Shown piece by piece: positions 1 through 64,000 of a DNA stretch of 64,000 nt. The notes under the pieces are model-generated. The model made no database searches, was not told the origin of the DNA, and was given only the letters and a program-made list of their open reading frames with translations. The stretch covers positions 23,546 to 87,545 of IMG/VR virus record IMGVR_UViG_3300025659_000335; one strand, written 5' to 3'. This stretch comes from a virus. The stretch's first letter is position 1, and each line of letters begins with the position of its first letter. Made by a program: the position numbers and the translations under genes.

Positions 1-448
1 CTTTATCTAATACAACCTGTCTTTCTAATAACTGCTCTTCTAGTGTAACTAGACTTCTATACATTAAATAATAATAAGGCGTTTCGCTTAGAGTTAAATA
101 CATTGCTACAAATTGGAACATTAAAGATGTCATTAATATAGTGTTGATGTATCCAATAGGATTTAATAAAACGTTTGGGTCAAATCCTAAAAAATCAGCA
201 AGCAATATTAACGCAAGAAACGCCGAATACCCTCCAGCCTCGGTTAAGAACACCTTTGTTTTATCTTTCCAATCCTTCAGCGCTCTAGATAGTTGATCTC
301 CAAGCTCACTAAGTAGTGCAGCAATATCTGCATCAGAGGAATCAAGACCAAGACTCTCAGCTAAATTATTTAAAAAAGTAGAGACCTGGTGCTCAACTCT
401 AATAGTAGTACAAGGATTTGGTTGTTGTAGTATTTGATCAGTAGCCAT
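1..448 (-). CDS. Membrane protein of unknown function, C-terminus cut by window edge
   Basis: This frame opens with ATG at 448, sharing one base with the stop of the upstream sigma-like gene, and runs off the left end, leaving 149 residues. The first 65 residues are soluble and partly acidic. Two hydrophobic stretches follow (about 75-91 and 101-120) and would make a helical hairpin in a membrane. It is the last visible gene of the leftward tail operon. I do not recognise the family; a membrane-active virion or lysis protein is possible but not shown. Confidence 0.6.
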   Translation of the reverse strand, partial: MATDQILQQPNPCTTIRVEHQVSTFLNNLAESLGLDSSDADIAALLSELGDQLSRALKDWKDKTKVFLTEAGGYSAFLALILLADFLGFDPNVLLNPIGYINTILMTSLMFQFVAMYLTLSETPYYYLMYRSLVTLEEQLLERQVVLDK

Positions 449-1179
449 TAATATCTCATGCTATCTCTAAGTTTAGCAGCTATATCCTTTTTTCGCTGTG
501 CCACTTTTTGTGAAGACAATCTTAATTTAAATGATATGTCTTTGTCTTTTAATTTAGGTTTTCCACCATAGCCAAAAACATACTCTATTATTTTTTTATC
601 TATTGGGTCTGAGTCATAGTATATAAAGCTCAGAGCTTGTCTTAATTTAAACTGTTCTGGAGAAGCTAAGTCAGGGGTATACTCAAAGAATGTTCCGACA
701 TCATCTTCATCACCAGTGCCGTGTTCAATGGAAAGGTCTCGTCTCAGCTCTATCTGTAGTTTCTCGATCTCTTTAATTGGCCAACTCATTTCGTCAGCCA
801 GTTCAGCCATTGTTGGTTCACGGCCTTTATCTGATTCTATGTTATCATAGATAGAATTATATATACCTATCTTCATCGCCCGTGGTTCAGGAATGTGCCC
901 AACGTTCTGATAGTTAATAACAAATCTTTGTAACTTCTTTAGATAGTTAGTCACATGGGTATTCAACTGAGCTTTCTCTGGGTCATATGTATCAAAAGCT
1001 TGGTATACTAATTTAGTAGCCTCCATATCGATAGCCACTCTAGGAAGAGTTACACCAACATATTTTCCGATCTGTTGATTAATTAAGGGCTTTAAGGATT
1101 TAACTAATTGCTGACCGGCCATTTTATTACCAGCTCTATATTGCTTCCATAGTTCTAATTCTTTTTCACGCAGCGTCAT
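448..1179 (-). CDS. Sigma-70-like transcription factor in the tail operon
   Basis: The 243 residues follow the order of a group 3-type sigma factor. A region 2-like helical part covers about 8-95, with an FDTYDPEKA segment resembling the conserved stretch around region 2.2-2.3. A region 3-like helical part has REPTMAELADEM near 120-131. A C-terminal region 4-like helix-turn-helix covers about 185-240. It would bind host RNA polymerase and redirect it, presumably to late phage genes. It lies among tail genes rather than early genes, and a second, more canonical sigma factor is encoded at 36482. The match is by pattern only and region 4 is divergent, so a non-sigma DNA-binding protein remains possible. 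Confidence 0.6.
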   Translation of the reverse strand: MTLREKELELWKQYRAGNKMAGQQLVKSLKPLINQQIGKYVGVTLPRVAIDMEATKLVYQAFDTYDPEKAQLNTHVTNYLKKLQRFVINYQNVGHIPEPRAMKIGIYNSIYDNIESDKGREPTMAELADEMSWPIKEIEKLQIELRRDLSIEHGTGDEDDVGTFFEYTPDLASPEQFKLRQALSFIYYDSDPIDKKIIEYVFGYGGKPKLKDKDISFKLRLSSQKVAQRKKDIAAKLRDSMRY

Positions 1180-1187
1180 CTAATCTC

Positions 1188-2333
1188 CTAAAAAGCCAGT
1201 GCATGATTTCCACCATACACTAACATTAATTTGTTAAACAGTAATCTATAAATTTGAATTAATCTTATATAGTGTTCGTTTGATTTTGATTGATGTGGTA
1301 ATGCATTTGATACTGTAAATTCTTCAGTTACTGCATTTTTTAAGTTATTAGCATATGAATCAACCTCTTCTTCTGTAGGGAAAAATTGTGGTATAGTTCT
1401 GATTCTAATTTTTAACATATTAGCAACACGCTCAATACCTTGAAATATAGTTTCTCGTTCTTCGGTAATTACGGTAGGTGTATATGAATAAACATTGTTT
1501 ATAAAAATTTCAATTATATCTATAGTATCCTTAAGCACATCGATATCGTTTTTTAAATCCCCTATTTGTGCTGTAATGTCTTCATTATTGGTATCATAGT
1601 AGCTAGATAAATCATAATGATTTTCTAATTGATTATCAGTAACTAAACTTTCCATAGCTAAACTATGATTAGTTACTACCCAGCTCATTCCAAATTCAAT
1701 ATATTTATCAGCAGTAGCTATATTTCTATAATTAAAGGTTAAAGGATAGCCCCATATAGTGTGGTTCATTATTCTCATAATAGCCACTGACCCATCGTCT
1801 ACTAGCTGTGTTCCCCGCATATGATTATTATAAAGATCTAGTAATGAAGACCCATGAAAATAATCTGAAGGAGCGCCTTTTGCTTTTGTACTAGTATGCT
1901 CTAACGCAGTACCAGAAAAGGTATATATTTTAACAGAGTCTCCAAACAATGCCACAGATGCAGCACCAAATGTATTCTGTATCTGTGCTCTTTCTTTTTG
2001 AGTTATATCAAGAGCACTTAAATAAAACCTATTAGTCATATAATTTATATTAGAGGAAGCTTTGTCTTTAATAAATATTACAGCGCCGGAATTAGCAAGA
2101 TCATACTGACTACTTGAGCTAATCTTTTCAGACAAATGTATAGGTAATTCTTTCTTAGTACTAACACCGCGTAGTTGACTAATAATCTGTCCTCTAGTTG
2201 AGCTTGAAGATGTCGGTGATGGGCCATCAAAAACATTCTCTGCAGTATTTACTGCCGGTATGTTTAGGCCCTCACTACCATCATTTATATATCCGAGCCT
2301 AATGCCGGCTCCATAAATTTCAGAATCACTCAT
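1188..2333 (-). CDS. Uncharacterised tail/baseplate-region protein
   Basis: A 381-residue soluble protein with no signal peptide or membrane segment. The first 60 residues are Ser/Thr-rich and look flexible. The middle is mixed alpha/beta, and about 250-310 is likely coiled-coil. It sits directly after the hub-like gene (3-base gap) and before the sigma-like gene, in the position of baseplate genes in myoviruses. A structural role is inferred from context alone; I do not recognise the family. Confidence 0.5.
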   Translation of the reverse strand: MSDSEIYGAGIRLGYINDGSEGLNIPAVNTAENVFDGPSPTSSSSTRGQIISQLRGVSTKKELPIHLSEKISSSSQYDLANSGAVIFIKDKASSNINYMTNRFYLSALDITQKERAQIQNTFGAASVALFGDSVKIYTFSGTALEHTSTKAKGAPSDYFHGSSLLDLYNNHMRGTQLVDDGSVAIMRIMNHTIWGYPLTFNYRNIATADKYIEFGMSWVVTNHSLAMESLVTDNQLENHYDLSSYYDTNNEDITAQIGDLKNDIDVLKDTIDIIEIFINNVYSYTPTVITEERETIFQGIERVANMLKIRIRTIPQFFPTEEEVDSYANNLKNAVTEEFTVSNALPHQSKSNEHYIRLIQIYRLLFNKLMLVYGGNHALAF

Positions 2334-2336
2334 ACA

Positions 2337-4628
2337 TTACCTCGTCACTATAGTGGTTAAATCTTGTTGGAATTGTTTTAAATATTTACCAAAGGCTTTT
2401 TCTATTGCTTGTTTTCGTTTTTCTGAATAAACTTTTTTTAGCTCATCGTGAAGATCCGGGTCTATCTCTGCGCTAGTTAAATTATGATTTATTAAAGCTT
2501 TTGCATTTTCTATTTTCACTACTTCGGTTGTGTCTTTATAGTCTAAAGTTCCAGGCACATCTCCACTAACATTTAAGAATTTAAAATAATCGGTCATTGT
2601 AATAAGATTCCTTGATGTTTGTATTTTTCTAAATCCTGGTTTATTAGAAACATTACTATATATATTTTTCAATACGTGTATGCTATAGGAAATTAACTTA
2701 GCATTTGCGATTTCCTCTGAGTCATTTTTCTTTACTTTAAACTCCTCTAAGTTTACTATTAGTTTCCCGGTTTCGTACTGTCTAATAAAGTCTAACAAAG
2801 AAGAGTCATAAAAGGAAGACCTTTCTTTATTTACAAAGTAGTTTTTATAAAAATTTTCTTTTTCCTTTAATGATGTATCATCTTTATCCCATTCCGAAGC
2901 TTCAGCAGAGTCTATTTTTTTATGTAGTGTTCCATGTTGAATCAGTGGATAAATCTCAACACCTATCTTATCAATCTTATAAAAATCTTCGTCTAAGTAT
3001 GAATTCATAAACGGAACTAAATCGTAAGTTAAATCTAACTTATGTGGAGAAGGATCTTCACCAGCATCTTCTGCTATATCAATATTTTCCTGAGCATCCC
3101 ATATTAATCTAGGTTTAGATATTGTCAGTTGACAGGAAGCAGCGCCTTCTGAGTTTATAGTAATTCTTTGTCCAGACAATATCCCACAAACACTAGGAGT
3201 ATCATCCTCTGTCTCTAGTATTAGAGCAGGAAATCCTATTATTCGATGGGGGTTAAACTCAGTGCTAACAGAACACGACCTACTTCCGTATCTAGCGTCA
3301 AAGAATTCTAATAAAGTTTCTTTATAGAGTTTCTTTTTTAATTCAAGTTGAGCTTTTGCTTTTTGTTCAGCAGCTTCTTCATCGCTAGTCCAAAGTTGGA
3401 ACGGGTCTAGTGGTGGCCTCTTAGAATATAGAGTTAAAAAGTCTAAAGTACCTTGAGCTAAATTTTGGTTTATTGGTCGATTACGGCCTCTATAGGTTTC
3501 TTCCGTCGTGAATTCTAATTTTGGTTTTTTAACGTCATCCCCATCAACCAAATCTAATCCAGGAACCATTACCATAGGAACTAGGGTTTTAGGGATTACC
3601 CCAGTATTCGTCGTCCATTGTCTTAATGCGTCTAATTCTGCAACATATACTGTTGGCTCTGTGGTAAAGCTACGAGAAAAACTATAAGACATTTTTTCAT
3701 CAGCAAATATAATATTATTTTTTATTGGTGGTGCAAAGTCCAAGTTAGGAACAATGTATGCACGCATTGGTACAGACTCTCCAGTAGCAGGATTTATAGT
3801 CTGTGTAAAGGTAGCAGGAAATATAATTCTATAATTAAGGCGCTCTAAAAATAATTGTATAAAATTCAATAAGGATAGTGCATTAGGGTTTTCACTTTGA
3901 CTTAACATGTCTTTCCTTAATTGATGAACTTTTAATAAAGAGACAGCATGTTTATTAGGGAATGCAAATAAAGTCTTATCAAACTTTAATGGTTCATTTA
4001 ATAGGCCGTAATAAAAATCTAAATTACTAAAGTAAGAAATTAACTTTTGAAACAGGGGTTGTAAATTAGCATCAGAGCCGCCCTCTTCAAACACTTTATA
4101 TGCATTTTGAAAAAGCAGCAGAAGTCCAGGAACTGCCTCTGCTGTAAACTCATAATCTTTATCTTTTATTTCTTTATCCGGGGTTTCTGTTGTATCCGAA
4201 TCTTCCTTACCCTCCTCATTAAAAGCATCACTATTAATTAAATAAAAAGATACATCTGCTTGGTGTACTTTAGTGCTTAAGTAATCGACAGCAAATTTAT
4301 GTATTGATGCCCACTTACTTAATAAAGAAACTGCTTGGATATTAGCTTGTCTAGTGCCAACTTCAGTTCTATTATAATTTATACCTGCTACTTCGCCTTC
4401 AAACAAAAGGAAGTAATCCTCACCCTTATCTCCGTATTCATCAATTATTTTCCCAAACACTTGTACAAGAGTTCCGGGTAATATTCTTGTTGCACCAGAC
4501 TGTGCAGGAAAATTTAGAGTGCATTGTGGAAAAGAGCCAATACCCTCAGATATAGAAATACCACTAAACGGAATTTCTATTCCCTCTAAAAATAATTTAC
4601 AATCAATATGTACTACATTAGTATCCAT
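2337..4628 (-). CDS. Putative baseplate hub protein (gpD/gp27-like)
   Basis: This 763-residue protein begins with a beta-rich segment (LEGIEIPFSGISISEGIG near 14-31, then TLNFP) typical of the first domain of phage late-control D / hub proteins, which form the ring above the tail spike. A long central part and a lysine/aspartate-rich C-terminus follow. It lies immediately after the tape measure gene, overlapping it as TAATG, which is the usual place of hub genes. The fold assignment rests on the N-terminal pattern and gene order; the long C-terminal half is unassigned. Confidence 0.55.
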   Translation of the reverse strand: MDTNVVHIDCKLFLEGIEIPFSGISISEGIGSFPQCTLNFPAQSGATRILPGTLVQVFGKIIDEYGDKGEDYFLLFEGEVAGINYNRTEVGTRQANIQAVSLLSKWASIHKFAVDYLSTKVHQADVSFYLINSDAFNEEGKEDSDTTETPDKEIKDKDYEFTAEAVPGLLLLFQNAYKVFEEGGSDANLQPLFQKLISYFSNLDFYYGLLNEPLKFDKTLFAFPNKHAVSLLKVHQLRKDMLSQSENPNALSLLNFIQLFLERLNYRIIFPATFTQTINPATGESVPMRAYIVPNLDFAPPIKNNIIFADEKMSYSFSRSFTTEPTVYVAELDALRQWTTNTGVIPKTLVPMVMVPGLDLVDGDDVKKPKLEFTTEETYRGRNRPINQNLAQGTLDFLTLYSKRPPLDPFQLWTSDEEAAEQKAKAQLELKKKLYKETLLEFFDARYGSRSCSVSTEFNPHRIIGFPALILETEDDTPSVCGILSGQRITINSEGAASCQLTISKPRLIWDAQENIDIAEDAGEDPSPHKLDLTYDLVPFMNSYLDEDFYKIDKIGVEIYPLIQHGTLHKKIDSAEASEWDKDDTSLKEKENFYKNYFVNKERSSFYDSSLLDFIRQYETGKLIVNLEEFKVKKNDSEEIANAKLISYSIHVLKNIYSNVSNKPGFRKIQTSRNLITMTDYFKFLNVSGDVPGTLDYKDTTEVVKIENAKALINHNLTSAEIDPDLHDELKKVYSEKRKQAIEKAFGKYLKQFQQDLTTIVTR

Positions 4629-7600
4629 TATTTAAATTTATCTTTCCTATGTTTTATATTATATGTTACTATTAGTCCACCGTCAGGATGGATAAGGCGA
4701 TTCCACATATCGTAGGTATCGCTAAGAAGTTGAACTTCAGTTCTCTCTCCAAAGTCTTTTAGTGCTGCTTCTTTTGCCTCATCAGACAATTTAGAGCTAG
4801 GATTATTAATTTTTGCTAGGAGTTCTGCCCTTGTGGACTCTCCTGATAGCATAGAGTCTCTTAGTTCTGCAAGACCTTCAAAGTCTTCCATAGATAGAGG
4901 ATTATCGCTATCGAAATAGAATTTTCCACCAGTAGAAGCAAATGCTTTTAACACATTAGTTACTTCGCCTCCCCCCATTTCTCCCTTAATTTTATCTAAC
5001 TTTAATTTAGTATGTCCAAAGCTTCGTCTTTTTGCAAGGTCTTTATGTTTTCCATATTTTTCTGAGAACTTGCCTAAAGCTCTTCGCTGTCTATAGTATG
5101 TCTCTCGTTGGCCTGTGGTTAACTTTCCTATATTCTCATCAGTTGCTAGTTTATCCATAGCTTCTAAATCTATGTTCCACCAATTCATATTAAAGCCTTC
5201 TTCATCTTTAACCATGAATAGTTCTTCGCCGCCCATATCATTTAATATGTCTCGTAATCCACTAAAGTCATCATCGCCGCCAATTTCTCTACTTTCAAAA
5301 GCATTACTAAAGTCATCGTATTTACCTAACTTATCATCTATCCTTTGGTCTAATACGGAAATAGCTAATGAAGTTCTAGAGGCTTCCTCAGTAGTGTCAG
5401 ATTGGTTTGATTCATTTATGACTTCCATGAACAAAAACTCTTCATTCCCCTTCTCACTATGCATGTGTCCTTTTACTCTTCTTTTTTCTTCTATGATTAG
5501 CTCATCCCAATATTTACCATAACCTCTTATAGACCAATAATCTATCTGCTTTGACGGATCCTGTTTTAATAGAGCTCCAGTTTCGAAGGCTCTAGTATCT
5601 CTTGCTGAAAAACCAACTAATGCTCCACTCGACGCTCCCAAGCCTGTTATTGCTCTACGAGCTTTAGCAGCACCTCTCGTGCCTATAAATAAATCATCAC
5701 CAGATCGATCTTCTTTTAATCTTTTATATTCTTCTATAGCTTCTATTTGTTCCTCTGCGTCTTCTCCTGTATATGTTTTAGCATATGCTCCAGCAAACAT
5801 CGCAGAAAAAGTATTTCTTTTTCCTACTTGAAGAGTTCTTGATGCACTAGCTGAGGACTGACTCTCCATTATTTTATTGAAATCTTCTTCTATGTCTGTC
5901 AGTTCTTCGCTATCTTCTCCTAAGAATAACTTTGGTGTGTTAAATTCAACGGATTCAAGACCAGCTAGGCTTGTTGAAACATCGTCTAGTTTACCTTTTA
6001 TAGCTCTTGTTATTCCACCAAAGAACCTTCTTCCAACAGTGTCTGTAATACCGAATGTCATATCATGCCAGCCAGATTTAATATCTGCTTTTATCCCGGT
6101 ACCTATCCCAACTTTATTACTTAAAATCTCATGCTGTTGTTTTTCTACAGCAAATTGACCTACCTCTTGAAGATATCGTTCAGGCCCCTCTTTGAACATT
6201 TCCATTGCGGCATCTATTTCAACCCTACCGCCTTTGAATCTGCCTGACTGTAGCATGAACTGCTTCATAGTATTTTCATCAGTTATACCAAAGTCTGTAT
6301 ACTGCTCAATAAATGGTGCCATTCTTGCGGCATTGGCTGCATAATGATTTATATTAGCAGCTCTATTTGGCGCAGTATATAAATCTCCAAAATAACTAGT
6401 AGGGTCGTCACTATACTTATTTGAGAATGCAATAAATTGATCATTAAAATTAAAAGCTCCAGCTTCTATTCCACCATAAGCCATCATTCCTAATGGAGTG
6501 GTGGCGTATTGAGTCTGTTGTTGTGCCATAGCCATAGAAGCATTTTCTACACCACCATACCTTCTTATAGTTTCTCGTCCTAATGGGCTTTCTTTTAAAG
6601 CTTCTGCCTGCATTCTCGTTTGTAGTAACATACTTTGAGCAGGGATAGCGTCGACTCCCATTTGTCCTAATCCGGCAGAACCTTGTTGTAGATAATTTAA
6701 CATTCTTTCTGGAGAACTTCCGGTAGCTATACTAACTCCACGAATAGTATTCGCATAATCTCCAGATTGGCCTACACTTATACCTAGGCCCTGCATTCCT
6801 GCCATAAACTTAACGGCCTCATCTCGAGATACTCTAAGGGCGTCCATTACTTCTTTAGTATTTTTTATTAAATCTTTAGTAGTTTTTATAAAAGCATCTG
6901 GTGAACTAGTTCCAGAGTATCCTCCTGCATTAGCAAATCCTAAAATATCTCTTTGAATTTCATCTGAGTCGATACCTTTAATTAAAGGTTCTTTATCAAA
7001 TCTAGTATTTAATATACTTCTAGCTGCACTCGTTGCATCAGAACTTGAAAATTCTGGCCCAGTAAATGACCCAGAAAGTGCTTTTATAGCACCACCCATA
7101 TCCATGGCCTGTCTCTCATTTTTAGCTAAAGTACTGCCTACTAAATCTAAGCCCAACCCAACAGCAAGACCAACGCCAATCCCCACAGGCCCGCCTGCCG
7201 ATCCAGCTGCGGCGCCAGCTATGGCTCCAGCCCCTAACCCAATAGCACCACTTCCGGCTCCAAGAAGTCCCTCCGCTATTCCTTTTGCACTAAAAATACC
7301 TTGAGAGCTTTTAAGTCTATATTCTCCTTTTGACATTGGCATATCATTGTTATAGCCAGCACCAACAGCCGCACCAGCGACTGAGCTAAAGAAGCTTCTT
7401 TCGCCTATATTGTTTAAAAGTTGATTATATTGATTTGTTGGGCCATAAGGAATATCCATTATAGGGCTATTAGTTAGTCCTAAAGAAGCACGAGTTTGGT
7501 TAAACATTTGCATTCCATGTTCAACCCCTTCACGAAATTCTGATAAAGACGCAGAAAAATTACCAGATCCTTGTTGAAATTTATCTGATAGGTCGGCTAT

Positions 7601-7789
7601 ATAATCAACCACACTCTTCTTTGACATGGAGTCATTGAGCTGATTAAGTGGTGCTATATATCTACCACTGCCGAATCCACCACCTTCGCCCATCAAGGCG
7701 CCATTAACTTGGTCTCTTATATTAAATAATTGACTAGCTAAATCTGCATCATCTATTTCAATTTTATACTTAAGTACTTCTTCTGCCAT
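4628..7789 (-). CDS. Tail tape measure protein
   Basis: At 1053 residues this is the longest gene in the leftward tail block. Its start (KYKIEIDDADLASQLFNIRD, about 7-26) is typical of tape measure proteins. A glycine/alanine-rich hydrophobic hairpin lies near 170-220, matching the membrane-active segment of that family, and much of the rest is helical. It follows the tail assembly chaperone and its frameshift extension, the canonical order of chaperone, frameshift product, tape measure. In the virion it would line the tail tube, set tail length and help DNA cross the envelope. The frameshifted chaperone ORF overlaps its first 20 bases. Confidence 0.85.
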   Translation of the reverse strand: MAEEVLKYKIEIDDADLASQLFNIRDQVNGALMGEGGGFGSGRYIAPLNQLNDSMSKKSVVDYIADLSDKFQQGSGNFSASLSEFREGVEHGMQMFNQTRASLGLTNSPIMDIPYGPTNQYNQLLNNIGERSFFSSVAGAAVGAGYNNDMPMSKGEYRLKSSQGIFSAKGIAEGLLGAGSGAIGLGAGAIAGAAAGSAGGPVGIGVGLAVGLGLDLVGSTLAKNERQAMDMGGAIKALSGSFTGPEFSSSDATSAARSILNTRFDKEPLIKGIDSDEIQRDILGFANAGGYSGTSSPDAFIKTTKDLIKNTKEVMDALRVSRDEAVKFMAGMQGLGISVGQSGDYANTIRGVSIATGSSPERMLNYLQQGSAGLGQMGVDAIPAQSMLLQTRMQAEALKESPLGRETIRRYGGVENASMAMAQQQTQYATTPLGMMAYGGIEAGAFNFNDQFIAFSNKYSDDPTSYFGDLYTAPNRAANINHYAANAARMAPFIEQYTDFGITDENTMKQFMLQSGRFKGGRVEIDAAMEMFKEGPERYLQEVGQFAVEKQQHEILSNKVGIGTGIKADIKSGWHDMTFGITDTVGRRFFGGITRAIKGKLDDVSTSLAGLESVEFNTPKLFLGEDSEELTDIEEDFNKIMESQSSASASRTLQVGKRNTFSAMFAGAYAKTYTGEDAEEQIEAIEEYKRLKEDRSGDDLFIGTRGAAKARRAITGLGASSGALVGFSARDTRAFETGALLKQDPSKQIDYWSIRGYGKYWDELIIEEKRRVKGHMHSEKGNEEFLFMEVINESNQSDTTEEASRTSLAISVLDQRIDDKLGKYDDFSNAFESREIGGDDDFSGLRDILNDMGGEELFMVKDEEGFNMNWWNIDLEAMDKLATDENIGKLTTGQRETYYRQRRALGKFSEKYGKHKDLAKRRSFGHTKLKLDKIKGEMGGGEVTNVLKAFASTGGKFYFDSDNPLSMEDFEGLAELRDSMLSGESTRAELLAKINNPSSKLSDEAKEAALKDFGERTEVQLLSDTYDMWNRLIHPDGGLIVTYNIKHRKDKFK

Positions 7790-8542
7790 GAGTTACGTCC
7801 TTAGCGAGGGCTGAAACATCCTTTTGAAAATCACTTTCTATATGTTTTCCAGCTTTTTTAGCTTTTACTTTTACTCCGAAGAATCCTTTTTTATTTAAAC
7901 TCTTCATATCATTCATTAGTTCTTGTGTCTTGAAAGTCTTTTTAGGCTTAAGAGATATTACATCATTATATTCTTGTAATACTCTATTAAAAGCCTCAAC
8001 ATCTTGAGCATTGCTTGCATCTAATAGGTTGGACTGTAATAATAAGTTAAATCTTAAATTTTCAATATTATCTTCTCTAGATAGATATTGTATTATTACA
8101 GTTTCTTCTAAACTACCCTTTGGTCCAGGATTTATTCCGTTGGCTTTTGCTCTGAGTCTGAAGAAGTTGAGGCGGTCTCGAAAAAAGTGTTCTCAATCTC
8201 TTCTCCTGTAACTTCTTTAGCGACAAGCTTTTCGAACTCTTGCCACTTCTCAACTAGGCTATCAATTAAAGATGTTGGCTGATTTCCTAATAACAGTCTA
8301 TTTTTATCTACATCATCTGCAGCTACGTTATTGTATTTTTCCAGTAGTCTGGCTAGTAGCTCAATGCTGTAAGTGTGTAGTACTATTGCAGTTCCACCAT
8401 CCACGCTTTTCATGTAATGTTCGACTTCCAGCTGTATGTCAGCACTTATACTACGTAAAGTATAAGTAGCTTTTCCTCCTAAAAACTCAAAGGTTTCTGT
8501 GGCGTATCCTATGTCTACGATTTGTTCTAAATATTTTCCCAT
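7770..8542 (-). CDS. Tail assembly chaperone, long form made by -1 frameshift
   Basis: Reading the short form from 8542 to 8180, slipping back one base on T TTT TTC and continuing, the -1 frame stays open for 136 more codons to a TAA at 7772-7770, giving 257 residues. The extension begins R-D-R-L-N-F-F-R and ends G-R-R-S-T. It is basic, lysine-rich towards its end, and has no start codon of its own near the overlap, so it can only be made by frameshifting. It corresponds to lambda gpGT, whose T domain contacts the tail tube protein. The extension overlaps the tape measure start by 20 bases. Confidence 0.75.
8132..8542 (-). CDS. Tail assembly chaperone, short (zero-frame) form
   Basis: A 136-residue acidic protein, mostly helical after about residue 35. 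It sits directly before the tape measure gene, where lambda gpG and its analogues are found; such proteins coat the tape measure during tail assembly. It is the first gene of the leftward operon, with a promoter at 8578-8606 and about 29 bases of leader. A slippery heptamer at codons 120-121 gives access to a second frame, so this product should be the majority form. The function rests on position and on the frameshift architecture rather than on sequence likeness. Confidence 0.75.
   Translation of the reverse strand: MGKYLEQIVDIGYATETFEFLGGKATYTLRSISADIQLEVEHYMKSVDGGTAIVLHTYSIELLARLLEKYNNVAADDVDKNRLLLGNQPTSLIDSLVEKWQEFEKLVAKEVTGEEIENTFFETASTSSDSEQKPTE
8180..8186 (-). other. Slippery heptamer for programmed -1 frameshift
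   Basis: On the minus strand the bases read T TTT TTC in the chaperone frame, a canonical X XXY YYZ slippery site. Both tRNAs (Phe, Phe) can re-pair one base back. The zero frame ends 15 sense codons later, while the -1 frame is open for over 400 bases up to the tape measure gene. Confidence 0.8.
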
Positions 8543-8577
8543 TAGTTATTTCCGGTTAAAGTTAAATGTTATATATA

Positions 8578-8606
8578 AATATAGTATACTAAGAAGCTTA
8601 GGTCAA
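8578..8606 (-). promoter_or_regulatory. Promoter for the leftward tail operon
   Basis: On the minus strand, TTGACC, 17 bases, TATATT. Transcription should start near 8571, leaving about 29 bases before the chaperone ATG at 8542. It fits the consensus shared by the other promoters of the window and faces away from the promoter at 8652-8680. Confidence 0.7.
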
Positions 8607-8617
8607 GTACACAATGA

Positions 8618-8633
8618 TATTTTGGTATAAGAA
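8618..8633 (+). repeat. 16-base intergenic element, copy 1 of 2
   Basis: TATTTTGGTATAAGAA occurs here between the divergent operons and identically at 31495-31510 after the ribonucleotide reductase gene. It contains TGGTATAAG, which resembles an extended -10 element, but no matching -35 is evident. Two exact copies confined to non-coding DNA suggest a binding or promoter site. Confidence 0.45.
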
Positions 8634-8651
8634 ATATAATGACAGTACCTC

Positions 8652-8680
8652 TTGATATCTAAAGCTCAATTTTTTATACT
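8652..8680 (+). promoter_or_regulatory. Promoter for the rightward replication operon
   Basis: TTGATA, 17 bases, TATACT. The helicase ATG at 8687 begins seven bases after the -10 box, which is the expected transcription start, so the mRNA would have essentially no leader. No Shine-Dalgarno sequence is present, consistent with leaderless translation. Confidence 0.65.
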
Positions 8681-8686
8681 ATACTT

Positions 8687-10057
8687 ATGATAATACATAT
8701 AACGAACTTAGCAATTATTACTGACCTGACAAGATCTCAAACAGAGCACATAAAAAGATATTTAACAATATCTAATCCTAAGCTCATTGAACTTACCAGG
8801 CTAGGATTAAATGCTCACAAGATAACAAAATACTTAACTTTTTATAAGCACCACGGAGACAGACTACTAGTTCCTATAGGCGCATTGCCATATATTACAT
8901 CTACATTTTCCTACTCAATGTCTAAAGCAGACATAATAGACAATAGAGTAACCCATACATCCGAAGCATATTTTTCTAAATTAAAACCTCATAAAGGATT
9001 TAAATTAAGAGATTATCAAGAGGAGATAGTTTCTGCTTGTATGGAAAAAAGTGTTGGCGTAGTAGAGGCAATGACTGGATCTGGCAAGACTATAGCTTTT
9101 GCTGAACTTATATTAAGACGAAGACAGAATACTTTAGTATTAGTTCACACCACGGAACTAGCAAATCAAACAAGAGCTGCTATTGCAGAATATTTAAATG
9201 TGTCAGAAGATGCTATTGGATTTATCGGCGGTGGCACATTTAAAGTAAAACCTATAACGGTAGGGTTACTACAAAGTCTAGCATCATTTATAAAGACTGA
9301 TGATGGTTTTAGTAAAATAGATTTAATAAATGAGAAGTTTGGACAAATCATTTGTGACGAAACACATATAATAGCTGCAGACTCTTATTATAATGTGATG
9401 ACAGAGCTTAAAGCAAAATATAAATTTGGATTCTCGGCTACTCCTAAAAGAGAAGATGGTCTTACAAATGTTATATTCTTTGCTACTGGTCCTAGAATTC
9501 ATGTTGTTGATAAAGATAGATTAAAAAAAGTTTTAATGAAGCCAGACTTAAGAGAAATTCAAACTGATTATTATTTTCCTCTTATGCAAACCTCCGAATA
9601 CCAAGACATGGTGTCGGATTTAAGTTTAGATGAAGAAAGAAATAATCTAATATTAGAAACTCTAAAAGACTATAAAGATAAACCAATTTGTATTCTATGT
9701 TCCAGACTATCTCAAGTTGAATATTTACAGGACAAAATTAAAGATTCTGTTATATTGACTTCTAAGATGACAAAGAAAAATAGAAAACAAGTAATGGAAG
9801 ATTTATTACTTAAAAAGAAAAACATAGTTATTTCTACTTATGGGTTATTTAGTACTGGAATAAATATCCCTCATTTAGAAATAGTTTTTCTAGCAGGACC
9901 AATGCAGTCTGAAATTAAAATTAAACAAACTGCTGGCAGATTGATGAGAAAAGCTAAAGGAAAAAACTCTGCAATAATGGTTGACTTTGATGATAAAAAA
10001 GTCGATCTTCTACATAGACAGTTCTTAAAACGAAGAAGGATTCTTAGAAAATTATGA
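8687..10057 (+). CDS. Superfamily 2 DNA/RNA helicase (UvsW-like)
   Basis: This 456-residue protein has the SF2 helicase motifs in order: Walker A MTGSGKT (129-135), DETH in place of DEAD/DEAH (224-227), SAT (250-252), and a motif VI-like QTAGRLMRKAKG near 420. The first 100 residues are a separate domain ahead of the helicase core, as in T4 UvsW. Such enzymes unwind branched DNA and help recombination and replication. It is the first gene of the rightward operon and overlaps the next gene by 4 bases. Its ATG sits at the predicted transcription start. Confidence 0.85.
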   Translation: MIIHITNLAIITDLTRSQTEHIKRYLTISNPKLIELTRLGLNAHKITKYLTFYKHHGDRLLVPIGALPYITSTFSYSMSKADIIDNRVTHTSEAYFSKLKPHKGFKLRDYQEEIVSACMEKSVGVVEAMTGSGKTIAFAELILRRRQNTLVLVHTTELANQTRAAIAEYLNVSEDAIGFIGGGTFKVKPITVGLLQSLASFIKTDDGFSKIDLINEKFGQIICDETHIIAADSYYNVMTELKAKYKFGFSATPKREDGLTNVIFFATGPRIHVVDKDRLKKVLMKPDLREIQTDYYFPLMQTSEYQDMVSDLSLDEERNNLILETLKDYKDKPICILCSRLSQVEYLQDKIKDSVILTSKMTKKNRKQVMEDLLLKKKNIVISTYGLFSTGINIPHLEIVFLAGPMQSEIKIKQTAGRLMRKAKGKNSAIMVDFDDKKVDLLHRQFLKRRRILRKL

Positions 10058-10572
10058 TCAAACCAATTAATCTGGCAACAGATAAAGATGGTCGAAAGCA
10101 ACTAACAACTAAATGTGTAAATGTAGACACTGTTCTTGACTCGCCAATGTCAACTCATAAGTATTGGCCACAAGAGTTAGTTGACCTAGTTACTAATATG
10201 AAAGACACTGCTACAGATATAGGAACAGAGCAATGTCTTGGTATCGCTGCAAATCAAATTTGGGATAAAGACTCCCCCTGTCCCTCTGTCTTAATTATGA
10301 TATGGCCTGGGGAAGAAAAAGATACTTGGGGATGGAAAGAGTTTATTAACCCTGTAGTTGTTACAAACGGTAAAACTTATAGAAGCACTGAGGGGTGTCT
10401 TAGCCAGCCAGACGTGGTGTTTGATGTAAAGAGAAAACTCAATGCAACTATCCAATTCCAAGAATTAGATAATCCCGAGCTACAAACAATTAAATTCTAC
10501 GGCAAGCAAGGCCCTTGGGCTAAGATTTGCCAACATGAAATTACGCACATTAAAGGTAAACTGCACAAATGA
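10054..10572 (+). CDS. def: Peptide deformylase
   Basis: All three deformylase motifs are present in 172 residues: GIAANQ (63-68; family G-x-G-x-A-A-x-Q), EGCLS (113-117, Cys115 a metal ligand) and HEITH (161-165, two His ligands and the catalytic Glu). The enzyme removes the formyl group from the N-terminal methionine of new proteins in the cytoplasm. Phage deformylases are known from other environmental phages. The protein stops soon after HEITH and lacks a C-terminal extension. It overlaps its neighbours by 4 bases on each side. Confidence 0.9.
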   Translation: MIKPINLATDKDGRKQLTTKCVNVDTVLDSPMSTHKYWPQELVDLVTNMKDTATDIGTEQCLGIAANQIWDKDSPCPSVLIMIWPGEEKDTWGWKEFINPVVVTNGKTYRSTEGCLSQPDVVFDVKRKLNATIQFQELDNPELQTIKFYGKQGPWAKICQHEITHIKGKLHK

Positions 10573-11576
10573 AAAAAGCATTAACATTTGACGATGTAAC
10601 CATCATTCCTAGATATAGCAAAATAGACTCAAGGGATTCATGTAATACTGATACTATTTTGGCAGGTACTAGTGGACTACGTATACCAATAATTGGATCC
10701 CCTATGGATACTGTAACAGAGCAAGCTATGGCAGATAAACTAGGAGATTTAGGTGGAATTGGATTTATCCACAGGTTTATGCCAATTGAAGAACAGGTCG
10801 CATGTATAGAAAAATCATGTGGACGAGTTGGTGGAACTATAGGAGTAACAGGAGATTATAGATTACACACTAGTAAACTAATAGACGCTGGAGCTACTGT
10901 TATATTAATAGACGTAGCACACGGACATCACATGTTGGTAGAGAACGCTCTTAAACGTCTTAAACCATTATATCCAACTATACCATTTATTGCTGGGTCT
11001 ATCTCGACTGCTGAAGCCGCAGAAGCTTTAATAGCTTGGGGAGCCGATGCTTTAAGAGTTGGTCAGGGCAATGGCTCATTGTGTGAGACTAGAGTTAAAA
11101 CAGGCTGCGGAGTTCCGCAGATTACGGCTTTACAGGAGATTAAAAAAGTATCTGGAAATACACCTATTATTTCATGTGGAGGAATTAGAACCCCAGGTGA
11201 CTTTGCAAAAGCTATTGCAGCAGGGGCAGATACAGTAATCTTAGGATCTTTATTAGCTGGTACAAAAGAAAGTCCTGGAGATATTAAGCGTCAAGGAACT
11301 TGGCCGAATGAAGTATTATTTAAAGAGTACAGGGGATCCGCCTCGGCCTCAGCTAAAAAAGCTAGAGGCGAAGAGGTAAAGAACATTGAAGGTAACTCTA
11401 AACAAATTCCGTATAAAGGAAAAGTAGAACGTATCATAGATGATTTAATGTATGGGCTAAGATCAGCAATGTCTTATGTCGGTGCTATTGATATTAAATC
11501 ATTCCAAGAACGTGCAGAATTTATGGAAGTAACCAATGCTGGAATAGCAGAATCAAAACCACACCTATTAGGATAA
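10569..11576 (+). CDS. IMP dehydrogenase / GMP reductase family enzyme without CBS domains
   Basis: A single (beta/alpha)8 barrel of 335 residues. The start TFDDVTIIP and the catalytic loop GNGSLCETR (Cys172) identify the family, with GG-I in ISCGGIRTPGDFAK (about 201-214) as the phosphate-binding turn. The CBS pair found inserted in cellular IMP dehydrogenases is absent, and the length fits GMP reductase. The loop after the Cys (VKTG) is reductase-like, but the C-terminal TNAGIAESKPH resembles dehydrogenases, so the direction of the reaction (IMP to XMP, or GMP to IMP) is open. Either way it shifts host purine pools for phage DNA synthesis. Confidence 0.85.
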   Translation: MKKALTFDDVTIIPRYSKIDSRDSCNTDTILAGTSGLRIPIIGSPMDTVTEQAMADKLGDLGGIGFIHRFMPIEEQVACIEKSCGRVGGTIGVTGDYRLHTSKLIDAGATVILIDVAHGHHMLVENALKRLKPLYPTIPFIAGSISTAEAAEALIAWGADALRVGQGNGSLCETRVKTGCGVPQITALQEIKKVSGNTPIISCGGIRTPGDFAKAIAAGADTVILGSLLAGTKESPGDIKRQGTWPNEVLFKEYRGSASASAKKARGEEVKNIEGNSKQIPYKGKVERIIDDLMYGLRSAMSYVGAIDIKSFQERAEFMEVTNAGIAESKPHLLG

Positions 11577-11579
11577 GAC

Positions 11580-11954
11580 ATGTTTGACGAAGACGATATT
11601 TTAGAAAACAAAGACAAAATAGCAAAAAGAGAAAAAAATCGTCCTGGACATAGAATTGTAAAATGTTGTGGTAATTGTATATACTTTGTATATTATGGGT
11701 CAGCTCGTAGAGGTTTGTGCTGTGTAGAGCACGTAAAGAAAGCAGAGCGAGATAAAAGTAGAAGAGCACGTTGGACCGTTCCTCAAATAGAGGGTAAGAC
11801 AAGACAACAATCTCTCACCATAGCTCGTGATAGCGGTGAGTATGATTATACTCATATAACATGTCTATGTAAAAACCATAAACTTAGATCTCGTGTTAGA
11901 AGTATAAAGGATGTAACAGATTTTTGTGGTGCGAAGTGGAAAGGTGGTAAGTAA
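11580..11954 (+). CDS. Cysteine-rich, probable zinc-binding small protein
   Basis: A 124-residue basic protein with cysteine clusters CCGNC (about 29-33), CC near 47, CLC near 95 and a late FCG near 115, plus nearby histidines. This pattern suggests one or two zinc sites. No known family is recognised. It lies 3 bases after the purine enzyme and overlaps the longest possible reading of the next gene, though the likely start of that gene (11956) is just downstream of this stop. Confidence 0.5.
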   Translation: MFDEDDILENKDKIAKREKNRPGHRIVKCCGNCIYFVYYGSARRGLCCVEHVKKAERDKSRRARWTVPQIEGKTRQQSLTIARDSGEYDYTHITCLCKNHKLRSRVRSIKDVTDFCGAKWKGGK

Positions 11955-11955
11955 T

Positions 11956-13440
11956 ATGCTAGAAAATATTGCACGCTATCTATTATTGCATGATATAAAA
12001 TCATATGTTTGTGGTGGTACCGCAAGAGATTTAAAGTTAAGCCGAACTATTATGAGTTATGACTTTGCGGTAGTTTCTAACATGCAAGAATTACAAGCTA
12101 AGTTTAAAAATAAGATCAAACATTCAGATCCATTTTTAACTTACGTAACTATTATGTATAAAGGATTATACATAAATTTATACCCACTAAAGAAAGTAAC
12201 TCTTGATAATACTTACTATAAGTTTGAATATACAACCTCTTTAAAAGAGGATTCAAACTCTAGAGACTTTACTATCAATGCACTTTATTTTGATCCATTA
12301 AAAAATAAATGGTATGATTATCATAACGGTAAAAAGGATATAGAGAACAAGCTAATACGCTTTGTAGGAAACCCATATAATAGAATTCTAGAATCTAAGA
12401 TTAGAATATTACGTGGGCCTGTTTTAGCAGGAGTGTTAGGAACGGGGTGGAAGCTAGAGCATAAGACACATGAGGCTATAAAGGATTACAGACTCAAACT
12501 AGCATTAACACATTCTACTCAGGTATACAGAGAAGTAAATAAAATCTTTACTAGAGTAGAAATACCTAGTAAAGTATTTAACATACTTAGGTCTACAAAA
12601 GTTCTGGATGATTTCTTTCCAGAACTTCTTTTATGTGTTGGAATCGAGCAGACTAACAAAAGAAAGAATTTAGATGTGTATCAACATCTAATGTATGCAA
12701 TAGACTCTGTAAAATTATCTCATCCAAGATGTAAGATTATAAGAACAACTGCGTTATTACATGATATAGGTAAGCCGCAATGTATGACTTATAATACTAA
12801 AAATGAGATTCATTTCTATGGACATGAAAAGGCGAGCTCTTTCCTAGCAGAACGCATTTTATTTAAATGGGGATTTAAGAAAGATTTTATTAGACAAATA
12901 ACTTCTTTAATTAATTTACACCTATTTGATGCATCTAGACGTTTATCAAGTGCCGCTGTTAGAAGATTGATCAATAGGGCTAGCCCAGAAAATATACATA
13001 ATCTCATTGATTTACGTATAGCTGATAGATATGGAACAGGACGTCCAGGTATCAGTATGGATAAGGAAGAATATTTAAGAGATAGAATAAATAAAGAACT
13101 TGAAAATATTTCTCCAAATGATTTCAAATTAGTCTTGCCAAATGATCAGATTATTAGTATGATTAAGGATACAACGGACAATCCAGATGCAGCATTGCCT
13201 TATATTAGGCAATACTTGAAAAATAAGATACTGTATAGCCTTATCAAGAATAAGCCTGAAAATCTTAAACGCTTAATACGACAACACTTAAAGATCGATT
13301 GTCCTTTAGATAAGACACATTTGTTTAAAACTTTAGTTGAAATTCAGGAATACAAGGCTGAAACCTTTGATAATGGCAAACTAAAGTGCGGAGTTTTCTG
13401 TAACTTCATGTGTGATAAAAGAATAAGGAATCAGCAATGA
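11956..13440 (+). CDS. tRNA nucleotidyltransferase (CCA-adding/poly(A) polymerase) homologue with HD domain
   Basis: The ATG at 11956 is chosen because AAGGTGG lies 8 bases upstream and homology begins there; an upstream in-frame start at 11926 adds ten residues inside the previous gene. The 494-residue protein has the nucleotidyltransferase opening GGTARD (20-25), the RDFTINAL segment near 108, a RILRGPVLAGVLG helix and an HD phosphohydrolase motif (LLHDIGKPQ) in the C-terminal half. The catalytic pair, normally D-x-D, reads S34-Y-D36, so the first aspartate is missing. Activity as a CCA-adding enzyme is therefore doubtful; tRNA repair or a repurposed role are both possible. Confidence 0.75.
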   Translation: MLENIARYLLLHDIKSYVCGGTARDLKLSRTIMSYDFAVVSNMQELQAKFKNKIKHSDPFLTYVTIMYKGLYINLYPLKKVTLDNTYYKFEYTTSLKEDSNSRDFTINALYFDPLKNKWYDYHNGKKDIENKLIRFVGNPYNRILESKIRILRGPVLAGVLGTGWKLEHKTHEAIKDYRLKLALTHSTQVYREVNKIFTRVEIPSKVFNILRSTKVLDDFFPELLLCVGIEQTNKRKNLDVYQHLMYAIDSVKLSHPRCKIIRTTALLHDIGKPQCMTYNTKNEIHFYGHEKASSFLAERILFKWGFKKDFIRQITSLINLHLFDASRRLSSAAVRRLINRASPENIHNLIDLRIADRYGTGRPGISMDKEEYLRDRINKELENISPNDFKLVLPNDQIISMIKDTTDNPDAALPYIRQYLKNKILYSLIKNKPENLKRLIRQHLKIDCPLDKTHLFKTLVEIQEYKAETFDNGKLKCGVFCNFMCDKRIRNQQ

Positions 13441-13832
13441 TCTTGACTACAGTACTTATCGTATTACTAACAGTCTTATTGGTAATCAGGTTTGTAGAAG
13501 TAAAAAAATACAAACAATTGGTGAAGACGTTAGATCTGAAGGTTGATGACCTACAGGAACAAAATAAAAAAGAACATTTCCATAGGAAAAGTTCAGAAGT
13601 CCGCACAGGACAAATGGTTGAAAAGATGCTACCATTTACTAAAGACTTCAAACATAATCCAAGACAAGCTCAATTTTTAGGTAACCCTATTGATTATATT
13701 GTATTTGGAGACGAATGTATTACTTTTGTTGAAGTTAAAACTGGTAAAGCCAGACTTAGCCAGACTCAGCAAAAGATAAAAAAGTTAGTCAATAATAAAA
13801 AAGTTGAATGGGAAGTTATTAGAATAAAATGA
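13437..13832 (+). CDS. Membrane-anchored endonuclease-fold protein related to Holliday junction resolvases
   Basis: Residues 4-18 form a single membrane helix, followed by a coiled segment to about 45. The C-terminal half holds the PD-(D/E)XK core: GNPIDYIVF with the first acid, then VEVKTGKARLSQTQQ with the E-x-K pair. This matches the predicted endonuclease family distantly related to archaeal Hjc/Hjr. It should cut branched or foreign DNA. It overlaps both neighbours by 4 bases. The membrane anchor is unusual for a recombination nuclease but is known in this family. Confidence 0.7.
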   Translation: MILTTVLIVLLTVLLVIRFVEVKKYKQLVKTLDLKVDDLQEQNKKEHFHRKSSEVRTGQMVEKMLPFTKDFKHNPRQAQFLGNPIDYIVFGDECITFVEVKTGKARLSQTQQKIKKLVNNKKVEWEVIRIK

Positions 13833-16564
13833 ATATAGACGTTTTTAGAAAACTTTTTGTTCATAGGCCAGATGTGTATGCTATTCAAACGCCTAATAGA
13901 ACTTATGTACCTGTCCATGAAGATTTAACAGACCGTGTTATATCAGGACACCTTAAAGGTATGGGAACTATAGGGTTATATCAAATTATCCCAGAACAGA
14001 ACACATTAAAGTGGGCTGTTGTTGATATAGATATCAATAAAGATATATTTATTCAAGAGAATTTTGATCTTGATCTTTGGTTACCTGATTTACGAAAACA
14101 AGCAGAACTTATCCAAACAGCTTTAACAGAGCATGAGATCCCGTCCTATCTAGAGTTTTCTGGGTTTAAAGGATACCATGTTTGGATCTTCTTTGATGAA
14201 CCTGTAGCTTCTTCACCAGTGTATGTTGGATTACATAGTATTATGAAAAACATAGAACTAGTTAATGACGGACTACACTGGGAAATATTTCCTAAACAAA
14301 AGTCTGTCAGTGAAGGAAGTATGGGCTCTCTCGTAAAAGGGCCAGAAGGAAAGCACCAGCATTCTGGAAAAGCTAGTGAATTTATTGATACAGTTGATCT
14401 AAAAACTATTGAGTATGCGGATATAAAAAGTTTAATAGCTGCACATAATACCATTGATGTTATCTTTGAAAAATGTTCAGCATTAAGAAACTTACGTACA
14501 AAAGCATTTACTACTGGAGTATTAACTAATGAAGAAAGACTAAACTTAGCATACATATTAATTAATGCTAGTTCAGAATATGATACTCAAGATGGTGAGA
14601 AGTATTTACTTAATAGTATTTTGCCTAAGCTAGGTAATTACAAAAAAGAAACGTCTGAAAAAAATATACAACGAATGAAGGATGCCGTTGGAGGGGCCGG
14701 GTATAAACCAATAACTTGTGCTAAGTTACAAGAAACTGGTATGTGTCCTGGACCTTGTGCTGAGATTGGTACAAAACGTAGTCCAATATATTTCTATAAA
14801 AAAGCTCTAGGATTTAGTGAAGGGGCTTTATTAAATGTAGAAGATCCATTTGATAATTTAATTAGACGTGGGAATAGTTACTATGAACAAAATCTAGGTG
14901 AAGATGGGGCTGCACCTACACTTGAAAGATTGTGTAATTATATTGTTGATTTACAAGAGCGCGTAGTTGTTGATGATGGAACGGGTGACGAATATACATA
15001 TCTAAAAGGTATTATAAAAACAGATGCAGACGGTGTAGCAGCTGCTGAATTTAAAATGCCTCCATCAGACTTTCATGATAACAACGCATTCAAATCACAT
15101 ATAACAGACAAATTAGGAATTGACGGTATTTTTACAAAGATAAATGCCGAACCTAAAATTAGACAATGTATTGCGAAATACAGTAATACTGTAGATAAGC
15201 GAGTAGTATTACAGATGGGCTACAGGAAGGATGAAGAGGAAGATAGATATCCTGATAAGTATATAAGTCCGTCAGTGATCATTGATAAAACAGGCATACA
15301 TGAAAATACCTCGATTGAGTTTGATTTAGAAGATGCTGATGTAGCAAAATATCTAAATATAATAGAAGTAACCAACGAAGAATTTAATGAAGCTAAACAA
15401 GGATTAAATAATCTTCTTTCTTTAAGTGATTGGAATTATACACATTCAGCACTAGCCCACACTATGCTGCCAATTATAGCTCCGTTCTTATCTGGAGAAG
15501 ACACTAAATTTACTTACTTCGTTAGAGGTAACTCTGGTGATGGTAAGTCTTATATAATGAAGTTCTTCCAGAACTTTTATGGAAACTTCACTAACTTAGC
15601 TAGTTGGACCTCTACCTTTGCAGCGCTATCAAGAATAGGACACCTGTTTAAAGATGCTCTGTATGTAATAGATGATTTTAAACGTCGTAATCTAGGTCGA
15701 GCCTATGATCAAGCTTTAACTTTAATGCAGACTTATGCAGATAATACAAGCAGATCAAGAGCACGTCCTGACATGGCAATGCAGAAAACATTTACTATTA
15801 AGGGCTGGTTGGCATGTACTGGTGAGGATACTCCAGATGGAGAAGCCTCCACATTAGCAAGAAGCATTCAAGTAAACTGCCTACCAGGAAAGAAAGATAG
15901 AGACCTTGGTAGAAAAGTAGAAAGTGTAAGTCATCTATTCTCTGGAATAACTGGTCGTTATATACATCATGTATTAAAAACTAATCCATTATTATTTGAT
16001 AGAGCCTTCCAATCATATGAAACATTATTCTATGAAGAGGTAAAAGGCTTACCGAATGATACTCGTATTACTAGAAACATTAGTTTGTTAATGACAAGTT
16101 ACAAATTTATTAGTGAATTCTTTTGGTCGAAAAAAGTATCTGCTGAGAACCAAGAAAAGTTTAAAGAGTATTTACTTTCTAAAATAAAAGAACAAGCAGT
16201 AGAATCGGCAGAGGAGATGTCGTCCGAGAAATTCATTGAGCAGTTGAGTCTTTTAATTGGTACAGAATCAGTAATCCTTTTAGATGATACGACAGTTCCA
16301 GTGTCTTTAACTCAATATGAAAAGGGAAGAATTATAGGATGGAATGATTTAAATAATTCAGAACATACTTATATTATAGGTTCTAGGGCATACGCACTAA
16401 TAAATAGCGCTCTTATGCAACAGAATATGTCTTTAGGCCATAGCTTAAAAGCAATGATGCTTGATATGTATACTAAAGGATATATTAAAGATCAGAAACT
16501 ACAATCACTTATATTTAATAAAAGGAAAATAGATGTGATTGTTTTTAACCAAGGAGTTATTTAG
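13829..16564 (+). CDS. Primase-helicase with archaeo-eukaryotic-type (TOTE-like) primase domain
   Basis: A two-part 911-residue protein. The N-terminal domain has the archaeo-eukaryotic primase signature: D-I-D (66-68) as the metal-binding acids, and SGFKGYHVWIFF (111-122) with His117, both typical of primases from TOTE systems. A cysteine cluster follows near 300 (C-x8-C-x3-C). The C-terminal half is an ATPase with Walker A GNSGDGKS near 570 and Walker B YVIDDFK near 610, of the kind that follows many phage and plasmid primases. It would prime and unwind DNA at the phage fork, in place of a DnaG-type primase, which I do not see in the window. Confidence 0.8.
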   Translation: MNIDVFRKLFVHRPDVYAIQTPNRTYVPVHEDLTDRVISGHLKGMGTIGLYQIIPEQNTLKWAVVDIDINKDIFIQENFDLDLWLPDLRKQAELIQTALTEHEIPSYLEFSGFKGYHVWIFFDEPVASSPVYVGLHSIMKNIELVNDGLHWEIFPKQKSVSEGSMGSLVKGPEGKHQHSGKASEFIDTVDLKTIEYADIKSLIAAHNTIDVIFEKCSALRNLRTKAFTTGVLTNEERLNLAYILINASSEYDTQDGEKYLLNSILPKLGNYKKETSEKNIQRMKDAVGGAGYKPITCAKLQETGMCPGPCAEIGTKRSPIYFYKKALGFSEGALLNVEDPFDNLIRRGNSYYEQNLGEDGAAPTLERLCNYIVDLQERVVVDDGTGDEYTYLKGIIKTDADGVAAAEFKMPPSDFHDNNAFKSHITDKLGIDGIFTKINAEPKIRQCIAKYSNTVDKRVVLQMGYRKDEEEDRYPDKYISPSVIIDKTGIHENTSIEFDLEDADVAKYLNIIEVTNEEFNEAKQGLNNLLSLSDWNYTHSALAHTMLPIIAPFLSGEDTKFTYFVRGNSGDGKSYIMKFFQNFYGNFTNLASWTSTFAALSRIGHLFKDALYVIDDFKRRNLGRAYDQALTLMQTYADNTSRSRARPDMAMQKTFTIKGWLACTGEDTPDGEASTLARSIQVNCLPGKKDRDLGRKVESVSHLFSGITGRYIHHVLKTNPLLFDRAFQSYETLFYEEVKGLPNDTRITRNISLLMTSYKFISEFFWSKKVSAENQEKFKEYLLSKIKEQAVESAEEMSSEKFIEQLSLLIGTESVILLDDTTVPVSLTQYEKGRIIGWNDLNNSEHTYIIGSRAYALINSALMQQNMSLGHSLKAMMLDMYTKGYIKDQKLQSLIFNKRKIDVIVFNQGVI

Positions 16565-16567
16565 TGA

Positions 16568-17326
16568 ATGAAACTTAAGACCATTGCTAGTAGTAGCAGC
16601 GGAAATTGCACACGAGTTAGCTCTGGTAAAACTTCTATACTAATTGATTGCGGTATTCCAAGAAAAAGAGTTTATGAAGATGGCGTTTTTGATATAAGCG
16701 CCATTTTTATTACTCATGAGCATAGCGATCATATAAAAGGTGTTAATGTTTTATATAAGAAAGCTAAATGTAAAGTATATTTACATCGACATGTATATGA
16801 AGCCAGACCTAAACATTTTGAATCTATACCCATAGAGGATATAATGTTTATAGAAGCTGGAGATATTACTACAATCGATGATACTTTTACAGTTGAAGGC
16901 TTTAGTACAAAGCATGACGCAGCATATAGTATGGGTTTTGTAGTTACAGAGATATCTTCGTCAAAGCGCTTCGGATATATGACTGATACTGGGGCTGTAA
17001 CTGCTTTAATAAAAAATAAATTAAAAGAATGTGATAGTTACTTTATTGAAGCGGACTACGACGATGAGCAATTAAAAAAATACGCTGACTACTCAATCGA
17101 ATTAAAAGATAGAATAAAAGGAAACTTTGGGCATTTAAGTACTGCACAAGCTATAGAGTTTATTAAAGAATCTGTTGATTTAGAAAAAGTAAATAATGTA
17201 ATCTTTGGCCACTTAAGTGCAAGAACAAATTCACCAGAACTAGTACAAGCTTCTATTGATGAAGAGTTTCCTAAATATATTAATAAATTCTACATAGCAC
17301 CAATAGACGAAGAGTTAGATATATGA
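16568..17326 (+). CDS. Metallo-beta-lactamase-fold hydrolase
   Basis: A 252-residue single-domain protein with the metal-binding motif H-E-H-S-D-H (50-55). Later ligands fit the fold: MTDTG near 138 and a C-terminal HLSARTNSPELV. The opening SSSSGNCTRV matches the YycJ/WalJ branch of the superfamily, whose members are thought to be nucleases. Placement between primase-helicase and a 3'-5' exonuclease supports a DNA-processing role, but the substrate is not known. Confidence 0.75.
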   Translation: MKLKTIASSSSGNCTRVSSGKTSILIDCGIPRKRVYEDGVFDISAIFITHEHSDHIKGVNVLYKKAKCKVYLHRHVYEARPKHFESIPIEDIMFIEAGDITTIDDTFTVEGFSTKHDAAYSMGFVVTEISSSKRFGYMTDTGAVTALIKNKLKECDSYFIEADYDDEQLKKYADYSIELKDRIKGNFGHLSTAQAIEFIKESVDLEKVNNVIFGHLSARTNSPELVQASIDEEFPKYINKFYIAPIDEELDI

Positions 17327-17652
17327 TACTTGCATATAGTTATAGTCCTGTGTATTGTATCGACGAGGACGGTATACAGACGGCAATTAAAGACCCAGAC
17401 TATGTAAAAAGGTCTAGTAGAAGTCCATCTCGTTATATTGCCTCTGAAGAATGTATATTATTAGCTCATGAAAAGGAAGTAATAAAGATAATTACGGGCT
17501 TTGATGTGCTACCACACATACTATTTAGCAAGATAGTAACCTTTGCTGTAAACCATGATATGAGGCTAGAGATCATAGCATGTGGTAACTTACACCATTT
17601 AAATTATCTTGATAAATTAGTAGAAATGCACAACAATCTACTTGACAGTTGA
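17323..17652 (+). CDS. Protein of unknown function
   Basis: 109 residues, overlapping the preceding hydrolase gene by 4 bases, with no recognised motif. Mixed alpha/beta, no signal peptide or membrane segment. Its final codons contain the -35 box of the promoter for the exonuclease gene. Confidence 0.5.
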   Translation: MILAYSYSPVYCIDEDGIQTAIKDPDYVKRSSRSPSRYIASEECILLAHEKEVIKIITGFDVLPHILFSKIVTFAVNHDMRLEIIACGNLHHLNYLDKLVEMHNNLLDS

Positions 17653-17669
17653 GCATATCTTACTATATT
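17642..17669 (+). promoter_or_regulatory. Promoter in front of the exonuclease gene
   Basis: TTGACA, 16 bases, TATATT. The ATG at 17675 lies six bases past the -10 box, so the transcript would start at or next to the start codon. No Shine-Dalgarno site is visible. The -35 box lies inside the end of the previous gene. Confidence 0.65.
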
Positions 17670-17674
17670 AAAGT

Positions 17675-18328
17675 ATGAATATATTAATTTTTGACATAGA
17701 GACAATCCCTCAGCAAACACCGCTGAGCGATTTACAAGAAGAAACTTTACAACGTAAACTTGACAAGTTTACAATCAAAGACAATGAAGATTTAATTGGT
17801 ATAAGAAATAGAATAATGGCTACCTCTCCTTATTTTGGAGAAATCGTTTGTATAGGAGCAATGAAAGTATACGGCGATGAGAGCGGTTCCATTTCTTTAG
17901 TTGGAACAGAGAAGGAAATTCTAACTAGATGGTGGGAAATCATTAAGAAACATAAAGGCGTGTTCGTCCATTACAATGGACTAGGCTTTGATGTTCCTTT
18001 TATATTGAAGCGATCTATGTTCCACGGTATTGAACCAACACATAAACAGTTTGCAGATACAAAGAGGTTCCAAAGGTATCCTCACTTCGACGTGCAACAG
18101 ATTTTGGCAGATTGGGATAGATACCAAACAGCGTCTCTTGAGTTAGCTTGTGAATTTTTAGGGGTTAAGTCACCTAAAGACGGCGAGATTAAAGCAGCTA
18201 ATGTGGCAGAAGCTTTCGCCGCTGGTCGTATAGATGAGATAGCTGAATACTGCTTAAAAGATGTACAAGCAACTTACGATGTATACCAAATTTTACAAAA
18301 TTATACCTATATACCAAAAAGATACTAA
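17675..18328 (+). CDS. 3'-5' exonuclease, DnaQ/PolB-exonuclease-like
   Basis: Three DEDD exonuclease motifs are seen in 217 residues: Exo I FDIETIP (Asp7, Glu9), Exo II HYNGLGFDVPF (near 98-108) and Exo III YCLKDVQATYDVY near 190-205. This matches the free-standing PolB-like exonucleases found in phages and bacteria. It probably trims 3' ends during replication or recombination. It has its own promoter and probably a leaderless mRNA, and runs directly into the recombinase gene. Confidence 0.85.
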   Translation: MNILIFDIETIPQQTPLSDLQEETLQRKLDKFTIKDNEDLIGIRNRIMATSPYFGEIVCIGAMKVYGDESGSISLVGTEKEILTRWWEIIKKHKGVFVHYNGLGFDVPFILKRSMFHGIEPTHKQFADTKRFQRYPHFDVQQILADWDRYQTASLELACEFLGVKSPKDGEIKAANVAEAFAAGRIDEIAEYCLKDVQATYDVYQILQNYTYIPKRY

Positions 18329-19252
18329 ATGAGTTTATTTAAAAAAGCTAGCAAAAAAGCTAGACGATTGAAGATGTATATATACGGGGAAAGTGGTTCT
18401 GGTAAAACAGTAACATCTTTACATTTTCCCAGCCCAGCCATGATAGATGCTGAAAAGGGAACAGACTTCTATGGCGAGTTGTTTGACTTTGAAAGAATTC
18501 AAACTAATGATCCCGACGAGATTAATGCAGCTCTTGATGAACTTTTAAAAGATCCTGGTGATGTAAAGACATTAATTTTAGACCCATTCACTGCCGTATA
18601 CGAGGCGATGCAAGATGCACAGCTAAGACGAATGAGGGTTAAAAATAATAACAAGAATTATACTTTACAGCCAGTTGATTTTAAATTACTTAAATCTAAT
18701 GTAAAAGGACTAATTCAGAAGTTACTAGCATTAGACTTGAATATTATTTGTACAGCAAGAGCTCGTGTAGAGTATAGCCAAGAACCTGGTGAGTTTATGA
18801 AACCTGTTGGTCTAAAGCCAGATGGTCCAAAAGACTTGCCGTATATGTTCGACGTAGTTCTTGAATTAAAAGAAACACCGGATGGAAAAAGGTTAGCATC
18901 CACAATTAAAGATAGAACTAATACACTACCAAATTCTTTTGAGTTTAGTTATGAACAGTTTGTCAAGTATCTAGGTAATGCAGATCTTGAAAGAGATCCT
19001 GTAGTATTTAACCAACAGACCAGCCTAGATGATTTTGCAGGACGACAAATTGAAATTGAATTTAAAGGCAATAAAATAAAGACAGCAGGAATAACTGCAG
19101 AGCAACTAGTCACTTTAAGTGCATTAATAGAAAATAAAGGGTTAAGCTCTGACACTGTTGCAGAAAAGCTTCGTGAAGGCTACATGATTGAAAGCCTACT
19201 TGATTTAAAACCAGACGAAGCTAAATTACTTATAGACGAATTATCGAAATAG
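18329..19252 (+). CDS. Sak4-like RecA-fold recombination ATPase
   Basis: Walker A YGESGSGKT lies at 19-27 and a Walker B-like TLILDP near 90-95, in a RecA/AAA-type fold of the phage nucleotide-binding family that includes Sak4. The 307 residues include a C-terminal extension after about 215 with a short helical domain. Sak4 proteins promote annealing of single strands and work with a ssDNA-binding protein, which fits the next gene. It begins at the base after the exonuclease stop codon. Confidence 0.8.
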   Translation: MSLFKKASKKARRLKMYIYGESGSGKTVTSLHFPSPAMIDAEKGTDFYGELFDFERIQTNDPDEINAALDELLKDPGDVKTLILDPFTAVYEAMQDAQLRRMRVKNNNKNYTLQPVDFKLLKSNVKGLIQKLLALDLNIICTARARVEYSQEPGEFMKPVGLKPDGPKDLPYMFDVVLELKETPDGKRLASTIKDRTNTLPNSFEFSYEQFVKYLGNADLERDPVVFNQQTSLDDFAGRQIEIEFKGNKIKTAGITAEQLVTLSALIENKGLSSDTVAEKLREGYMIESLLDLKPDEAKLLIDELSK

Positions 19253-19267
19253 CGGAGAAATAAAAAA

Positions 19268-19741
19268 GTGAAAGTAAATATGAAGAAGATTGCAGAAGCC
19301 AACGTATCCAATGATGGAGACTATGAGTCTCTCCCGGAAGCGTGGTATCCTCTGCAAATTGAAAATGCTGAATACATGGAAGCAAGAACTGGAGCATTTC
19401 AAGTAAAAGTTACGTTTGTAGTTTTTGATGGCCAATACAAAAATAGAAAAGTATGGAACAACTACGGCATAATTAATAAAGACGGTGTTGAAAATGGAGT
19501 TGGTCAGGGCATGTTAGCGAATCTCTTAAGAGCTGCTAAATCGCCTTTAGTAGACACAGACGAAGAGCTAGAGATTGAGGACATTGTCGCAGGAATGGCA
19601 AACCTAAAAGTAAATGGTTATTTAGAGCCATCTTCTTTTAATGGTAAGCCCGGCAATGACTTAAAGAAAATTCAAGCTCTCGATCCTAGTGCCACGAATG
19701 ATGCTGGCGCGACTGACTCAGGGAATGGACTTTTTTCATAA
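19268..19741 (+). CDS. Probable ssDNA-binding protein (DUF669-like)
   Basis: A GTG start at 19268 is preferred because GGAGA lies 9 bases before it; an ATG at 19280 is the alternative. The protein is 157 residues with a beta-rich core (TGAFQVKVTFVVFDG, about 39-53) and a low-complexity tail ending G-L-F-S, similar to the tails of ssDNA-binding proteins that recruit partners. DUF669 proteins accompany Sak4 ATPases in phages. It is the last gene before a strong terminator. Confidence 0.65.
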   Translation: MKVNMKKIAEANVSNDGDYESLPEAWYPLQIENAEYMEARTGAFQVKVTFVVFDGQYKNRKVWNNYGIINKDGVENGVGQGMLANLLRAAKSPLVDTDEELEIEDIVAGMANLKVNGYLEPSSFNGKPGNDLKKIQALDPSATNDAGATDSGNGLFS

Positions 19742-19751
19742 GTATTTATAA

Positions 19752-19786
19752 GGGGAGTAGTCTATACACATAGGCTACTCCCTTTT
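19752..19786 (+). terminator. Rho-independent terminator after the replication block
   Basis: Stem GGGAGTAG / CTACTCCC (19753-19760 with 19775-19782), inner loop stem CTAT/ATAG, then TTTT. It separates the recombination genes from the glycosyltransferase island. Confidence 0.8.
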
Positions 19787-19812
19787 ACCTTTACACCGGA
19801 CTTTACCTTAAA

Positions 19813-20520
19813 ATGTATGTACCTTTATTTATAACAAGTTTTAATAGACCAGAATTTGTCAAGCCCTCTTTGGAAAGTTTATTTAATTCAAATTTACCAG
19901 AGTGGGTTAAACTTTTTTGGACAGATGATGGCTCAGACGAAGAAACAACTTCAATTATAAAAGAATATGAAGCAAGAGAGTGGACATGTGGTACTGAATT
20001 TACTTTAGCAGAACATGTCGGCATGAGAGTATGTAAGTTAGGCCAGATTAGAAATTGGTTTAATAAACAGAAAACATGCGCAGAATTCTTTCTTGTGTCA
20101 GACTCAGATATGGTGTATGCCAAGAACTGGGTACAGGCGCTAAATCACATATATTATAAATTACCAAATATGGGGCTATTATCTGGATTTAATACAGAAA
20201 CAAATAATCACGCAACAAAAAAAGAAGTTACAGGACTTAGATTAAAACTTTCTATTGGTGGGGCAAACTTTTTAATGGATACTAAACTTTATTTAAGAAG
20301 ACCGTTTCCAATTATAGAAAGAGAGACCCATGAATGGGATTATAGAATGTGTGAACTAGCCCATTCAGAAAAACTTTTAGTCTGCACTACTAACCCATCT
20401 ATAGTGAATCATATAGGTAGGACTGGAGTATACGCTAGAACTGACTACTACGATACAGCAAAAGATTTTATAGGAATAGAAGCTGATAGTTTAAAGGAAT
20501 TAAACATTGGACACAATTAA
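19813..20520 (+). CDS. Family 2 glycosyltransferase
   Basis: GT-A fold with opening PLFITSFNRPEFVKPSLESL, typical of family 2, and nucleotide-sugar-binding acids in LVSDSDMVYAKNW (about 95-107). A D-x-D-like site and HEWDYRMCELA near 175 fit acceptor-side residues. 235 residues, cytoplasmic, no membrane segment. First gene of an eleven-gene glycan island that starts just after a terminator; no promoter is obvious in the 26 bases before it, so read-through or a non-consensus promoter is implied. Confidence 0.75.
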   Translation: MYVPLFITSFNRPEFVKPSLESLFNSNLPEWVKLFWTDDGSDEETTSIIKEYEAREWTCGTEFTLAEHVGMRVCKLGQIRNWFNKQKTCAEFFLVSDSDMVYAKNWVQALNHIYYKLPNMGLLSGFNTETNNHATKKEVTGLRLKLSIGGANFLMDTKLYLRRPFPIIERETHEWDYRMCELAHSEKLLVCTTNPSIVNHIGRTGVYARTDYYDTAKDFIGIEADSLKELNIGHN

Positions 20521-21781
20521 GATTTTTATGGGAATACCTACCATCAATAGGGCAGATTTACTAAATGAGGCTTTAGCTGATTTATCTAAAGTGATGCCAG
20601 ATTTATATAAATTGGTTATAGTTGATAATGGAAACCAATCTATAAAAATACCAGACAACTTAAAAGAAAAAACAGAGATATACAACCCAGGAAAAAATCT
20701 TGGAGTTGCCGCTAGTTGGAACTATATATTAAATGAGGGATTTAAAAACCCAGAAATAACCCATGTTCAACTAACAAATGATGACATAATACCTGGACAC
20801 TCTTTAGAGCAGATTAATTCTATATTTGGCCCCCATAGTGATAATTATTTAGTATTAGGAAGTGCGTTTTCAAATTTTTTTATTTCTAGGGAGTGTTTTA
20901 ATGTTGTTGGGCTGTTTGATGAAAAATTTTATCCAGCATATTTTGAAGACAACGATTATGGCAGGCGCTGCGGTTTAATTAATAAAGGAAGAGTTGCAAT
21001 AAAACTTACTCCTAAAAAAAGCCAGAAATCTTCATCAATAAGAAAAGATCCAAAATTAAATAGAAATTTTTCTAAAAATAGAAATTACTATATAAAAAAA
21101 TGGGGAGGACCCCCCAATAAGGAAAAATATAATATGCCATTTAATAAAATAAACCCTGAAATAGATTTTATACAAAGCTATTATAGTGCATTTAATTCTT
21201 TATTTGAAGTATCTAAAGAATATCTTTTAGAACTATATAGAGAAGACACTTATGGAGGGTATCCAGAAGAACCAGCAGGATCAGCCTGGGAAAGTGAGTT
21301 AAAAGCTCTGTATTGTGCAATTAGGCTAGCAAAACCAAAAAAATTATTAGAAATAGGAAACTTTGTTGGAGTTAGCACAAACCATATGCTAGCCGCTATT
21401 GAAAAAAATGGATTTGGAGAACTACATCTAGTTGATGTCATAGATAGGCTTAATAGAGATAAGCTACATTCTAATAATTTTACACATCATGTGGAAGAAT
21501 CTTTAAATTATTTAGACTCACTACAAGAATTAGATTTTGATTTTATAAGTCAAGATGGAGATCACTCAGAAGATTATGTAAGAAAAGAATTACAAGTATT
21601 TAAAAATAAATCTACAAAAGATTTATATATATGGGGACATGATTATTACGCCAGGATTAGGGCAGGAGTTGGAGTGAAGCAAGCATGGGATAAGGAAAAA
21701 TCAGAATTTACAAAGGTACACCATCTAAAAGATAGCGTTAGCGATTGTGGATTTAGTCTAGCGTTCTTAAAAAGGAAATAA
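20507..21781 (+). CDS. Fusion of family 2 glycosyltransferase and class I methyltransferase
   Basis: Residues 1-200 form a GT-A glycosyltransferase (opening IKIFMGIPTINRADLLNEAL, acids in THVQLTNDDIIPG near 85-97). Residues 255-424 form a class I SAM methyltransferase with the glycine motif LLEIGNFVGVSTNHM near 283 and FISQDGDHSEDYV near 345. The domains are joined by a 50-residue linker. A single protein that both adds and methylates a sugar is plausible. It overlaps the preceding gene by 14 bases. Confidence 0.7.
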   Translation: MDTIKIFMGIPTINRADLLNEALADLSKVMPDLYKLVIVDNGNQSIKIPDNLKEKTEIYNPGKNLGVAASWNYILNEGFKNPEITHVQLTNDDIIPGHSLEQINSIFGPHSDNYLVLGSAFSNFFISRECFNVVGLFDEKFYPAYFEDNDYGRRCGLINKGRVAIKLTPKKSQKSSSIRKDPKLNRNFSKNRNYYIKKWGGPPNKEKYNMPFNKINPEIDFIQSYYSAFNSLFEVSKEYLLELYREDTYGGYPEEPAGSAWESELKALYCAIRLAKPKKLLEIGNFVGVSTNHMLAAIEKNGFGELHLVDVIDRLNRDKLHSNNFTHHVEESLNYLDSLQELDFDFISQDGDHSEDYVRKELQVFKNKSTKDLYIWGHDYYARIRAGVGVKQAWDKEKSEFTKVHHLKDSVSDCGFSLAFLKRK

Positions 21782-21783
21782 CT

Positions 21784-22524
21784 ATGAGACTGCTCGGCAT
21801 AATACACGGATATAATGAAGGTGATTGTTTAGAAAACTCTATTAAATGTCTTTTAGATTCTGGACATTCTGTTCATGTATTCGATCACGGATCAACTGAT
21901 AACACAAAAGAAATAATAACTTCTTTTAAAGAAAGAGTAACCTACGAGTACTTAGATAGAAATAAAATTCATTTTTGGAAAGGACCAAATAATCTTTTTA
22001 ATACAATTTCAAGATTTATAAATTCTAAACAACCATTATATGATTGGGTAACTTGGTTAGATGCTGATGAAATATTAGTACACAAATCTAATACAAATCT
22101 ACAAGAAGAATTATTACATTCTTTTAATTCTGGTATTAAAGTAATACAAACAGAAATAAAAGAATACTGGGTTACTGAAAAAGATGATCCAAGTATTGTA
22201 AATTGTGTAGATAGACAAAAATATTTTTTAAGAAGGTCGCCCGGTAGCTGGGGAGGGATTAATCGCAGCTGGCTATTATCATTAACAGGAAATATGGGAA
22301 GAGGGAAGCATAGAAATCAATCTCAATGGGGAAGAAATGTTAAAATAGATGGAGTTAGCTATGTTATAAATCATTATCCTATAAGATCAGAAGAACATGG
22401 AAAAAGAAAAATATTAGTAGAACGTAATTGGAAAAATAAAGGACATGGTTGTCATTATGATAGCTATCTTAATAATAATTGTAGCCATATAATAAAAGAA
22501 TCTAATTCTTTAGAAAAAGATTAA
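21784..22524 (+). CDS. Family 2-type glycosyltransferase
   Basis: Opening IIHGYNEGDCLENSIKCLLD and VFDHGSTDNTKEI (about 35-47) are family 2 signatures, with the metal-binding WLDADEILV near 93-101. 246 residues, no membrane helix. Two histidine-rich stretches near the C-terminus could bind metal or acceptor. It starts 2 bases after the fusion gene. Confidence 0.75.
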   Translation: MRLLGIIHGYNEGDCLENSIKCLLDSGHSVHVFDHGSTDNTKEIITSFKERVTYEYLDRNKIHFWKGPNNLFNTISRFINSKQPLYDWVTWLDADEILVHKSNTNLQEELLHSFNSGIKVIQTEIKEYWVTEKDDPSIVNCVDRQKYFLRRSPGSWGGINRSWLLSLTGNMGRGKHRNQSQWGRNVKIDGVSYVINHYPIRSEEHGKRKILVERNWKNKGHGCHYDSYLNNNCSHIIKESNSLEKD

Positions 22525-22526
22525 AT

Positions 22527-23159
22527 ATGAATGAACAATTAACATTTACACATAATGCTTGGAAAAGAGAAAAAACTTTAAATAATACAATAAACGTTGA
22601 ACTTAATTATTTTCCAAATTGTCTCCATCATATAGCATACAATGATAAAAAACCTACGGTTCCTAACTCAGCGTCATTAAGCGAGTTTATTACTAGAAAA
22701 AATCATAAATTAGATGCTATGAATGGGTGTATACATGCAATAAAAGGTGGTTTAGAAAAACCATCAGAAATAATTATATTTTCACATGACGATGTCTATT
22801 TAAAAGATATTGATTTATTTAATACTGCTTTAGCATTAATATTTAAAGACCATGATTTTATAGGAAGACGTATTTATGGAGAGTGTGGGAACTTGACAAA
22901 CCCTTATATAATGTTAGAATCTTTTATTATTAAAAAATCCCTTTTAAAAATCTTAGTCAGTAATATACCTGAAGTACACAGTATAGAAGATTTACCAAAA
23001 GATTTAAGAGGCTCTCCAGCTCCAGAAATATTTTTTGGAAACTATATTTTACGTTATAGTAAAAATCCATATTTTTTTGAAAAAGACCAAAATGTTATGA
23101 ATATTCCTGACTCGCTTGGGTATCAACATCATATAAAACCAAGAGGATGGATAGAATGA
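22527..23159 (+). CDS. Putative glycosyltransferase
   Basis: A 210-residue protein with a D-x-D-like element in IIIFSHDDVYLKDI (about 82-95), the usual metal-binding position of GT-A enzymes, but without a clear family 2 opening. Assigned by that motif and by its place within the island. Very AT-rich. Confidence 0.55.
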   Translation: MNEQLTFTHNAWKREKTLNNTINVELNYFPNCLHHIAYNDKKPTVPNSASLSEFITRKNHKLDAMNGCIHAIKGGLEKPSEIIIFSHDDVYLKDIDLFNTALALIFKDHDFIGRRIYGECGNLTNPYIMLESFIIKKSLLKILVSNIPEVHSIEDLPKDLRGSPAPEIFFGNYILRYSKNPYFFEKDQNVMNIPDSLGYQHHIKPRGWIE

Positions 23160-23914
23160 AATTTGCAACACATATACTTGTTTTTAATCAAGACAAATGG
23201 TTAATTAAAAATATAAATAATTCTGGCCCATTTGTTGATAAGATATACATAGCATACAGCGATGTTCCTTGGTCATATAATAAAGAAGCTAGAAAACAAT
23301 TTATAAATAATTTTAATCCTGAAAGTTTAAAAAACAGTCCATATTACGATAAAATAACTTTTATAAAAGGGGTGTGGGATGTTGATGAAGATCAAAGAAA
23401 TGCATGTGTAAGTGCCGCAAAAAAAGATGGTATAGATTTTTTAATTACTCATGACGCTGATGAATTTTATTTTCTAGATCATTTTAAAAATATTATTTCA
23501 TATATAAAAACCAACAGTAACCATGAAGTTTATACAGTAAATTGGATATCTTTTTGGAAAGATTTTAAACACGTTGTTGAAACTGAAGATAACAAAATAA
23601 TTATAGGTCAGCCTGAAATTTGTATTAATTTAAATAAAAATATAAAATTTGCAAGATGTAGAAATCCAGGTAATTACAAAAGACATTTAATTCCTAACAT
23701 ACTTTGCTATCATGCTTCATTTGTATTAACAGATAAAGAATGTTATGAAAAGATCAGTACTTGGGGACATACTCATCAATTTAATCAGGATAATTGGTTT
23801 AAAGATAAATGGTTAAATTGGAATATACATACAGAAAACTTACACCCAATTAACCCAAGTATCTGGAAAAGAGCAATCCCATTTACAGGTAAATTACCAG
23901 AGGTATTACAATGA
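23156..23914 (+). CDS. Putative glycosyltransferase
   Basis: The ATG at 23156 is preferred over 23147 because AGAGG sits 9 bases before it and it gives the 4-base overlap usual here. Opening FATHILVFNQDKWLIKNI and the acids in LITHDADEFYFLDH (near 97-110) fit a GT-A glycosyltransferase of the family 2 clan. 252 residues, soluble. Confidence 0.65.
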   Translation: MKFATHILVFNQDKWLIKNINNSGPFVDKIYIAYSDVPWSYNKEARKQFINNFNPESLKNSPYYDKITFIKGVWDVDEDQRNACVSAAKKDGIDFLITHDADEFYFLDHFKNIISYIKTNSNHEVYTVNWISFWKDFKHVVETEDNKIIIGQPEICINLNKNIKFARCRNPGNYKRHLIPNILCYHASFVLTDKECYEKISTWGHTHQFNQDNWFKDKWLNWNIHTENLHPINPSIWKRAIPFTGKLPEVLQ

Positions 23915-24852
23915 ATATATTATTCCACAGTAACCAACTCTCAGAACGTGGGACAGAGATAGCACTTTTTGATTATGCACATTTTAACGAAACTATGTTA
24001 AATAACAAATCATTTATTATCTGTAAAAACTTATCTGAAGAATCATTAACATATGAAGATTCTGTTACTAAATTTAAAAACCGCTTTACTAATGTTTTCA
24101 CTTATACGACGCACGGACAACTTGAAGATATAATTAAAAACTTAAATATTGATTTTCTATATACAATAAAAGCTGGAATTAATGATGGAGTATACTCCAA
24201 TAAAGTTAAAACTGGAATACACGTAGTATTTCAATACTACCAACCGCATGGAGATGTGTATGCATATATTTCTAAATGGTTATCAGATAAAATGTCAAAT
24301 GGAAAAAATCCTTATGTGCCACACATGATTAATTTACCAAACCATCAAAATAATTTACGTGAAGAATTGAATATACCAAAAACAGCAAGAGTTTTTGGAA
24401 GATATGGTGGAAAAGATACTTTTAATATTCCGTATGTTTTAGAAACTATAAAAAGGTTAGAAACCGAAGATGTTTATTTTATTTTTATGAATACAAATAA
24501 ATTTACATCACAAAAAAATGTTATCTTTTTAAATCCAACTACAGATATGTCAGAAAAAGTAAAATTCATTAATACTTGTGATTGCATGTTACATGCAAGG
24601 TCACAGGGTGAAAGTTTTGGAATAGCTGTTGGAGAATTTTCAATTAAAAATAAACCTATATTAACCTCAACTCAGGGTAGAGATAGAGCTCATTACGAAA
24701 TTCTCGGTGATAAGGGATTATATTATTCTAATGCGCAACAGTTAGAAAAACTTTTAACCTCAGATATAGATTTTAGTCTAAACTGGAATAGCTATTCTAA
24801 TTATAACCCAACTAATATTATGAACACTTTTAAAAAGGTATTTTTATCATGA
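23911..24852 (+). CDS. GT-B fold (family 4-like) glycosyltransferase
   Basis: This 313-residue protein differs from its GT-A neighbours. It has an N-terminal Rossmann-like half and a C-terminal half with MLHARSQGESFGIAVGEF (about 230-247), the E-x7-E retaining-transferase signature (here GES..GE) of family 4. It would use a nucleotide sugar to extend a glycan with retention of configuration. It overlaps both neighbours by 4 bases. Confidence 0.7.
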   Translation: MNILFHSNQLSERGTEIALFDYAHFNETMLNNKSFIICKNLSEESLTYEDSVTKFKNRFTNVFTYTTHGQLEDIIKNLNIDFLYTIKAGINDGVYSNKVKTGIHVVFQYYQPHGDVYAYISKWLSDKMSNGKNPYVPHMINLPNHQNNLREELNIPKTARVFGRYGGKDTFNIPYVLETIKRLETEDVYFIFMNTNKFTSQKNVIFLNPTTDMSEKVKFINTCDCMLHARSQGESFGIAVGEFSIKNKPILTSTQGRDRAHYEILGDKGLYYSNAQQLEKLLTSDIDFSLNWNSYSNYNPTNIMNTFKKVFLS

Positions 24853-25565
24853 AAAATTTTAGACAAGATTTACAAAAATTCGAACAATTTTTAAAAGATG
24901 GAAAACATTTTACCTTTTCTAAATATGCAGATGGCGAGTGGAGAATTTTAGACGGAGATCATATTGATCTTACTAGAAAAGCCAATGGAGAGTTTAAATA
25001 TCAACCAGATAATATAGAAGATGAGCTACGGCGTGCTGAGTTATTAAAATCTTTTCAATATATCCATTCAGATTATTATGTTGGCATAGGGTGTTATTGT
25101 TGTATGGGAAATACCTTTTATAGTATGAAAGATCTAAGTAAACAGCCTGTTGAAAACCTAACTTGGGCTAATCTTTTTGTTAATGGTAACTATAAATATT
25201 ACAGATCAACCCTTGTTCCTCTATTTAATGATTATAAAATAATAATGGTTTGTAATCATAAAGCAAAATTAGATAAACTACCATTTAAAGTTGAAAAAGA
25301 TTTTAGAGTTGGAACTAACGCTTGGCTAGATAATAAAGATCTAGTAAAAGAAATTATAGAATATAGTAAAGACTTAGAAAATTATTTATTCTTATTCTGT
25401 GCAGGGCCTTTTGGAAATATTCTTGCTCATAGGCTACACGAAGCTAACCCTAATAATACCTATCTCGATGCTGGGTCAACTTTTGATGTTGAATTATTTG
25501 GTGGTGGAACTAGGGGATATCTAATTGGTGCCGACACTTTAAAAAAGAAATGTATTTGGAAATGA
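24849..25565 (+). CDS. GT-D-like glycosyltransferase
   Basis: FSKYADGEWRIL (about 23-34) matches the F-x-D/A-G-E element of the GT-D/DUF1792 type, and FCAGPFGNILAHRL near 183-196 followed by YLDAGSTFDVE fits the later part of that fold. Known members transfer glucose onto glycosylated adhesins. 238 residues. Assignment is by motif only. Confidence 0.55.
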   Translation: MKNFRQDLQKFEQFLKDGKHFTFSKYADGEWRILDGDHIDLTRKANGEFKYQPDNIEDELRRAELLKSFQYIHSDYYVGIGCYCCMGNTFYSMKDLSKQPVENLTWANLFVNGNYKYYRSTLVPLFNDYKIIMVCNHKAKLDKLPFKVEKDFRVGTNAWLDNKDLVKEIIEYSKDLENYLFLFCAGPFGNILAHRLHEANPNNTYLDAGSTFDVELFGGGTRGYLIGADTLKKKCIWK

Positions 25566-26422
25566 ACAACATTACAATAGAAAAGAATAAATTATACTTA
25601 GTCACTGGTGGCTCTGGATTTCTTGGCGACAGTTTAATAGATAGAATATTACAACAAGGAGGTTTGGTTAGGGTATTAGCTCGTAATGAGGGGTCTCTAA
25701 TTAAATTAAAAATGAAATATCCATCTATTGAAATATTAACTGGAGATATCTCTAATAGATTTTCTTGTATACAAGCATTAAAGAACGTAAATGGCATATT
25801 TCATCTTGCTGCTTTTAAGCATGTAGGTATGGCAGAAATACAGTCTTTAGAATGTATAAATTCTAACGTTATAGGTTCTAGCATTCTATTAGAAGAATCC
25901 GCAAATATGGAATTAGATTTTATTTTAGGAATTAGTACTGATAAAGCAGCACAAGTTGCTGGAGTTTATGGTGCTTCTAAACTTCTTATGGAAAAACTAT
26001 TTGAGCAGTATGAGAAAATATTTCCAAATACAAACTATAGATTAGTAAGATATGGTAACATTTTATACTCTACTGGGTCTGTTTTATGTAAGTGGAAAAA
26101 ATTAATTGAAGAGAATAAACCAATAACTATTACAGATGGTAATGCTACAAGATTTTATTGGTCAGTAGAACAAGCTGTAGATTTAATATTTGAATGTCTT
26201 AAAAATTCAAAAGATTCTAGACTATATTGCCCTACTATGAAATCTGTATCTGTTAGAAATCTAGCAAAAGCTATGATTAAAAAATATGGAAATAGTAATA
26301 TTAAAATAATTACTATTGGCCTTCAACCTGGAGAAAATATGCATGAAAAAATTCTTAAAGAGGGCCCTTATTCTAATGAAGTTGCACAATACACAATTGA
26401 TGAAATAGTGGAGATGGTATAA
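25562..26422 (+). CDS. UDP-sugar 4,6-dehydratase-like SDR enzyme (PseB/FlaA1 type)
   Basis: The start at 25562 gives an ATGA overlap with the previous gene; an upstream ATG at 25550 adds four residues. NAD-binding TGGSGFLG lies near 16-23. The catalytic region reads STDKAAQVAGVYGASKLLM (about 126-144), where the Tyr-x3-Lys pair and the T-D-K-A element mark the PseB/CapD group that makes 4-keto-6-deoxy sugars from UDP-GlcNAc. RYGNILYSTGSV near 162 is also typical. It would supply a modified sugar donor for the island. Confidence 0.75.
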   Translation: MNNITIEKNKLYLVTGGSGFLGDSLIDRILQQGGLVRVLARNEGSLIKLKMKYPSIEILTGDISNRFSCIQALKNVNGIFHLAAFKHVGMAEIQSLECINSNVIGSSILLEESANMELDFILGISTDKAAQVAGVYGASKLLMEKLFEQYEKIFPNTNYRLVRYGNILYSTGSVLCKWKKLIEENKPITITDGNATRFYWSVEQAVDLIFECLKNSKDSRLYCPTMKSVSVRNLAKAMIKKYGNSNIKIITIGLQPGENMHEKILKEGPYSNEVAQYTIDEIVEMV

Positions 26423-27075
26423 TGAATCTTAGCGTATTAATAGGTACTTGCGATCAATATTCTGTTTTATGGGAAGCATTTACAAAAAATTTTAATAAAT
26501 ATTGGCCACACCCAACAGAAAATATATTTGTAAGTGAGACATTAGAAGTTCCAAATATAACAGAAACAAATTTTAAAACCGTTACTCCTGGGAAATTAGC
26601 TTGGGGAGAAAGAATGCTCCAAGGAATTAATGCCTGCCCTACAGATTATATATTCTTTATTTTAGAAGACTATTTTTTAAAATATGTATATTCTAATGAC
26701 CAAATCAACTATTATATAAAGATGATGGAACAGCATAATATGGATAGACTTCAGATCTCTCCAGGGGGAAATCAAACTTACGAACCTTGTGATATTAATG
26801 GTCTAGAAAAATTATCAGCTAATAGTGGATTTCTTATTACAATGCAGCCGTCTATATGGAGTAAAAAACATCTTAACCAAACATTGGATCCAAGATACTC
26901 TCCTCATGATTTTGAGCTAAAAGGAAGTAAAAAGTTACTTTCAACTAATCACAACATCTATATAGATAGAAGTATAAAAGATCCTTACTTTAATGCTGTC
27001 AGAATAGGACTTAAAAAAAGTAAAGGGTGGGAAGAATTTTTTAAATCTGAAAATTTAGAGGAGCCTGGTATATGA
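26422..27075 (+). CDS. Putative glycosyltransferase
   Basis: 217 residues; opening LSVLIGTCDQYSVLWEAFTK and acids in YIFFILEDYFLKYV near 73-86 resemble the GT-A enzymes beside it. The metal-binding D-x-D is degenerate (LED). It begins at the last base of the dehydratase stop codon. Confidence 0.55.
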   Translation: MNLSVLIGTCDQYSVLWEAFTKNFNKYWPHPTENIFVSETLEVPNITETNFKTVTPGKLAWGERMLQGINACPTDYIFFILEDYFLKYVYSNDQINYYIKMMEQHNMDRLQISPGGNQTYEPCDINGLEKLSANSGFLITMQPSIWSKKHLNQTLDPRYSPHDFELKGSKKLLSTNHNIYIDRSIKDPYFNAVRIGLKKSKGWEEFFKSENLEEPGI

Positions 27076-27662
27076 TAAATTACGAGAAATACGAATATAG
27101 TGGGTGGACATTATGCAAAGAAGCTTTTGAACAGCTTTTTATATTAATACGTGATAAAAAATTAACAAATGTTTTAGAATTTGGTTCAGGAGTTAGTACA
27201 AGTTTTCTTAAAGATCTTAATATAAATTATGTATCTTTTGACGGTGATAGTACATATTCCGCTAAAGAAGAAAATGTTCTTATAAGACCTGTAAGACAAG
27301 CAACCAAAGAATATTATAACAGCATTATAGAAAATAAAAAATCCTTTAATATTGAAGAATTTAATAAATTTCCACAAATATTAAAAGAACACACTAGACA
27401 AAAATACTGTTTTTATTCAATAGAAGATAATGATTTAGTGAATCAACCCTTTGACTTAATACTGCTAGATGGCCCACACGGTAATGGAAGAAGTTTTGCT
27501 TTTAATTTAATAAAATCCATGTTAAAAAAAGAAACTTACATTTTAGTAGATGATTATAACCATTATCCATTTATTGATAATCTAAAAATAATTTTTCCAA
27601 AAGCATCATTATATTTTGAATCTGTTGAAAATTGTTTTTGCATATACAAGGTAGAGATATGA
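27072..27662 (+). CDS. Class I SAM-dependent methyltransferase-like protein
   Basis: LEFGSGVSTSFLKDL near 36-50 is a motif I glycine loop, VSFDGD near 56 holds the acid that contacts the SAM ribose, and LILLDGPHGNGRSFAF near 132-147 matches motif IV. 196 residues. In a glycan operon it probably methylates a sugar hydroxyl, but a nucleic-acid or protein target cannot be excluded. Confidence 0.6.
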   Translation: MINYEKYEYSGWTLCKEAFEQLFILIRDKKLTNVLEFGSGVSTSFLKDLNINYVSFDGDSTYSAKEENVLIRPVRQATKEYYNSIIENKKSFNIEEFNKFPQILKEHTRQKYCFYSIEDNDLVNQPFDLILLDGPHGNGRSFAFNLIKSMLKKETYILVDDYNHYPFIDNLKIIFPKASLYFESVENCFCIYKVEI

Positions 27663-28387
27663 AAATAACAGCAATACTGACAGGATGGAAACGTCCACAA
27701 AATTTAGAAAGACAATTAGAAGCTATTAAAAATCAGACAATAGCTCCAACTGATATAATGATGTGGTATAATGGAGAAAATGCAGAGCATGCTCAAAAGG
27801 CATTGCCAGGAGTTAAAACTGCTTCGTGCAATCATAACTTTAAATTTATCGGTAGGTTTGCATATGCGTTATTAGCAAGAACCGAATACGTTTGTATTTT
27901 TGACGATGATACAATACCAGGACCTAAATGGTTTGAGAATTGTATTAATACAATGAAAACACACGAGGGTATTCTTGGAACTACTGGCATATATTTAACT
28001 AAGAATACTAACTATAGGGATCATAGAAAAATTGGTTGGAACGGGCAAAAAAGCAATGAGCCTATAGAAGTAGATCTAGTAGGACACGCCTGGTTTTTTA
28101 AATATGATTGGTTAAAGTATTTTTGGATGGAGGCGCCCTTGAGCTGGGATAATGCCGAAGATATCCATTTCTCGTATGCAGCACAAAAATATGGTGGCAT
28201 TAAAACATATGTTCCACCACATCCAGACACTGATAGAAGTATTTGGGGTAGCCTAAATGGAAGCGCACTAGGGAACGATTCTGTAAGTTCTTGGGTTAAC
28301 CGAGATAAAAATAATCATACAATTATTAGAGATAATTGTGTAGAAAAAGCTGTACAAAACGGCTGGAAGTTAGTACATTCTAAATAA
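27659..28387 (+). CDS. Family 2-like glycosyltransferase
   Basis: The ATG at 27659 is preferred (ATGA overlap; homology starts with KITAILTGWKRPQNLERQL), rather than the TTG-type start at 27632. CIFDDDTIPGPKWF near 80-93 supplies the D-D-D metal site. 242 residues. Last gene of the glycan island; the next gene begins 25 bases later. Confidence 0.75.
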   Translation: MKITAILTGWKRPQNLERQLEAIKNQTIAPTDIMMWYNGENAEHAQKALPGVKTASCNHNFKFIGRFAYALLARTEYVCIFDDDTIPGPKWFENCINTMKTHEGILGTTGIYLTKNTNYRDHRKIGWNGQKSNEPIEVDLVGHAWFFKYDWLKYFWMEAPLSWDNAEDIHFSYAAQKYGGIKTYVPPHPDTDRSIWGSLNGSALGNDSVSSWVNRDKNNHTIIRDNCVEKAVQNGWKLVHSK

Positions 28388-28411
28388 TGATTATAAAAGA
28401 ATTGGGTTAAT

Positions 28412-28867
28412 ATGGCACTACGTGGTAATGAATTAGAGAAGGCTGCTAATAAAGCAAACATCAGTTATAGAAAAGCAGACGAAGCTTTAATATTAAAAGT
28501 ACCAACGGGTATAACTATAACTAAACATGGAGCAATCCCACAAAAGTCTACAGTAGATTTTGTAGGAATATTAAAAGGTGGAAAGTTTATAGCATACGAT
28601 GCTAAAGAAACTAAAAGTAAAACATCATTTCCACTAAAAAATATACACCAGCACCAATACGAGTATTTAAAGTATGCAAATAAACTTGGTGGGGTAGCGT
28701 TTTTTCTAATTCATTTTACTACACTGTATGAGTCAAAGGCTTTTATAGTTCCAATGGATCTTATTATAAGATACTGGGAACGTGAAACAAGAAAGTCTAT
28801 ACCAATTACCGAATTTAAAAAAGAATGGTTAGTAGAGATCAACGAGTATCTCAAAGATATATTATGA
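28412..28867 (+). CDS. recU: RecU-like Holliday junction resolvase
   Basis: This 151-residue protein has the RecU pattern in order: RGNELEKAANKANI (4-17), STVDFVGI (46-53) with the catalytic Asp49, AYDAKETKSKTSFPL (61-75) with the D-A-K-E-T core, then HQHQYEYL (79-86). RecU cleaves four-way junctions and was described from Gram-positive bacteria and their phages. It is the second nuclease of the resolvase fold in the window, beside 13437-13832. Confidence 0.85.
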   Translation: MALRGNELEKAANKANISYRKADEALILKVPTGITITKHGAIPQKSTVDFVGILKGGKFIAYDAKETKSKTSFPLKNIHQHQYEYLKYANKLGGVAFFLIHFTTLYESKAFIVPMDLIIRYWERETRKSIPITEFKKEWLVEINEYLKDIL

Positions 28868-29103
28868 TTACTAAAGAACATGTAGGCTGTATAATTCAGC
28901 CAGTACTAAAAGTAAATATCGCAGTTGCCTATGTAGGGGAACTTGCAAATATAAATGACGAAGGAATATTTACACTTATACCTTTTGATCAAACAAAAGA
29001 TCCTAAACTTTCAGAAGAAGTGATAGGGCCTTGTGTAAGATACCCAATGTTATTAGACGTAAAAGAAATTTTAGCAGTAGTGCTATTAAAGAAAGTAAAG
29101 TAA
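28864..29103 (+). CDS. Small protein of unknown function
   Basis: The likely start is ATG at 28864, overlapping the RecU-like stop by 4 bases; the longer form from 28825 lies inside that gene. The 79-residue protein is beta-rich with no recognised motif. It lies between resolvase and dUTPase. Confidence 0.5.
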   Translation: MITKEHVGCIIQPVLKVNIAVAYVGELANINDEGIFTLIPFDQTKDPKLSEEVIGPCVRYPMLLDVKEILAVVLLKKVK

Positions 29104-29553
29104 ATGGCTGAACAAAAAAATAAAAAACTTGTAATTAAATATAAGTTATTGGATAATAAAGCAAAAGCACCGCAAAAAGGATATGACACCTCAGCAGGTA
29201 TAGATCTTTGTGCATTATATAAATACAGATTAACAGGACATTCGACTAAAGTTTTACAAACAGGCATTGCTGTAGAAATACCAAAAGGATGGTATGGACA
29301 ACTCCACGATAGAAGTGGTCTGGGGTCAACTACCACTTTAAAAGTTAAAGCAGGAGTCATAGACTCTGAATACCGTGGAGAGATAGGTATTATATTAAAT
29401 AATACAGGACCATATCCACTTATTATCGAAGAGGGAGAAAGTATAGCTCAAATGGTTATATTACCTGTTCCCGAAATTACTTTAAAGGAAACAGACGAAT
29501 TGTCGAAAACAGATAGGGGAACAAAGGGATATGGTTCAACCGACTCAGCATAG
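29104..29553 (+). CDS. dut: dUTP diphosphatase
   Basis: All five trimeric dUTPase motifs are present in 149 residues: AGIDL (31-35), DRSGLGS near 64-70, GVIDSEYRGE near 82-91, GESIAQMVILP near 109-119 and the C-terminal RGTKGYGST near 138-146. It hydrolyses dUTP to dUMP, keeping uracil out of DNA and feeding dTMP synthesis. It precedes ribonucleotide reductase, overlapping it by 23 bases. Confidence 0.95.
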   Translation: MAEQKNKKLVIKYKLLDNKAKAPQKGYDTSAGIDLCALYKYRLTGHSTKVLQTGIAVEIPKGWYGQLHDRSGLGSTTTLKVKAGVIDSEYRGEIGIILNNTGPYPLIIEEGESIAQMVILPVPEITLKETDELSKTDRGTKGYGSTDSA

Positions 29554-31492
29554 AGCTTTTTATCTATCTGACACTTTTATAGACGAGTTTAAAGGTAGTC
29601 AACCTAAGTGGGGACCACTTGGGTACGTAACATACAAACGAACTTACGCCAGAAAAAGAGATGATGGGACAACAGAAGAATTCTGTGATACTTTAAGACG
29701 TGTGGTAGAGGGTACATTTAATATGCAAAAAACGCATATTATAAAAAATAGTTTAAGCTGGAATAATGTCCAAGCCCAAAGAACCGCACAAGCTATGTAC
29801 CGGGCAATGTGGGACTTTAGGTTTCTACCTGCCGGTAGAGGGCTATGGGCTAACGGAACTAATTATGCAGAAAATAAAACAGCAGCAGCTTTGTTTAACT
29901 GCGCCATGATTAGTACAAACGACATAGCTAAACGTGGGCCTGAAATTTATGAATTTATAATGGACGCGTTAATGCTTGGAGTGGGAGTAGGATTCGATAC
30001 TTTAGGAACAGGGAAATTAGAGATACAAACTCCAGAAATAACTAACGGATTAGTATATAGTATTCCTGATACTAGAGAAGGGTGGGTTGAATCTGTAGGA
30101 TTAATTCTAAATGCCTACTTTAATGGTGGCCCATTACCTACATTTGAGTATGATCAAATAAGAGCTTATGGAGAGCCTATTAAAGGATTTGGTGGTACTG
30201 CTAGTGGCCCAGAACCATTAATAGTTTTACATACTACTATTCAAAAACATTTTGAAGGCCGTGAAGGTGAAGAAATTACTTCTAGTGATATAGTAGACAT
30301 AGAAAACTATATTTCGAAATGTGTAATAGCTGGTAATGTAAGACGTTCTGCTGCTCTAGCTTTAGGTGACCCATTAGATAAAGAGTATATGGAACTAAAG
30401 CATGATGAAGAAAAATTAAAGTCACATAGGTATGGAAGTAATAATGCTATAGCTTGTACGATAGGCATGGACTATTCAGAGGCTACTAAAAATACAATAA
30501 AACAAGGTGAGCCTGGGTATCTGTGGTTAGAGAACGCAAGATGGAATGGTCGTATGGGCGAGTGGTGTGATGATTCTTTTGTTATGGGTGTTAATCCTTG
30601 TGGGGAAATCTTCCTCGAATCAGGTGAACTATGTAATCTAGTAGAAACCTTCCCAGCTAATCATGAAACTTTGGCTGAGTATAAACGCACACTTAAGCTA
30701 GCTTATTTATATGCAAAGACTATGACTCTAGCTAAAACACATTGGCCAGAGACTAATGCCAAGATGCTTAAGAACAGACGCATAGGTGTATCACAATCAG
30801 GTATTATACAGGCGTTCCGTAAACATGGTCGCAGAGAGATGTTAAAATGGAGCGACGAATCTTACAAGCATCTAAGAGAGCTTGATAAAATCTTCTCTGA
30901 CTGGATGGCTATTCCGACTAGTAAGAAAATTACTACAGTAAAACCATCTGGTACGGTATCTCTTTTATGTGGAGCCACTCCTGGTATACATTATCCAGAA
31001 AATAAGTATTATATTAGACGTATTAGATTCTCTAATACTTCAGAGCTAATCCCCATACTAAGGGAAGCTGGATATAAAATTGAAGATGACGTATATGACT
31101 CAGGTGGGAAAACCTTAGTTGTAGAGTTCCCAGTAGAGGAACAATTTTATGAGAAATCTAAATATGATGTAACTCTGTGGGAACAGTTAGAAAATACTGC
31201 GCAATACCAGCAGTACTGGGCGGACAATGCAGTTAGTAATACTATCACATTTCAAGAGAATGAAAAGAAAGATCTCCCTCGCGCACTTGAGTTATATGAA
31301 ACTCGTTTAAAGAGTGCGTCTTTCTTACCGTTAGGTACTCATTCATATGAGCAGGCTCCATACGAAGCTATTACCAAGGAACAATATATTGAAATGAAGA
31401 GTAACTTAAAAGAATTAGACTTCAGTTCAATTAATATTGATGGCAAAGGATTGAAATATTGCGATGGAGATAACTGTACAATAACAACTTAG
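29531..31492 (+). CDS. nrdJ: Adenosylcobalamin-dependent ribonucleoside-triphosphate reductase (class II)
   Basis: A single-chain reductase of 653 residues. LFNCAMIS near 115-122 holds the first active-site cysteine; NPCGEIFLESGELCNLVE near 353-370 holds the radical cysteine and the conserved N-x-C-x-E; the C-terminal YCDGDNC supplies the redox cysteine pair. These fit the monomeric B12-dependent enzymes and need no NrdB partner; none is present. It makes dNTPs from host NTPs. Its use implies cobalamin in the host. Followed by two hairpins. Confidence 0.9.
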   Translation: MVQPTQHRAFYLSDTFIDEFKGSQPKWGPLGYVTYKRTYARKRDDGTTEEFCDTLRRVVEGTFNMQKTHIIKNSLSWNNVQAQRTAQAMYRAMWDFRFLPAGRGLWANGTNYAENKTAAALFNCAMISTNDIAKRGPEIYEFIMDALMLGVGVGFDTLGTGKLEIQTPEITNGLVYSIPDTREGWVESVGLILNAYFNGGPLPTFEYDQIRAYGEPIKGFGGTASGPEPLIVLHTTIQKHFEGREGEEITSSDIVDIENYISKCVIAGNVRRSAALALGDPLDKEYMELKHDEEKLKSHRYGSNNAIACTIGMDYSEATKNTIKQGEPGYLWLENARWNGRMGEWCDDSFVMGVNPCGEIFLESGELCNLVETFPANHETLAEYKRTLKLAYLYAKTMTLAKTHWPETNAKMLKNRRIGVSQSGIIQAFRKHGRREMLKWSDESYKHLRELDKIFSDWMAIPTSKKITTVKPSGTVSLLCGATPGIHYPENKYYIRRIRFSNTSELIPILREAGYKIEDDVYDSGGKTLVVEFPVEEQFYEKSKYDVTLWEQLENTAQYQQYWADNAVSNTITFQENEKKDLPRALELYETRLKSASFLPLGTHSYEQAPYEAITKEQYIEMKSNLKELDFSSINIDGKGLKYCDGDNCTITT

Positions 31493-31494
31493 GT

Positions 31495-31510
31495 TATTTT
31501 GGTATAAGAA
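31495..31510 (+). repeat. 16-base intergenic element, copy 2 of 2
   Basis: Identical to 8618-8633. It begins 3 bases after the reductase stop codon and ends just before the first terminator stem. See the first copy. Confidence 0.45.
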
Positions 31511-31514
31511 GAAT

Positions 31515-31538
31515 AACTAGGCGACATCGCTTAGTTTT
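31515..31538 (+). terminator. Rho-independent terminator after ribonucleotide reductase
   Basis: Nine-pair stem 31515-31523 with 31528-31536 (one G-U pair), loop ACAT, followed by TTATATT. Closes the nucleotide-metabolism operon. Confidence 0.6.
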
Positions 31539-31547
31539 ATATTGAAC

Positions 31548-31580
31548 GGGGGAGAAGCAAATTGCTTCTCTCCCTTATTT
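31548..31580 (+). terminator. Second hairpin, probable terminator
   Basis: GGGGGAGAAGCAA pairs with TTGCTTCTCTCCC (31548-31560 with 31562-31574), then TTATTTTTA. It stands 10 bases after the first hairpin and before the next gene, whose ribosome site (AAAGGA, 31591-31596) is just downstream. Confidence 0.65.
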
Positions 31581-31609
31581 TTACATTTATAAAGGACTTA
31601 ATTCGTACA

Positions 31610-31981
31610 ATGCATGAACTAAAAATTCGTTACATCAAGTGCAAAAAGTGTGACCACATTCATTATATTGAAACATGTGTTAGGGATCAGAACCCTTCCT
31701 GTTTCAAATGTGGCCACTCAGAGTTTACTTCAAAGTTAACCAAGCAGGACCTGTTTGAAGCTCGCAGATCTCCTCAGAACTGTGTTTGCAACCAAGCACT
31801 ACAGGCAGAGCTTGAAGAAACTACCAGAAATATAGCTATTACTTTGCATAAGAAGTATCAGGGTGCAGAGCTAATTAAAGCTATCGCAGACACTATGATG
31901 GCGTGCATTAATTCAACTAGACAAAACGCTGTGCAATTAGCAGGCCCTTTCTTTAATAATCAAACCGATAATAATAAATGA
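31610..31981 (+). CDS. Zinc-ribbon protein of unknown function
   Basis: The ATG at 31610 is chosen over a TTG at 31562, since the earlier start lies inside a terminator stem and AAAGGA precedes 31610. The 123-residue protein has C-x2-C (about 12-15) and C-x2-C (about 33-36) forming a zinc ribbon, a further C-x-C near 60, then a helical C-terminus. First gene after the double hairpin. No family recognised. Confidence 0.6.
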   Translation: MHELKIRYIKCKKCDHIHYIETCVRDQNPSCFKCGHSEFTSKLTKQDLFEARRSPQNCVCNQALQAELEETTRNIAITLHKKYQGAELIKAIADTMMACINSTRQNAVQLAGPFFNNQTDNNK

Positions 31982-32343
31982 ACGATAAAGATTTTTTAAA
32001 CATTGGAGTAGGACGCTCCAATAAGACAGTAACAGTCATAAATATTGACCAAGAAGAAGTTAATTTACCGAGTGGTCCTAGCAGTAAAGCCATTTTTACA
32101 GTCCGCGATGCAGAAGGAAGAGAGTTCAAGATTAGTGACCTTCTTCTAGAGGATCGTGGAGAATCTAAAAAAGCAGGACTTTGGATCAATATAAATGACG
32201 ATGGAGAACTATCCAGTTATACTGGGTTAGCGAAATTAATTAAATTCTACGAAGTTAACTCATTACAGGAATTAATAGGTAAAGAGGTAAACGCAGATAA
32301 TGACGATAATGGATTCTTAGTACTAAGTATCCTTAAAAACTAA
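31978..32343 (+). CDS. Acidic protein of unknown function
   Basis: 121 residues, acidic, beta-rich start, overlapping the zinc-ribbon gene by 4 bases. No motif recognised. It precedes the 792-residue protein and the ubiquitin-like cassette and may belong to the same transcript. Confidence 0.5.
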   Translation: MNDKDFLNIGVGRSNKTVTVINIDQEEVNLPSGPSSKAIFTVRDAEGREFKISDLLLEDRGESKKAGLWININDDGELSSYTGLAKLIKFYEVNSLQELIGKEVNADNDDNGFLVLSILKN

Positions 32344-32362
32344 AAAAGAAAAAAAGAAATAT

Positions 32363-34741
32363 ATGAGAATACCGTCCGGTAGATTAAAAGTAATAAACGC
32401 ATTATATGATCTAGGATTTGAAGAAGCAGACTATGACTTACTTAAAAAGACCTCGTTTAAGTTTAAGTCAAGCCCAGTATTACAGTCTGGGGATAGTAGT
32501 TTAAGAAGTCATATAGGGTTTTTATTTAATACAGGAAAAATGTTAGCTTACCATCAGTTTTTACTGGATAATGACTATAACTTTACTTCACAGGGTGACG
32601 TAACAACTGCTATAGCTAATTACGATTGGGCAAAAGAAATTAATCAAGACATAGGTGAACTTTTTGAAACTTTGCCAGAAGAGCAAGTTAAAAGTATAAA
32701 TAAGATGATACCTAAAGGAAAGATAAAATTCTTTTATTCATTGACAAAGACTAATAACTATGGAAGTAACTGTCCTATTATTACTGATAAAGACACCTTT
32801 ATTATTGATTCATTAAAGGATACAGATCTAGCTGATCTTGAAAAGATAAGTAAAATTCAAGAACGATTCTCCAGTTATAACTCATTTCTAGATAGAAACA
32901 GAGGGTACGGAGAGAACAATAATAAATTTCAGTTATTGGGTACCTGTCATTTTAGTAATGCACAGGTTGCTCTATCTTATACAAAAAACTTTTATTTTGG
33001 CAAAGACTCAACTCTGCCAATAAATAGTTTTGGTAATTGGCTCTTAAGCAGCAGGCGTGGATATAATTCTAACGCTTCTGGATTAAAGATAAATGAGATA
33101 GATTTATTTTTAAAAGAATCTTATACAACAAACTTTGATAAGATTACTACTAAAGAGCCTACTCCTGAGCAACTAGAGTTATTAAAAGAAAATAACAAGT
33201 TTAGATACATACATTCAGTATATGAACATCATAACACTAGATATTGTGTAGTCGGTAGCTCAAGTACATTTCCTTATTACAACACTCCACGAATTCATAA
33301 CGCAGCAGAATTTTGTGCAGGAGATTACTTTAGTTGGTTTAAAGTAGAAGCAACTAGTTCTTGGTATGACTACGCTGATGCTGGACACTTAGTATATTAC
33401 AAGCTTGGTCCTGATGGTACTGTGGCAAATAGAGGTAATGATGACCCATTACTAACGCTGGGTGAAGCTGTATTAACAGACCCTGCCCCGGTTATGCTTA
33501 ATAAAGTAATAATCGAAAATTATCTAAAGACAAAGGCTAGTGAAGATAGAGTTGTTGTTTTAGATAATGGTACTTTGAATACTATCTTGAGACTGCACAT
33601 GAAAAAAGAAGAACGCACTCAAAAAGTAGTTCAAAGTAAAAACATAATGACTAAGAAGATAACCAAAGTTATTAATAATTTAGAAACAATAAAGAAAACT
33701 AAATTAAACGGTATTGATATAACTGAGGACTCTATTAGTTACGCAGGACAAACACTTTCTATTGATAAGAATACCTATACAGGGCACGACAGATGGCTTA
33801 ATGATGTATTTGATAAGATGTTAAGAAACACAGATCCTAATTCCATTGACTGGGATCTTGTTTACGCAACATTTTTAAGTTATTTAAGTCTGGGTAGTAA
33901 GAGCACCGCTGGTACAATAGGTAACGTTAATTTTAATCTTGAGATAAAATCATCCACCTCTACAAGAGGTGTGACCTCTACAAGATACTACATTAATGAA
34001 AATCGTATTAATAAGAATGAAGTTGATGAATGTCTCGAGCGAGCTTTGTGCTTTGAGACCCAGGAGGACTTCGATTATTTCCTAGACTCGGTTAGAAAAT
34101 GTTCGTTAAAATTACATAAATTACTGCACCGTGGTATTAATATTAGTGGAGTAAGTGATGTAATGGGGTCATCTCCAGGACATAATAATTACAATCAATT
34201 CTCTATAAAATTCCCGATTACTAGAAAAGGTCGTACAACCTCTATGGTTCTAGATGGGAACTCATACAGAATTCGTAATACAAATAGATTCTTGACAATA
34301 TCAAATAAAAGAAGTATTTTAGATGTGGTAGATCTACTACTTAATGAAAAAATAGTAGAGGGTGTAACCGTAGACGATGTTAAAGATATTATAACTGCTG
34401 GACGAAAAGCTTATGTTGAAGCTTTAAAGAAGAGTCAGGAACTACTAACTGACACCATTAAGTTATTTAAATTAACAGAGGAAACAAAAGACACCACTAG
34501 AGGAAGAGTCAAAGGGTATAAAATAAAAGGCAAAATAAGAACTTACTTTGTTGAAAAAGGATCATTAGAGCCTGACTCTAATAATCACAATGATTGCAAG
34601 GTCTTTGACTACAATTCTGGAAAGTATATTTGTATTGTTGATAAAGGAAATGCTGCTCAAGTTGGTATGGATAGGCTAGTAAATAGATTATATGCACTAC
34701 ACAACGATGACTTAGTAGCAAAAGAAATAACTACACTTTAA
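32363..34741 (+). CDS. Large protein of unknown function ahead of the ubiquitin-like cassette
   Basis: 792 residues without membrane segments, Walker motifs or a family I know. About 400-460 is lysine-rich and helical. The part near 550-640 is richer in beta strand and includes a serine/glycine-rich loop. Cysteines are scattered, with pairs near 565-575 and 760-770, but none sits in a clear E2-type context. The stop codon is 15 bases before the ubiquitin-like gene, so the four genes are probably co-transcribed. It could be the target, an adaptor or a divergent conjugating factor; none of these is shown. Confidence 0.5.
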   Translation: MRIPSGRLKVINALYDLGFEEADYDLLKKTSFKFKSSPVLQSGDSSLRSHIGFLFNTGKMLAYHQFLLDNDYNFTSQGDVTTAIANYDWAKEINQDIGELFETLPEEQVKSINKMIPKGKIKFFYSLTKTNNYGSNCPIITDKDTFIIDSLKDTDLADLEKISKIQERFSSYNSFLDRNRGYGENNNKFQLLGTCHFSNAQVALSYTKNFYFGKDSTLPINSFGNWLLSSRRGYNSNASGLKINEIDLFLKESYTTNFDKITTKEPTPEQLELLKENNKFRYIHSVYEHHNTRYCVVGSSSTFPYYNTPRIHNAAEFCAGDYFSWFKVEATSSWYDYADAGHLVYYKLGPDGTVANRGNDDPLLTLGEAVLTDPAPVMLNKVIIENYLKTKASEDRVVVLDNGTLNTILRLHMKKEERTQKVVQSKNIMTKKITKVINNLETIKKTKLNGIDITEDSISYAGQTLSIDKNTYTGHDRWLNDVFDKMLRNTDPNSIDWDLVYATFLSYLSLGSKSTAGTIGNVNFNLEIKSSTSTRGVTSTRYYINENRINKNEVDECLERALCFETQEDFDYFLDSVRKCSLKLHKLLHRGINISGVSDVMGSSPGHNNYNQFSIKFPITRKGRTTSMVLDGNSYRIRNTNRFLTISNKRSILDVVDLLLNEKIVEGVTVDDVKDIITAGRKAYVEALKKSQELLTDTIKLFKLTEETKDTTRGRVKGYKIKGKIRTYFVEKGSLEPDSNNHNDCKVFDYNSGKYICIVDKGNAAQVGMDRLVNRLYALHNDDLVAKEITTL

Positions 34742-34756
34742 ATAAAGAGAAAAACT

Positions 34757-34981
34757 ATGGCAAAAGAAAAAGAAATCACATTAAAGATCGTATCCGCTGA
34801 AGGTCACACAGAGTTTCAAGGCACTGGTGCAGAGGCCCTTGCAGAGTTGCAAGAGCAATGCACAAACAACAGTAAGTGGGCTTATGTAGATGGCCGTCAG
34901 GTTAATCCTGACACTGTGGGCATTGAAGATCTTTTAAATGCTGAAGACATCACTTTAGCTAACACACTAATTGGTGGCTAA
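34757..34981 (+). CDS. Ubiquitin-like small protein ending in Gly-Gly
   Basis: A 74-residue protein that fits the beta-grasp order: strand 1 ITLKIVSAEG (7-16), strand 2 HTEFQGTGA (17-25), helix AEALAELQEQC (25-35), strand 3 KWAYVDGRQVN (40-50), then EDLLNAEDITLANTLIGG (57-74). The last part lines up with the ubiquitin tail, and Gly-Gly is the exact C-terminus, so no processing is needed before activation. The stop overlaps the start of the JAMM peptidase gene (TAATG), and an E1-like enzyme follows. Taken together this is a protein tag activated at its C-terminal glycine. The target is unknown; sulfur carriage is an alternative. Confidence 0.75.
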   Translation: MAKEKEITLKIVSAEGHTEFQGTGAEALAELQEQCTNNSKWAYVDGRQVNPDTVGIEDLLNAEDITLANTLIGG

Positions 34982-35436
34982 TGGAAGTTTTCATTACTCC
35001 TGAGATAGTTCAGGAGTTAAAAATATATGGCGATTCAAGCCCCGTGCACGAGGTGTGCGGGGCTTTTATCGGCACTAAAATCAAAAACGAATGGCACATA
35101 GAAAAGTTTATACCACTTACCAATGTAATAGCAGGACTCAATGGTAAAGAAGATTACCAGCCTCACCCAGAAGAATGGTTAAATGTTATAAAAGAGACCA
35201 CTCATTATAACGATGATGCTAAGTATGATTTTATAGGGGTGTACCATACACATCCTAATAACAAACCATATCCCTCAATAACAGACGTTCGAGAGGCCGG
35301 TTATAAGGGAATATACATTATATATTCTCCTAAATATAAGACCTTTGGTGTTTACTATTATAATGGTGATCGGGAACATCTTATGTGGGTACCAGCTATA
35401 TGTCATGACATAGATGAAAGAGAACTAGTAACTTGA
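34981..35436 (+). CDS. JAMM/MPN metalloprotease (JAB family, deubiquitinase-like)
   Basis: All JAMM residues are visible in 151 residues: Glu24 in HEVCGAF, His89 and His91 in YHTHPNN, Ser99 and Asp102 in PSITD, with the correct spacing H-x-H-x7-S-x2-D. JAMM enzymes cut isopeptide or peptide bonds after the terminal glycine of ubiquitin-like proteins. Beside a Gly-Gly protein and an E1 enzyme it probably removes the tag or edits conjugates. A tail-assembly role, as for the JAB domain of lambda gpK, is less likely because no tail genes are near and no NlpC domain is present. Confidence 0.85.
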   Translation: MEVFITPEIVQELKIYGDSSPVHEVCGAFIGTKIKNEWHIEKFIPLTNVIAGLNGKEDYQPHPEEWLNVIKETTHYNDDAKYDFIGVYHTHPNNKPYPSITDVREAGYKGIYIIYSPKYKTFGVYYYNGDREHLMWVPAICHDIDERELVT

Positions 35437-36029
35437 AAAAAATATTAATTGTAGGTGCTGGTGGAATAGGAAGTTGGCTTGCTGCTAATTTATACGACTT
35501 AATTTGTTGGGAACAATTACCTGACAGTAACGTAGAAATAACTATAGCAGACGATGACCACGTAGAAGCAAAAAATATTTCTTATCAAAATTTTGAAGAC
35601 GAAGATATAATGGACCCTAAAGCAGCAGTATTACATGCTAGATATGGGTTTAAAGCTTTAGAAAAAAGAATTACAGATGAAAGAGATTTATACGGATATG
35701 ATTGTATTGTAAGTGCCGTGGACAACCCAAAGTTCAGGCGGCTCTTATTTGAATATTGTCATGTTTATAGTCGAACCCATTGGATCGATTTAAGATCAGA
35801 AGGTAGAACAATAGCTGCCTTTACTACATCTGAAAAGAATACTTTGGAAAAAATGTTAGATACATTAGGTCCAGAGGATGCGGAAGATGGAAGTTGTCAG
35901 CTACAGTTTGAGCTAGATAATGATATCATCCAACAAGGAAATAAAATTGTGGCTGTGATAGGATCTCAGTATATCCTTAATTGGCATAGATTTGACACTA
36001 GTCCACCCGTATTTTCTTTTAATTTTTAA
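35433..36029 (+). CDS. E1-like/ThiF-family adenylating enzyme
   Basis: It starts at TTG 35433, overlapping the JAMM gene stop as TTGA; the glycine loop follows at once (ILIVGAGGIGS, 4-14), so no later start fits. D40-D-D-H-V-E-A-K-N48 matches the E1 acidic motif, but the usual Arg before Gln is Tyr51 (family N-L-x-R-Q; here N-I-S-Y-Q). DPKAAVL (61-67) supplies the conserved lysine and AVDNPKFRR (95-103) the D-N motif. Cys155 in DGSCQ is the best thioester candidate. At 198 residues it is a minimal adenylation domain. It should adenylate the Gly-Gly end of the small protein. Confidence 0.8.
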   Translation: MKKILIVGAGGIGSWLAANLYDLICWEQLPDSNVEITIADDDHVEAKNISYQNFEDEDIMDPKAAVLHARYGFKALEKRITDERDLYGYDCIVSAVDNPKFRRLLFEYCHVYSRTHWIDLRSEGRTIAAFTTSEKNTLEKMLDTLGPEDAEDGSCQLQFELDNDIIQQGNKIVAVIGSQYILNWHRFDTSPPVFSFNF

Positions 36030-36030
36030 C

Positions 36031-36059
36031 TTGACTAATCAAGTATAATATACTATATT
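36031..36059 (+). promoter_or_regulatory. Promoter for the holin-like gene, with inverted repeat on the -35 box
   Basis: TTGACT, 17 bases, TATATT; start expected near 36066, leaving about 62 bases of leader. ACTTGA-CTAA-TCAAGT (36029-36044) is a perfect inverted repeat lying on the -35 box and could be an operator. Confidence 0.65.
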
Positions 36060-36080
36060 GATTAAGGAAATAACTTCCTA

Positions 36081-36098
36081 CGTTACCTGTAGGTAACG
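36081..36098 (+). promoter_or_regulatory. Leader hairpin before the holin-like gene
   Basis: CGTTACC-TGTA-GGTAACG forms a perfect 7-pair stem 30 bases before the ATG. No T-run follows, so it is not a terminator; it may affect mRNA stability or translation. Confidence 0.5.
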
Positions 36099-36128
36099 AA
36101 CTTATAACATATTGGAAAATAACAAATT

Positions 36129-36404
36129 ATGTTAGACTTTGACTCAATTTATGCGATTGCCGTGGTTGGTATTCCTATTGTTACTAACTATGTAAAAAGC
36201 GCTGTTCCTAAGAGATTGTGGCCTTTAATCCCATTTGCACTTGGCGCATTAGTTGCCGGTATCTGGGGATCAGAACAAGGCGTACAAATGCAAGCGCTGC
36301 TTACTGATGCGTTCTTACTAGGTGGCGGTGGTACTATGCTATATAGTGCTCATAAAGCTGCTACTAATGGCGGAAAGCCTGAAGTTACTAAGAAGAGAAA
36401 GTAA
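36129..36404 (+). CDS. Small membrane protein, holin-like
   Basis: 91 residues with two hydrophobic segments (about 8-24 and 30-47), a third weakly hydrophobic glycine-rich stretch near 60-75, and a basic tail KPEVTKKRK. This is the usual profile of a phage holin, which makes holes in the inner membrane at lysis. It stands alone between its own promoter and terminator, which fits separately timed expression. No endolysin lies next to it, so the call rests on topology and size. Confidence 0.5.
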   Translation: MLDFDSIYAIAVVGIPIVTNYVKSAVPKRLWPLIPFALGALVAGIWGSEQGVQMQALLTDAFLLGGGGTMLYSAHKAATNGGKPEVTKKRK

Positions 36405-36427
36405 AATAAACAACCTATAGGCCCATG

Positions 36428-36458
36428 AAGAGGAGTCAGAAATGGCTCCTCTTTTTTA
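36428..36458 (+). terminator. Rho-independent terminator
   Basis: AGAGGAG pairs with CTCCTCT (36429-36435 with 36446-36452), followed by TTTTT. Closes the holin-like unit before the sigma factor gene. Confidence 0.8.
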
Positions 36459-36481
36459 TATATTAAAATAGAAAGAACTTA

Positions 36482-37297
36482 ATGTCAGCCTTAACGCAAT
36501 ATTTAAACGAAATCAAAAACAATAAAGTTCTGACTAAAGAAGAAGAATTAGAACTTGCAAGAAAAGCACAAGCTGGAAACGAACATGCAAAGAATAAACT
36601 AATCACTGCTAATTTGCGTTTTGTTGTAAGTGTCGCTAAACAGTATCAAGGCCAAGGTATTCAATTAGAAGACTTAATTGGTGAGGGTAATTTAGGACTT
36701 ATGAAAGCGTTAGATAGGTTTGATACATCTAAATCGTTTAAGTTTATTACTTATGCGGTGTGGTGGATTAGACAATCTATTATTAATGCTATTCATGAAA
36801 ATGCAAGACTTATTAGATTACCGGCTAACAAGATCGGCCTAGTTGGTAAGATAAATAAAATCAAAAGTAGTTTAGAACAAACTTTAGGCAGAGACCCATC
36901 TTTTGATGAACTACATCATGAACTACAACAACATGAAATCTTCGATGATATAAATTCATTATTGTTTCACTATGTAGACATTGATAAGAAAACAGAAGAA
37001 GGAACAAACATCCATGAAATAATTCCTAGCTCAGATGACCCTCCTAGCACAGATGTTGAGCGTGAATATTTAACGGATGATATTCTAGATATTTTAAAAG
37101 ATTTTACCGAACGTGAACAGCAGATAATTAAAATGTACTTTGGTATCGGAGAGATACGTAATTATACATTAGAAGAAGTCGGTGATGATTTTGGATTAAC
37201 TAGAGAACGTATAAGACAAATTAAAAAACAAGTAATTGAAAAGTTGCAGATGAATCATCGCAAAACTAAATTACAAATACATATGCAAGAAGATTAA
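36482..37297 (+). CDS. RNA polymerase sigma-70 family sigma factor
   Basis: A 271-residue sigma factor with regions 1.2 to 4. LTQYLNEIKNNKVLTKEEEL (4-23) is region 1.2; NLRFVVSVAKQYQGQGIQLEDLIGEGNLG (about 43-71) is region 2.1-2.2; TYAVWWIRQSII near 90-101 is the melting/-10 helix of 2.3-2.4; TREREQQIIKMYFGI-type region 4.1 starts near 204; LTRERIRQIKKQVIEKL near 238-254 is the region 4.2 helix-turn-helix for the -35 box. It lacks the acidic region 1.1 of primary sigma factors. It could direct host polymerase to the TTGACA/TATATT promoters. Sits directly before the DNA polymerase gene. Confidence 0.9.
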   Translation: MSALTQYLNEIKNNKVLTKEEELELARKAQAGNEHAKNKLITANLRFVVSVAKQYQGQGIQLEDLIGEGNLGLMKALDRFDTSKSFKFITYAVWWIRQSIINAIHENARLIRLPANKIGLVGKINKIKSSLEQTLGRDPSFDELHHELQQHEIFDDINSLLFHYVDIDKKTEEGTNIHEIIPSSDDPPSTDVEREYLTDDILDILKDFTEREQQIIKMYFGIGEIRNYTLEEVGDDFGLTRERIRQIKKQVIEKLQMNHRKTKLQIHMQED

Positions 37298-38551
37298 ATG
37301 TTTATTTCAAAACCAGAAGATGTGCCAATAGTAGAGAGGTTTATAAAAACTAGAGGTATAATCGGGTATGATGTAGAAACTAATGGACTAGATCCTCATA
37401 CGAATGAAGTACTTCTAATACAAATAGGCACCGAGCATACTCAGTATGTACTAGATGTTGCGAGACTTGGTACTAGTATATTTCCTGTTCTAGAATTACT
37501 AGCAAAGCCTGATACTGCTAAAGTAGCACACAACTCTAAGTTTGACTATGTTATGACCAGGGCTAATTTTGACATTGATCTTTTAAATATGAAAGACACA
37601 TTATTAGCAGATTACTTGTTGACACAGGGTAAAAACATACCAAAACATAGTTTTGACGCAGTAGTAGATAAATATCTTGGAGAGACTGTCTCTAAGGATT
37701 TACAGAAAAGCTTCGTAGGTATGAAGTTTGGTGATCAATTTTCAGAGGAACAAATTAAGTATGCTGGTGATGACGTTAAATACTTATTACCGCTGCATAC
37801 TAAATTGGACAAGTTTATCAGACAAAGAGATATGAGTAAACTAGCCCATTTAGAAAATTCTACTGTGCGGGCTACGGCTGAGTTAGAATTGAATGGTATA
37901 CACTTAGATAGAAAAAGATGGCTTGCCTTAAAAGATATAGCATTAAAGGCCGCTATTGATTTAAAGGTTGAGCTGGATGAAGCGTTCGCTCCACACTGCT
38001 CAGTAGATCTTTTTGGGTCACCTACGGTAAATTATGATTCTCCTAAACAAATGTTGGAATTATTGCCTAAGATATGTAATGTAACATTAACCTCTACTAA
38101 TAAACAAGAACTTGAAAAACAAAATCATGCAGTAATTAAACTATTACTAGAGTACAGAAAACGAAAGAAATTAGTTACTACATACGGACAGGAATTTCTA
38201 GATAATAATGTAAACTCTGTAACAGGTAGAGTTCATTCTAGTTTCTGGCAATTAGGTAACACAGACTCTGGTAGATATGCCAGTACCAAACCTAATATGC
38301 AGAATATACCAGCAGGTGCTGTATATCGTGCTGCTTTTACAGCACAAGATCTAGACTATAGAATAGTCGCAGCGGACTTCGCAAATCAGGAACTTAGACT
38401 ACTAGCTCATATGAGTGAAGAAGATAAGTTTATTGAATGTTTGAGAACTGGAAAAGATTTGCATGCCTACTGTGCCGCTATCCTGTTCAATAGAAACTAT
38501 GATAGTATTACTAAAGAAGAGCGTGATGCCGCTAAAGCCATCAATTTCGGT
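37298..38551 (+). CDS. polA: Family A DNA polymerase, exon 1 (3'-5' exonuclease and part of polymerase domain)
   Basis: 418 codons. YDVETNGLDP (24-33) is Exo I; AHNSKFDYV near 76-84 is Exo II; YAGDDVKYLLPL near 158-169 is Exo III. ADFANQELRLLAHM near 356-369 is polymerase motif A. The exon stops inside motif B: R-x3-K-x2-N-F-G ends at 38551, after which only M-N-N-E and a stop follow in frame. Joined to 39094-39597 it gives a 585-residue polymerase without a 5'-3' exonuclease domain, the usual phage form. Confidence 0.9.
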
Positions 38552-39093
38552 ATGAATAATGAATAAAATAAATAATGCCGAAAACAAACTCGCCAAATTC
38601 GGGGAAACCTCAGCACATAATGGTGGTGGCAATCCCGAGCTAAGCCTGAAGAAGCAGGAAAGTGTAGAGACTAGACGACGAGTATGTAAAAAGTGTGACA
38701 ATGTACTTCCAAAACGTAGACAAAAATTCTGTTCAGATAAATGTAGAAACGCATTTAACTCTCACGCGTGGAGAATTAAAAAAGGTTTAATTAAAAAACC
38801 ATATAGTGGTTCTGGTGGTAATCAATCAGGAAAAGATAACCACATGTATAAAAACGGAATAAGAAATTTTAGTTTACGGGCTTTTGAATATTATGGTAAA
38901 ACTTGTAATCGATGTGAGTCAGAAAAAAATATCCTGACTCATCATAAAGATCATAATCGACAAAATAATAATATAGAAAATTTAGAAGTTCTATGTAAGA
39001 AATGTCATCAAAAACACCATTGCACACGAGACCAAGTAACAGGTCGTTACATAAAGGGATAGTCCGGGCCTCTGGTAAACCAGAGGGTTCCTG
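38552..39093 (+). other. Group I self-splicing intron in the DNA polymerase gene
   Basis: The conserved core is readable: P near 38594-38609 (ATTCGGGGAAACC), Q at 38628-38646 (AATCCCGAGC), R at 38661-38677 (GTGTAGAGACTAGACG), S at 39053-39066 (AAGGGATAGTCC), and a P9 hairpin at 39070-39086. P1: exon end TTTCGGT (38545-38551) pairs fully with GCCGAAA (38577-38583), with a U-G pair at the splice site. P10: AATAAT (38571-38576) pairs with the start of exon 2, GTTATT (39094-39099). The intron ends in G (39093). Splicing restores N-F-G-V-I-Y-G-M-G across motif B. Length 542 bases; contains an HNH ORF. Confidence 0.92.
38559..39062 (+). CDS. HNH homing endonuclease in the intron
   Basis: 167 residues. 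CKKC (43-46) and CSDKC near 58-62 form a zinc finger for DNA contact; CNRC near 117-120, THHKDHN near 127-133, then LEVLCKKCHQKHH form the HNH nuclease. The only in-frame ATG is at 38559, so the reading frame crosses the P, Q and R elements, and its stop TAG lies within the S element. The enzyme should cut intron-less copies of the polymerase gene and spread the intron. Translation must precede or escape splicing, or begin further in from a non-ATG codon. Confidence 0.85.
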   Translation: MNKINNAENKLAKFGETSAHNGGGNPELSLKKQESVETRRRVCKKCDNVLPKRRQKFCSDKCRNAFNSHAWRIKKGLIKKPYSGSGGNQSGKDNHMYKNGIRNFSLRAFEYYGKTCNRCESEKNILTHHKDHNRQNNNIENLEVLCKKCHQKHHCTRDQVTGRYIKG

Positions 39094-39597
39094 GTTATTT
39101 ACGGAATGGGTGCTAAGAGATTATCAGCTGTTCTAAAAATTTCAATACCTGAAGCATCTGGCTTATTAAGATCTTACTTCTTAACCTTCCCTAAAATCGC
39201 TAAACTAATTAAAGATTTTACCGACAGTGCAGAAGATTTAAGATACGCATTTAGCCCGCTTGATGGTAGACGAAGAGATTTAAGTTCAATGGATTTTGAT
39301 AATCCAAAACATCATAGCCATGCTATGAACATTGCTAAAAACTTACCATTCCAGGGTACTGGTTCTAGTGTTACTAAACGAGCTTTATGGAAAACGAGTG
39401 AATCAATTAGAGATAACAAATATGATGCTATGATAATCAACGCAGTTCACGACGAAATTTTATTAGAAGTACATAAGGATGAAGTTGATGAAGTCGCGGG
39501 CATGTTATCATTAGAAATGATAAAAGCGTTTAATCATTATGCTCCGTCAGTGCCTATGGAAGTAGAACCTGTGATCGGAGACTGTTGGATTCACTAA
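39094..39597 (+). CDS. polA: Family A DNA polymerase, exon 2
   Basis: 167 residues. It opens V-I-Y-G-M-G-A-K-R-L, finishing motif B of the fingers helix, continues through the palm and holds motif C, INAVHDEILLEV near 123-134 (His-Asp-Glu), with the second catalytic aspartate. Read alone it would start at ATG 39106, but no Shine-Dalgarno site precedes that codon and the fragment would lack half the active site. Expression depends on splicing. Confidence 0.9.
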   Translation, partial: VIYGMGAKRLSAVLKISIPEASGLLRSYFLTFPKIAKLIKDFTDSAEDLRYAFSPLDGRRRDLSSMDFDNPKHHSHAMNIAKNLPFQGTGSSVTKRALWKTSESIRDNKYDAMIINAVHDEILLEVHKDEVDEVAGMLSLEMIKAFNHYAPSVPMEVEPVIGDCWIH

Positions 39598-39871
39598 GTC
39601 ATTTTGAGGATATGCAGAAAAAGCTATACAGCTTAGCGAAGAAGAAAAACCACGACTACGGCTCAGCCAATATTGAGATACTTGGAGAGAAGGGCTGTTT
39701 TGTTAGAATGTCTGATAAATAAATAGACTAAAACAACTAATGTGGGATAATCAAGAAGCTGAAGTAAGCGATGAAAGCATAGACGACTCATTAGCAGACC
39801 TCGCTAATTACGCAATAATAACTTTACTGTTGCGTAAAGACAGGTGGGGAAAAGACGACACTTTTAAATAA
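39585..39871 (+). pseudogene. DUF1599-like nucleotide-metabolism gene with a frameshift
   Basis: Starting at TTG 39585 (or ATG 39612), the frame reads DMQKKLYSLAKKKNHDYGSANI and on to F-V-R-M-S-D-K, then stops at TAA 39720-39722. One base back (-1 at 39719) it continues I-N-R-L-K-Q-L-M-W to S-L-A-D-L-A-N-Y-A-I-I and ends at 39871. Joined, S-D-K-I-N-R-L and the later D-L-x-N-Y-A match the family DUF1599 (nucleotide modification associated domain 1). There is no canonical slippery site, so mutation or sequencing error is more likely than programmed frameshifting. It overlaps the polymerase end. Confidence 0.6.
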
Positions 39872-39873
39872 AG

Positions 39874-39907
39874 AAAAAGAGAGACACATTTGTGCCTCTC
39901 TTTTTTT
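39874..39907 (+). terminator. Bidirectional terminator between convergent operons
   Basis: AAAAAGAGAGACACA pairs with TGTGCCTCTCTTTTT with one mismatch. The stem is flanked by A-runs on the left and T-runs on the right, so it can stop the rightward replication transcript and the leftward virion transcript ending at 39933. Confidence 0.8.
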
Positions 39908-39932
39908 AGCCTAAAATTTAAATCTCTAACTA

Positions 39933-40541
39933 CTAAAGTTTAATAGGTACAACTCTTGATGCACGTAAGCCAGCATTCTCTAAAAGAATAGTCTGGTTCG
40001 CGGCAACACTAAACTGGTGATTTTGGATATAACACTCTTCCAAGTAGAAACCACCCCATGATTCATTCTCTTTATCATGTATAACAAATCCTAAACCTAA
40101 CGGCTTATTGAAGAACGATGATGCTAGGTTAATGAAGAACTCTTCGCCTAATTCAGGGTCAGACGCATCAAAGTCTGCACCGGGCATATCATCTGGATTT
40201 GTAATTGCATCATACTCTGTAGTACCAAGATTCTCGTAAAGAGCCCTTAATAACGACTTACCATCAAATAGAACTCTAGTAAGCCCGGCTTGTACGAAAG
40301 TACGCCCTGGAATAAAGTATGGTGCGCGAGATCCAATTTCAAATAACTGCTGTAGCTGTTTATTCTGAGTTACTGTAGCATTTTCCACTAATCCAATAGG
40401 GATTAAATTTTCAATATTTTCAGGTAACTCGCTAGGACCAGCTAATACAACGCAAGACTCAGAAGATACAAAATTATCGATAGCACCAATATCTTGTACA
40501 TGTCCAACGCTAAAATCCCAATCAGCTTTTGTTCTTGACAT
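39933..40541 (-). CDS. Tail tube protein
   Basis: 202 residues. The segment VENATVTQNKQLQQLFEIGS (52-71) followed by YFIPGRTFVQAGLTRVLFDG is characteristic of myovirus tail tube proteins with the T4 gp19/Hcp-like fold. It lies directly downstream of the sheath gene, as in most contractile phages, and has a strong ribosome site (GGGAGGG). It would form the inner tube through which DNA passes. Last gene of the leftward virion block. Confidence 0.8.
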   Translation of the reverse strand: MSRTKADWDFSVGHVQDIGAIDNFVSSESCVVLAGPSELPENIENLIPIGLVENATVTQNKQLQQLFEIGSRAPYFIPGRTFVQAGLTRVLFDGKSLLRALYENLGTTEYDAITNPDDMPGADFDASDPELGEEFFINLASSFFNKPLGLGFVIHDKENESWGGFYLEECYIQNHQFSVAANQTILLENAGLRASRVVPIKL

Positions 40542-40553
40542 AAATTACCCTCC

Positions 40554-42191
40554 CTAGAATAACAACTGGATTTTAATGTAATTGGCAGGATATTTTACCT
40601 GCACTTCAATTTCGACCAAAATTGAATCCGGACCTATAGGATCTTGTAATACATTAAGAACCTTAAAATCGTTTACATGACCTTCTCTTACTAAATATCT
40701 GCCCTGACCATTTAAGATTGTAGTTAACATTCTTAAGAAATTAGGGGTAATTGCATATTTACCAATATAAGATCTTAATCCAGCACGTAAGAATTTAGAT
40801 ACAAAGTCTAATGCCTTTGTAACACTTAGCTCCCTCTTGGCCACACTGCTAATGTCTGTTGACATCTGGTGTCTGGAGCTTATAGCCGAGTTCGGCGTAG
40901 GTTGTGTCATAATATAAGTACCACCTTCACCCATGGTATTCAGATGTGCTTCAGAGAAGTAATCTTGAGAACCATAAGTTTTAGAGATACCTGCACTAGC
41001 CACGTTTGTTAGCGGAGCAGAAGGTGCTTGTCCAGCAACTTGCCCAGCAACCACAGCACAATAGTAATATCCAGGTACAGGAACATAACAGGAGAGTGAG
41101 TGAATACCGTTATGTAACATTGTAGTTACCATAGCAGCAGTAATATAATCTCCTGTCCAGTATTTTGTACCATCAGTTAAAGTCATATCAGTAGCTAATT
41201 TTGCTTTAGCTCCATAAGTACTAAAAGAAAGATTGACAAAGTCGCTAAAACTATTCTCAATCCAAGTAGGATCAACAGTTAAAATGTGTCTAGTTTCAAG
41301 AACATATGCAACATCAGGGTGTACAGAGAAAATTCTCTTACTACCGATGGCGAAATTCTGTGCTTTAATTTCATTAGCAATAGTGGCTTTTTCAGCACTA
41401 GTTGTCATATAGTCAGAGTTACCAATTTCTTTGTTAACAATTCCTATACGTTCGTGCTTGTTTGTAGCCAATGACTGAGCCTCTACATGAGTTTTTAATG
41501 TAGTTGCTAAATTATTTGCACTTTCCATAATCGCAATAGCATAGATTTCATGCGGCTCTAATTCATCAAGTCCTGCGCTATAGTCGTCACTAGCAAATCC
41601 ACTGACGGCAAAGGCATTGATAGAAGTACCAGCATTAATTTGTGCTAAGTATGTTCCATAAGCTAAGGGGTTCCAACTAACAATTTCCCCAAGCTTTGTT
41701 CTAATGTCTGAAACTCTTTCGACATTCTGAATTTTTGTTAAATCAGTTTTTTGAGATCTATACCCAACTTTAATTTTAGCTGACGGTATTACCCAATCAG
41801 TAGCATCACCTGTTAATTCAGAAGGCAGCGCTAGACCAGAAGTGATAGTAACAGTGTCAGTAGCAAAAGAAACTGTTACATAATCATTACTTTGGTCAAA
41901 GTGGTATAAAGTCCCCGCATGAACTCCAGATGTTACGTAAGCATCAACAATAACTAATGCGTCATCGTTATCGCTGATATTGTAATAATCTGAGTTATAA
42001 CCTGATAATTGAATCTCCATAGTACCATCACCAGCACTATATTCAACACTCCATTCAGAACTATCTAACGTTGGATCCTGCCAATAATAAGCAGCCCCTA
42101 AGAGACAAGTCTCTAAATCTGGAGCAGTAAGAACAGGTGTAACAGAAGTCTCAATTTGAGATATTTCAACTCCTGGTTTGACGTACGCCAT
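40554..42191 (-). CDS. Contractile tail sheath protein
   Basis: A 545-residue protein opening MAYVKPGVEISQIETS, the typical first strand of phage sheath proteins that links to neighbouring subunits. The centre (about 150-400) has the alpha/beta sheath domain, and the C-terminal part (FVSKFLRAGLRSYIGKYAIT near 467-486, then GQGRYLVREGHVNDF) matches the conserved sheath C-terminal domain. GGAGG precedes the ATG by 8 bases, in keeping with high expression. It establishes contractile-tail morphology. Confidence 0.9.
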   Translation of the reverse strand: MAYVKPGVEISQIETSVTPVLTAPDLETCLLGAAYYWQDPTLDSSEWSVEYSAGDGTMEIQLSGYNSDYYNISDNDDALVIVDAYVTSGVHAGTLYHFDQSNDYVTVSFATDTVTITSGLALPSELTGDATDWVIPSAKIKVGYRSQKTDLTKIQNVERVSDIRTKLGEIVSWNPLAYGTYLAQINAGTSINAFAVSGFASDDYSAGLDELEPHEIYAIAIMESANNLATTLKTHVEAQSLATNKHERIGIVNKEIGNSDYMTTSAEKATIANEIKAQNFAIGSKRIFSVHPDVAYVLETRHILTVDPTWIENSFSDFVNLSFSTYGAKAKLATDMTLTDGTKYWTGDYITAAMVTTMLHNGIHSLSCYVPVPGYYYCAVVAGQVAGQAPSAPLTNVASAGISKTYGSQDYFSEAHLNTMGEGGTYIMTQPTPNSAISSRHQMSTDISSVAKRELSVTKALDFVSKFLRAGLRSYIGKYAITPNFLRMLTTILNGQGRYLVREGHVNDFKVLNVLQDPIGPDSILVEIEVQVKYPANYIKIQLLF

Positions 42192-42248
42192 ATAGGATCC
42201 TCCAAAGTTTAATCAATTTAATTCCTGTTTTACAACAGAAGCACCCGA

Positions 42249-43040
42249 CTAATAATATAAATTATTATTAATTTGTTTTTTCTTTTTTAAGGCTTTTGAT
42301 GTTCCTTTTACAGCCTCAAACCCTAATCTTCCAATCATTGCTGTTTGGGCTAGCCCTGGAGCTAAAGTCCAAGCAGCAGTTTCTTTAATTCCATGGCCAG
42401 CGCGGCTGCCCAAAGATTTTGCTGTACCATCAGCTTTTTTGCCAGGTATTAACTCCACAGCTCCAAAAGCTGGACCACTTGAGAGAACTGCTCCAGTTCT
42501 TGTGACTGGACCTCTTTTTACTAACGCCTTGCCTTCATTTGTAAATCCAGTTACCTCTTTTTTAACTCCAAAAAGACGACTTTTATAAAATCGTTTATCA
42601 CCTTTAATCATAGTAGTATCTATTTTTTTTGTTTTCCAGAACTTTAATCCACTCAATCCTTTAGAAAAAGAAGGCATTTGCAATCCAGTAACTTTAGATC
42701 TCTGTAAAGGTCTTGACGCTGTACCTGTCTGTGTCCAAAGATTTCTAGCATAAGCCCTTGGACTCCTTAAAGCAGTTTCCATATTAAAGCCAAGCTCACC
42801 AACACCACGTCTTAAAAACCCGTGTCGTGTTTTACTTGAAGGATTCTTAGCAAGACCTTTAGCCATAGTATAACTAGAAGTTCTCATCTTCTTCCGCACA
42901 GGTCTTCCACCAAAGCGCCTCATAGCTTTTGCACTACGTAAAGCGTAAGGTAAAATCTTAGAGCCCGCTCTAGCTAAGAGTCCCCAAAAGGCATCCTTTT
43001 CAAAATCAGCTTGCTTTTCAAACCCTAAGTCTTTTAACAC
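42249..43040 (-). CDS. Basic protein of unknown function, probably virion-associated
   Basis: 263 residues, strongly basic throughout (many R-R and K-K-K runs), starting with GFEKQADFEKDAFWGLLARA (6-25), which carries the E-K-x-A motif recurring in other virion proteins of this phage. A hydrophobic stretch lies near 220-240. The charge suggests DNA or RNA binding, perhaps inside the capsid or as an injected protein. No family recognised. Confidence 0.5.
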   Translation of the reverse strand: MLKDLGFEKQADFEKDAFWGLLARAGSKILPYALRSAKAMRRFGGRPVRKKMRTSSYTMAKGLAKNPSSKTRHGFLRRGVGELGFNMETALRSPRAYARNLWTQTGTASRPLQRSKVTGLQMPSFSKGLSGLKFWKTKKIDTTMIKGDKRFYKSRLFGVKKEVTGFTNEGKALVKRGPVTRTGAVLSSGPAFGAVELIPGKKADGTAKSLGSRAGHGIKETAAWTLAPGLAQTAMIGRLGFEAVKGTSKALKKKKQINNNLYY

Positions 43041-44068
43041 TAACTTCCTCCAGAAATTACGTAAGAATCTTCACCCTCAGTAAAGGCACCGGAAACTGTA
43101 ACCCAGCCCCAGTAATCTTCGGCATTATCACCAACAGTGTTTACATAAGTATCGAAAGTTAAAGTAGCTATATATTCACTAAATAACTTAAAATACCCAT
43201 AAGGCTTCGTACTTAATAAAAACTCTGTCGTTGTTCCATCCCCTGTAAAAGTATCAGTAACAGAGGTTGCAGGAACATCTAATCTATAGTAACTAACGGA
43301 AATAGCTACTCCTGATTCAGGAGCTACTTTAAAGCTAACATAATCCCGTAAAGTGCCTGGAGTCACGAGGTAATGTATAGTTTCATATAACCTAACATCG
43401 CCTAAATCAACCGTTAAATTATAAGATGTTTCAGATGGAGCTATACTTCTTTGACTAGAAAATGTTAGTCTAACAGGAACTACAGTTAGTTCTACATCAG
43501 AGTTAGACCTCAGTATCTGTTCTTCACCAAGAGCTAAGCCCTCTAGTCTGCTAATCCCGTGTTTATAAATCTCTGTCTTATAAGCAGTTAGCGCCATAAA
43601 TAATTCAGAAGCTATCTCTTCAGCCTGTAACCCGTTCTTAGATATACAGTTAAATACTACAGTGCCTCTAACGATGTCTGTGTAACGTTTACCAGATCCT
43701 GCATTATTATATAACGGTCCCTTTATAGTTTGCTTACCATCCTCAGTTCCAAATCCATCAGATTTAGATCCTAATCCTGGATCTTGGCCAGGAGAGAAAG
43801 CCCACTGCATTCCTCCACGAGAAACTAGAATACCTGGAATTCGTTCTATAATACCAAGATCTATGGCATTTTTATCTGCTATAACTATTGCTGTAGACCT
43901 TAAATCTTCATTCCATAAAAACTTGCTATGATCCCCAAAGTACTGCTGGCAAAAACTAGTAAAGATCTGCTTTATATCAAGAGACACATTATTAGTATTA
44001 ACCCAAGATGATTCAGATACTATTTCTCCATCAAACCAATGGTCTGTGTTAATATTTGTTCTTGTCAT
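43040..44068 (-). CDS. Uncharacterised neck/tail-junction protein candidate
   Basis: 342 residues, soluble. About 25-210 is mixed alpha/beta; 235-342 is beta-rich with TDTFTGDGTTTEFLLST near 268-284, a pattern seen in phage appendage beta domains. Position between appendage genes and sheath suggests a tail-completion or neck role. Assignment is contextual. Confidence 0.45.
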   Translation of the reverse strand: MTRTNINTDHWFDGEIVSESSWVNTNNVSLDIKQIFTSFCQQYFGDHSKFLWNEDLRSTAIVIADKNAIDLGIIERIPGILVSRGGMQWAFSPGQDPGLGSKSDGFGTEDGKQTIKGPLYNNAGSGKRYTDIVRGTVVFNCISKNGLQAEEIASELFMALTAYKTEIYKHGISRLEGLALGEEQILRSNSDVELTVVPVRLTFSSQRSIAPSETSYNLTVDLGDVRLYETIHYLVTPGTLRDYVSFKVAPESGVAISVSYYRLDVPATSVTDTFTGDGTTTEFLLSTKPYGYFKLFSEYIATLTFDTYVNTVGDNAEDYWGWVTVSGAFTEGEDSYVISGGS

Positions 44069-44201
44069 GGGTCTCTGACAAATCCCTTATTTCAGGAGTT
44101 AACGAAGTCTTTAAAGCAGATTTTCTATTAGCCTCTTCTTTTAATTTAGCTAAAAGGTCTTGATCTGTATTAGTTACATTTTCTTTTGGTACTAGTCTCA
44201 T
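44049..44201 (-). CDS. Small protein of unknown function with its own promoter
   Basis: 50 residues, helical and charged (opening MRLVPKENVTNT), ending in a TAA that overlaps the first codons of the next gene. Its ATG at 44201 stands seven bases past a TATATT -10 box, at the expected transcription start, with no Shine-Dalgarno site. The precise promoter placement and the overlap support expression despite the small size. Confidence 0.6.
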   Translation of the reverse strand: MRLVPKENVTNTDQDLLAKLKEEANRKSALKTSLTPEIRDLSETHDKNKY

Positions 44202-44207
44202 CGTAAT

Positions 44208-44236
44208 AATATACTCTTTTTTGAATAGTTTGTCAA
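44208..44236 (-). promoter_or_regulatory. Promoter inside the virion block
   Basis: On the minus strand TTGACA, 17 bases, TATATT, six bases before the ATG of the 50-residue ORF. It would drive that ORF, the neck candidate, sheath and tube genes as a separate late unit. Confidence 0.75.
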
Positions 44237-44244
44237 GTTTATTT

Positions 44245-45912
44245 CTATGTATTAGTAGGACTTAGCAATACCCAAGTTTCCAGATTATTAACTACCTGAC
44301 CATTGGTATATATTATACCGCCAGCTGCCCTTCTTCTAAAAATTCCAGCATATTTCGTTTTTAAACATGGCGCATAAGTGTTGCCCGGTATTAAGTACGG
44401 GGTGTTTAATGTAACGTTTTGAACTTGGTGCGTATACCATGTACTACCGTAAGTTCCGCCAGCAAGAAGACCAAATCTATAAATATAGTCTGTTTCCGAA
44501 TCTTCGATTGCCGTTTCTGTTAAAGATGGTTCTGCTGAACTATTAGTTATCAAGAACAATTTATTTTTAAAGGATATTTGATGTGCTTCAGCCTCGTCAT
44601 ATCTATCCATCATTGGAATATCAGTAGGATACCCTAGATCACCATATTTATATACAACTTTTTTAATATACCAACCAGCGTATAAAAATGATATAGGAGA
44701 CATAGCAGGAGGATATGAGGTAGATTTACCAGACCAATCTAACCACTCGTCTGGGTCGCTTCCCTCAGACCACGTTGCTGCACTTTGTCCTACTATCCCT
44801 ATTGGTACCCACACATCAGGCAGATACTCAGGATGCTCTTTTAAATCTTCTGTAAGGAATGTTCCATTACCATCAGCAACTAATACCCCTCTTTCTATTG
44901 AGGCTCCCTCAGAATCAAGTATGGTTGTTGCCGAACAATTAGAGAATGAAGTTACTCCGCTAACCCCAAATGACATATTTAAAGTATCTTCAAAATATAA
45001 TTCGTTTTCGTCTTCATCGTATTCATATTTTAAAGTTAACTTATTAGTATCATTTACTGAAAATTGAAGAGTAGCATCAGTGTCATCTTCACTTACTAAA
45101 TATAAAAAGTTAGTATAAAAAGAGGTTGAGCCAGTACTTAGAGATACAATAGGCTCGTTGTATCTATCATACACTATTGGCTGATAAAGTCTGGCTGCTG
45201 CATTCATATAAAACCTATCATCACTTAAGCTTGCACCGCTTATTAATGTCAGATAAGTTCTGTCTGCTTCACCGCCTACAACTGTTTCGAACTTTAATGG
45301 ATCAAGAGACTCTACTATATGGCCAGATATATTTAAAGAAATAGTTCCATCTGACTCTTTAATTATATTAGTGCCTAAAGTTAAATCTTGATTTGCTGTT
45401 ATTCCTTCATCTAATGACAGGTGTAAATTTCCCGCTATGTCATATATAGCTGAAGTGTGTAAAGGGGTTACGTAGTTAGCTGATCCTGTCAGATATACTG
45501 TAGACCCTGTTAACGATATTCTAGCTGTGTCTGTGTAGTCGTAGATTATACCAGGAGTCTCGGAGAAGTAAATTGCTGTGGTAGACAGCCCTTCTGTAAA
45601 ATCTGCTAATGAGTTAAATGTAACTAAATCAGATGAGGAATCTATTATGTCAGTATATAATACTCCACTAGCATATATATTATACACATAGTAACTCTGA
45701 TCATAGCTACCGCTTACGCTTGAGAAATCCTCATCGATCTCTGACTTAGTATAATATAGATCGTTATGGTTGTGTGCAGTATAAGTGACACTAAGAGAGT
45801 CTAGCTGTGTTTGAGCGGACAACAGCCTTGTGTCAAGTTCAGAGTCATTATTATTCCAAATGACTCTACCCTCATTTACATAATTATCAAGCGTTACGTC
45901 TAGAATGGCCAC
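44245..45912 (-). CDS. Tail fibre or appendage protein
   Basis: 555 residues beginning at GTG, coupled to the upstream stop as TAGTG. HNHNDLYYTKSEIDED (46-61) is a motif common in phage fibre proteins, followed by long stretches of short, Ser/Thr/Gly/Tyr-rich beta segments. The C-terminal 170 residues look like a compact domain that could bind a receptor. It lies among other fibre-type genes. Which virion appendage it forms is not evident. Confidence 0.6.
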   Translation of the reverse strand: MAILDVTLDNYVNEGRVIWNNNDSELDTRLLSAQTQLDSLSVTYTAHNHNDLYYTKSEIDEDFSSVSGSYDQSYYVYNIYASGVLYTDIIDSSSDLVTFNSLADFTEGLSTTAIYFSETPGIIYDYTDTARISLTGSTVYLTGSANYVTPLHTSAIYDIAGNLHLSLDEGITANQDLTLGTNIIKESDGTISLNISGHIVESLDPLKFETVVGGEADRTYLTLISGASLSDDRFYMNAAARLYQPIVYDRYNEPIVSLSTGSTSFYTNFLYLVSEDDTDATLQFSVNDTNKLTLKYEYDEDENELYFEDTLNMSFGVSGVTSFSNCSATTILDSEGASIERGVLVADGNGTFLTEDLKEHPEYLPDVWVPIGIVGQSAATWSEGSDPDEWLDWSGKSTSYPPAMSPISFLYAGWYIKKVVYKYGDLGYPTDIPMMDRYDEAEAHQISFKNKLFLITNSSAEPSLTETAIEDSETDYIYRFGLLAGGTYGSTWYTHQVQNVTLNTPYLIPGNTYAPCLKTKYAGIFRRRAAGGIIYTNGQVVNNLETWVLLSPTNT

Positions 45913-46700
45913 TAAGGTACCTCTACATCATATATAATATCACCCTCAACTATACGAGATAGTTGAACAGCTTGTTCAATGATATATCCTTTTTTCTCAA
46001 CGTTCTTAACTGTTTTAACTGCCCATCTTATATTTTTATTATCTACTACAACGTCATTGACAGTTAAGATCGGATAATTTAACATAGTTAATAGAACATC
46101 ACTTGGCATCCATTCACCAAACATTGTTATCTGATTATACTTTGGAGAGGGAGTGAGCATTCCCTTAAACAACAAGGCTTCGTAGTATCCGGATACCCAA
46201 GAAGTTCCATGACACGTGGTACAGCTGGGATCATTACTTCTCATTAACGTTGCATCCCAACATTCAGTGCATCTTGTACCATAAGATCTACGCTTTAATA
46301 AATACATATCTCTTTGAGCATATTTAAGAGCTAAAGCTTTTCTTCTTAAGATTTCAGCATGAACTAAATCAGTAGTCTCATAAAACACGTATAGCGGAGT
46401 AGACGTTAATACAGAAGTAGTATCATCTGTAGTGTCTGTTAATATTAACTTATAGAACCAAGTTCTACCAAAATGATACACACCAGAAATGGTGGTGTCA
46501 TCATATGACGACAGTGCTGCGGATACTCCGCTTCCTACTAATGTATAACCATCAGTAGACCCAGCAGTGCCTGGCCCATCTGCTCTATATACGTCTATTT
46601 CAAAATCAGACTCATCTTCATTTGAAGCAGTCCAGGTCCATGAAATAGTTAATTTATCTACGTCAAAAGAACTAATTGATAGTGTGTCTATAGTTAACAT
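45912..46700 (-). CDS. Head-tail junction or appendage protein with cysteine motif
   Basis: The ATG at 46700 overlaps the upstream stop as TAATG and is preferred over 46763, which adds 21 residues inside that gene. Residues 1-110 form a fibronectin type III-like beta domain. CTEC (about 144-147) and CTTCHGT near 160-166 form a probable zinc site. The remainder is mixed. 262 residues. Position suggests a connector between head completion and fibre genes; the exact role is not known. Confidence 0.45.
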   Translation of the reverse strand: MLTIDTLSISSFDVDKLTISWTWTASNEDESDFEIDVYRADGPGTAGSTDGYTLVGSGVSAALSSYDDTTISGVYHFGRTWFYKLILTDTTDDTTSVLTSTPLYVFYETTDLVHAEILRRKALALKYAQRDMYLLKRRSYGTRCTECWDATLMRSNDPSCTTCHGTSWVSGYYEALLFKGMLTPSPKYNQITMFGEWMPSDVLLTMLNYPILTVNDVVVDNKNIRWAVKTVKNVEKKGYIIEQAVQLSRIVEGDIIYDVEVP

Positions 46701-47197
46701 TACTCGTCGTATATGTCCTCTCCATGAATAATACCATATTCTGAATGAACTCCCCCATAACAATCATCTATATTTGAAGCTAACTTAAAATTATGTACTG
46801 CTCTAGAATACTTATTAATTAGTAGATTAAAGAAATTAATATACCTTCCATACTTATCATAATCCTGAACAGTGACTCCGCCAGAATCTTGATATGTTAA
46901 GGTATTTCTAGCAGACAATATTCCTTTGGCCATTAATAGCTTTAGTATAGCTCCTTGGCGTGTTATATTCCAGGGGATTTCTGATATTGCTGTATAACTT
47001 GTTGCTGGCAGAAACTCATAATTAATTTCGTCCATAGTATCTTGAATATAATGATAAAGCTCAATATCCTCACACTCTTCAAGCTCTTCTAGCTTATTTA
47101 ATATAGCGGTATCATTTAACCATTTTCTAAGACGTGCAACATAAAGTCCATCCTCATATGGAATAAACTCTGTAGTAAGTTGTATATTAGTCGGCAT
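46700..47197 (-). CDS. Putative head-completion/neck protein
   Basis: 165 residues, mostly helical (about 15-160) with an acidic N-terminal half. Size, helicity and place near capsid and tail genes resemble small head-tail adaptor proteins, but there is no motif to confirm it. Confidence 0.45.
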   Translation of the reverse strand: MPTNIQLTTEFIPYEDGLYVARLRKWLNDTAILNKLEELEECEDIELYHYIQDTMDEINYEFLPATSYTAISEIPWNITRQGAILKLLMAKGILSARNTLTYQDSGGVTVQDYDKYGRYINFFNLLINKYSRAVHNFKLASNIDDCYGGVHSEYGIIHGEDIYDE

Positions 47198-47537
47198 TAT
47201 AATCCTCCAAAATATTAATAACTAGAATGTCAGTTGTAGGTACAGTCAGCTTTGAGGTATCATCGAAGGTAACTTCAAACTCACCAAGATATGCACCAGC
47301 CGTATTAGTGTCTGCTCCTGCCCAGGAATACCTAACTCTACCATCTGCACCACCACTAGTTAAAATAGTGCATTCGCCATTTTCTATTTTCATAGAAGTT
47401 CTTGAGGCAGCATCTACCATAGTGAATGTTACACCAGCACCGGCCAGATCTACTACAGTTCCGTCTTCGTCAGTAAGTGTAGCATCTAGATACGGTCTAG
47501 TGTCATTCCTTTTTAAATTGACTGTTGTTGTAGCCAT
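47187..47537 (-). CDS. BppU-like N-terminal domain protein
   Basis: 116 residues with KRNDTRPYLDATLTDEDGTV (9-28) and VDLAGAGVTFTMVD, the pattern of the BppU/DUF2479 N-terminal beta domain, which attaches appendage proteins to the phage baseplate. It overlaps the next gene by 11 bases. Confidence 0.6.
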   Translation of the reverse strand: MATTTVNLKRNDTRPYLDATLTDEDGTVVDLAGAGVTFTMVDAASRTSMKIENGECTILTSGGADGRVRYSWAGADTNTAGAYLGEFEVTFDDTSKLTVPTTDILVINILEDYNAD

Positions 47538-47556
47538 TCATTTCTCCTATTATTCA

Positions 47557-48309
47557 TCAAGTAATTGAGATAAACTGACCAGTTGCAGTAACTGGGTTTA
47601 AATACTCAGCATCTGCTGCAGCAACCTCTGCTGCCATCTCTACATCGGTTAAAGCGCCATCCCAAAAAACAATTCTAGCCGTTTTTCCAGTTTGAGTTTT
47701 TTCCGCAGCACAAACTTGTTGAACCGCAGCTGACATATCTATATCAGTTATACTACTTGTACTAGCACTTCCAGCTTCAACTCCATCCTCAAAGACTTGT
47801 AATCCATCAGTAGCAGTACTGAACCTAACTCTAAATACTGATATCTGTGGAGTCTCTATAGTAACTGTCCAAGTAGTAAATGCCAAAGTGCTATTACCAT
47901 AAATTACAGCCTGGTTAGTTCTCCAGTTATATGATTGTTCGCTTGATCCATCTCTTTTTCCTGCATATCCGCCATCGCCAGTGACATCGTGTTCCCCAAC
48001 ATGGAGTATAGTAAATCCATCAGTAGACCATAATTTTAAATCAGAGGGGCCATTAAATCCGTCAGTTACGCATGTCAAAGTACTATGATCATTATAATCA
48101 GAGTCTGATAAATTAAACGTTGGTCGATACGTTGGACCAGTTTGGCCCATAAAATATCCATCTCCAGCGCCTACTTCATCATACCAGCCAGATACCGAAA
48201 CTCCATCTCCATACCCGGCCCCGGCATTATGTCTAGAATCAGTTAGTGAGTCTACATCCCAGTCAGCTGACACATTGGCGTTTGCTCCATTACTAGGTGT
48301 ATAAGCCAT
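47557..48309 (-). CDS. Concanavalin/LamG-like lectin-domain virion protein
   Basis: 250 residues. The C-terminal part ARIVFWDGALTDVEMAAEVA (near 212-231) is the closing signature of LamG/concanavalin A-like domains (I-A-E-x-x-x-Y-x-x-x-L-x-D-x-E). Such domains in phage particles bind sugars or decorate appendages. It overlaps the fibre gene upstream by one base. Confidence 0.6.
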   Translation of the reverse strand: MAYTPSNGANANVSADWDVDSLTDSRHNAGAGYGDGVSVSGWYDEVGAGDGYFMGQTGPTYRPTFNLSDSDYNDHSTLTCVTDGFNGPSDLKLWSTDGFTILHVGEHDVTGDGGYAGKRDGSSEQSYNWRTNQAVIYGNSTLAFTTWTVTIETPQISVFRVRFSTATDGLQVFEDGVEAGSASTSSITDIDMSAAVQQVCAAEKTQTGKTARIVFWDGALTDVEMAAEVAAADAEYLNPVTATGQFISIT

Positions 48310-50546
48310 TAATCGTCCTCATAAAATATTGTAATATGTATCCAGGTAGGATCTCCAGAAGTTGATACTAAGTCTACCCAAAGTGCCGAATCCGCAGGAA
48401 CTGTAGCATCACTAAAGGATGCAAGAGTTCCGTAACTTGTACCAGACGTAGTTGTATTATTTGATCCAAATACATCATTACCGGCTGTATACGAAGTATT
48501 GTGTTTAAGATTCCAAACAACGTTAGTACCGCCTTGTACTCTTACAATTACTTTAGAAATTGTATAGGCTCTATCATGGAAGAACGCTTCCATGTCATCG
48601 GCTGCAGCAGGTGTCTTAATAGTAAATGATTTAGACCCTCGATGGGTGTGCAGTGAATCTGCATTACTTCCATCTGTAAGAGTTTCTAGTTCAGTTCCAG
48701 TAGCAGTAGTGTCAGAGTGACTAGCCACTGTGTGAGACTCGGCATGAACATTTGCATATTCTGCAGCTGTTAAGTGTTGGTAATCTCCAGAGTTTAAACC
48801 GCCTAAATTATTATGAACTGTAACTGGAGTTGATTGAATATCAATACTCCAAGGAAACCCTATACTATAAAGATTAGTCACACTTTTTTCTACAATAATT
48901 TTAGCTATTAATACTCCACCACCGGTAACACTAGTTGGTAAATTAACAGGTAATTGCGCTTCGGTTGCTTCTACTAATGTATTAGAGGCCTGTCCATAAA
49001 CTATATGACACTCACCATCATCGTGTAGATATGCCCAATGGATTCCATATTGATTATTAGACAAGGTAGCTAAGCCTGTACCATAATCATTATACTGTAA
49101 ATTATCTATTACTGATTGTGACGAATGTTGCCATACTCCATCATTATACCAGTGTTCAAATGTATCAGCACCAGTAGTATCCATAGCAGCAGTAGTTATT
49201 CTATGATGTGCAAAATATAATACTCCAGCAGAGATCGTTAAGTATCTATTTCCTGATTCAGCAGTTATCATTCCACTAGCGCGTTTACGGCCATAAAGTT
49301 CAAATAATCTAAAAGCTGACTTCATGGCAATATCATTATAATTAGCAGGAATATTAGTTACATGAACATTACCATTAATTCTATGTGCTGTTCCTATTGG
49401 AATTGTAGTATGTAAATCTAAATCAAATATATTAGTTGTACCAGAAGCAATTGGCGTCCCAGCATTATAATCTAAATAAATATAATGTGGTATTCCATCG
49501 TCTGCTATATTTAATCCTGATCTTCCAGTAAAATCTATTGATACTAGTTGGCCTATGTCACTATCTGTAGTTTTTAAATATGCTGTTCCAGCAGCAATAT
49601 CAATATTTCCTGAACCCGCATCAGTTAATAAACAACCAGAAATAATAGAAGAAGATTGAGTATTTATATAATCATTAAGAGTTGTATAAACTGGAGTATC
49701 AACATTATTAGTTACGATTGTTGTAAGATCTTGTGTGCCAGTATGATTTGCTCGTGCTCTATCGGCAGTATGATAATGTAAAGAAGTATCGCCAGATCCG
49801 GTTAAAGTGTTTAACTCGGTCCCTGTTGCCGTTGTGTCGGAATGACTCACAACCGTATGTGACTCTGCGTGACTAGCTGCGGTATTTACTGCGATACCGC
49901 TAACGTTCGCATCTATTTGATCTTGTATATTTGATGTTGCGCCGTTTAAATAATCTACTTCAGTATCTGTAACAGTCGCTGAAGTTTGTAAATTCCCACT
50001 TTCATTTGTATATACTACTCTTCTTACAGTTAAAGCTCCACCTAATGTCGCGAATCCTGCTTCTGCAGCAGTTCTATTTATCCATTGGTCACCGACTGCT
50101 TTGTAGGATAAAACTTCATAATTTGCCGGTGTGTCTATTACAACATCTCCAAGACCACCTAATTCCTTATAAGTATTTCCTGAGATAAGAATATCCATTG
50201 TATTTATTTTATCATATACAGCATTCTGACTAGGGGAGTGAGTTGTATCACCGTTCCACCCAGAACTATAAATAGTATCTTCTACGGGGCTAGAAGCCGC
50301 GTGCGTGTGTAACGAGTCCGCATTACTACCGTCAGTAAGTGTTTCTAATTCTGCACCAGTAGCAGTCGTATCCGAGTGGCTAGCTATATTATGGGCCTCG
50401 AATGCTCCAGTAACAGCATTACCGCCTGCAGTTGATCCATCACCAACAAAATAACTATCGGTGTCTGTTGTCCAAAAAGGCTCACCCTCAGCTAATGTTA
50501 GTGTTAACCTTTGTGCGTTTGTTCCTCTACGAATTTGAAAAGCCAT
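48309..50546 (-). CDS. Long fibre protein with Mtd-like N-terminal domain
   Basis: ATG 50546 is chosen since the N-terminal domain begins MAFQIRRGTNAQRLTL; the longer form from 50594 adds 16 residues inside the neighbour. The first 50 residues (IRRGTN, GEPFWTTDT, YFVGDGST) match the attachment domain of major tropism determinant and hyaluronidase fibres. The protein then holds at least three copies of a unit with ASHSDTTATG-x-ELETLTDG and a following HTH or HYH, near 50, 230 and 655. 745 residues in all. Probably a receptor-binding fibre of the tail or capsid. Confidence 0.7.
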   Translation of the reverse strand: MAFQIRRGTNAQRLTLTLAEGEPFWTTDTDSYFVGDGSTAGGNAVTGAFEAHNIASHSDTTATGAELETLTDGSNADSLHTHAASSPVEDTIYSSGWNGDTTHSPSQNAVYDKINTMDILISGNTYKELGGLGDVVIDTPANYEVLSYKAVGDQWINRTAAEAGFATLGGALTVRRVVYTNESGNLQTSATVTDTEVDYLNGATSNIQDQIDANVSGIAVNTAASHAESHTVVSHSDTTATGTELNTLTGSGDTSLHYHTADRARANHTGTQDLTTIVTNNVDTPVYTTLNDYINTQSSSIISGCLLTDAGSGNIDIAAGTAYLKTTDSDIGQLVSIDFTGRSGLNIADDGIPHYIYLDYNAGTPIASGTTNIFDLDLHTTIPIGTAHRINGNVHVTNIPANYNDIAMKSAFRLFELYGRKRASGMITAESGNRYLTISAGVLYFAHHRITTAAMDTTGADTFEHWYNDGVWQHSSQSVIDNLQYNDYGTGLATLSNNQYGIHWAYLHDDGECHIVYGQASNTLVEATEAQLPVNLPTSVTGGGVLIAKIIVEKSVTNLYSIGFPWSIDIQSTPVTVHNNLGGLNSGDYQHLTAAEYANVHAESHTVASHSDTTATGTELETLTDGSNADSLHTHRGSKSFTIKTPAAADDMEAFFHDRAYTISKVIVRVQGGTNVVWNLKHNTSYTAGNDVFGSNNTTTSGTSYGTLASFSDATVPADSALWVDLVSTSGDPTWIHITIFYEDD

Positions 50547-50794
50547 TAAGCTCCTCCACAATTTATACTGACTTGATCTGTGTATACTCCACAATCAAAG
50601 CCAGCTTTATCTAAAGCTGCAGTTCCACAATCTATTGTTACTATATCCGGTAATTGACTTATTCTTACTCCGCCATAGGTTACTCCGTCACCTACATAAA
50701 ACCATTTAGTATCTGTATCCCATAAGGGTTCGCCCTCTTCTGCTAAGAATGAGGTACGATCTTGATTTAATCCTCTTCTAACTTTCATACTCAT
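50546..50794 (-). CDS. Short protein with Mtd-like N-terminal attachment domain
   Basis: ATG 50794 overlaps the upstream stop as ATGA; the 50824 start adds ten residues within that gene. MSMKVRRGLNQDRTSFLAEE and YVGDGVTYGG repeat the attachment domain of the neighbouring long fibre. The rest is short and holds cysteines in DCG and NCGG contexts. 82 residues: a minimal attachment domain perhaps left from duplication, or a base for a separate fibre. Confidence 0.6.
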   Translation of the reverse strand: MSMKVRRGLNQDRTSFLAEEGEPLWDTDTKWFYVGDGVTYGGVRISQLPDIVTIDCGTAALDKAGFDCGVYTDQVSINCGGA

Positions 50795-51342
50795 ATTAGA
50801 TATGTTCCTCCATCGCAGACACAAGTGCCTTCGATTAAATAAGTTCCTCCATCACAGTTGGACTCTGGTACTAAGTAAGTTCCTCCGTCACAAGTATCTG
50901 GAATAACTATTCTTTTACCAACAGCTCCAACAACAGATACAGCTCTTAATTCATAGTTATTTTCAAATGCTATGTCATAAACAACTGAATAAGATTTTAC
51001 GTCAATGCCGTCTAAATAGCTTGGTATATTTGTTACAGCTTTAATTTCTAAGAATGCTAAATTAGCTCTGTAATTGTAAGTATTTAATAAAGAAAACTTA
51101 TAAGGAAGTACAGTGCTTGAATTTAATATAAAATCTAAATTACTAGTTGGTGCTTTATAAGTCAAAGTGCTGGATGTAACTCCAGTACTTCCTATTTCAG
51201 CATCTTCTAATATATATCTTAGAGGTGGCTGGAATTCAGTAGCTGGTGGAATAAATTCAAAGAATTGCCATCCAAGATACGAAGATAGTAAGTACTTCGT
51301 ATTTCCCCAACGAATCCGAGCTTTTTCACCGCCTTTAGCCAT
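50791..51342 (-). CDS. Virion protein with C-terminal C-D-G-G-T-Y-L repeats
   Basis: 183 residues. The body (1-150) is mixed, with several beta strands. The last 35 residues hold three copies of CDGGTYL separated by short spacers, the last ending at the stop codon. The next gene continues with related DCG/NCGG elements. The position among appendage genes supports a virion role; the repeats may be turns of a small beta-structure or disulphide-linked. Confidence 0.5.
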   Translation of the reverse strand: MAKGGEKARIRWGNTKYLLSSYLGWQFFEFIPPATEFQPPLRYILEDAEIGSTGVTSSTLTYKAPTSNLDFILNSSTVLPYKFSLLNTYNYRANLAFLEIKAVTNIPSYLDGIDVKSYSVVYDIAFENNYELRAVSVVGAVGKRIVIPDTCDGGTYLVPESNCDGGTYLIEGTCVCDGGTYLI

Positions 51343-51580
51343 TAAACTTTCCTGAAGACTTTAAGATTATCGATTTAGTCTGTACCTTCTTAGGCTTTGT
51401 TTCTTTATTGTATTGTTTCCTTGCATCCTCTGCATTGAGTTCTTCTTTAAATATAGTTAATTTTTTACCAGATCCCACAATAGCAGAATTATTAGATTTA
51501 TCAATAAATAAAATATTTATTACAGCATCTTTATCTACTATTGGAATATCATTTTTTAACTCAACTAAATAAACGAACAT
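51335..51580 (-). CDS. Small protein of unknown function, first gene of appendage operon
   Basis: 81 residues: N-terminal half beta-rich, C-terminal half lysine-rich and helical. It has its own promoter (51596-51624) and a GGGG ribosome site. It overlaps the next gene by 8 bases. Confidence 0.5.
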   Translation of the reverse strand: MFVYLVELKNDIPIVDKDAVINILFIDKSNNSAIVGSGKKLTIFKEELNAEDARKQYNKETKPKKVQTKSIILKSSGKFNG

Positions 51581-51595
51581 AAGAACCCCATATAA

Positions 51596-51624
51596 AATAT
51601 AACACTTAAACGCCTGTTTGTCAA
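51596..51624 (-). promoter_or_regulatory. Promoter for the appendage operon
   Basis: On the minus strand TTGACA, 17 bases, TATATT. Transcription should start near 51589, giving a leader of about 9 bases that includes GGGG. It lies just downstream of the capsid terminator and restarts transcription. Confidence 0.8.
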
Positions 51625-51633
51625 GATATAAAC

Positions 51634-51664
51634 AAAAAGAGGGAGAGCTTTTACACTCTCCCTC
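51634..51664 (-). terminator. Rho-independent terminator after the major capsid gene
   Basis: GAGGGAGAG pairs with CTCTCCCTC (51639-51647 with 51656-51664); on the minus strand it is followed by TTTTT. It stops the capsid transcript before the next promoter. Confidence 0.85.
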
Positions 51665-51701
51665 TCTAAATTAAGTCCGGTAACTATAACGGTCTTAATA
51701 T

Positions 51702-52610
51702 TTACGGATACAAGGTCATCTTACCGCAACCATTAATATTACCAATACCCATTCCAACTGCCTCATAAGCAGCGAATGTGATAATATTCTTTTTCTTCTC
51801 AATCCAGAACTTCGTATCATTTAAGATACAGAAGTTACCTAAGAACTCCTGAGCGGCGAATACATATACATACTCTTGTGTACCACTGTGTAGTAAGTCT
51901 GTTTTGTTAGAAACAATTAACTTACGACCGAACAAGCTAGCATAAGTATATCCGTTAACTGTAATCTCAGAACCAACCGCGTCACCAACTGATGTTGCAT
52001 CATATAGGAATAAACGGTTAAAGGTCTCAGTACTCATTAGAAGGGTCTCAGCTCTTAAGTTGTTACCATCTAGTAAGTTAAACAATTGACGGAATGAATC
52101 CTTAGAAATTACTCCACTTGTAAGAGTACCACTGACAGACAGTGAACTAGCAGTAATAGCTACTTCAACCTGTGCCAAGAACGAGGTATCTTCAATTTTC
52201 TGAATATCTTTCACAGAGTTACGCTCGATGATTTCAGTTAGAGGCATTTCATAAGCTAGAAGCTCTTCCTCAGTCTTCTGGAAATCATCACTAGAGATTG
52301 TATAGAACGGAATCTCATAACGCTCACCCATGATGTAGTTCGTATCAGGCTGACCACGGAAGTTTACTGTCATTGCTTTTGAGTCGGGCTCAATATCAAC
52401 AATGCGCACTAAACCGTCGTGATTAACTGATCTCTGCAAGTCAGCCTTTGTTACATACTCGGGCTGGATAATCTTACGCGCAAAGCTAACTTCTCTTAGC
52501 TTTTGGCGAATAAACGCTGAACCTTCAGACGCTGCTTTCTCAATACCATCAGGAGAATTTAGCTTCTGAATAAACAGCTCATTAATAGTGCTAGCTGAAA
52601 TATTACTCAT
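51702..52610 (-). CDS. Major capsid protein (HK97-like fold)
   Basis: 302 residues, preceded by a classic AAGGAGATAACTA ribosome site. Residues 25-60 are helical (EKAASEGSAFIRQKLREVSF), like an N-arm. A region near 85-125 with beta strands and a helix (ERYEIPFYTIS, FQKTEEELLAY) resembles the E-loop and spine-helix zone. The C-terminal part (NDTKFWIEKKKNIITFAAYEAVGMGI near 264-289) matches the A-domain ending in HK97-type capsids. It lies after scaffold-like genes and before a strong terminator. The absence of an N-terminal scaffold fusion fits separate scaffold genes upstream. Confidence 0.85.
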   Translation of the reverse strand: MSNISASTINELFIQKLNSPDGIEKAASEGSAFIRQKLREVSFARKIIQPEYVTKADLQRSVNHDGLVRIVDIEPDSKAMTVNFRGQPDTNYIMGERYEIPFYTISSDDFQKTEEELLAYEMPLTEIIERNSVKDIQKIEDTSFLAQVEVAITASSLSVSGTLTSGVISKDSFRQLFNLLDGNNLRAETLLMSTETFNRLFLYDATSVGDAVGSEITVNGYTYASLFGRKLIVSNKTDLLHSGTQEYVYVFAAQEFLGNFCILNDTKFWIEKKKNIITFAAYEAVGMGIGNINGCGKMTLYP

Positions 52611-52621
52611 TAGTTATCTCC

Positions 52622-53050
52622 TTAAGCAGTGATGTAGGTTATTACGTTAGAATAAGTTGTACCCATGTAGACGTAGCTAGTCGTCAGAGCTTCACAGTAA
52701 GCAACGATATTATGTGTTCCCATAGTACCGATACCTAATGTTCCATCTGTCTCTACTGCTAGCGGACTGCCAACTGAGATACCTGAAGTCGTTACCCAGT
52801 CAGTCATTGCTCTGTGAGTACCAACTAGTAAAGTTAGTTTTCCAGTAGCAACGGCATCGGGTGTAAATCCATACGTGTTATTCCTATTAGACTCTGTCCA
52901 GATAGGATATGCGGCAAGTAGTCCCTTACTAGCAGGGGTAATACCGCCAAGACCAATCCAAGCACCCTGTTTAAGAGTGGTATCTGACCAGTTAGGCATA
53001 GTAAGTTCAACACGCTGGAGAATATTTAAGTTACTTAAAAGCTTAAGCAT
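52622..53050 (-). CDS. Putative capsid decoration/stabilising protein
   Basis: 142 residues in the place of small head proteins next to the major capsid gene. After a helical start (1-17), beta-rich stretches dominate, including ETDGTLGIGTMGTHNIVAYC near 99-118, similar in style to beta-sandwich decoration proteins. AAGGAG precedes the ATG. The call is from position and composition. Confidence 0.5.
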   Translation of the reverse strand: MLKLLSNLNILQRVELTMPNWSDTTLKQGAWIGLGGITPASKGLLAAYPIWTESNRNNTYGFTPDAVATGKLTLLVGTHRAMTDWVTTSGISVGSPLAVETDGTLGIGTMGTHNIVAYCEALTTSYVYMGTTYSNVITYITA

Positions 53051-53076
53051 TTGCTTTTCTCCTTAAAAAGTTATAT

Positions 53077-53388
53077 TTAATCTTCAATCAACCACCGAGT
53101 AAAATTGTCCAGAGACCCATCGTCTTGAATTCTGTCACTAAGAGTTCCAAAACTAAAACTCTCTTGGCTTTGTAACTCCATAGCCTTCTTAACGATTTCT
53201 AACTCCTCTGAACTTCCCTCGGAGTATTCCTGCATAAACTGAATAGCTCGTTCTGCAGGAAATCTGCCATTTTCATACAGCTCTATAGCTGTTTCCTGTG
53301 CAGACTTAACCATCTGCAACTCCTCTAATTCATCACGTATGGCACGAATAGTATCGGCAGCTAATTTTAATTTATCATCCGTGGTCAT
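53077..53388 (-). CDS. Small helical head-region protein
   Basis: 103 acidic, helical residues, carrying LKLAADTIRAIRDELEEL (8-25) and a KKAMEL near 67. No family recognised. It lies between scaffold-like and decoration genes. Confidence 0.5.
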   Translation of the reverse strand: MTTDDKLKLAADTIRAIRDELEELQMVKSAQETAIELYENGRFPAERAIQFMQEYSEGSSEELEIVKKAMELQSQESFSFGTLSDRIQDDGSLDNFTRWLIED

Positions 53389-53409
53389 ATTTACTCCGAA
53401 TTAAAAAAG

Positions 53410-53928
53410 TTATTCTTCCTCATTAAAGAAGCTATCGTATAAATTTTCTACGATTTCATAGGCAGCTGTTTTATCTGATTCGGTCTCTTCAACTTCTTCG
53501 GCTTCTTTGCTTAACTCTGCTAAGAAAGCATTAGCCATGATCTGTCCAGCTTCTTCGTAAGAAGCTACTTTAGCGGCTTCCTCTTCTTCAACTTCGACAT
53601 CATACTCGATCATGTATTGAGCTAGTTTAACAACATCATCATTAGTAAAATCTTCGCCATGCTCTTCTGTTAAGAGAGCAGAAGCAGTCTTTACATACTC
53701 ACTGATAGCTTCGCGTCTTTCAATCTCCATATCATAGCTTGCTTCTTTGGTAGTTTCTTCAACTTCCTCAGCTTCTTCAGCTTCGATGTCATGATTTAAC
53801 ATATATGTGGCTAATTTAACAACATCTTCTTTCTCATAATCTTCACCATATTCTTGTGCTAATAGATCATCAGCAGTAGCGGCATATTGAGAAATAATTT
53901 CTACTCTTTCGTCAATTATATTACTCAT
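53410..53928 (-). CDS. Acidic scaffold-like protein with internal duplication
   Basis: 172 residues, very acidic. Two repeats of about 45 residues align: 7-52 (ERVEIISQYAATADDLL then DVVKLATYML) and about 71-116 (ERREAISEYVKTASALL then DVVKLAQYMI). The C-terminus reads ENLYDSFFNEEE and resembles that of the next upstream gene. Acidic helical proteins with a conserved C-terminal helix, beside capsid and protease genes, are typical scaffold or core proteins of the procapsid. Confidence 0.5.
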   Translation of the reverse strand: MSNIIDERVEIISQYAATADDLLAQEYGEDYEKEDVVKLATYMLNHDIEAEEAEEVEETTKEASYDMEIERREAISEYVKTASALLTEEHGEDFTNDDVVKLAQYMIEYDVEVEEEEAAKVASYEEAGQIMANAFLAELSKEAEEVEETESDKTAAYEIVENLYDSFFNEEE

Positions 53929-53933
53929 AAATT

Positions 53934-54572
53934 TTATTCCTCTCCTTCAGTGAAGAATGTATCGTAAATAGTGTTTACTATTTCATCAGCAGCTTGCTTA
54001 CCCATATCTACACCACCAGCTGAGCTCGGAAGAGCGGCTTGGTGAGTTACTGCTAGGGCAGAATCTGCGGCAATAGTTCCTGCTGTTTCATCAGGAGCTT
54101 TACGAGGTGCGGGTTGAGAATTAGTATCAATTTCAATAGAAGGTACACTAGCTTCTGTTGCGGCAGTCAGTTCTTTTAACTTTGCAATTACTGCGTCGAC
54201 TTTACCTGCTTCAGGAAGTTCTCCGACTGACAAGTGATTTACAGACTTGGCTGAAGCTGGGGTATCCGCACTGTTACCAGTATACGGGCCAGTACCAACT
54301 GCTATTTTCTGTAACTCATCAACAAAGGCACGAGCGAAGGAGCGTCCTTGAACGTCCATCTCTTCTGCTACTTTATCAATCTCTTCTGCCGTCTTCTCTT
54401 CATCATCTTCTGGTGTCTCTTTAGTGTCTTCTTCAGTTGACTCCTCAATTACTTCTTCTTCAACCGTATCCTCGGAAAGACCCTCTGCTAACTTCTCTTC
54501 AGCAGTTTTCTCTTGACTTTCGGTCTCTAGCTCGGCTAGAATATCGTCTAAGGTTTTTCCATGTGTTGACAT
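53934..54572 (-). CDS. Acidic scaffold-like head protein
   Basis: 212 residues, Glu/Thr-rich in the first 70, low complexity in the middle, ending NTIYDTFFTEGEE. Motifs EKTAEE, DKVAEE, FARAFVDELQKIA and GKQAADE repeat the K-x-A pattern seen in neighbours. This is the expected character of a capsid scaffold: elongated, acidic, with a C-terminal helix that binds the coat protein. Not proven. Confidence 0.5.
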   Translation of the reverse strand: MSTHGKTLDDILAELETESQEKTAEEKLAEGLSEDTVEEEVIEESTEEDTKETPEDDEEKTAEEIDKVAEEMDVQGRSFARAFVDELQKIAVGTGPYTGNSADTPASAKSVNHLSVGELPEAGKVDAVIAKLKELTAATEASVPSIEIDTNSQPAPRKAPDETAGTIAADSALAVTHQAALPSSAGGVDMGKQAADEIVNTIYDTFFTEGEE

Positions 54573-56306
54573 TTATTTCTTCTCCTTAATTAATTCATCA
54601 TACAGTTTTGTTACCGTATCCTGATCCATTCTGGAAATTAAGCTGGCTTTTTTCATAATAAGTTGCGTACCTTTTATCGCTCCTGTTGTTAACAATGTAC
54701 TCAAAAGTGGGTGCTTTCGTACAAAATTCTGGGTTTTTGATATAGGTTCGCCTCTTCTTACTTTTGCTTCTTGTATTCCTGCATATAAATAAGTACTGGG
54801 TATACCAGCAAAAATTATAGCAGGAATCAAAGCACCAGCGGATTTAAACAGTGAATCTTGTACTTTTAAAGATCCCACGGTTCCGGCTCCTACAAGAAGT
54901 GGAACTATCCACGGGTATTTTGCAACTAACTCTGTTACCCCTCCATGAGAAAATGCTTTATGAAACATCTTCGCATATCCTGCATATAGCCCACCTAAAA
55001 CAGCCATTGGAACTAGAGGGTTCTTGTGAGGAGTTAGTGTTGGATCAGGGGTATGATCAAATAATATATTTTTGATCTTACTTGGTGTTGCTGCTGCTTG
55101 TGGGTTATAACTAATTTCTGCAACTTTATGCTGTTCTAAAACATCTTCTAATTTTAAAGAAGCTTCTTTATTAATAGAAGGAGTCTCTAAAGCACGTGCT
55201 ATCACATAAGGTTTTGCTAAAGATAAGTTAGGAACTTCGGATTCTAATAGTTCTGCTATTTTTTCATTAAAAAAATCTAATGAAACATCAGAAGCCATAA
55301 TAGGATCTTCAATACCAAAGTTAAAATCTATAGTATTTCCAAGGTCTTCTGCTAATTTATCTTGCCCATTAGAATATAAAGCTATCTTCATAAAGTCTTC
55401 CTTTTTAGGGAAAATACATAGTCCCATTAAAGTAGAGTATACCTCATTTATCGGATACTCTGACAACTTTTCTAACAATTCTTTTGGCATTGCTTTTTGT
55501 GATTTTAAAACTAATTTTTTTGGATCTTCACTTAACCCATCAATCTTTGCAACTATTTCTTTTTTAATCTCAGCTTGTGACTCCAGGTCACCTTCTTTTA
55601 ATAACTGCTCTGCTAATACTGCAGAAGGTATTACTTCTGTCTCAATTGAGACAGATGATGCAACCTTAGCTAAGAACCCTGCTGTTCTATCAGCAGGTAT
55701 TGTAACAACACTTAAATCAAAAAATTTAGGCATAGTGTTTACTGCATAGACTCTTCGTCCATCGTCCAGTATCTTGCCCATTTTAGTTGTTAAGTGCTCA
55801 CAATAGTCTCTTGTTCTCTTTGCTTTATTTCCGCAAATAGAACAAACATCGTATGGGACCTTACATCCCATAGATACTTTAACATCAGAGATAGACTTAT
55901 TTGCTTTTTCTATAATATCAGAAGCACGGCTATTGTCTAGCTCGATGATTAACTCTACCCTGTGCATCTTAGGATTATAGTGAGAAAACACTACTTTCCC
56001 AAAAGATTTACGAGGATCTTTATTTACATGGTGTTTGTATACATGTCCCATTGCTTCAAACGTTTTATGATACGCCTGTAAAGCGTTTTCAGGAAAGTAG
56101 TCACCATTTCTATTGGAACCATAGAATTCGCCAGCACTTAATGCGTTAACTAACGCATAAGTTTTATCAATCTTCTTTTCTATTAATTTAATATATTCTA
56201 ATATCTCGGAGGCATAAGAAGCTGTCTTATGCATGTTACTAGAACTTACTAAAGTAAAAGGTTCAGTGTCATGATCGCCATAACAATATTCTATGATTTT
56301 ATACAT
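54573..56306 (-). CDS. Putative prohead protease fused to a hydrophobic C-terminal region
   Basis: 577 residues. The N-terminal 215 have protease-like features: GEFYGSNRNGDYFP (59-72), KHHVN (91-95) with a candidate His, RVELIIELD, then VSMGC (144-148) with a candidate Ser145, a zinc finger C155-x2-C158...C169-x-H171, and FDLSVVTIPADRTA near 196-209. This layout is like head maturation proteases that clear the scaffold. After about 215 there is a K-x-A-rich helical region and, from 425 to 510, three hydrophobic segments, unusual for a protease. It stands between terminase and capsid genes. Confidence 0.55.
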   Translation of the reverse strand: MYKIIEYCYGDHDTEPFTLVSSSNMHKTASYASEILEYIKLIEKKIDKTYALVNALSAGEFYGSNRNGDYFPENALQAYHKTFEAMGHVYKHHVNKDPRKSFGKVVFSHYNPKMHRVELIIELDNSRASDIIEKANKSISDVKVSMGCKVPYDVCSICGNKAKRTRDYCEHLTTKMGKILDDGRRVYAVNTMPKFFDLSVVTIPADRTAGFLAKVASSVSIETEVIPSAVLAEQLLKEGDLESQAEIKKEIVAKIDGLSEDPKKLVLKSQKAMPKELLEKLSEYPINEVYSTLMGLCIFPKKEDFMKIALYSNGQDKLAEDLGNTIDFNFGIEDPIMASDVSLDFFNEKIAELLESEVPNLSLAKPYVIARALETPSINKEASLKLEDVLEQHKVAEISYNPQAAATPSKIKNILFDHTPDPTLTPHKNPLVPMAVLGGLYAGYAKMFHKAFSHGGVTELVAKYPWIVPLLVGAGTVGSLKVQDSLFKSAGALIPAIIFAGIPSTYLYAGIQEAKVRRGEPISKTQNFVRKHPLLSTLLTTGAIKGTQLIMKKASLISRMDQDTVTKLYDELIKEKK

Positions 56307-56881
56307 TAAGGATTCCCAGAAAACATGTGATTCTCAAATGCGTTATTAAATGCCGTCTGTAGTTCTGTTTTATCTACTATAGACACTGCGGGAGACGCAG
56401 GAGCAGATGATCCAGAGTCCATTGGTACCTTCATAGCTGTGTTTAGCTGATCCATATATAAAGACTGCAGTGCATTTGGTTTAGAGGCGCCTGTTCCACT
56501 TTCAATATCAGTAACGGTCTTAATAGTGTCAATAGTGGGCCCACCATGTGTCGCCATTCTTAGAGTTTGTCTAATGTAGGCTCCAGCAGCTAATGGATCT
56601 TTTGCCATTGATGGGGCAAAATGATATAAAGAATCAAAATACTTCATAACATCGGCTTTATCTTCTTCTTGTAATTCAGGGTGTATCTCAAGCATTTTTT
56701 TAAACGCTGGATCCTTTTGCTGTTTATTAATCCATTGCTGGGTTACTGCAATTCCACCACCGATAACAGCCATCGCACTAGCCATAGCTAAGCCGGTTAT
56801 AAAAGGTGTGGTAATCTTTTTTATAGATTCCCATTTAGATCCAGCACATTTTTCTAATAATTTTTCTTTTAAAAGATCCAT
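56306..56881 (-). CDS. Single-pass membrane-type virion-region protein
   Basis: 191 residues. One hydrophobic helix covers about 25-48 after a basic N-terminus (LEKCAGSKWESIKK); the rest is soluble, with an Ala/Pro/Ser-rich segment near 155-170. It lies between the protease-like gene and the 357-residue gene, overlapping each by one base. No family recognised. Confidence 0.5.
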   Translation of the reverse strand: MDLLKEKLLEKCAGSKWESIKKITTPFITGLAMASAMAVIGGGIAVTQQWINKQQKDPAFKKMLEIHPELQEEDKADVMKYFDSLYHFAPSMAKDPLAAGAYIRQTLRMATHGGPTIDTIKTVTDIESGTGASKPNALQSLYMDQLNTAMKVPMDSGSSAPASPAVSIVDKTELQTAFNNAFENHMFSGNP

Positions 56882-57954
56882 TAATATTTCCTTAATCTTT
56901 GTTGATTAAATAATTGTGTACGTAAGATATCGCCTTGGTCTTCTTTACCTTTTCCTTTACCAACAGCATAACCGCCACCGACCATGCCAGCAATTCCAAC
57001 TCTCTTCAAAGTTTTTTTAACAGGAATTTCGGGTTTCCAGGTTAGTTTTTTCTCATGCTCTTTTACGTATTCTTTAGATGCTTTAAGCTTTTTAGCTTTA
57101 CGCATCTTTTCACCTAATGACGCAGGAATGCCTTTTATTTTTGCTAGAAGACCTCTTAAACTTCCAGCAGTTTTATTTAACTTAGGAAGTATAACATCAA
57201 ATTCTTTTAACTCTTCGTACTTATCCTCAAAGTGAGAGATAGCATCTGCGATCATTAATCTTTTTTCAGCCACTTTTTCAAAGTTCTGTGCGGCTAGGAA
57301 GAAGTCACTTTCCTCATTTACAAACTTCATAGAAGCTTCTTTTTCAAGATCTAGATGAGGAGAATTTTCTGTAATTGTATTTTTAATTTCTGAAAGAACA
57401 GCTTCGCCTAGAATAGGCATAGCTTCTTTGTAGATTAAACCTAAATCATTAAAAGCGACATTTTGTAACAAAGCTTGCTTGGTCATTACTTTTAGATCTC
57501 TAAGTAATGTATCTGCTTCTAACTCGTTGTCATGTAAAGCGTTAACTAAGAAGTCGAATTTTCCACTTAGTTCGCTAGCTTGTTTTTCTATCTTAGCTCT
57601 GTCTATTGGAATTTCTGCAGTCTTTTCTATGTAGAAAAGAGCGACGTCTTCATTGATGCACGGAGGTTCATCATAGTCATGACAATTAGAAACTTCAGCA
57701 ACCTTTGTTACTGAAGTGTGCACATCATTTGCAGTAGCTACGTCAAATTCGACGTACTTGTCTTTTGCAGTTTTTAATAGAGACAGGTAGGTTTCCACGT
57801 TTGCAGCCTCCACCACACGTGTTATTTGCTGCACACTCAATCCGTTGTCTTCTGCGATTTTTGTAATAGTATCGTTTAACGATACATCGCTAGATACGTA
57901 ATTTTCTGCAGCTTGTTTTCCAAAGGAATCTAAATCGAAGGAAGTGATCATCAT
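56881..57954 (-). CDS. Helical head-region protein with many K-x-A motifs
   Basis: 357 residues, helical, with at least ten copies of a short K-x-A element (for example GKQAAE, TKIAED, TKVAEV, EKTAEI, EKQASE, EKEASM, EKVAEK), spaced along the chain. The C-terminal 100 residues are basic, with a glycine-rich VGGGYAVGKGKGK. First gene of the unit after terminase; the ATG-ATG start lies at the expected transcription start of its promoter. It occupies the place where a portal gene is often found but shows no portal features. Confidence 0.5.
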   Translation of the reverse strand: MMITSFDLDSFGKQAAENYVSSDVSLNDTITKIAEDNGLSVQQITRVVEAANVETYLSLLKTAKDKYVEFDVATANDVHTSVTKVAEVSNCHDYDEPPCINEDVALFYIEKTAEIPIDRAKIEKQASELSGKFDFLVNALHDNELEADTLLRDLKVMTKQALLQNVAFNDLGLIYKEAMPILGEAVLSEIKNTITENSPHLDLEKEASMKFVNEESDFFLAAQNFEKVAEKRLMIADAISHFEDKYEELKEFDVILPKLNKTAGSLRGLLAKIKGIPASLGEKMRKAKKLKASKEYVKEHEKKLTWKPEIPVKKTLKRVGIAGMVGGGYAVGKGKGKEDQGDILRTQLFNQQRLRKY

Positions 57955-57958
57955 AATA

Positions 57959-57987
57959 AATATAGCCTCTCTCTAACTACTTGTCAA
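57959..57987 (-). promoter_or_regulatory. Promoter for the head genes, overlapped by a palindrome
   Basis: On the minus strand TTGACA, 17 bases, TATATT; the double ATG follows at 57954 and 57951, the second exactly eight bases past the -10 box. The -35 box lies in the centre of a perfect 19-base palindrome at 57975-57993, AACTACTTGTCAAGTAGTT. A repressor or activator site is likely; a role as a terminator on the minus strand is unlikely since no T-run follows. Confidence 0.75.
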
Positions 57988-58008
57988 GTAGTTTTTTACA
58001 TTATTAGT

Positions 58009-59565
58009 TTAAAGTTGCGCGTTACTGTATAATTCTGCAGAAAGGGACGCAAATATGGTTGCATGAACAAAGTCGTCTGGACCAATATTAACATACTTCA
58101 TTGTGTTCATTTCTTCATTGTATTCATTTTGTACATTTAACATATCATCAACAAATGTATCAAACTCTTGCCCTTCGGGGAAAATATAAGCCCCACTCTT
58201 AATTCTTTGGAAGAACATATTCATAACTTGGTTTCTACCAAGGGTATACGCAGGCATTTTGGAGTTGAACTCCATTACCTTTTTCTGATTAGGCATGTGC
58301 TGGAAAGCGATTACTTTCTCATATCCTAAACGTCTTCTAAACTCTGAGTTAGGTGCCTCTCCCATTCCATAGTCAGAGGCTATAAACTCGGCTCCCCATT
58401 TATTCATTATTCTTGGTACCTCATCATGTATAAACGCATAGTCGGCTTCTTTGCCTAAAAATTTTTTAGCATATAATACATGAAACTTTGGTCCACGTTT
58501 TTGTACTATTGATATCACAGTATTTGATGAGTCTGAGTTTACTGGACCATAGTCAATTCCCAATATTCTAGGAAAGGCATTAATACTATCTTTTGTAAGA
58601 TCGGGGTCTCCATGAGATATTCTTGGACCAGTGCAGCATTTTTTAACTTGTGATCTAGTAACTGGAGCTACACCATCATCGAAGGATAGAGCTAATGTTT
58701 CATTATAGAAAATAGCCTTAGATGTAATCTTCATTTTCTCTATTACATCTTTTTGCCAATCTACCCAAGGAGCTTTAGAGAAATGAAGTAAACAAACTCT
58801 CCAGCCCTCAACCGTAGCATCCTCTTCACCAGTCTGTACCCAACGACCTGATTTGATGTCCATTAGTTTACCACAGTATTTACAGATAACCCCAAGATTA
58901 CCTATATTCTTCTCATCTAATAAGTTCCATTTTCCACAGCCAGTACAGCGGGGCATGAACTCGTTCTTAGTAGAACGCTCCCATATATCTGCCAGAGTCC
59001 CGCGCGTGCGCTTGGGAGTGCCTGCGTACATAGTCTTTTTATACATAGATCTAGACATAGTCTCTCTAACAACTGGTATAATATCAGCTGCAAGATCCTG
59101 TGCCTCATCGAATAGATTCATATCTGCAGAATATCCACGAATCCTATCAGCATTCACCAGGGCATATCTTAAATATAATTTAGATCCATTTAGAAATTGC
59201 TTCATATGTACGTTCTGTACTAATGAAGAATTTATGTAGTGTTGTTTAATTAATGGAGACGATTCTATAACAGGTGCAACTCTATCATGTGAAAATACTT
59301 TACACTGATCAACTGTAGGAGCAATGTAAAGAGATTTAAAATATGGACGCATCGCACAGTTAGCAATCTTTAGATTAGCAAGAGTAGTACTCTTTGCTGT
59401 TTGTCTGCTAAATTGTAATACAGTGTCTTTTGCATCTGAATCATAGATTGCCCTCAAATGAGGGTAATCAGACAAAGATAATTGTCTACCATTTAAATAT
59501 AAAAATTTCTCAGCAAACTGAGACTTCGTCATCTTTACTTTGCGCTGAGATTTTGTATTAGCCAT
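58009..59565 (-). CDS. terL: Terminase large subunit
   Basis: 518 residues with the ATPase and nuclease halves of a DNA-packaging motor. SRQTAKST (53-60) is the variant Walker A, MNLFDEAQD (149-157) the Walker B with catalytic Glu. A zinc ribbon CTGC...CKYC near 212-237 is inserted between halves, as in several phage terminases. GIDYG near 345 opens the RNase H-type nuclease. It cuts concatemeric DNA and drives it into the prohead. The small subunit is not recognised. Confidence 0.92.
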   Translation of the reverse strand: MANTKSQRKVKMTKSQFAEKFLYLNGRQLSLSDYPHLRAIYDSDAKDTVLQFSRQTAKSTTLANLKIANCAMRPYFKSLYIAPTVDQCKVFSHDRVAPVIESSPLIKQHYINSSLVQNVHMKQFLNGSKLYLRYALVNADRIRGYSADMNLFDEAQDLAADIIPVVRETMSRSMYKKTMYAGTPKRTRGTLADIWERSTKNEFMPRCTGCGKWNLLDEKNIGNLGVICKYCGKLMDIKSGRWVQTGEEDATVEGWRVCLLHFSKAPWVDWQKDVIEKMKITSKAIFYNETLALSFDDGVAPVTRSQVKKCCTGPRISHGDPDLTKDSINAFPRILGIDYGPVNSDSSNTVISIVQKRGPKFHVLYAKKFLGKEADYAFIHDEVPRIMNKWGAEFIASDYGMGEAPNSEFRRRLGYEKVIAFQHMPNQKKVMEFNSKMPAYTLGRNQVMNMFFQRIKSGAYIFPEGQEFDTFVDDMLNVQNEYNEEMNTMKYVNIGPDDFVHATIFASLSAELYSNAQL

Positions 59566-60279
59566 TTACTTATCCATTTCCATCCGTGCTTTGCGCTTCT
59601 TGCGTCTAATCCATCTTATCTTTTGAGCATGTTGTAATACTTTACCGTATGGTCCATGTTCCAACTTCTTATATATTATGTTCTGCAAAGATCGTCTAGG
59701 AATGCCAAAACCTACATCATATGCCATTTCTCGACCTACGTGTACTTTTCGTTCTATATCGAGAATATCCTCGACATCCTCGTTCTCAACATCTTCTTTT
59801 AACATCTTTTCATATAAGTTAGCTAGCTCTAGCTCACTCTTGAATTCTACTTTAGGATCTCTTATATTCTCTGGGTCTAGTCTAGGGTGAATTAGCCATT
59901 TATCACCTAATATATCATAGACTCCAAACTTAGCATCTTTGAAATCAGACTTCTTCCTATAAGGAAGAATATAATAATTAATTGGATGTCTGGTCCCAGT
60001 AACTAATTTTCCATTAACAAAGTTACGCGCCATTACATGTAAAACTTTTGCATCAGCAGGGCTAACATCAACCATAACGTTGACATCCATGTCTGATCTT
60101 ACAGTATACTTATAGCCAGTGATAGACCCAAGTAGAAAAATGTCCATTATCTTTGTAGACTTTGGAATTACTCTTTTAAGTTCTCTAATAAGTTGTTTTC
60201 TAACCTTAGGTTTCAACTTATAATTCTTAAGCCAAATACTTGGATCTAGCGTAGTCTGTACTTTATCTAAAAGACTCAT
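59566..60279 (-). CDS. Nucleotidyltransferase-fold protein next to terminase
   Basis: 237 residues. GSITGYKYTVRSDMDVNVMV (51-70) is the minimal nucleotidyltransferase signature: Gly51-Ser52 and the acids Asp63 and Asp65 of D-x-D, as in MNT, CCA-adding and Pol-beta enzymes. The rest is helical, with a very basic tail (RRKKRKARMEMDK). It lies directly before terL. Substrate unknown; it may modify a nucleotide, protein or RNA during packaging. Confidence 0.6.
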   Translation of the reverse strand: MSLLDKVQTTLDPSIWLKNYKLKPKVRKQLIRELKRVIPKSTKIMDIFLLGSITGYKYTVRSDMDVNVMVDVSPADAKVLHVMARNFVNGKLVTGTRHPINYYILPYRKKSDFKDAKFGVYDILGDKWLIHPRLDPENIRDPKVEFKSELELANLYEKMLKEDVENEDVEDILDIERKVHVGREMAYDVGFGIPRRSLQNIIYKKLEHGPYGKVLQHAQKIRWIRRKKRKARMEMDK

Positions 60280-60280
60280 A

Positions 60281-61174
60281 CTATCCTTGTTTCTTATTTT
60301 TTAAAGGAACTATTTTATCTGACTCTGCTTCTTCTATATCATTTAATTGGTCTAATGTAACTAACTCTTCTTGCTCTGATCCATCATCGAATTCAACCAT
60401 ATTAAAGAAATCTTCATTAGATATAGATTCTTTTCTAATCTTATCAGCCTTATCAGATAACTTTAAAGCAAGAGTTCCCCACTTCTGAGCTAAATCAGGG
60501 TCTGACCTAGTTTTATCTTTGAAGTTATAAAACGAGTCAGTTACCATTTCATTGATCATAGACTCATGAGTTCTATCGGGCTGAGCTCCTAATTTCCAAA
60601 TCAAGTAGTCTTTATCACCTTTTAGTGCAACCTTAAACGTAGGTACATATTCTTTAGGCGAACGATCTTTTATATAATTTTGTTTTTGGACACGAGTCCA
60701 GTTGTGCACATTAAAGAAATATTGTGTGAACTCATCTATGTCTTCATAGGAGTACTCAAGGTTAAATTTTCCGTTTACCATTAATTCAATGTCTTCTTGA
60801 GTGATTCCGACGATACATAGAGAACTTACTAACCTAAACATTAAAGGATCATCTAAAATTTTAAATGCTCCTTCTATTCCATCTATTGAGTTTCCAGGCA
60901 CTATTATATTTTCTAAGTATCCTAACATTTTTTCTATCTTCAATGTAGCAATCCATTCCGGCTCTAAATCGTTAATAGTCTTTTTATTATCTTGGAAATA
61001 ATCTGGATGTTGAGATAATAGCTCCGCCACTATCTTATCAAGATAATAATTAGAAGTAGGGAGACCTCGATCTTCCAACATCTGCTTAATCTCGGATTTA
61101 GGATATTTTTTAGTTGCAAATAATGCAACAATATAATTATAATGTGGAAGTTTTTTACTAATAGCGATAGCCAT
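60281..61174 (-). CDS. Uncharacterised protein upstream of terminase, small terminase candidate by position
   Basis: The start at 61174 (MAIAISKKLP) is favoured over 61180, close to the stop of the neighbouring gene. 297 residues, helical. The first 60 look like a helix-turn-helix (VALFATKKYPKSEIKQMLEDRGLP), which would suit recognition of packaging DNA. The C-terminus is acidic. Position and the N-terminal helices suggest a packaging role, but the size is large for a small terminase and no family is recognised. Confidence 0.4.
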   Translation of the reverse strand: MAIAISKKLPHYNYIVALFATKKYPKSEIKQMLEDRGLPTSNYYLDKIVAELLSQHPDYFQDNKKTINDLEPEWIATLKIEKMLGYLENIIVPGNSIDGIEGAFKILDDPLMFRLVSSLCIVGITQEDIELMVNGKFNLEYSYEDIDEFTQYFFNVHNWTRVQKQNYIKDRSPKEYVPTFKVALKGDKDYLIWKLGAQPDRTHESMINEMVTDSFYNFKDKTRSDPDLAQKWGTLALKLSDKADKIRKESISNEDFFNMVEFDDGSEQEELVTLDQLNDIEEAESDKIVPLKNKKQG

Positions 61175-61646
61175 ATTCAAACCCTTCTTTTTTAAATCCT
61201 AATTTACGTAAGTCTGAATTATCTACAAAAACAACATCCCTATATTTCTTTCTTAAAACATTTAATTCAGACTTTGGAGTTCCTATTATAATTTTTTTTA
61301 ATTTTTGAGGAGACTTCATGGTTACAGTTTTAAATTTTGTTGGACCATTAATAGTATTTTTTCTTTTAAATATAACTGAATAATTTCTACCAGTTTCAGC
61401 CCCATAAGTGCCACTTAAATTTCCATGAAGACCAAAAATTCTAGCCCATTCGGTTTTTCTTAAAGAATGTTCTGCTGGTAATCTATGAATATCTGCTGAA
61501 GATAATAATTTTTTAGAAGAAATTATAGAATTTAAACTTTCTCTATTAGTAAGATGAGTAGTCAAATCACCTTTTGCTAAAGCTTTTAGTTTTCTAATCT
61601 CTCTTAATGCTCTTCCTCTTAATTTTGCATTCTTACAAAAAATCAT
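61158..61646 (-). CDS. Small basic protein with ADP-ribosyltransferase-like opening (tentative)
   Basis: 162 residues, basic. TTHLTNRESLNSIISSKKLLSS (28-49) resembles the first motif of several ADP-ribosyltransferases, where a His near the first strand and the following helix bind NAD. GTYGAETGRNYSVIFKRK follows near 79-96. A catalytic Glu cannot be placed. This may be chance similarity. It overlaps the next gene by about 17 bases. Confidence 0.3.
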   Translation of the reverse strand: MIFCKNAKLRGRALREIRKLKALAKGDLTTHLTNRESLNSIISSKKLLSSADIHRLPAEHSLRKTEWARIFGLHGNLSGTYGAETGRNYSVIFKRKNTINGPTKFKTVTMKSPQKLKKIIIGTPKSELNVLRKKYRDVVFVDNSDLRKLGFKKEGFEYGYRY

Positions 61647-61684
61647 AATTAATCTTTAAGTTTTCCCTAACTTTTTTAACATCA

Positions 61685-61837
61685 TTATCTCCTAGAAACT
61701 TTGCATTTTGGATTTGTACATTTGTATACAAATCTACCTTTACCGTCTGGTCCTACTAGTCTTGTTCTTACTGCAATTCCAGATTTACATGCAGAGCAAG
61801 TTATTTTTTGTGATTGTTGTAAAGGTCTGATATTCAT
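61685..61837 (-). CDS. Small zinc-ribbon protein
   Basis: 50 residues, basic, with C-x2-C (14-17) and C-x4-C (40-45). The start overlaps the upstream stop as TAATG, and the frame ends in AGG-AGA-TAA. A nucleic-acid-binding zinc ribbon is likely; its partner is unknown. Confidence 0.6.
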   Translation of the reverse strand: MNIRPLQQSQKITCSACKSGIAVRTRLVGPDGKGRFVYKCTNPKCKVSRR

Positions 61838-62136
61838 TAGAGATTAAACACTTTCTTTAGTCTATCTCTGTCTAAACATAACTTATCTCCCCAAGTAGTT
61901 AACTTATTAGCTAATTTAACATTCTCTGGAAATAGTTCTTCGACTTTTTCTTGTAGCTCTTTAAAAGAACTAGGCTCGTAGGTTTCAGCTATCTTTTCAA
62001 ACAGCCCCTCAAAATCTGCATCTGTATTATACGTTAAGATGGATGCCATCTTAACCAAAGCAGATTCTTGCCCTTCAAAAAATGCTAATAACTTTTCATC
62101 TTTTGTCGGATCTAAGTCATTTAAAACAATTTGCAT
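61837..62136 (-). CDS. Small helical protein with K-x-A motifs
   Basis: 99 residues, helical and acidic, carrying LVKMAS, FEKIAE and NVKLAN, the same short K-x-A pattern as the head proteins. Overlaps its neighbours by a few bases (TAATG on both sides). Function unknown. Confidence 0.5.
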   Translation of the reverse strand: MQIVLNDLDPTKDEKLLAFFEGQESALVKMASILTYNTDADFEGLFEKIAETYEPSSFKELQEKVEELFPENVKLANKLTTWGDKLCLDRDRLKKVFNL

Positions 62137-62252
62137 TATTCCTCGTCCTTTGCTTTTAATTTTAAAAAGTGTGCAAGGTGATTTGTTAGTAAGGTTGGCT
62201 CAAACAAACAAACATATGACACACCTATCAATCCTAGTATGATAAATTCCAT
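62136..62252 (-). CDS. Very small membrane protein
   Basis: 38 residues: a single hydrophobic helix (2-17) followed by a charged tail. The stop overlaps the start of the next gene (TAATG), which supports real translation. Function unknown. Confidence 0.5.
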   Translation of the reverse strand: MEFIILGLIGVSYVCLFEPTLLTNHLAHFLKLKAKDEE

Positions 62253-62274
62253 TATGGTTAGTCTCCCGAATACT

Positions 62275-62709
62275 TTAGGGGTGAAGTATTTCTATTCTAT
62301 TCTGAATAGTTTTTACTTGTTCTTCTAGTCTAGTAATTGCTGTGCTATGATCTCTATCTTGTGACTCTAATAAATGTCTTTCTTCTCTACTCTCAGAAGC
62401 TTCTTGTGCATTAACATGTTCAACATTTTCTAATTTATATTTTTGCACTTTTCTATCTTCCATATTAATTTTAATATCACCTAGTTCATGTAATAGGTCA
62501 TCCATCTCATTATATAATTGTGTGTGTGCTTTTTCATGAGCTATATGATAATTATTCTGTGCTGTAATAATATCATCAATTCTATCTCCCATAAAATTCC
62601 ATATCGTTAAAAACGATAATACAATAGACAACATTATCCCTACAGTTTTAGTGGCACCTGTCCCACGAGGAACTGTATTAGAGTTCCGCATAATCTTTTC
62701 TTCCGGCAT
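62275..62709 (-). CDS. Membrane-anchored coiled-coil protein
   Basis: 144 residues: a transmembrane helix near 22-40, then a long coiled coil to the C-terminus (KLENVEHVNAQEASESREER near 91-110). The topology resembles inner-membrane spanins or holin accessory proteins, but no lysis genes adjoin it. No family recognised. Confidence 0.45.
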   Translation of the reverse strand: MPEEKIMRNSNTVPRGTGATKTVGIMLSIVLSFLTIWNFMGDRIDDIITAQNNYHIAHEKAHTQLYNEMDDLLHELGDIKINMEDRKVQKYKLENVEHVNAQEASESREERHLLESQDRDHSTAITRLEEQVKTIQNRIEILHP

Positions 62710-62711
62710 AA

Positions 62712-62939
62712 TTACTCTCCAGTTAAGCTAAACAATAAATTTAAGTCTGCGTCTTTAGGTATTTTATTTAAAGTAACTAGAGGGTCTAATTCTCTATTAT
62801 ATATAATTACTTTATCTGTTGTAGAAATAGCTTCTTCAACTTTTGTATGTCCAAATTTGTCTAATACAAATTCTTCTATAGTTTCTACTATTTCTAAATG
62901 GTCTTGGTCACCATTGTGCTCCATCAACAAATATTCCAT
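62712..62939 (-). CDS. Small acidic protein of unknown function
   Basis: 75 residues, acidic, mixed alpha/beta. It lies 2 bases upstream of the coiled-coil gene. No motif recognised. Confidence 0.45.
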   Translation of the reverse strand: MEYLLMEHNGDQDHLEIVETIEEFVLDKFGHTKVEEAISTTDKVIIYNRELDPLVTLNKIPKDADLNLLFSLTGE

Positions 62940-62963
62940 TATTACTCTTCTACCTCCTACTAT

Positions 62964-63623
62964 TTACCATTTACTTTTTTTAAATCCAAGTCTATATAAA
63001 TTACCAACTCCTAATAAAATAGGAATAGTTCTTCTATAAATCTTTAAATTTTCTTCATATGTTTTTAAAGCCGCCACTCTTAATGGGTCATCTTTTTTTA
63101 TTTTTGCGTTATCCCAAGCCCTAACTTCAGAGCTGTATACGGAAGTTTTTTTAGGGCTAATTATACCTTTAAAAAGACTTTTTTTAGTATTTATTAATTT
63201 GTTATATCCTATAGTCCCTTTTACATTATGTTTCTTAAAATCTTCTATATGTCCCAATTCGTGGGCGACTACTTTAGAAGCCTTCATATTATCTGGGATA
63301 TAAACAGCTAACCCGGCGGATTCATTGTCTGGTACAAACGCAAAAGCATTTGGCTTTTTTGTTATCGGCCCTATAATTTGTTTCATAAGTTTTCGTTTTT
63401 TATCAGTTTTTTCTGAAAGGTCAATATATGAATGTAAATCTTTTTTAGTTTTTAATAATTTTATGTCTTTGGGAACTTTTGGTAATCTTTGATTAATTTT
63501 TATTTCTTTTTTTACTTGATCTTCAAGTACCTTATTAACTTTATCAGTCTGCTTAATACCGTGAACTCCATAGCCTATAGCCCCAGCAGATAGTAAAGCT
63601 TGAATAAGATAATTCTTACTCAT
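62964..63623 (-). CDS. Zinc metallopeptidase-like protein (HExxH)
   Basis: 219 residues. VVAHELGHIEDFKKH (118-132) holds the zinc motif H-E-L-G-H (121-125). A likely third ligand is Glu or Asp in SSEVRAWDNAK near 166-176. The first 20 residues form a weak membrane helix or signal anchor (ALLSAGAIGYGVHGI). The layout suggests a membrane-anchored peptidase, perhaps for entry or virion maturation. Assignment depends on the zinc motif. Confidence 0.6.
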   Translation of the reverse strand: MSKNYLIQALLSAGAIGYGVHGIKQTDKVNKVLEDQVKKEIKINQRLPKVPKDIKLLKTKKDLHSYIDLSEKTDKKRKLMKQIIGPITKKPNAFAFVPDNESAGLAVYIPDNMKASKVVAHELGHIEDFKKHNVKGTIGYNKLINTKKSLFKGIISPKKTSVYSSEVRAWDNAKIKKDDPLRVAALKTYEENLKIYRRTIPILLGVGNLYRLGFKKSKW

Positions 63624-63774
63624 CAGTTTTTTCTTTATCTTCTGTTGTAATAGCTTGCTGAGCTAATGTATCCATTAGTTCAAAAGCCTCTTTATGTTCA
63701 CCATTCTCACGTAACGTTTCTACCTCATCCTTAAATGGAATAGAATTATATTCGTCAATTTTAAATGATCTCAT
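63616..63774 (-). CDS. Small acidic protein
   Basis: 52 residues, helical, acidic; its stop overlaps the start of the peptidase gene by 8 bases. A modest ribosome site (GGAAATAACC) precedes the ATG. Function unknown. Confidence 0.45.
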   Translation of the reverse strand: MRSFKIDEYNSIPFKDEVETLRENGEHKEAFELMDTLAQQAITTEDKEKTDE

Positions 63775-63790
63775 TGGTTATTTCCTCGGT

Positions 63791-63934
63791 TTAGTCTTCG
63801 TCATCTTGTAAATAAGTATCTTGGTCATAATCTTCATATGACTTGTATTTAGCTTGTCGTTTTTCTTCTTTTCTTTGTCTTAATAGTTTTTCACGATTTT
63901 TAGTTTTATTCACGACGATCTTAGTCTTGCTCAT
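63791..63934 (-). CDS. Small highly charged protein
   Basis: 47 residues: a basic helical first half and an acidic tail (QDTYLQDDED). The start overlaps the upstream stop as ATGA. Function unknown. Confidence 0.45.
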   Translation of the reverse strand: MSKTKIVVNKTKNREKLLRQRKEEKRQAKYKSYEDYDQDTYLQDDED

Positions 63935-64000
63935 TTCTTTTGCTTCCTTTTAAACTCACGATGGACTCCAAATCCTAATCCAGCTAACCCAGCAGCTACG
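63931..64000 (-). CDS. C-terminus of a gene entering from the right edge
   Basis: The last 22 codons of a minus-strand gene, a hydrophobic glycine-rich stretch followed by EFKRKQKK and TGA at 63931-63933. Too short to identify. Confidence 0.5.
   Translation of the reverse strand, partial: VAAGLAGLGFGVHREFKRKQKK

Follow-up and report, generated by a model that had tools for sequence, protein, structure and literature searches.

Organization of the locus

Four genes read in one direction occupy positions 32363–36029 of a 64,000-nt stretch of viral DNA (the window; IMG/VR record IMGVR_UViG_3300025659_000335, record positions 23,546–87,545). The 87.5-kb virus record includes the window, and a 179,902-base contig carries the same genes at 99–100% identity. 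The features of the cassette are as follows.

32363..34741, + strand: 792-aa protein, proposed E2-like transfer enzyme; N-terminal part variable, C-terminal domain (residues ~680–792) conserved
34757..34981, + strand: 74-aa ubiquitin-like protein (the tag) ending in L-I-G-G; Gly73–Gly74 codons at 34973–34978
34981..35436, + strand: JAMM/JAB metalloprotease, 151 aa; Glu24, His89, His91, Ser99 and Asp102
35433..36029, + strand: minimal E1/ThiF enzyme, 198 aa, TTG start; GAGGIGS at residues 8–14, Tyr51, Lys63, Asp97 and Cys155 in SCQ

An open-reading-frame check recovered the three genes at 34757–36029, their named residues and the TAATG and TTGA overlaps between them just as the original prediction had described. 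Its three-gene unit does travel together; the unit is nonetheless one of four genes and begins at 32363, with the stop codon of the 792-aa gene 15 nt upstream of the tag gene.

Judged by its predicted genes, the virus looks like a contractile-tailed phage: the window encodes a tail sheath (E 5.2e-13) and a terminase (E 7.5e-58; both PHROGs), on the strand opposite to the cassette. By eye, we recognized a sigma-70-like gene at 36482 and, at 29531, one for ribonucleotide reductase; the DNA polymerase encoded at 37298 has matches to phage polymerases. The polymerase gene (37298–39597) is seemingly interrupted by a short HNH-type gene (38559–39062) that by eye resembles a homing-endonuclease insert, and in a related locus (L007, 1575–4952) the ribonucleotide reductase-like ORF is longer than its counterpart in the window (1125 compared with 653 aa) and by eye has an intein-like insert in frame. 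The window also encodes IMP dehydrogenase and a poly(A) polymerase-like protein (10569–13440), an AEP-TOTE primase (E 1.8e-28) and, after it, a protein of metallo-beta-lactamase fold whose match to the Anti-Pycsar protein Apyc1 is weak and below cut-off (13829–17326), and a glycosyltransferase with polysaccharide-synthesis proteins (20507–26422).

The cassette in two groups of viruses

Searches of a viral collection with the E1, the JAMM, the 792-aa protein and the tag returned two groups of loci, here termed the phage group and the TFIIB group. A survey of gene order in related viruses, suggested with the original prediction, found the phage group to be arranged as 792-aa family, tag, JAMM and E1. 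Tag, JAMM and E1 are all present in 29/29 loci fetched with the 792-aa family, and this family is present in all 11 close-group loci fetched with the E1 (L014–L024), as well as in two fetched with the JAMM (L076 and L079). One separate viral contig repeats the order tag, JAMM, E1, the proteins being 45, 43 and 54% identical, respectively, and retains the Gly-Gly and Tyr51. Spacing is tight: over 19 phage-group loci with distinct E1s, the 792-aa gene and the tag gene are separated by −4 to 49 nt, and the JAMM and E1 genes by −34 to 40 nt. Five phage-group loci carry an extra gene of 226–273 aa between tag and JAMM, two of them alike (L094 and L095); by eye only, the extra proteins are DNA-binding-like.

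The second group consists of contigs with TFIIB-like genes, three members having been scanned against Pfam. Here the tag gene lies upstream of the E1 gene by a median of 5.8 kb. We assembled 75 such loci in which tag and E1 are present, the 792-aa family is absent and the E1s are distinct, dropping loci that were cut, and defined protein families by single-linkage BLAST clustering. A protein of ~422 aa and a TFIIB-like protein occur in 75/75 of these loci and the JAMM family in 67/75, and in 42/75 no more than 40 nt separate the end of the TFIIB-like gene from the E1. Among the best 80 of 99 tag-fetched contigs, four of which belong to the phage group, 26 measure 84–103 kb and two exceed 170 kb; an E1 is found in 72/80 and a JAMM match in 64/80, three being cut before the motif. 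In the eight of these 80 loci without an E1 the sequence stops 0.6–6.2 kb after the tag, and in the eight with an E1 and no JAMM it stops within 1.1 kb of the E1. Among 59 viral loci fetched with the E1, a JAMM match was found in 59/59 and a tag match in 44/59; in the 15 in which no tag was detected, no E1 is farther than 5.6 kb from where the stretch begins, which fits cut contigs, unproven locus by locus.

Profile comparisons indicate that all four parts are common to both groups. In hhalign, phage-group and TFIIB-group profiles align at 98.5% for the tag, 100% for the E1 and 96.9% over 100 columns for the C-terminal domain of the 792-aa family against that of the ~422-aa family, with unrelated controls below 1%; the JAMM comparison reached 82% over 31 columns, from seeds picked by motif. 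A search of 50,697 phage records returned no match to one TFIIB-type tag (E ≤1) or to one ~422-aa protein (E ≤0.01). The TFB gene of the TFIIB-type contigs fits Magrovirales (PMC10768690, PMC12999244), and these contigs are probably magrovirus-like viruses of archaea, an assignment that we infer, since no named magrovirus matched. A contig binned as Maricaulis has TFIIB-like, E1, JAMM and clamp-loader-like genes, the lowest E value for the last being to a haloarchaeal tailed virus among the 10 phage records listed of 1,837.

Two cellular contigs with relatives of the E1 carry parts of the set. In a Methanoperedens contig, a 712-aa member of the 792-aa family overlaps the E1 gene by 4 nt, which supports the link between this family and the E1; neither tag nor JAMM was detected in its 20.5 kb. 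Downstream of this E1 (L192, 10640–11140), a 166-aa protein has by eye a tag-like stretch and a C-terminal G-K-G-G, with no match to the tag profile. A 5-kb Pacearchaeota contig has the E1, the other three parts being undetected.

The diglycine tag and the JAMM protease

The tag gave no convincing family match in Pfam, PHROGs and NCBIfam profile scans. An AlphaFold2 model built from 31 sequences (pLDDT 86.5) has the order bb-a-bb-a-b, a good beta-grasp, and Foldseek places it near SUMO, NEDD8 and Caldiarchaeum ubiquitin in the PDB (E 0.002–0.004, best 0.0022; probability 0.99–1.00; TM ~0.5), with no match below E 0.001. In VIA-align, Z does not exceed 5.6 and the top row is the B-raf RBD, so we read the resemblance as likeness of fold and not as kinship. 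The ubiquitin-like beta-grasp fold expected of this small protein is thus borne out, as a prediction, by AlphaFold2, Foldseek and VIA-align.

Only four columns are invariant in the 31-sequence alignment: G16, W41, G73 and G74. The Gly-Gly is found near the end of 92/92 distinct tags over all loci, the window included, with a mild bias in that count because the tags were chosen with a profile that contains the Gly-Gly columns. As had been anticipated, it is conserved alongside the JAMM and the E1; no relative was found that has both enzymes and a tag without Gly-Gly. What follows it varies. Eighteen of the 92 tags stop at the Gly-Gly and the rest run 1–9 residues beyond. Among 18 distinct phage-group tags, 15 have no further residue, two have one and one has three; among 74 distinct TFIIB-type tags, 47 have two, 21 have one, three have none and three have 7–9. 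Hence 68/74 TFIIB-type tags extend 1–2 residues past the Gly-Gly, in the manner of a ubiquitin precursor, and the variability of these residues fits a propeptide that is removed. The longer tails of 7–9 residues in a few TFIIB-type tags (L117, L127, L130 and L138) are acidic.

The JAMM has a solid family match (Prok-JAB, E 1.4e-13). Its best NCBIfam model is the haloarchaeal desampylase (E 6.8e-17; 61.6 bits against a cut-off of 130), and PADLOC JAB models also match it (best E 5.5e-9). Glu, His, His, Ser and Asp are all present in 17/17 phage-group rows, including that of the window. In TFIIB-type JAMMs, His, His, Ser and Asp are found in 29/29 aligned sequences, whose seeds were picked with that motif (the profile was seeded with H-[ST]-H-P...D), and the Glu could not be placed in the alignment; one such JAMM had no PADLOC match and no JAMM match in the PDB. 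The protease probably also trims the tag in the TFIIB-type contigs, and propeptide trimming would give a reason for its constancy besides any removal of tags from targets.

A JAB domain beside a beta-grasp protein recalls the I/K pair of phage lambda, in which such proteins would serve virion assembly and not conjugation, and the best PHROG match of the JAMM is indeed a tail-protein family (E 5.6e-8). Lambda-type clusters, as described in PMC1779556, comprise the tag, a JAB/NlpC protein and TAPJ; here, the constant companion is an E1, and the sheath and terminase genes of the window lie on the other strand. We therefore rejected a lambda-type tail pair and regard tail assembly as very improbable.

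A minimal E1 with a tyrosine in place of arginine

The 198-aa enzyme has a ThiF/MoeB-type Rossmann core with the nucleotide loop, Asp and Lys that are features of the E1 superfamily (ThiF, E 1.8e-15). Its best NCBIfam model is PRTRC_ThiF (E 9.4e-13; 48 bits against a cut-off of 144.75), the ThiF and MoeB models match below their own cut-offs, and its profile retrieves Uba1, MccB, Cap2, the NEDD8 E1 and MoeB from the PDB. The candidate catalytic Cys155 lies in GSCQ, and SCQ is kept in 100/101 distinct E1s (19/19 in the phage group and 81/82 of the TFIIB type), the exception being cut by the end of its locus.

The Arg of the N-x-x-R-Q motif is absent, with Tyr51 in its place (N-I-S-Y-Q). This substitution, flagged from the start as possibly unusual chemistry, is confirmed; it is no oddity of this phage but a trait of the family, as Tyr is found in 61/62 distinct E1s (59 scored by script and two read by eye) and Asn in one, among the best 80 of 99 tag-fetched loci. 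The count was made on tag-fetched loci, as the 59 E1-fetched loci came from a pattern containing S-Y-Q-N and are biased. Tyr also occupies the site in the cassette-family E1s from Methanoperedens and the Pacearchaeota bin. At the same position of the alignment, the E1s of phages ME3, KLEB27-3 and Arash have Arg, as does one E1 relative that we label, by our own assignment, TcdA-like; two crAss-like E1s have Gly. A tree was also built; we claim no single clade from it, because its bootstraps are unsettled, its branches are long and the crAss rows fall within the larger side.

The E1 weakly matches PADLOC E1–E2 models (best E 2.3e-5), which, together with the PADLOC JAB matches of the JAMM, raises the prospect of counter-defence: a protease and a decoy tag directed against host Bil or type II CBASS, with no conjugation target of their own. 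PMC12660748 reports many JAMM-like proteases in Borg elements, which its authors suggest as a possible answer to host SAMP-based defence. A decoy, however, would need neither its own E1 nor a constant 792/422-aa partner, and the whole set is retained in two virus groups; we consider this explanation improbable.

A constant large partner with a candidate E2 domain

The original prediction saw no evident E2. This is probably wrong: the 792-aa gene upstream is found constantly with the other three, and weak evidence from structure and motif marks the C-terminal domain of its product as E2-like. The protein has an invariant Cys757 (codon 34631–34633), and this Cys is conserved in 19/19 sequences of the 792-aa family and in 75/75 of the ~422-aa family. 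The 19 aligned members of the former read Y-[IVC]-C-I-V-D around it, and among the 75 of the latter G-P-I-C-I-D-N is the commonest form. E2 enzymes have G-x-I-C-L-D at the catalytic Cys.

The C-terminal domains of the two families align with each other; either one compared with the N-terminal part of the other family stays below 1% in hhalign. Over their whole length the families reach 90.8% with a score of 60.8 (90.9% and 61.4 in a second run), and when the 792-aa family was compared with 59 families of the TFIIB group, the best of the other 58 scored 26.1. In HMMER, the ~422-aa profile against 21 sequences of the 792-aa family gave a best E of 5.4e-7, to a cut copy of the window's own gene, and the reverse search a best E of 2.2e-4.

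The structural evidence comes from a model of the 792-aa protein with a pLDDT of 68.8 overall (76 at residues 751–760 and 57 at 761–770). Its predicted order is a helix at 670–701, strands between 706 and 757, Cys757 and a helix at 770–780. In VIA-align, 15/50 rows fall on residues 687–792, all with Z ≤4.5; among them are the UEV domain of TSG101 (Z 4.1, rmsd 4.2, 93 residues) as well as inner-kinetochore, Mediator and Fanconi-complex chains, which we take to be RWD-like, and two ribosome chains. Foldseek found nothing significant for this model in the PDB (best E 0.21), the two families had no convincing sequence match in Pfam, the PDB and PADLOC, and a profile of eight E2 family D sequences aligned to them at ≤0.3% in hhalign. 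On the model and the motif, we lean slightly towards a C-terminal domain that is E2-like in structure, of our claims on structure the least secure.

The partner also bears on the main rival reading, in which the set would be a sulfur carrier: the E1 would make a thiocarboxylate on the tag as sulfur donor for a small molecule, tRNA or DNA, and the JAMM would trim the precursor. Sulfur-transfer operons that combine a ThiS/MoaD-like protein, a JAB protein and an E1-like protein are described in Iyer 2006 (PMC1779556), and the ThiF and MoeB matches of the E1 point the same way. By contrast, no sulfur-mobilizing or thiolating enzyme was found among 17 window proteins scanned against Pfam, and the constant large partner, whose single invariant Cys sits in an E2-like setting, speaks against this reading as well; it is chiefly because of this partner that we prefer conjugation and rate sulfur transfer as unlikely.

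A proposed viral conjugation pathway

The predicted tag fold, the Gly-Gly with its extensions, the catalytic motifs, the partnership of the genes and the four-part homology are computational results. We think it probable that the genes at 32363–36029 form a virus-owned, reversible ubiquitin-like conjugation pathway, for which we infer the following chemical steps, E2 role and targets. On most TFIIB-type tags, the JAMM would first cut off the 1–2 residues after the Gly-Gly. The small E1, with ATP, would activate Gly74, which would probably be held as a thioester on Cys155; the tag would then move to Cys757 in the E2-like C-terminal domain of the 792-aa protein; choice of the target may fall to the variable N-terminal part of that protein. 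The tag would be attached to lysines of target proteins, and the JAMM would take it off again.

Several points weigh against conjugation: the E1 is without the N-x-x-R-Q Arg; the E2 candidate has no significant Foldseek or sequence match and the model of the 792-aa protein is weak; the Glu of TFIIB-type JAMMs is unaligned; and the Methanoperedens and Pacearchaeota relatives are without a detected tag or JAMM.

As a guess, the most likely targets of the conjugation pathway are transcription or replication proteins of the virus or host, because a TFIIB-like gene is present in all 75 TFIIB-type loci, because the window has sigma-like, polymerase and reductase genes, and because the transcription factor TBP2 is a target of the haloarchaeal SAMP system (PMC4895103). 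More broadly, and tentatively, since we place it somewhat short of an even chance, tailed viruses of bacteria and archaea may share a complete ubiquitin-like pathway of their own, consisting of a precursor tag, a minimal Tyr E1, a new E2 family on proteins of 400–800 aa and a JAMM, and during infection use it to modify the machinery of transcription or replication.

To our knowledge, prokaryotic ubiquitin-like conjugation systems are mostly cellular, and several are anti-phage defences; here, the pathway belongs to viruses. If the proposal is true, it would provide a small four-protein conjugation system, add an E2 family, and allow one to test directly what viruses gain from protein tagging. 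The occurrence of the set in the phage group and in TFIIB viruses, often beside a TFIIB-like gene in the latter, points to a testable class of targets, and would bear on the movement of protein tagging between viruses, plasmids and cells.

Comparison with known systems

That phages carry genes for ubiquitin-like enzymes is not in itself new. Vibrio phage D69, Salmonella phage Arash and Bacillus phage KLEB27-3 have PRTRC-like sets, made up of a JAB protein, an E1 and a below-cut-off E2 family D match, to which relatives are also found on plasmids; E1 and JAB-like genes occur in crAss-like phages too. Upstream of such JAB-like and E1 genes, one crAss-like phage gene (L188, 264–944) encodes an N terminus that by eye is ubiquitin-like. 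Next to the E1 gene of phage ME3 lies a small gene that we considered as a tag and rejected, since it has no family match and by eye does not look like a tag. A published account of the present cassette was not found in the open-licence literature.

Like the PRTRC cassettes of plasmids (ParB-related, ThiF-related), to which the original prediction had pointed, the present cassette has a JAB protease, an E1 of the superfamily to which theirs belongs and a separate Cys protein; on the PRTRC side, every one of the eight aligned E2 family D proteins conserves the Cys. It differs in that its tag keeps the Gly-Gly and matches no PRTRC model, and in its E1, which has Tyr where those of ME3, KLEB27-3 and Arash have Arg. 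Membership was rejected: the E1 falls well below the curated PRTRC_ThiF cut-off, and at E ≤1 neither the tag nor the 792-aa protein matched the PRTRC_C type or PRTRC_B/E2 family D.

HcyS/HcyD/HcyF and CysO/Mec+ are sulfur carriers in which the C terminus of the tag is trimmed, with a JAMM and an E1. The cassette resembles them in its JAMM, its E1 and its tag, the C terminus of which is probably trimmed in most TFIIB-type relatives, but has in addition the constant large partner with an invariant Cys, and none of the 17 window proteins scanned against Pfam is that of a sulfur-metabolism gene.

Bil is an anti-phage system made up of the BilA tag, the BilB E2, the BilC protease and the BilD E1, which modifies a phage tail protein. 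The parts list would be equal if the 792-aa protein is an E2, three parts being present and the E2 a candidate only; the Foldseek matches of the tag include the bacterial E1–E2–Ubl complex 8tyz (rank 48, E 0.037). Unlike Bil, the present cassette is virus-borne, and its E2 candidate is large, unmatched in PADLOC and without a convincing Pfam match.

The haloarchaeal SAMP/UbaA/HvJAMM1 system likewise has a beta-grasp tag, an E1 and a JAMM, the desampylase being the best NCBIfam model of the cassette JAMM. That system is cellular, however, the viral E1 has 198 aa compared with 270 positions in the UbaA model, and the available part of PMC4895103 names no large Cys partner for it. What sets the present cassette apart is the diglycine tag, often with a propeptide, the Tyr E1, the new large partner and the spread over two groups of viruses.
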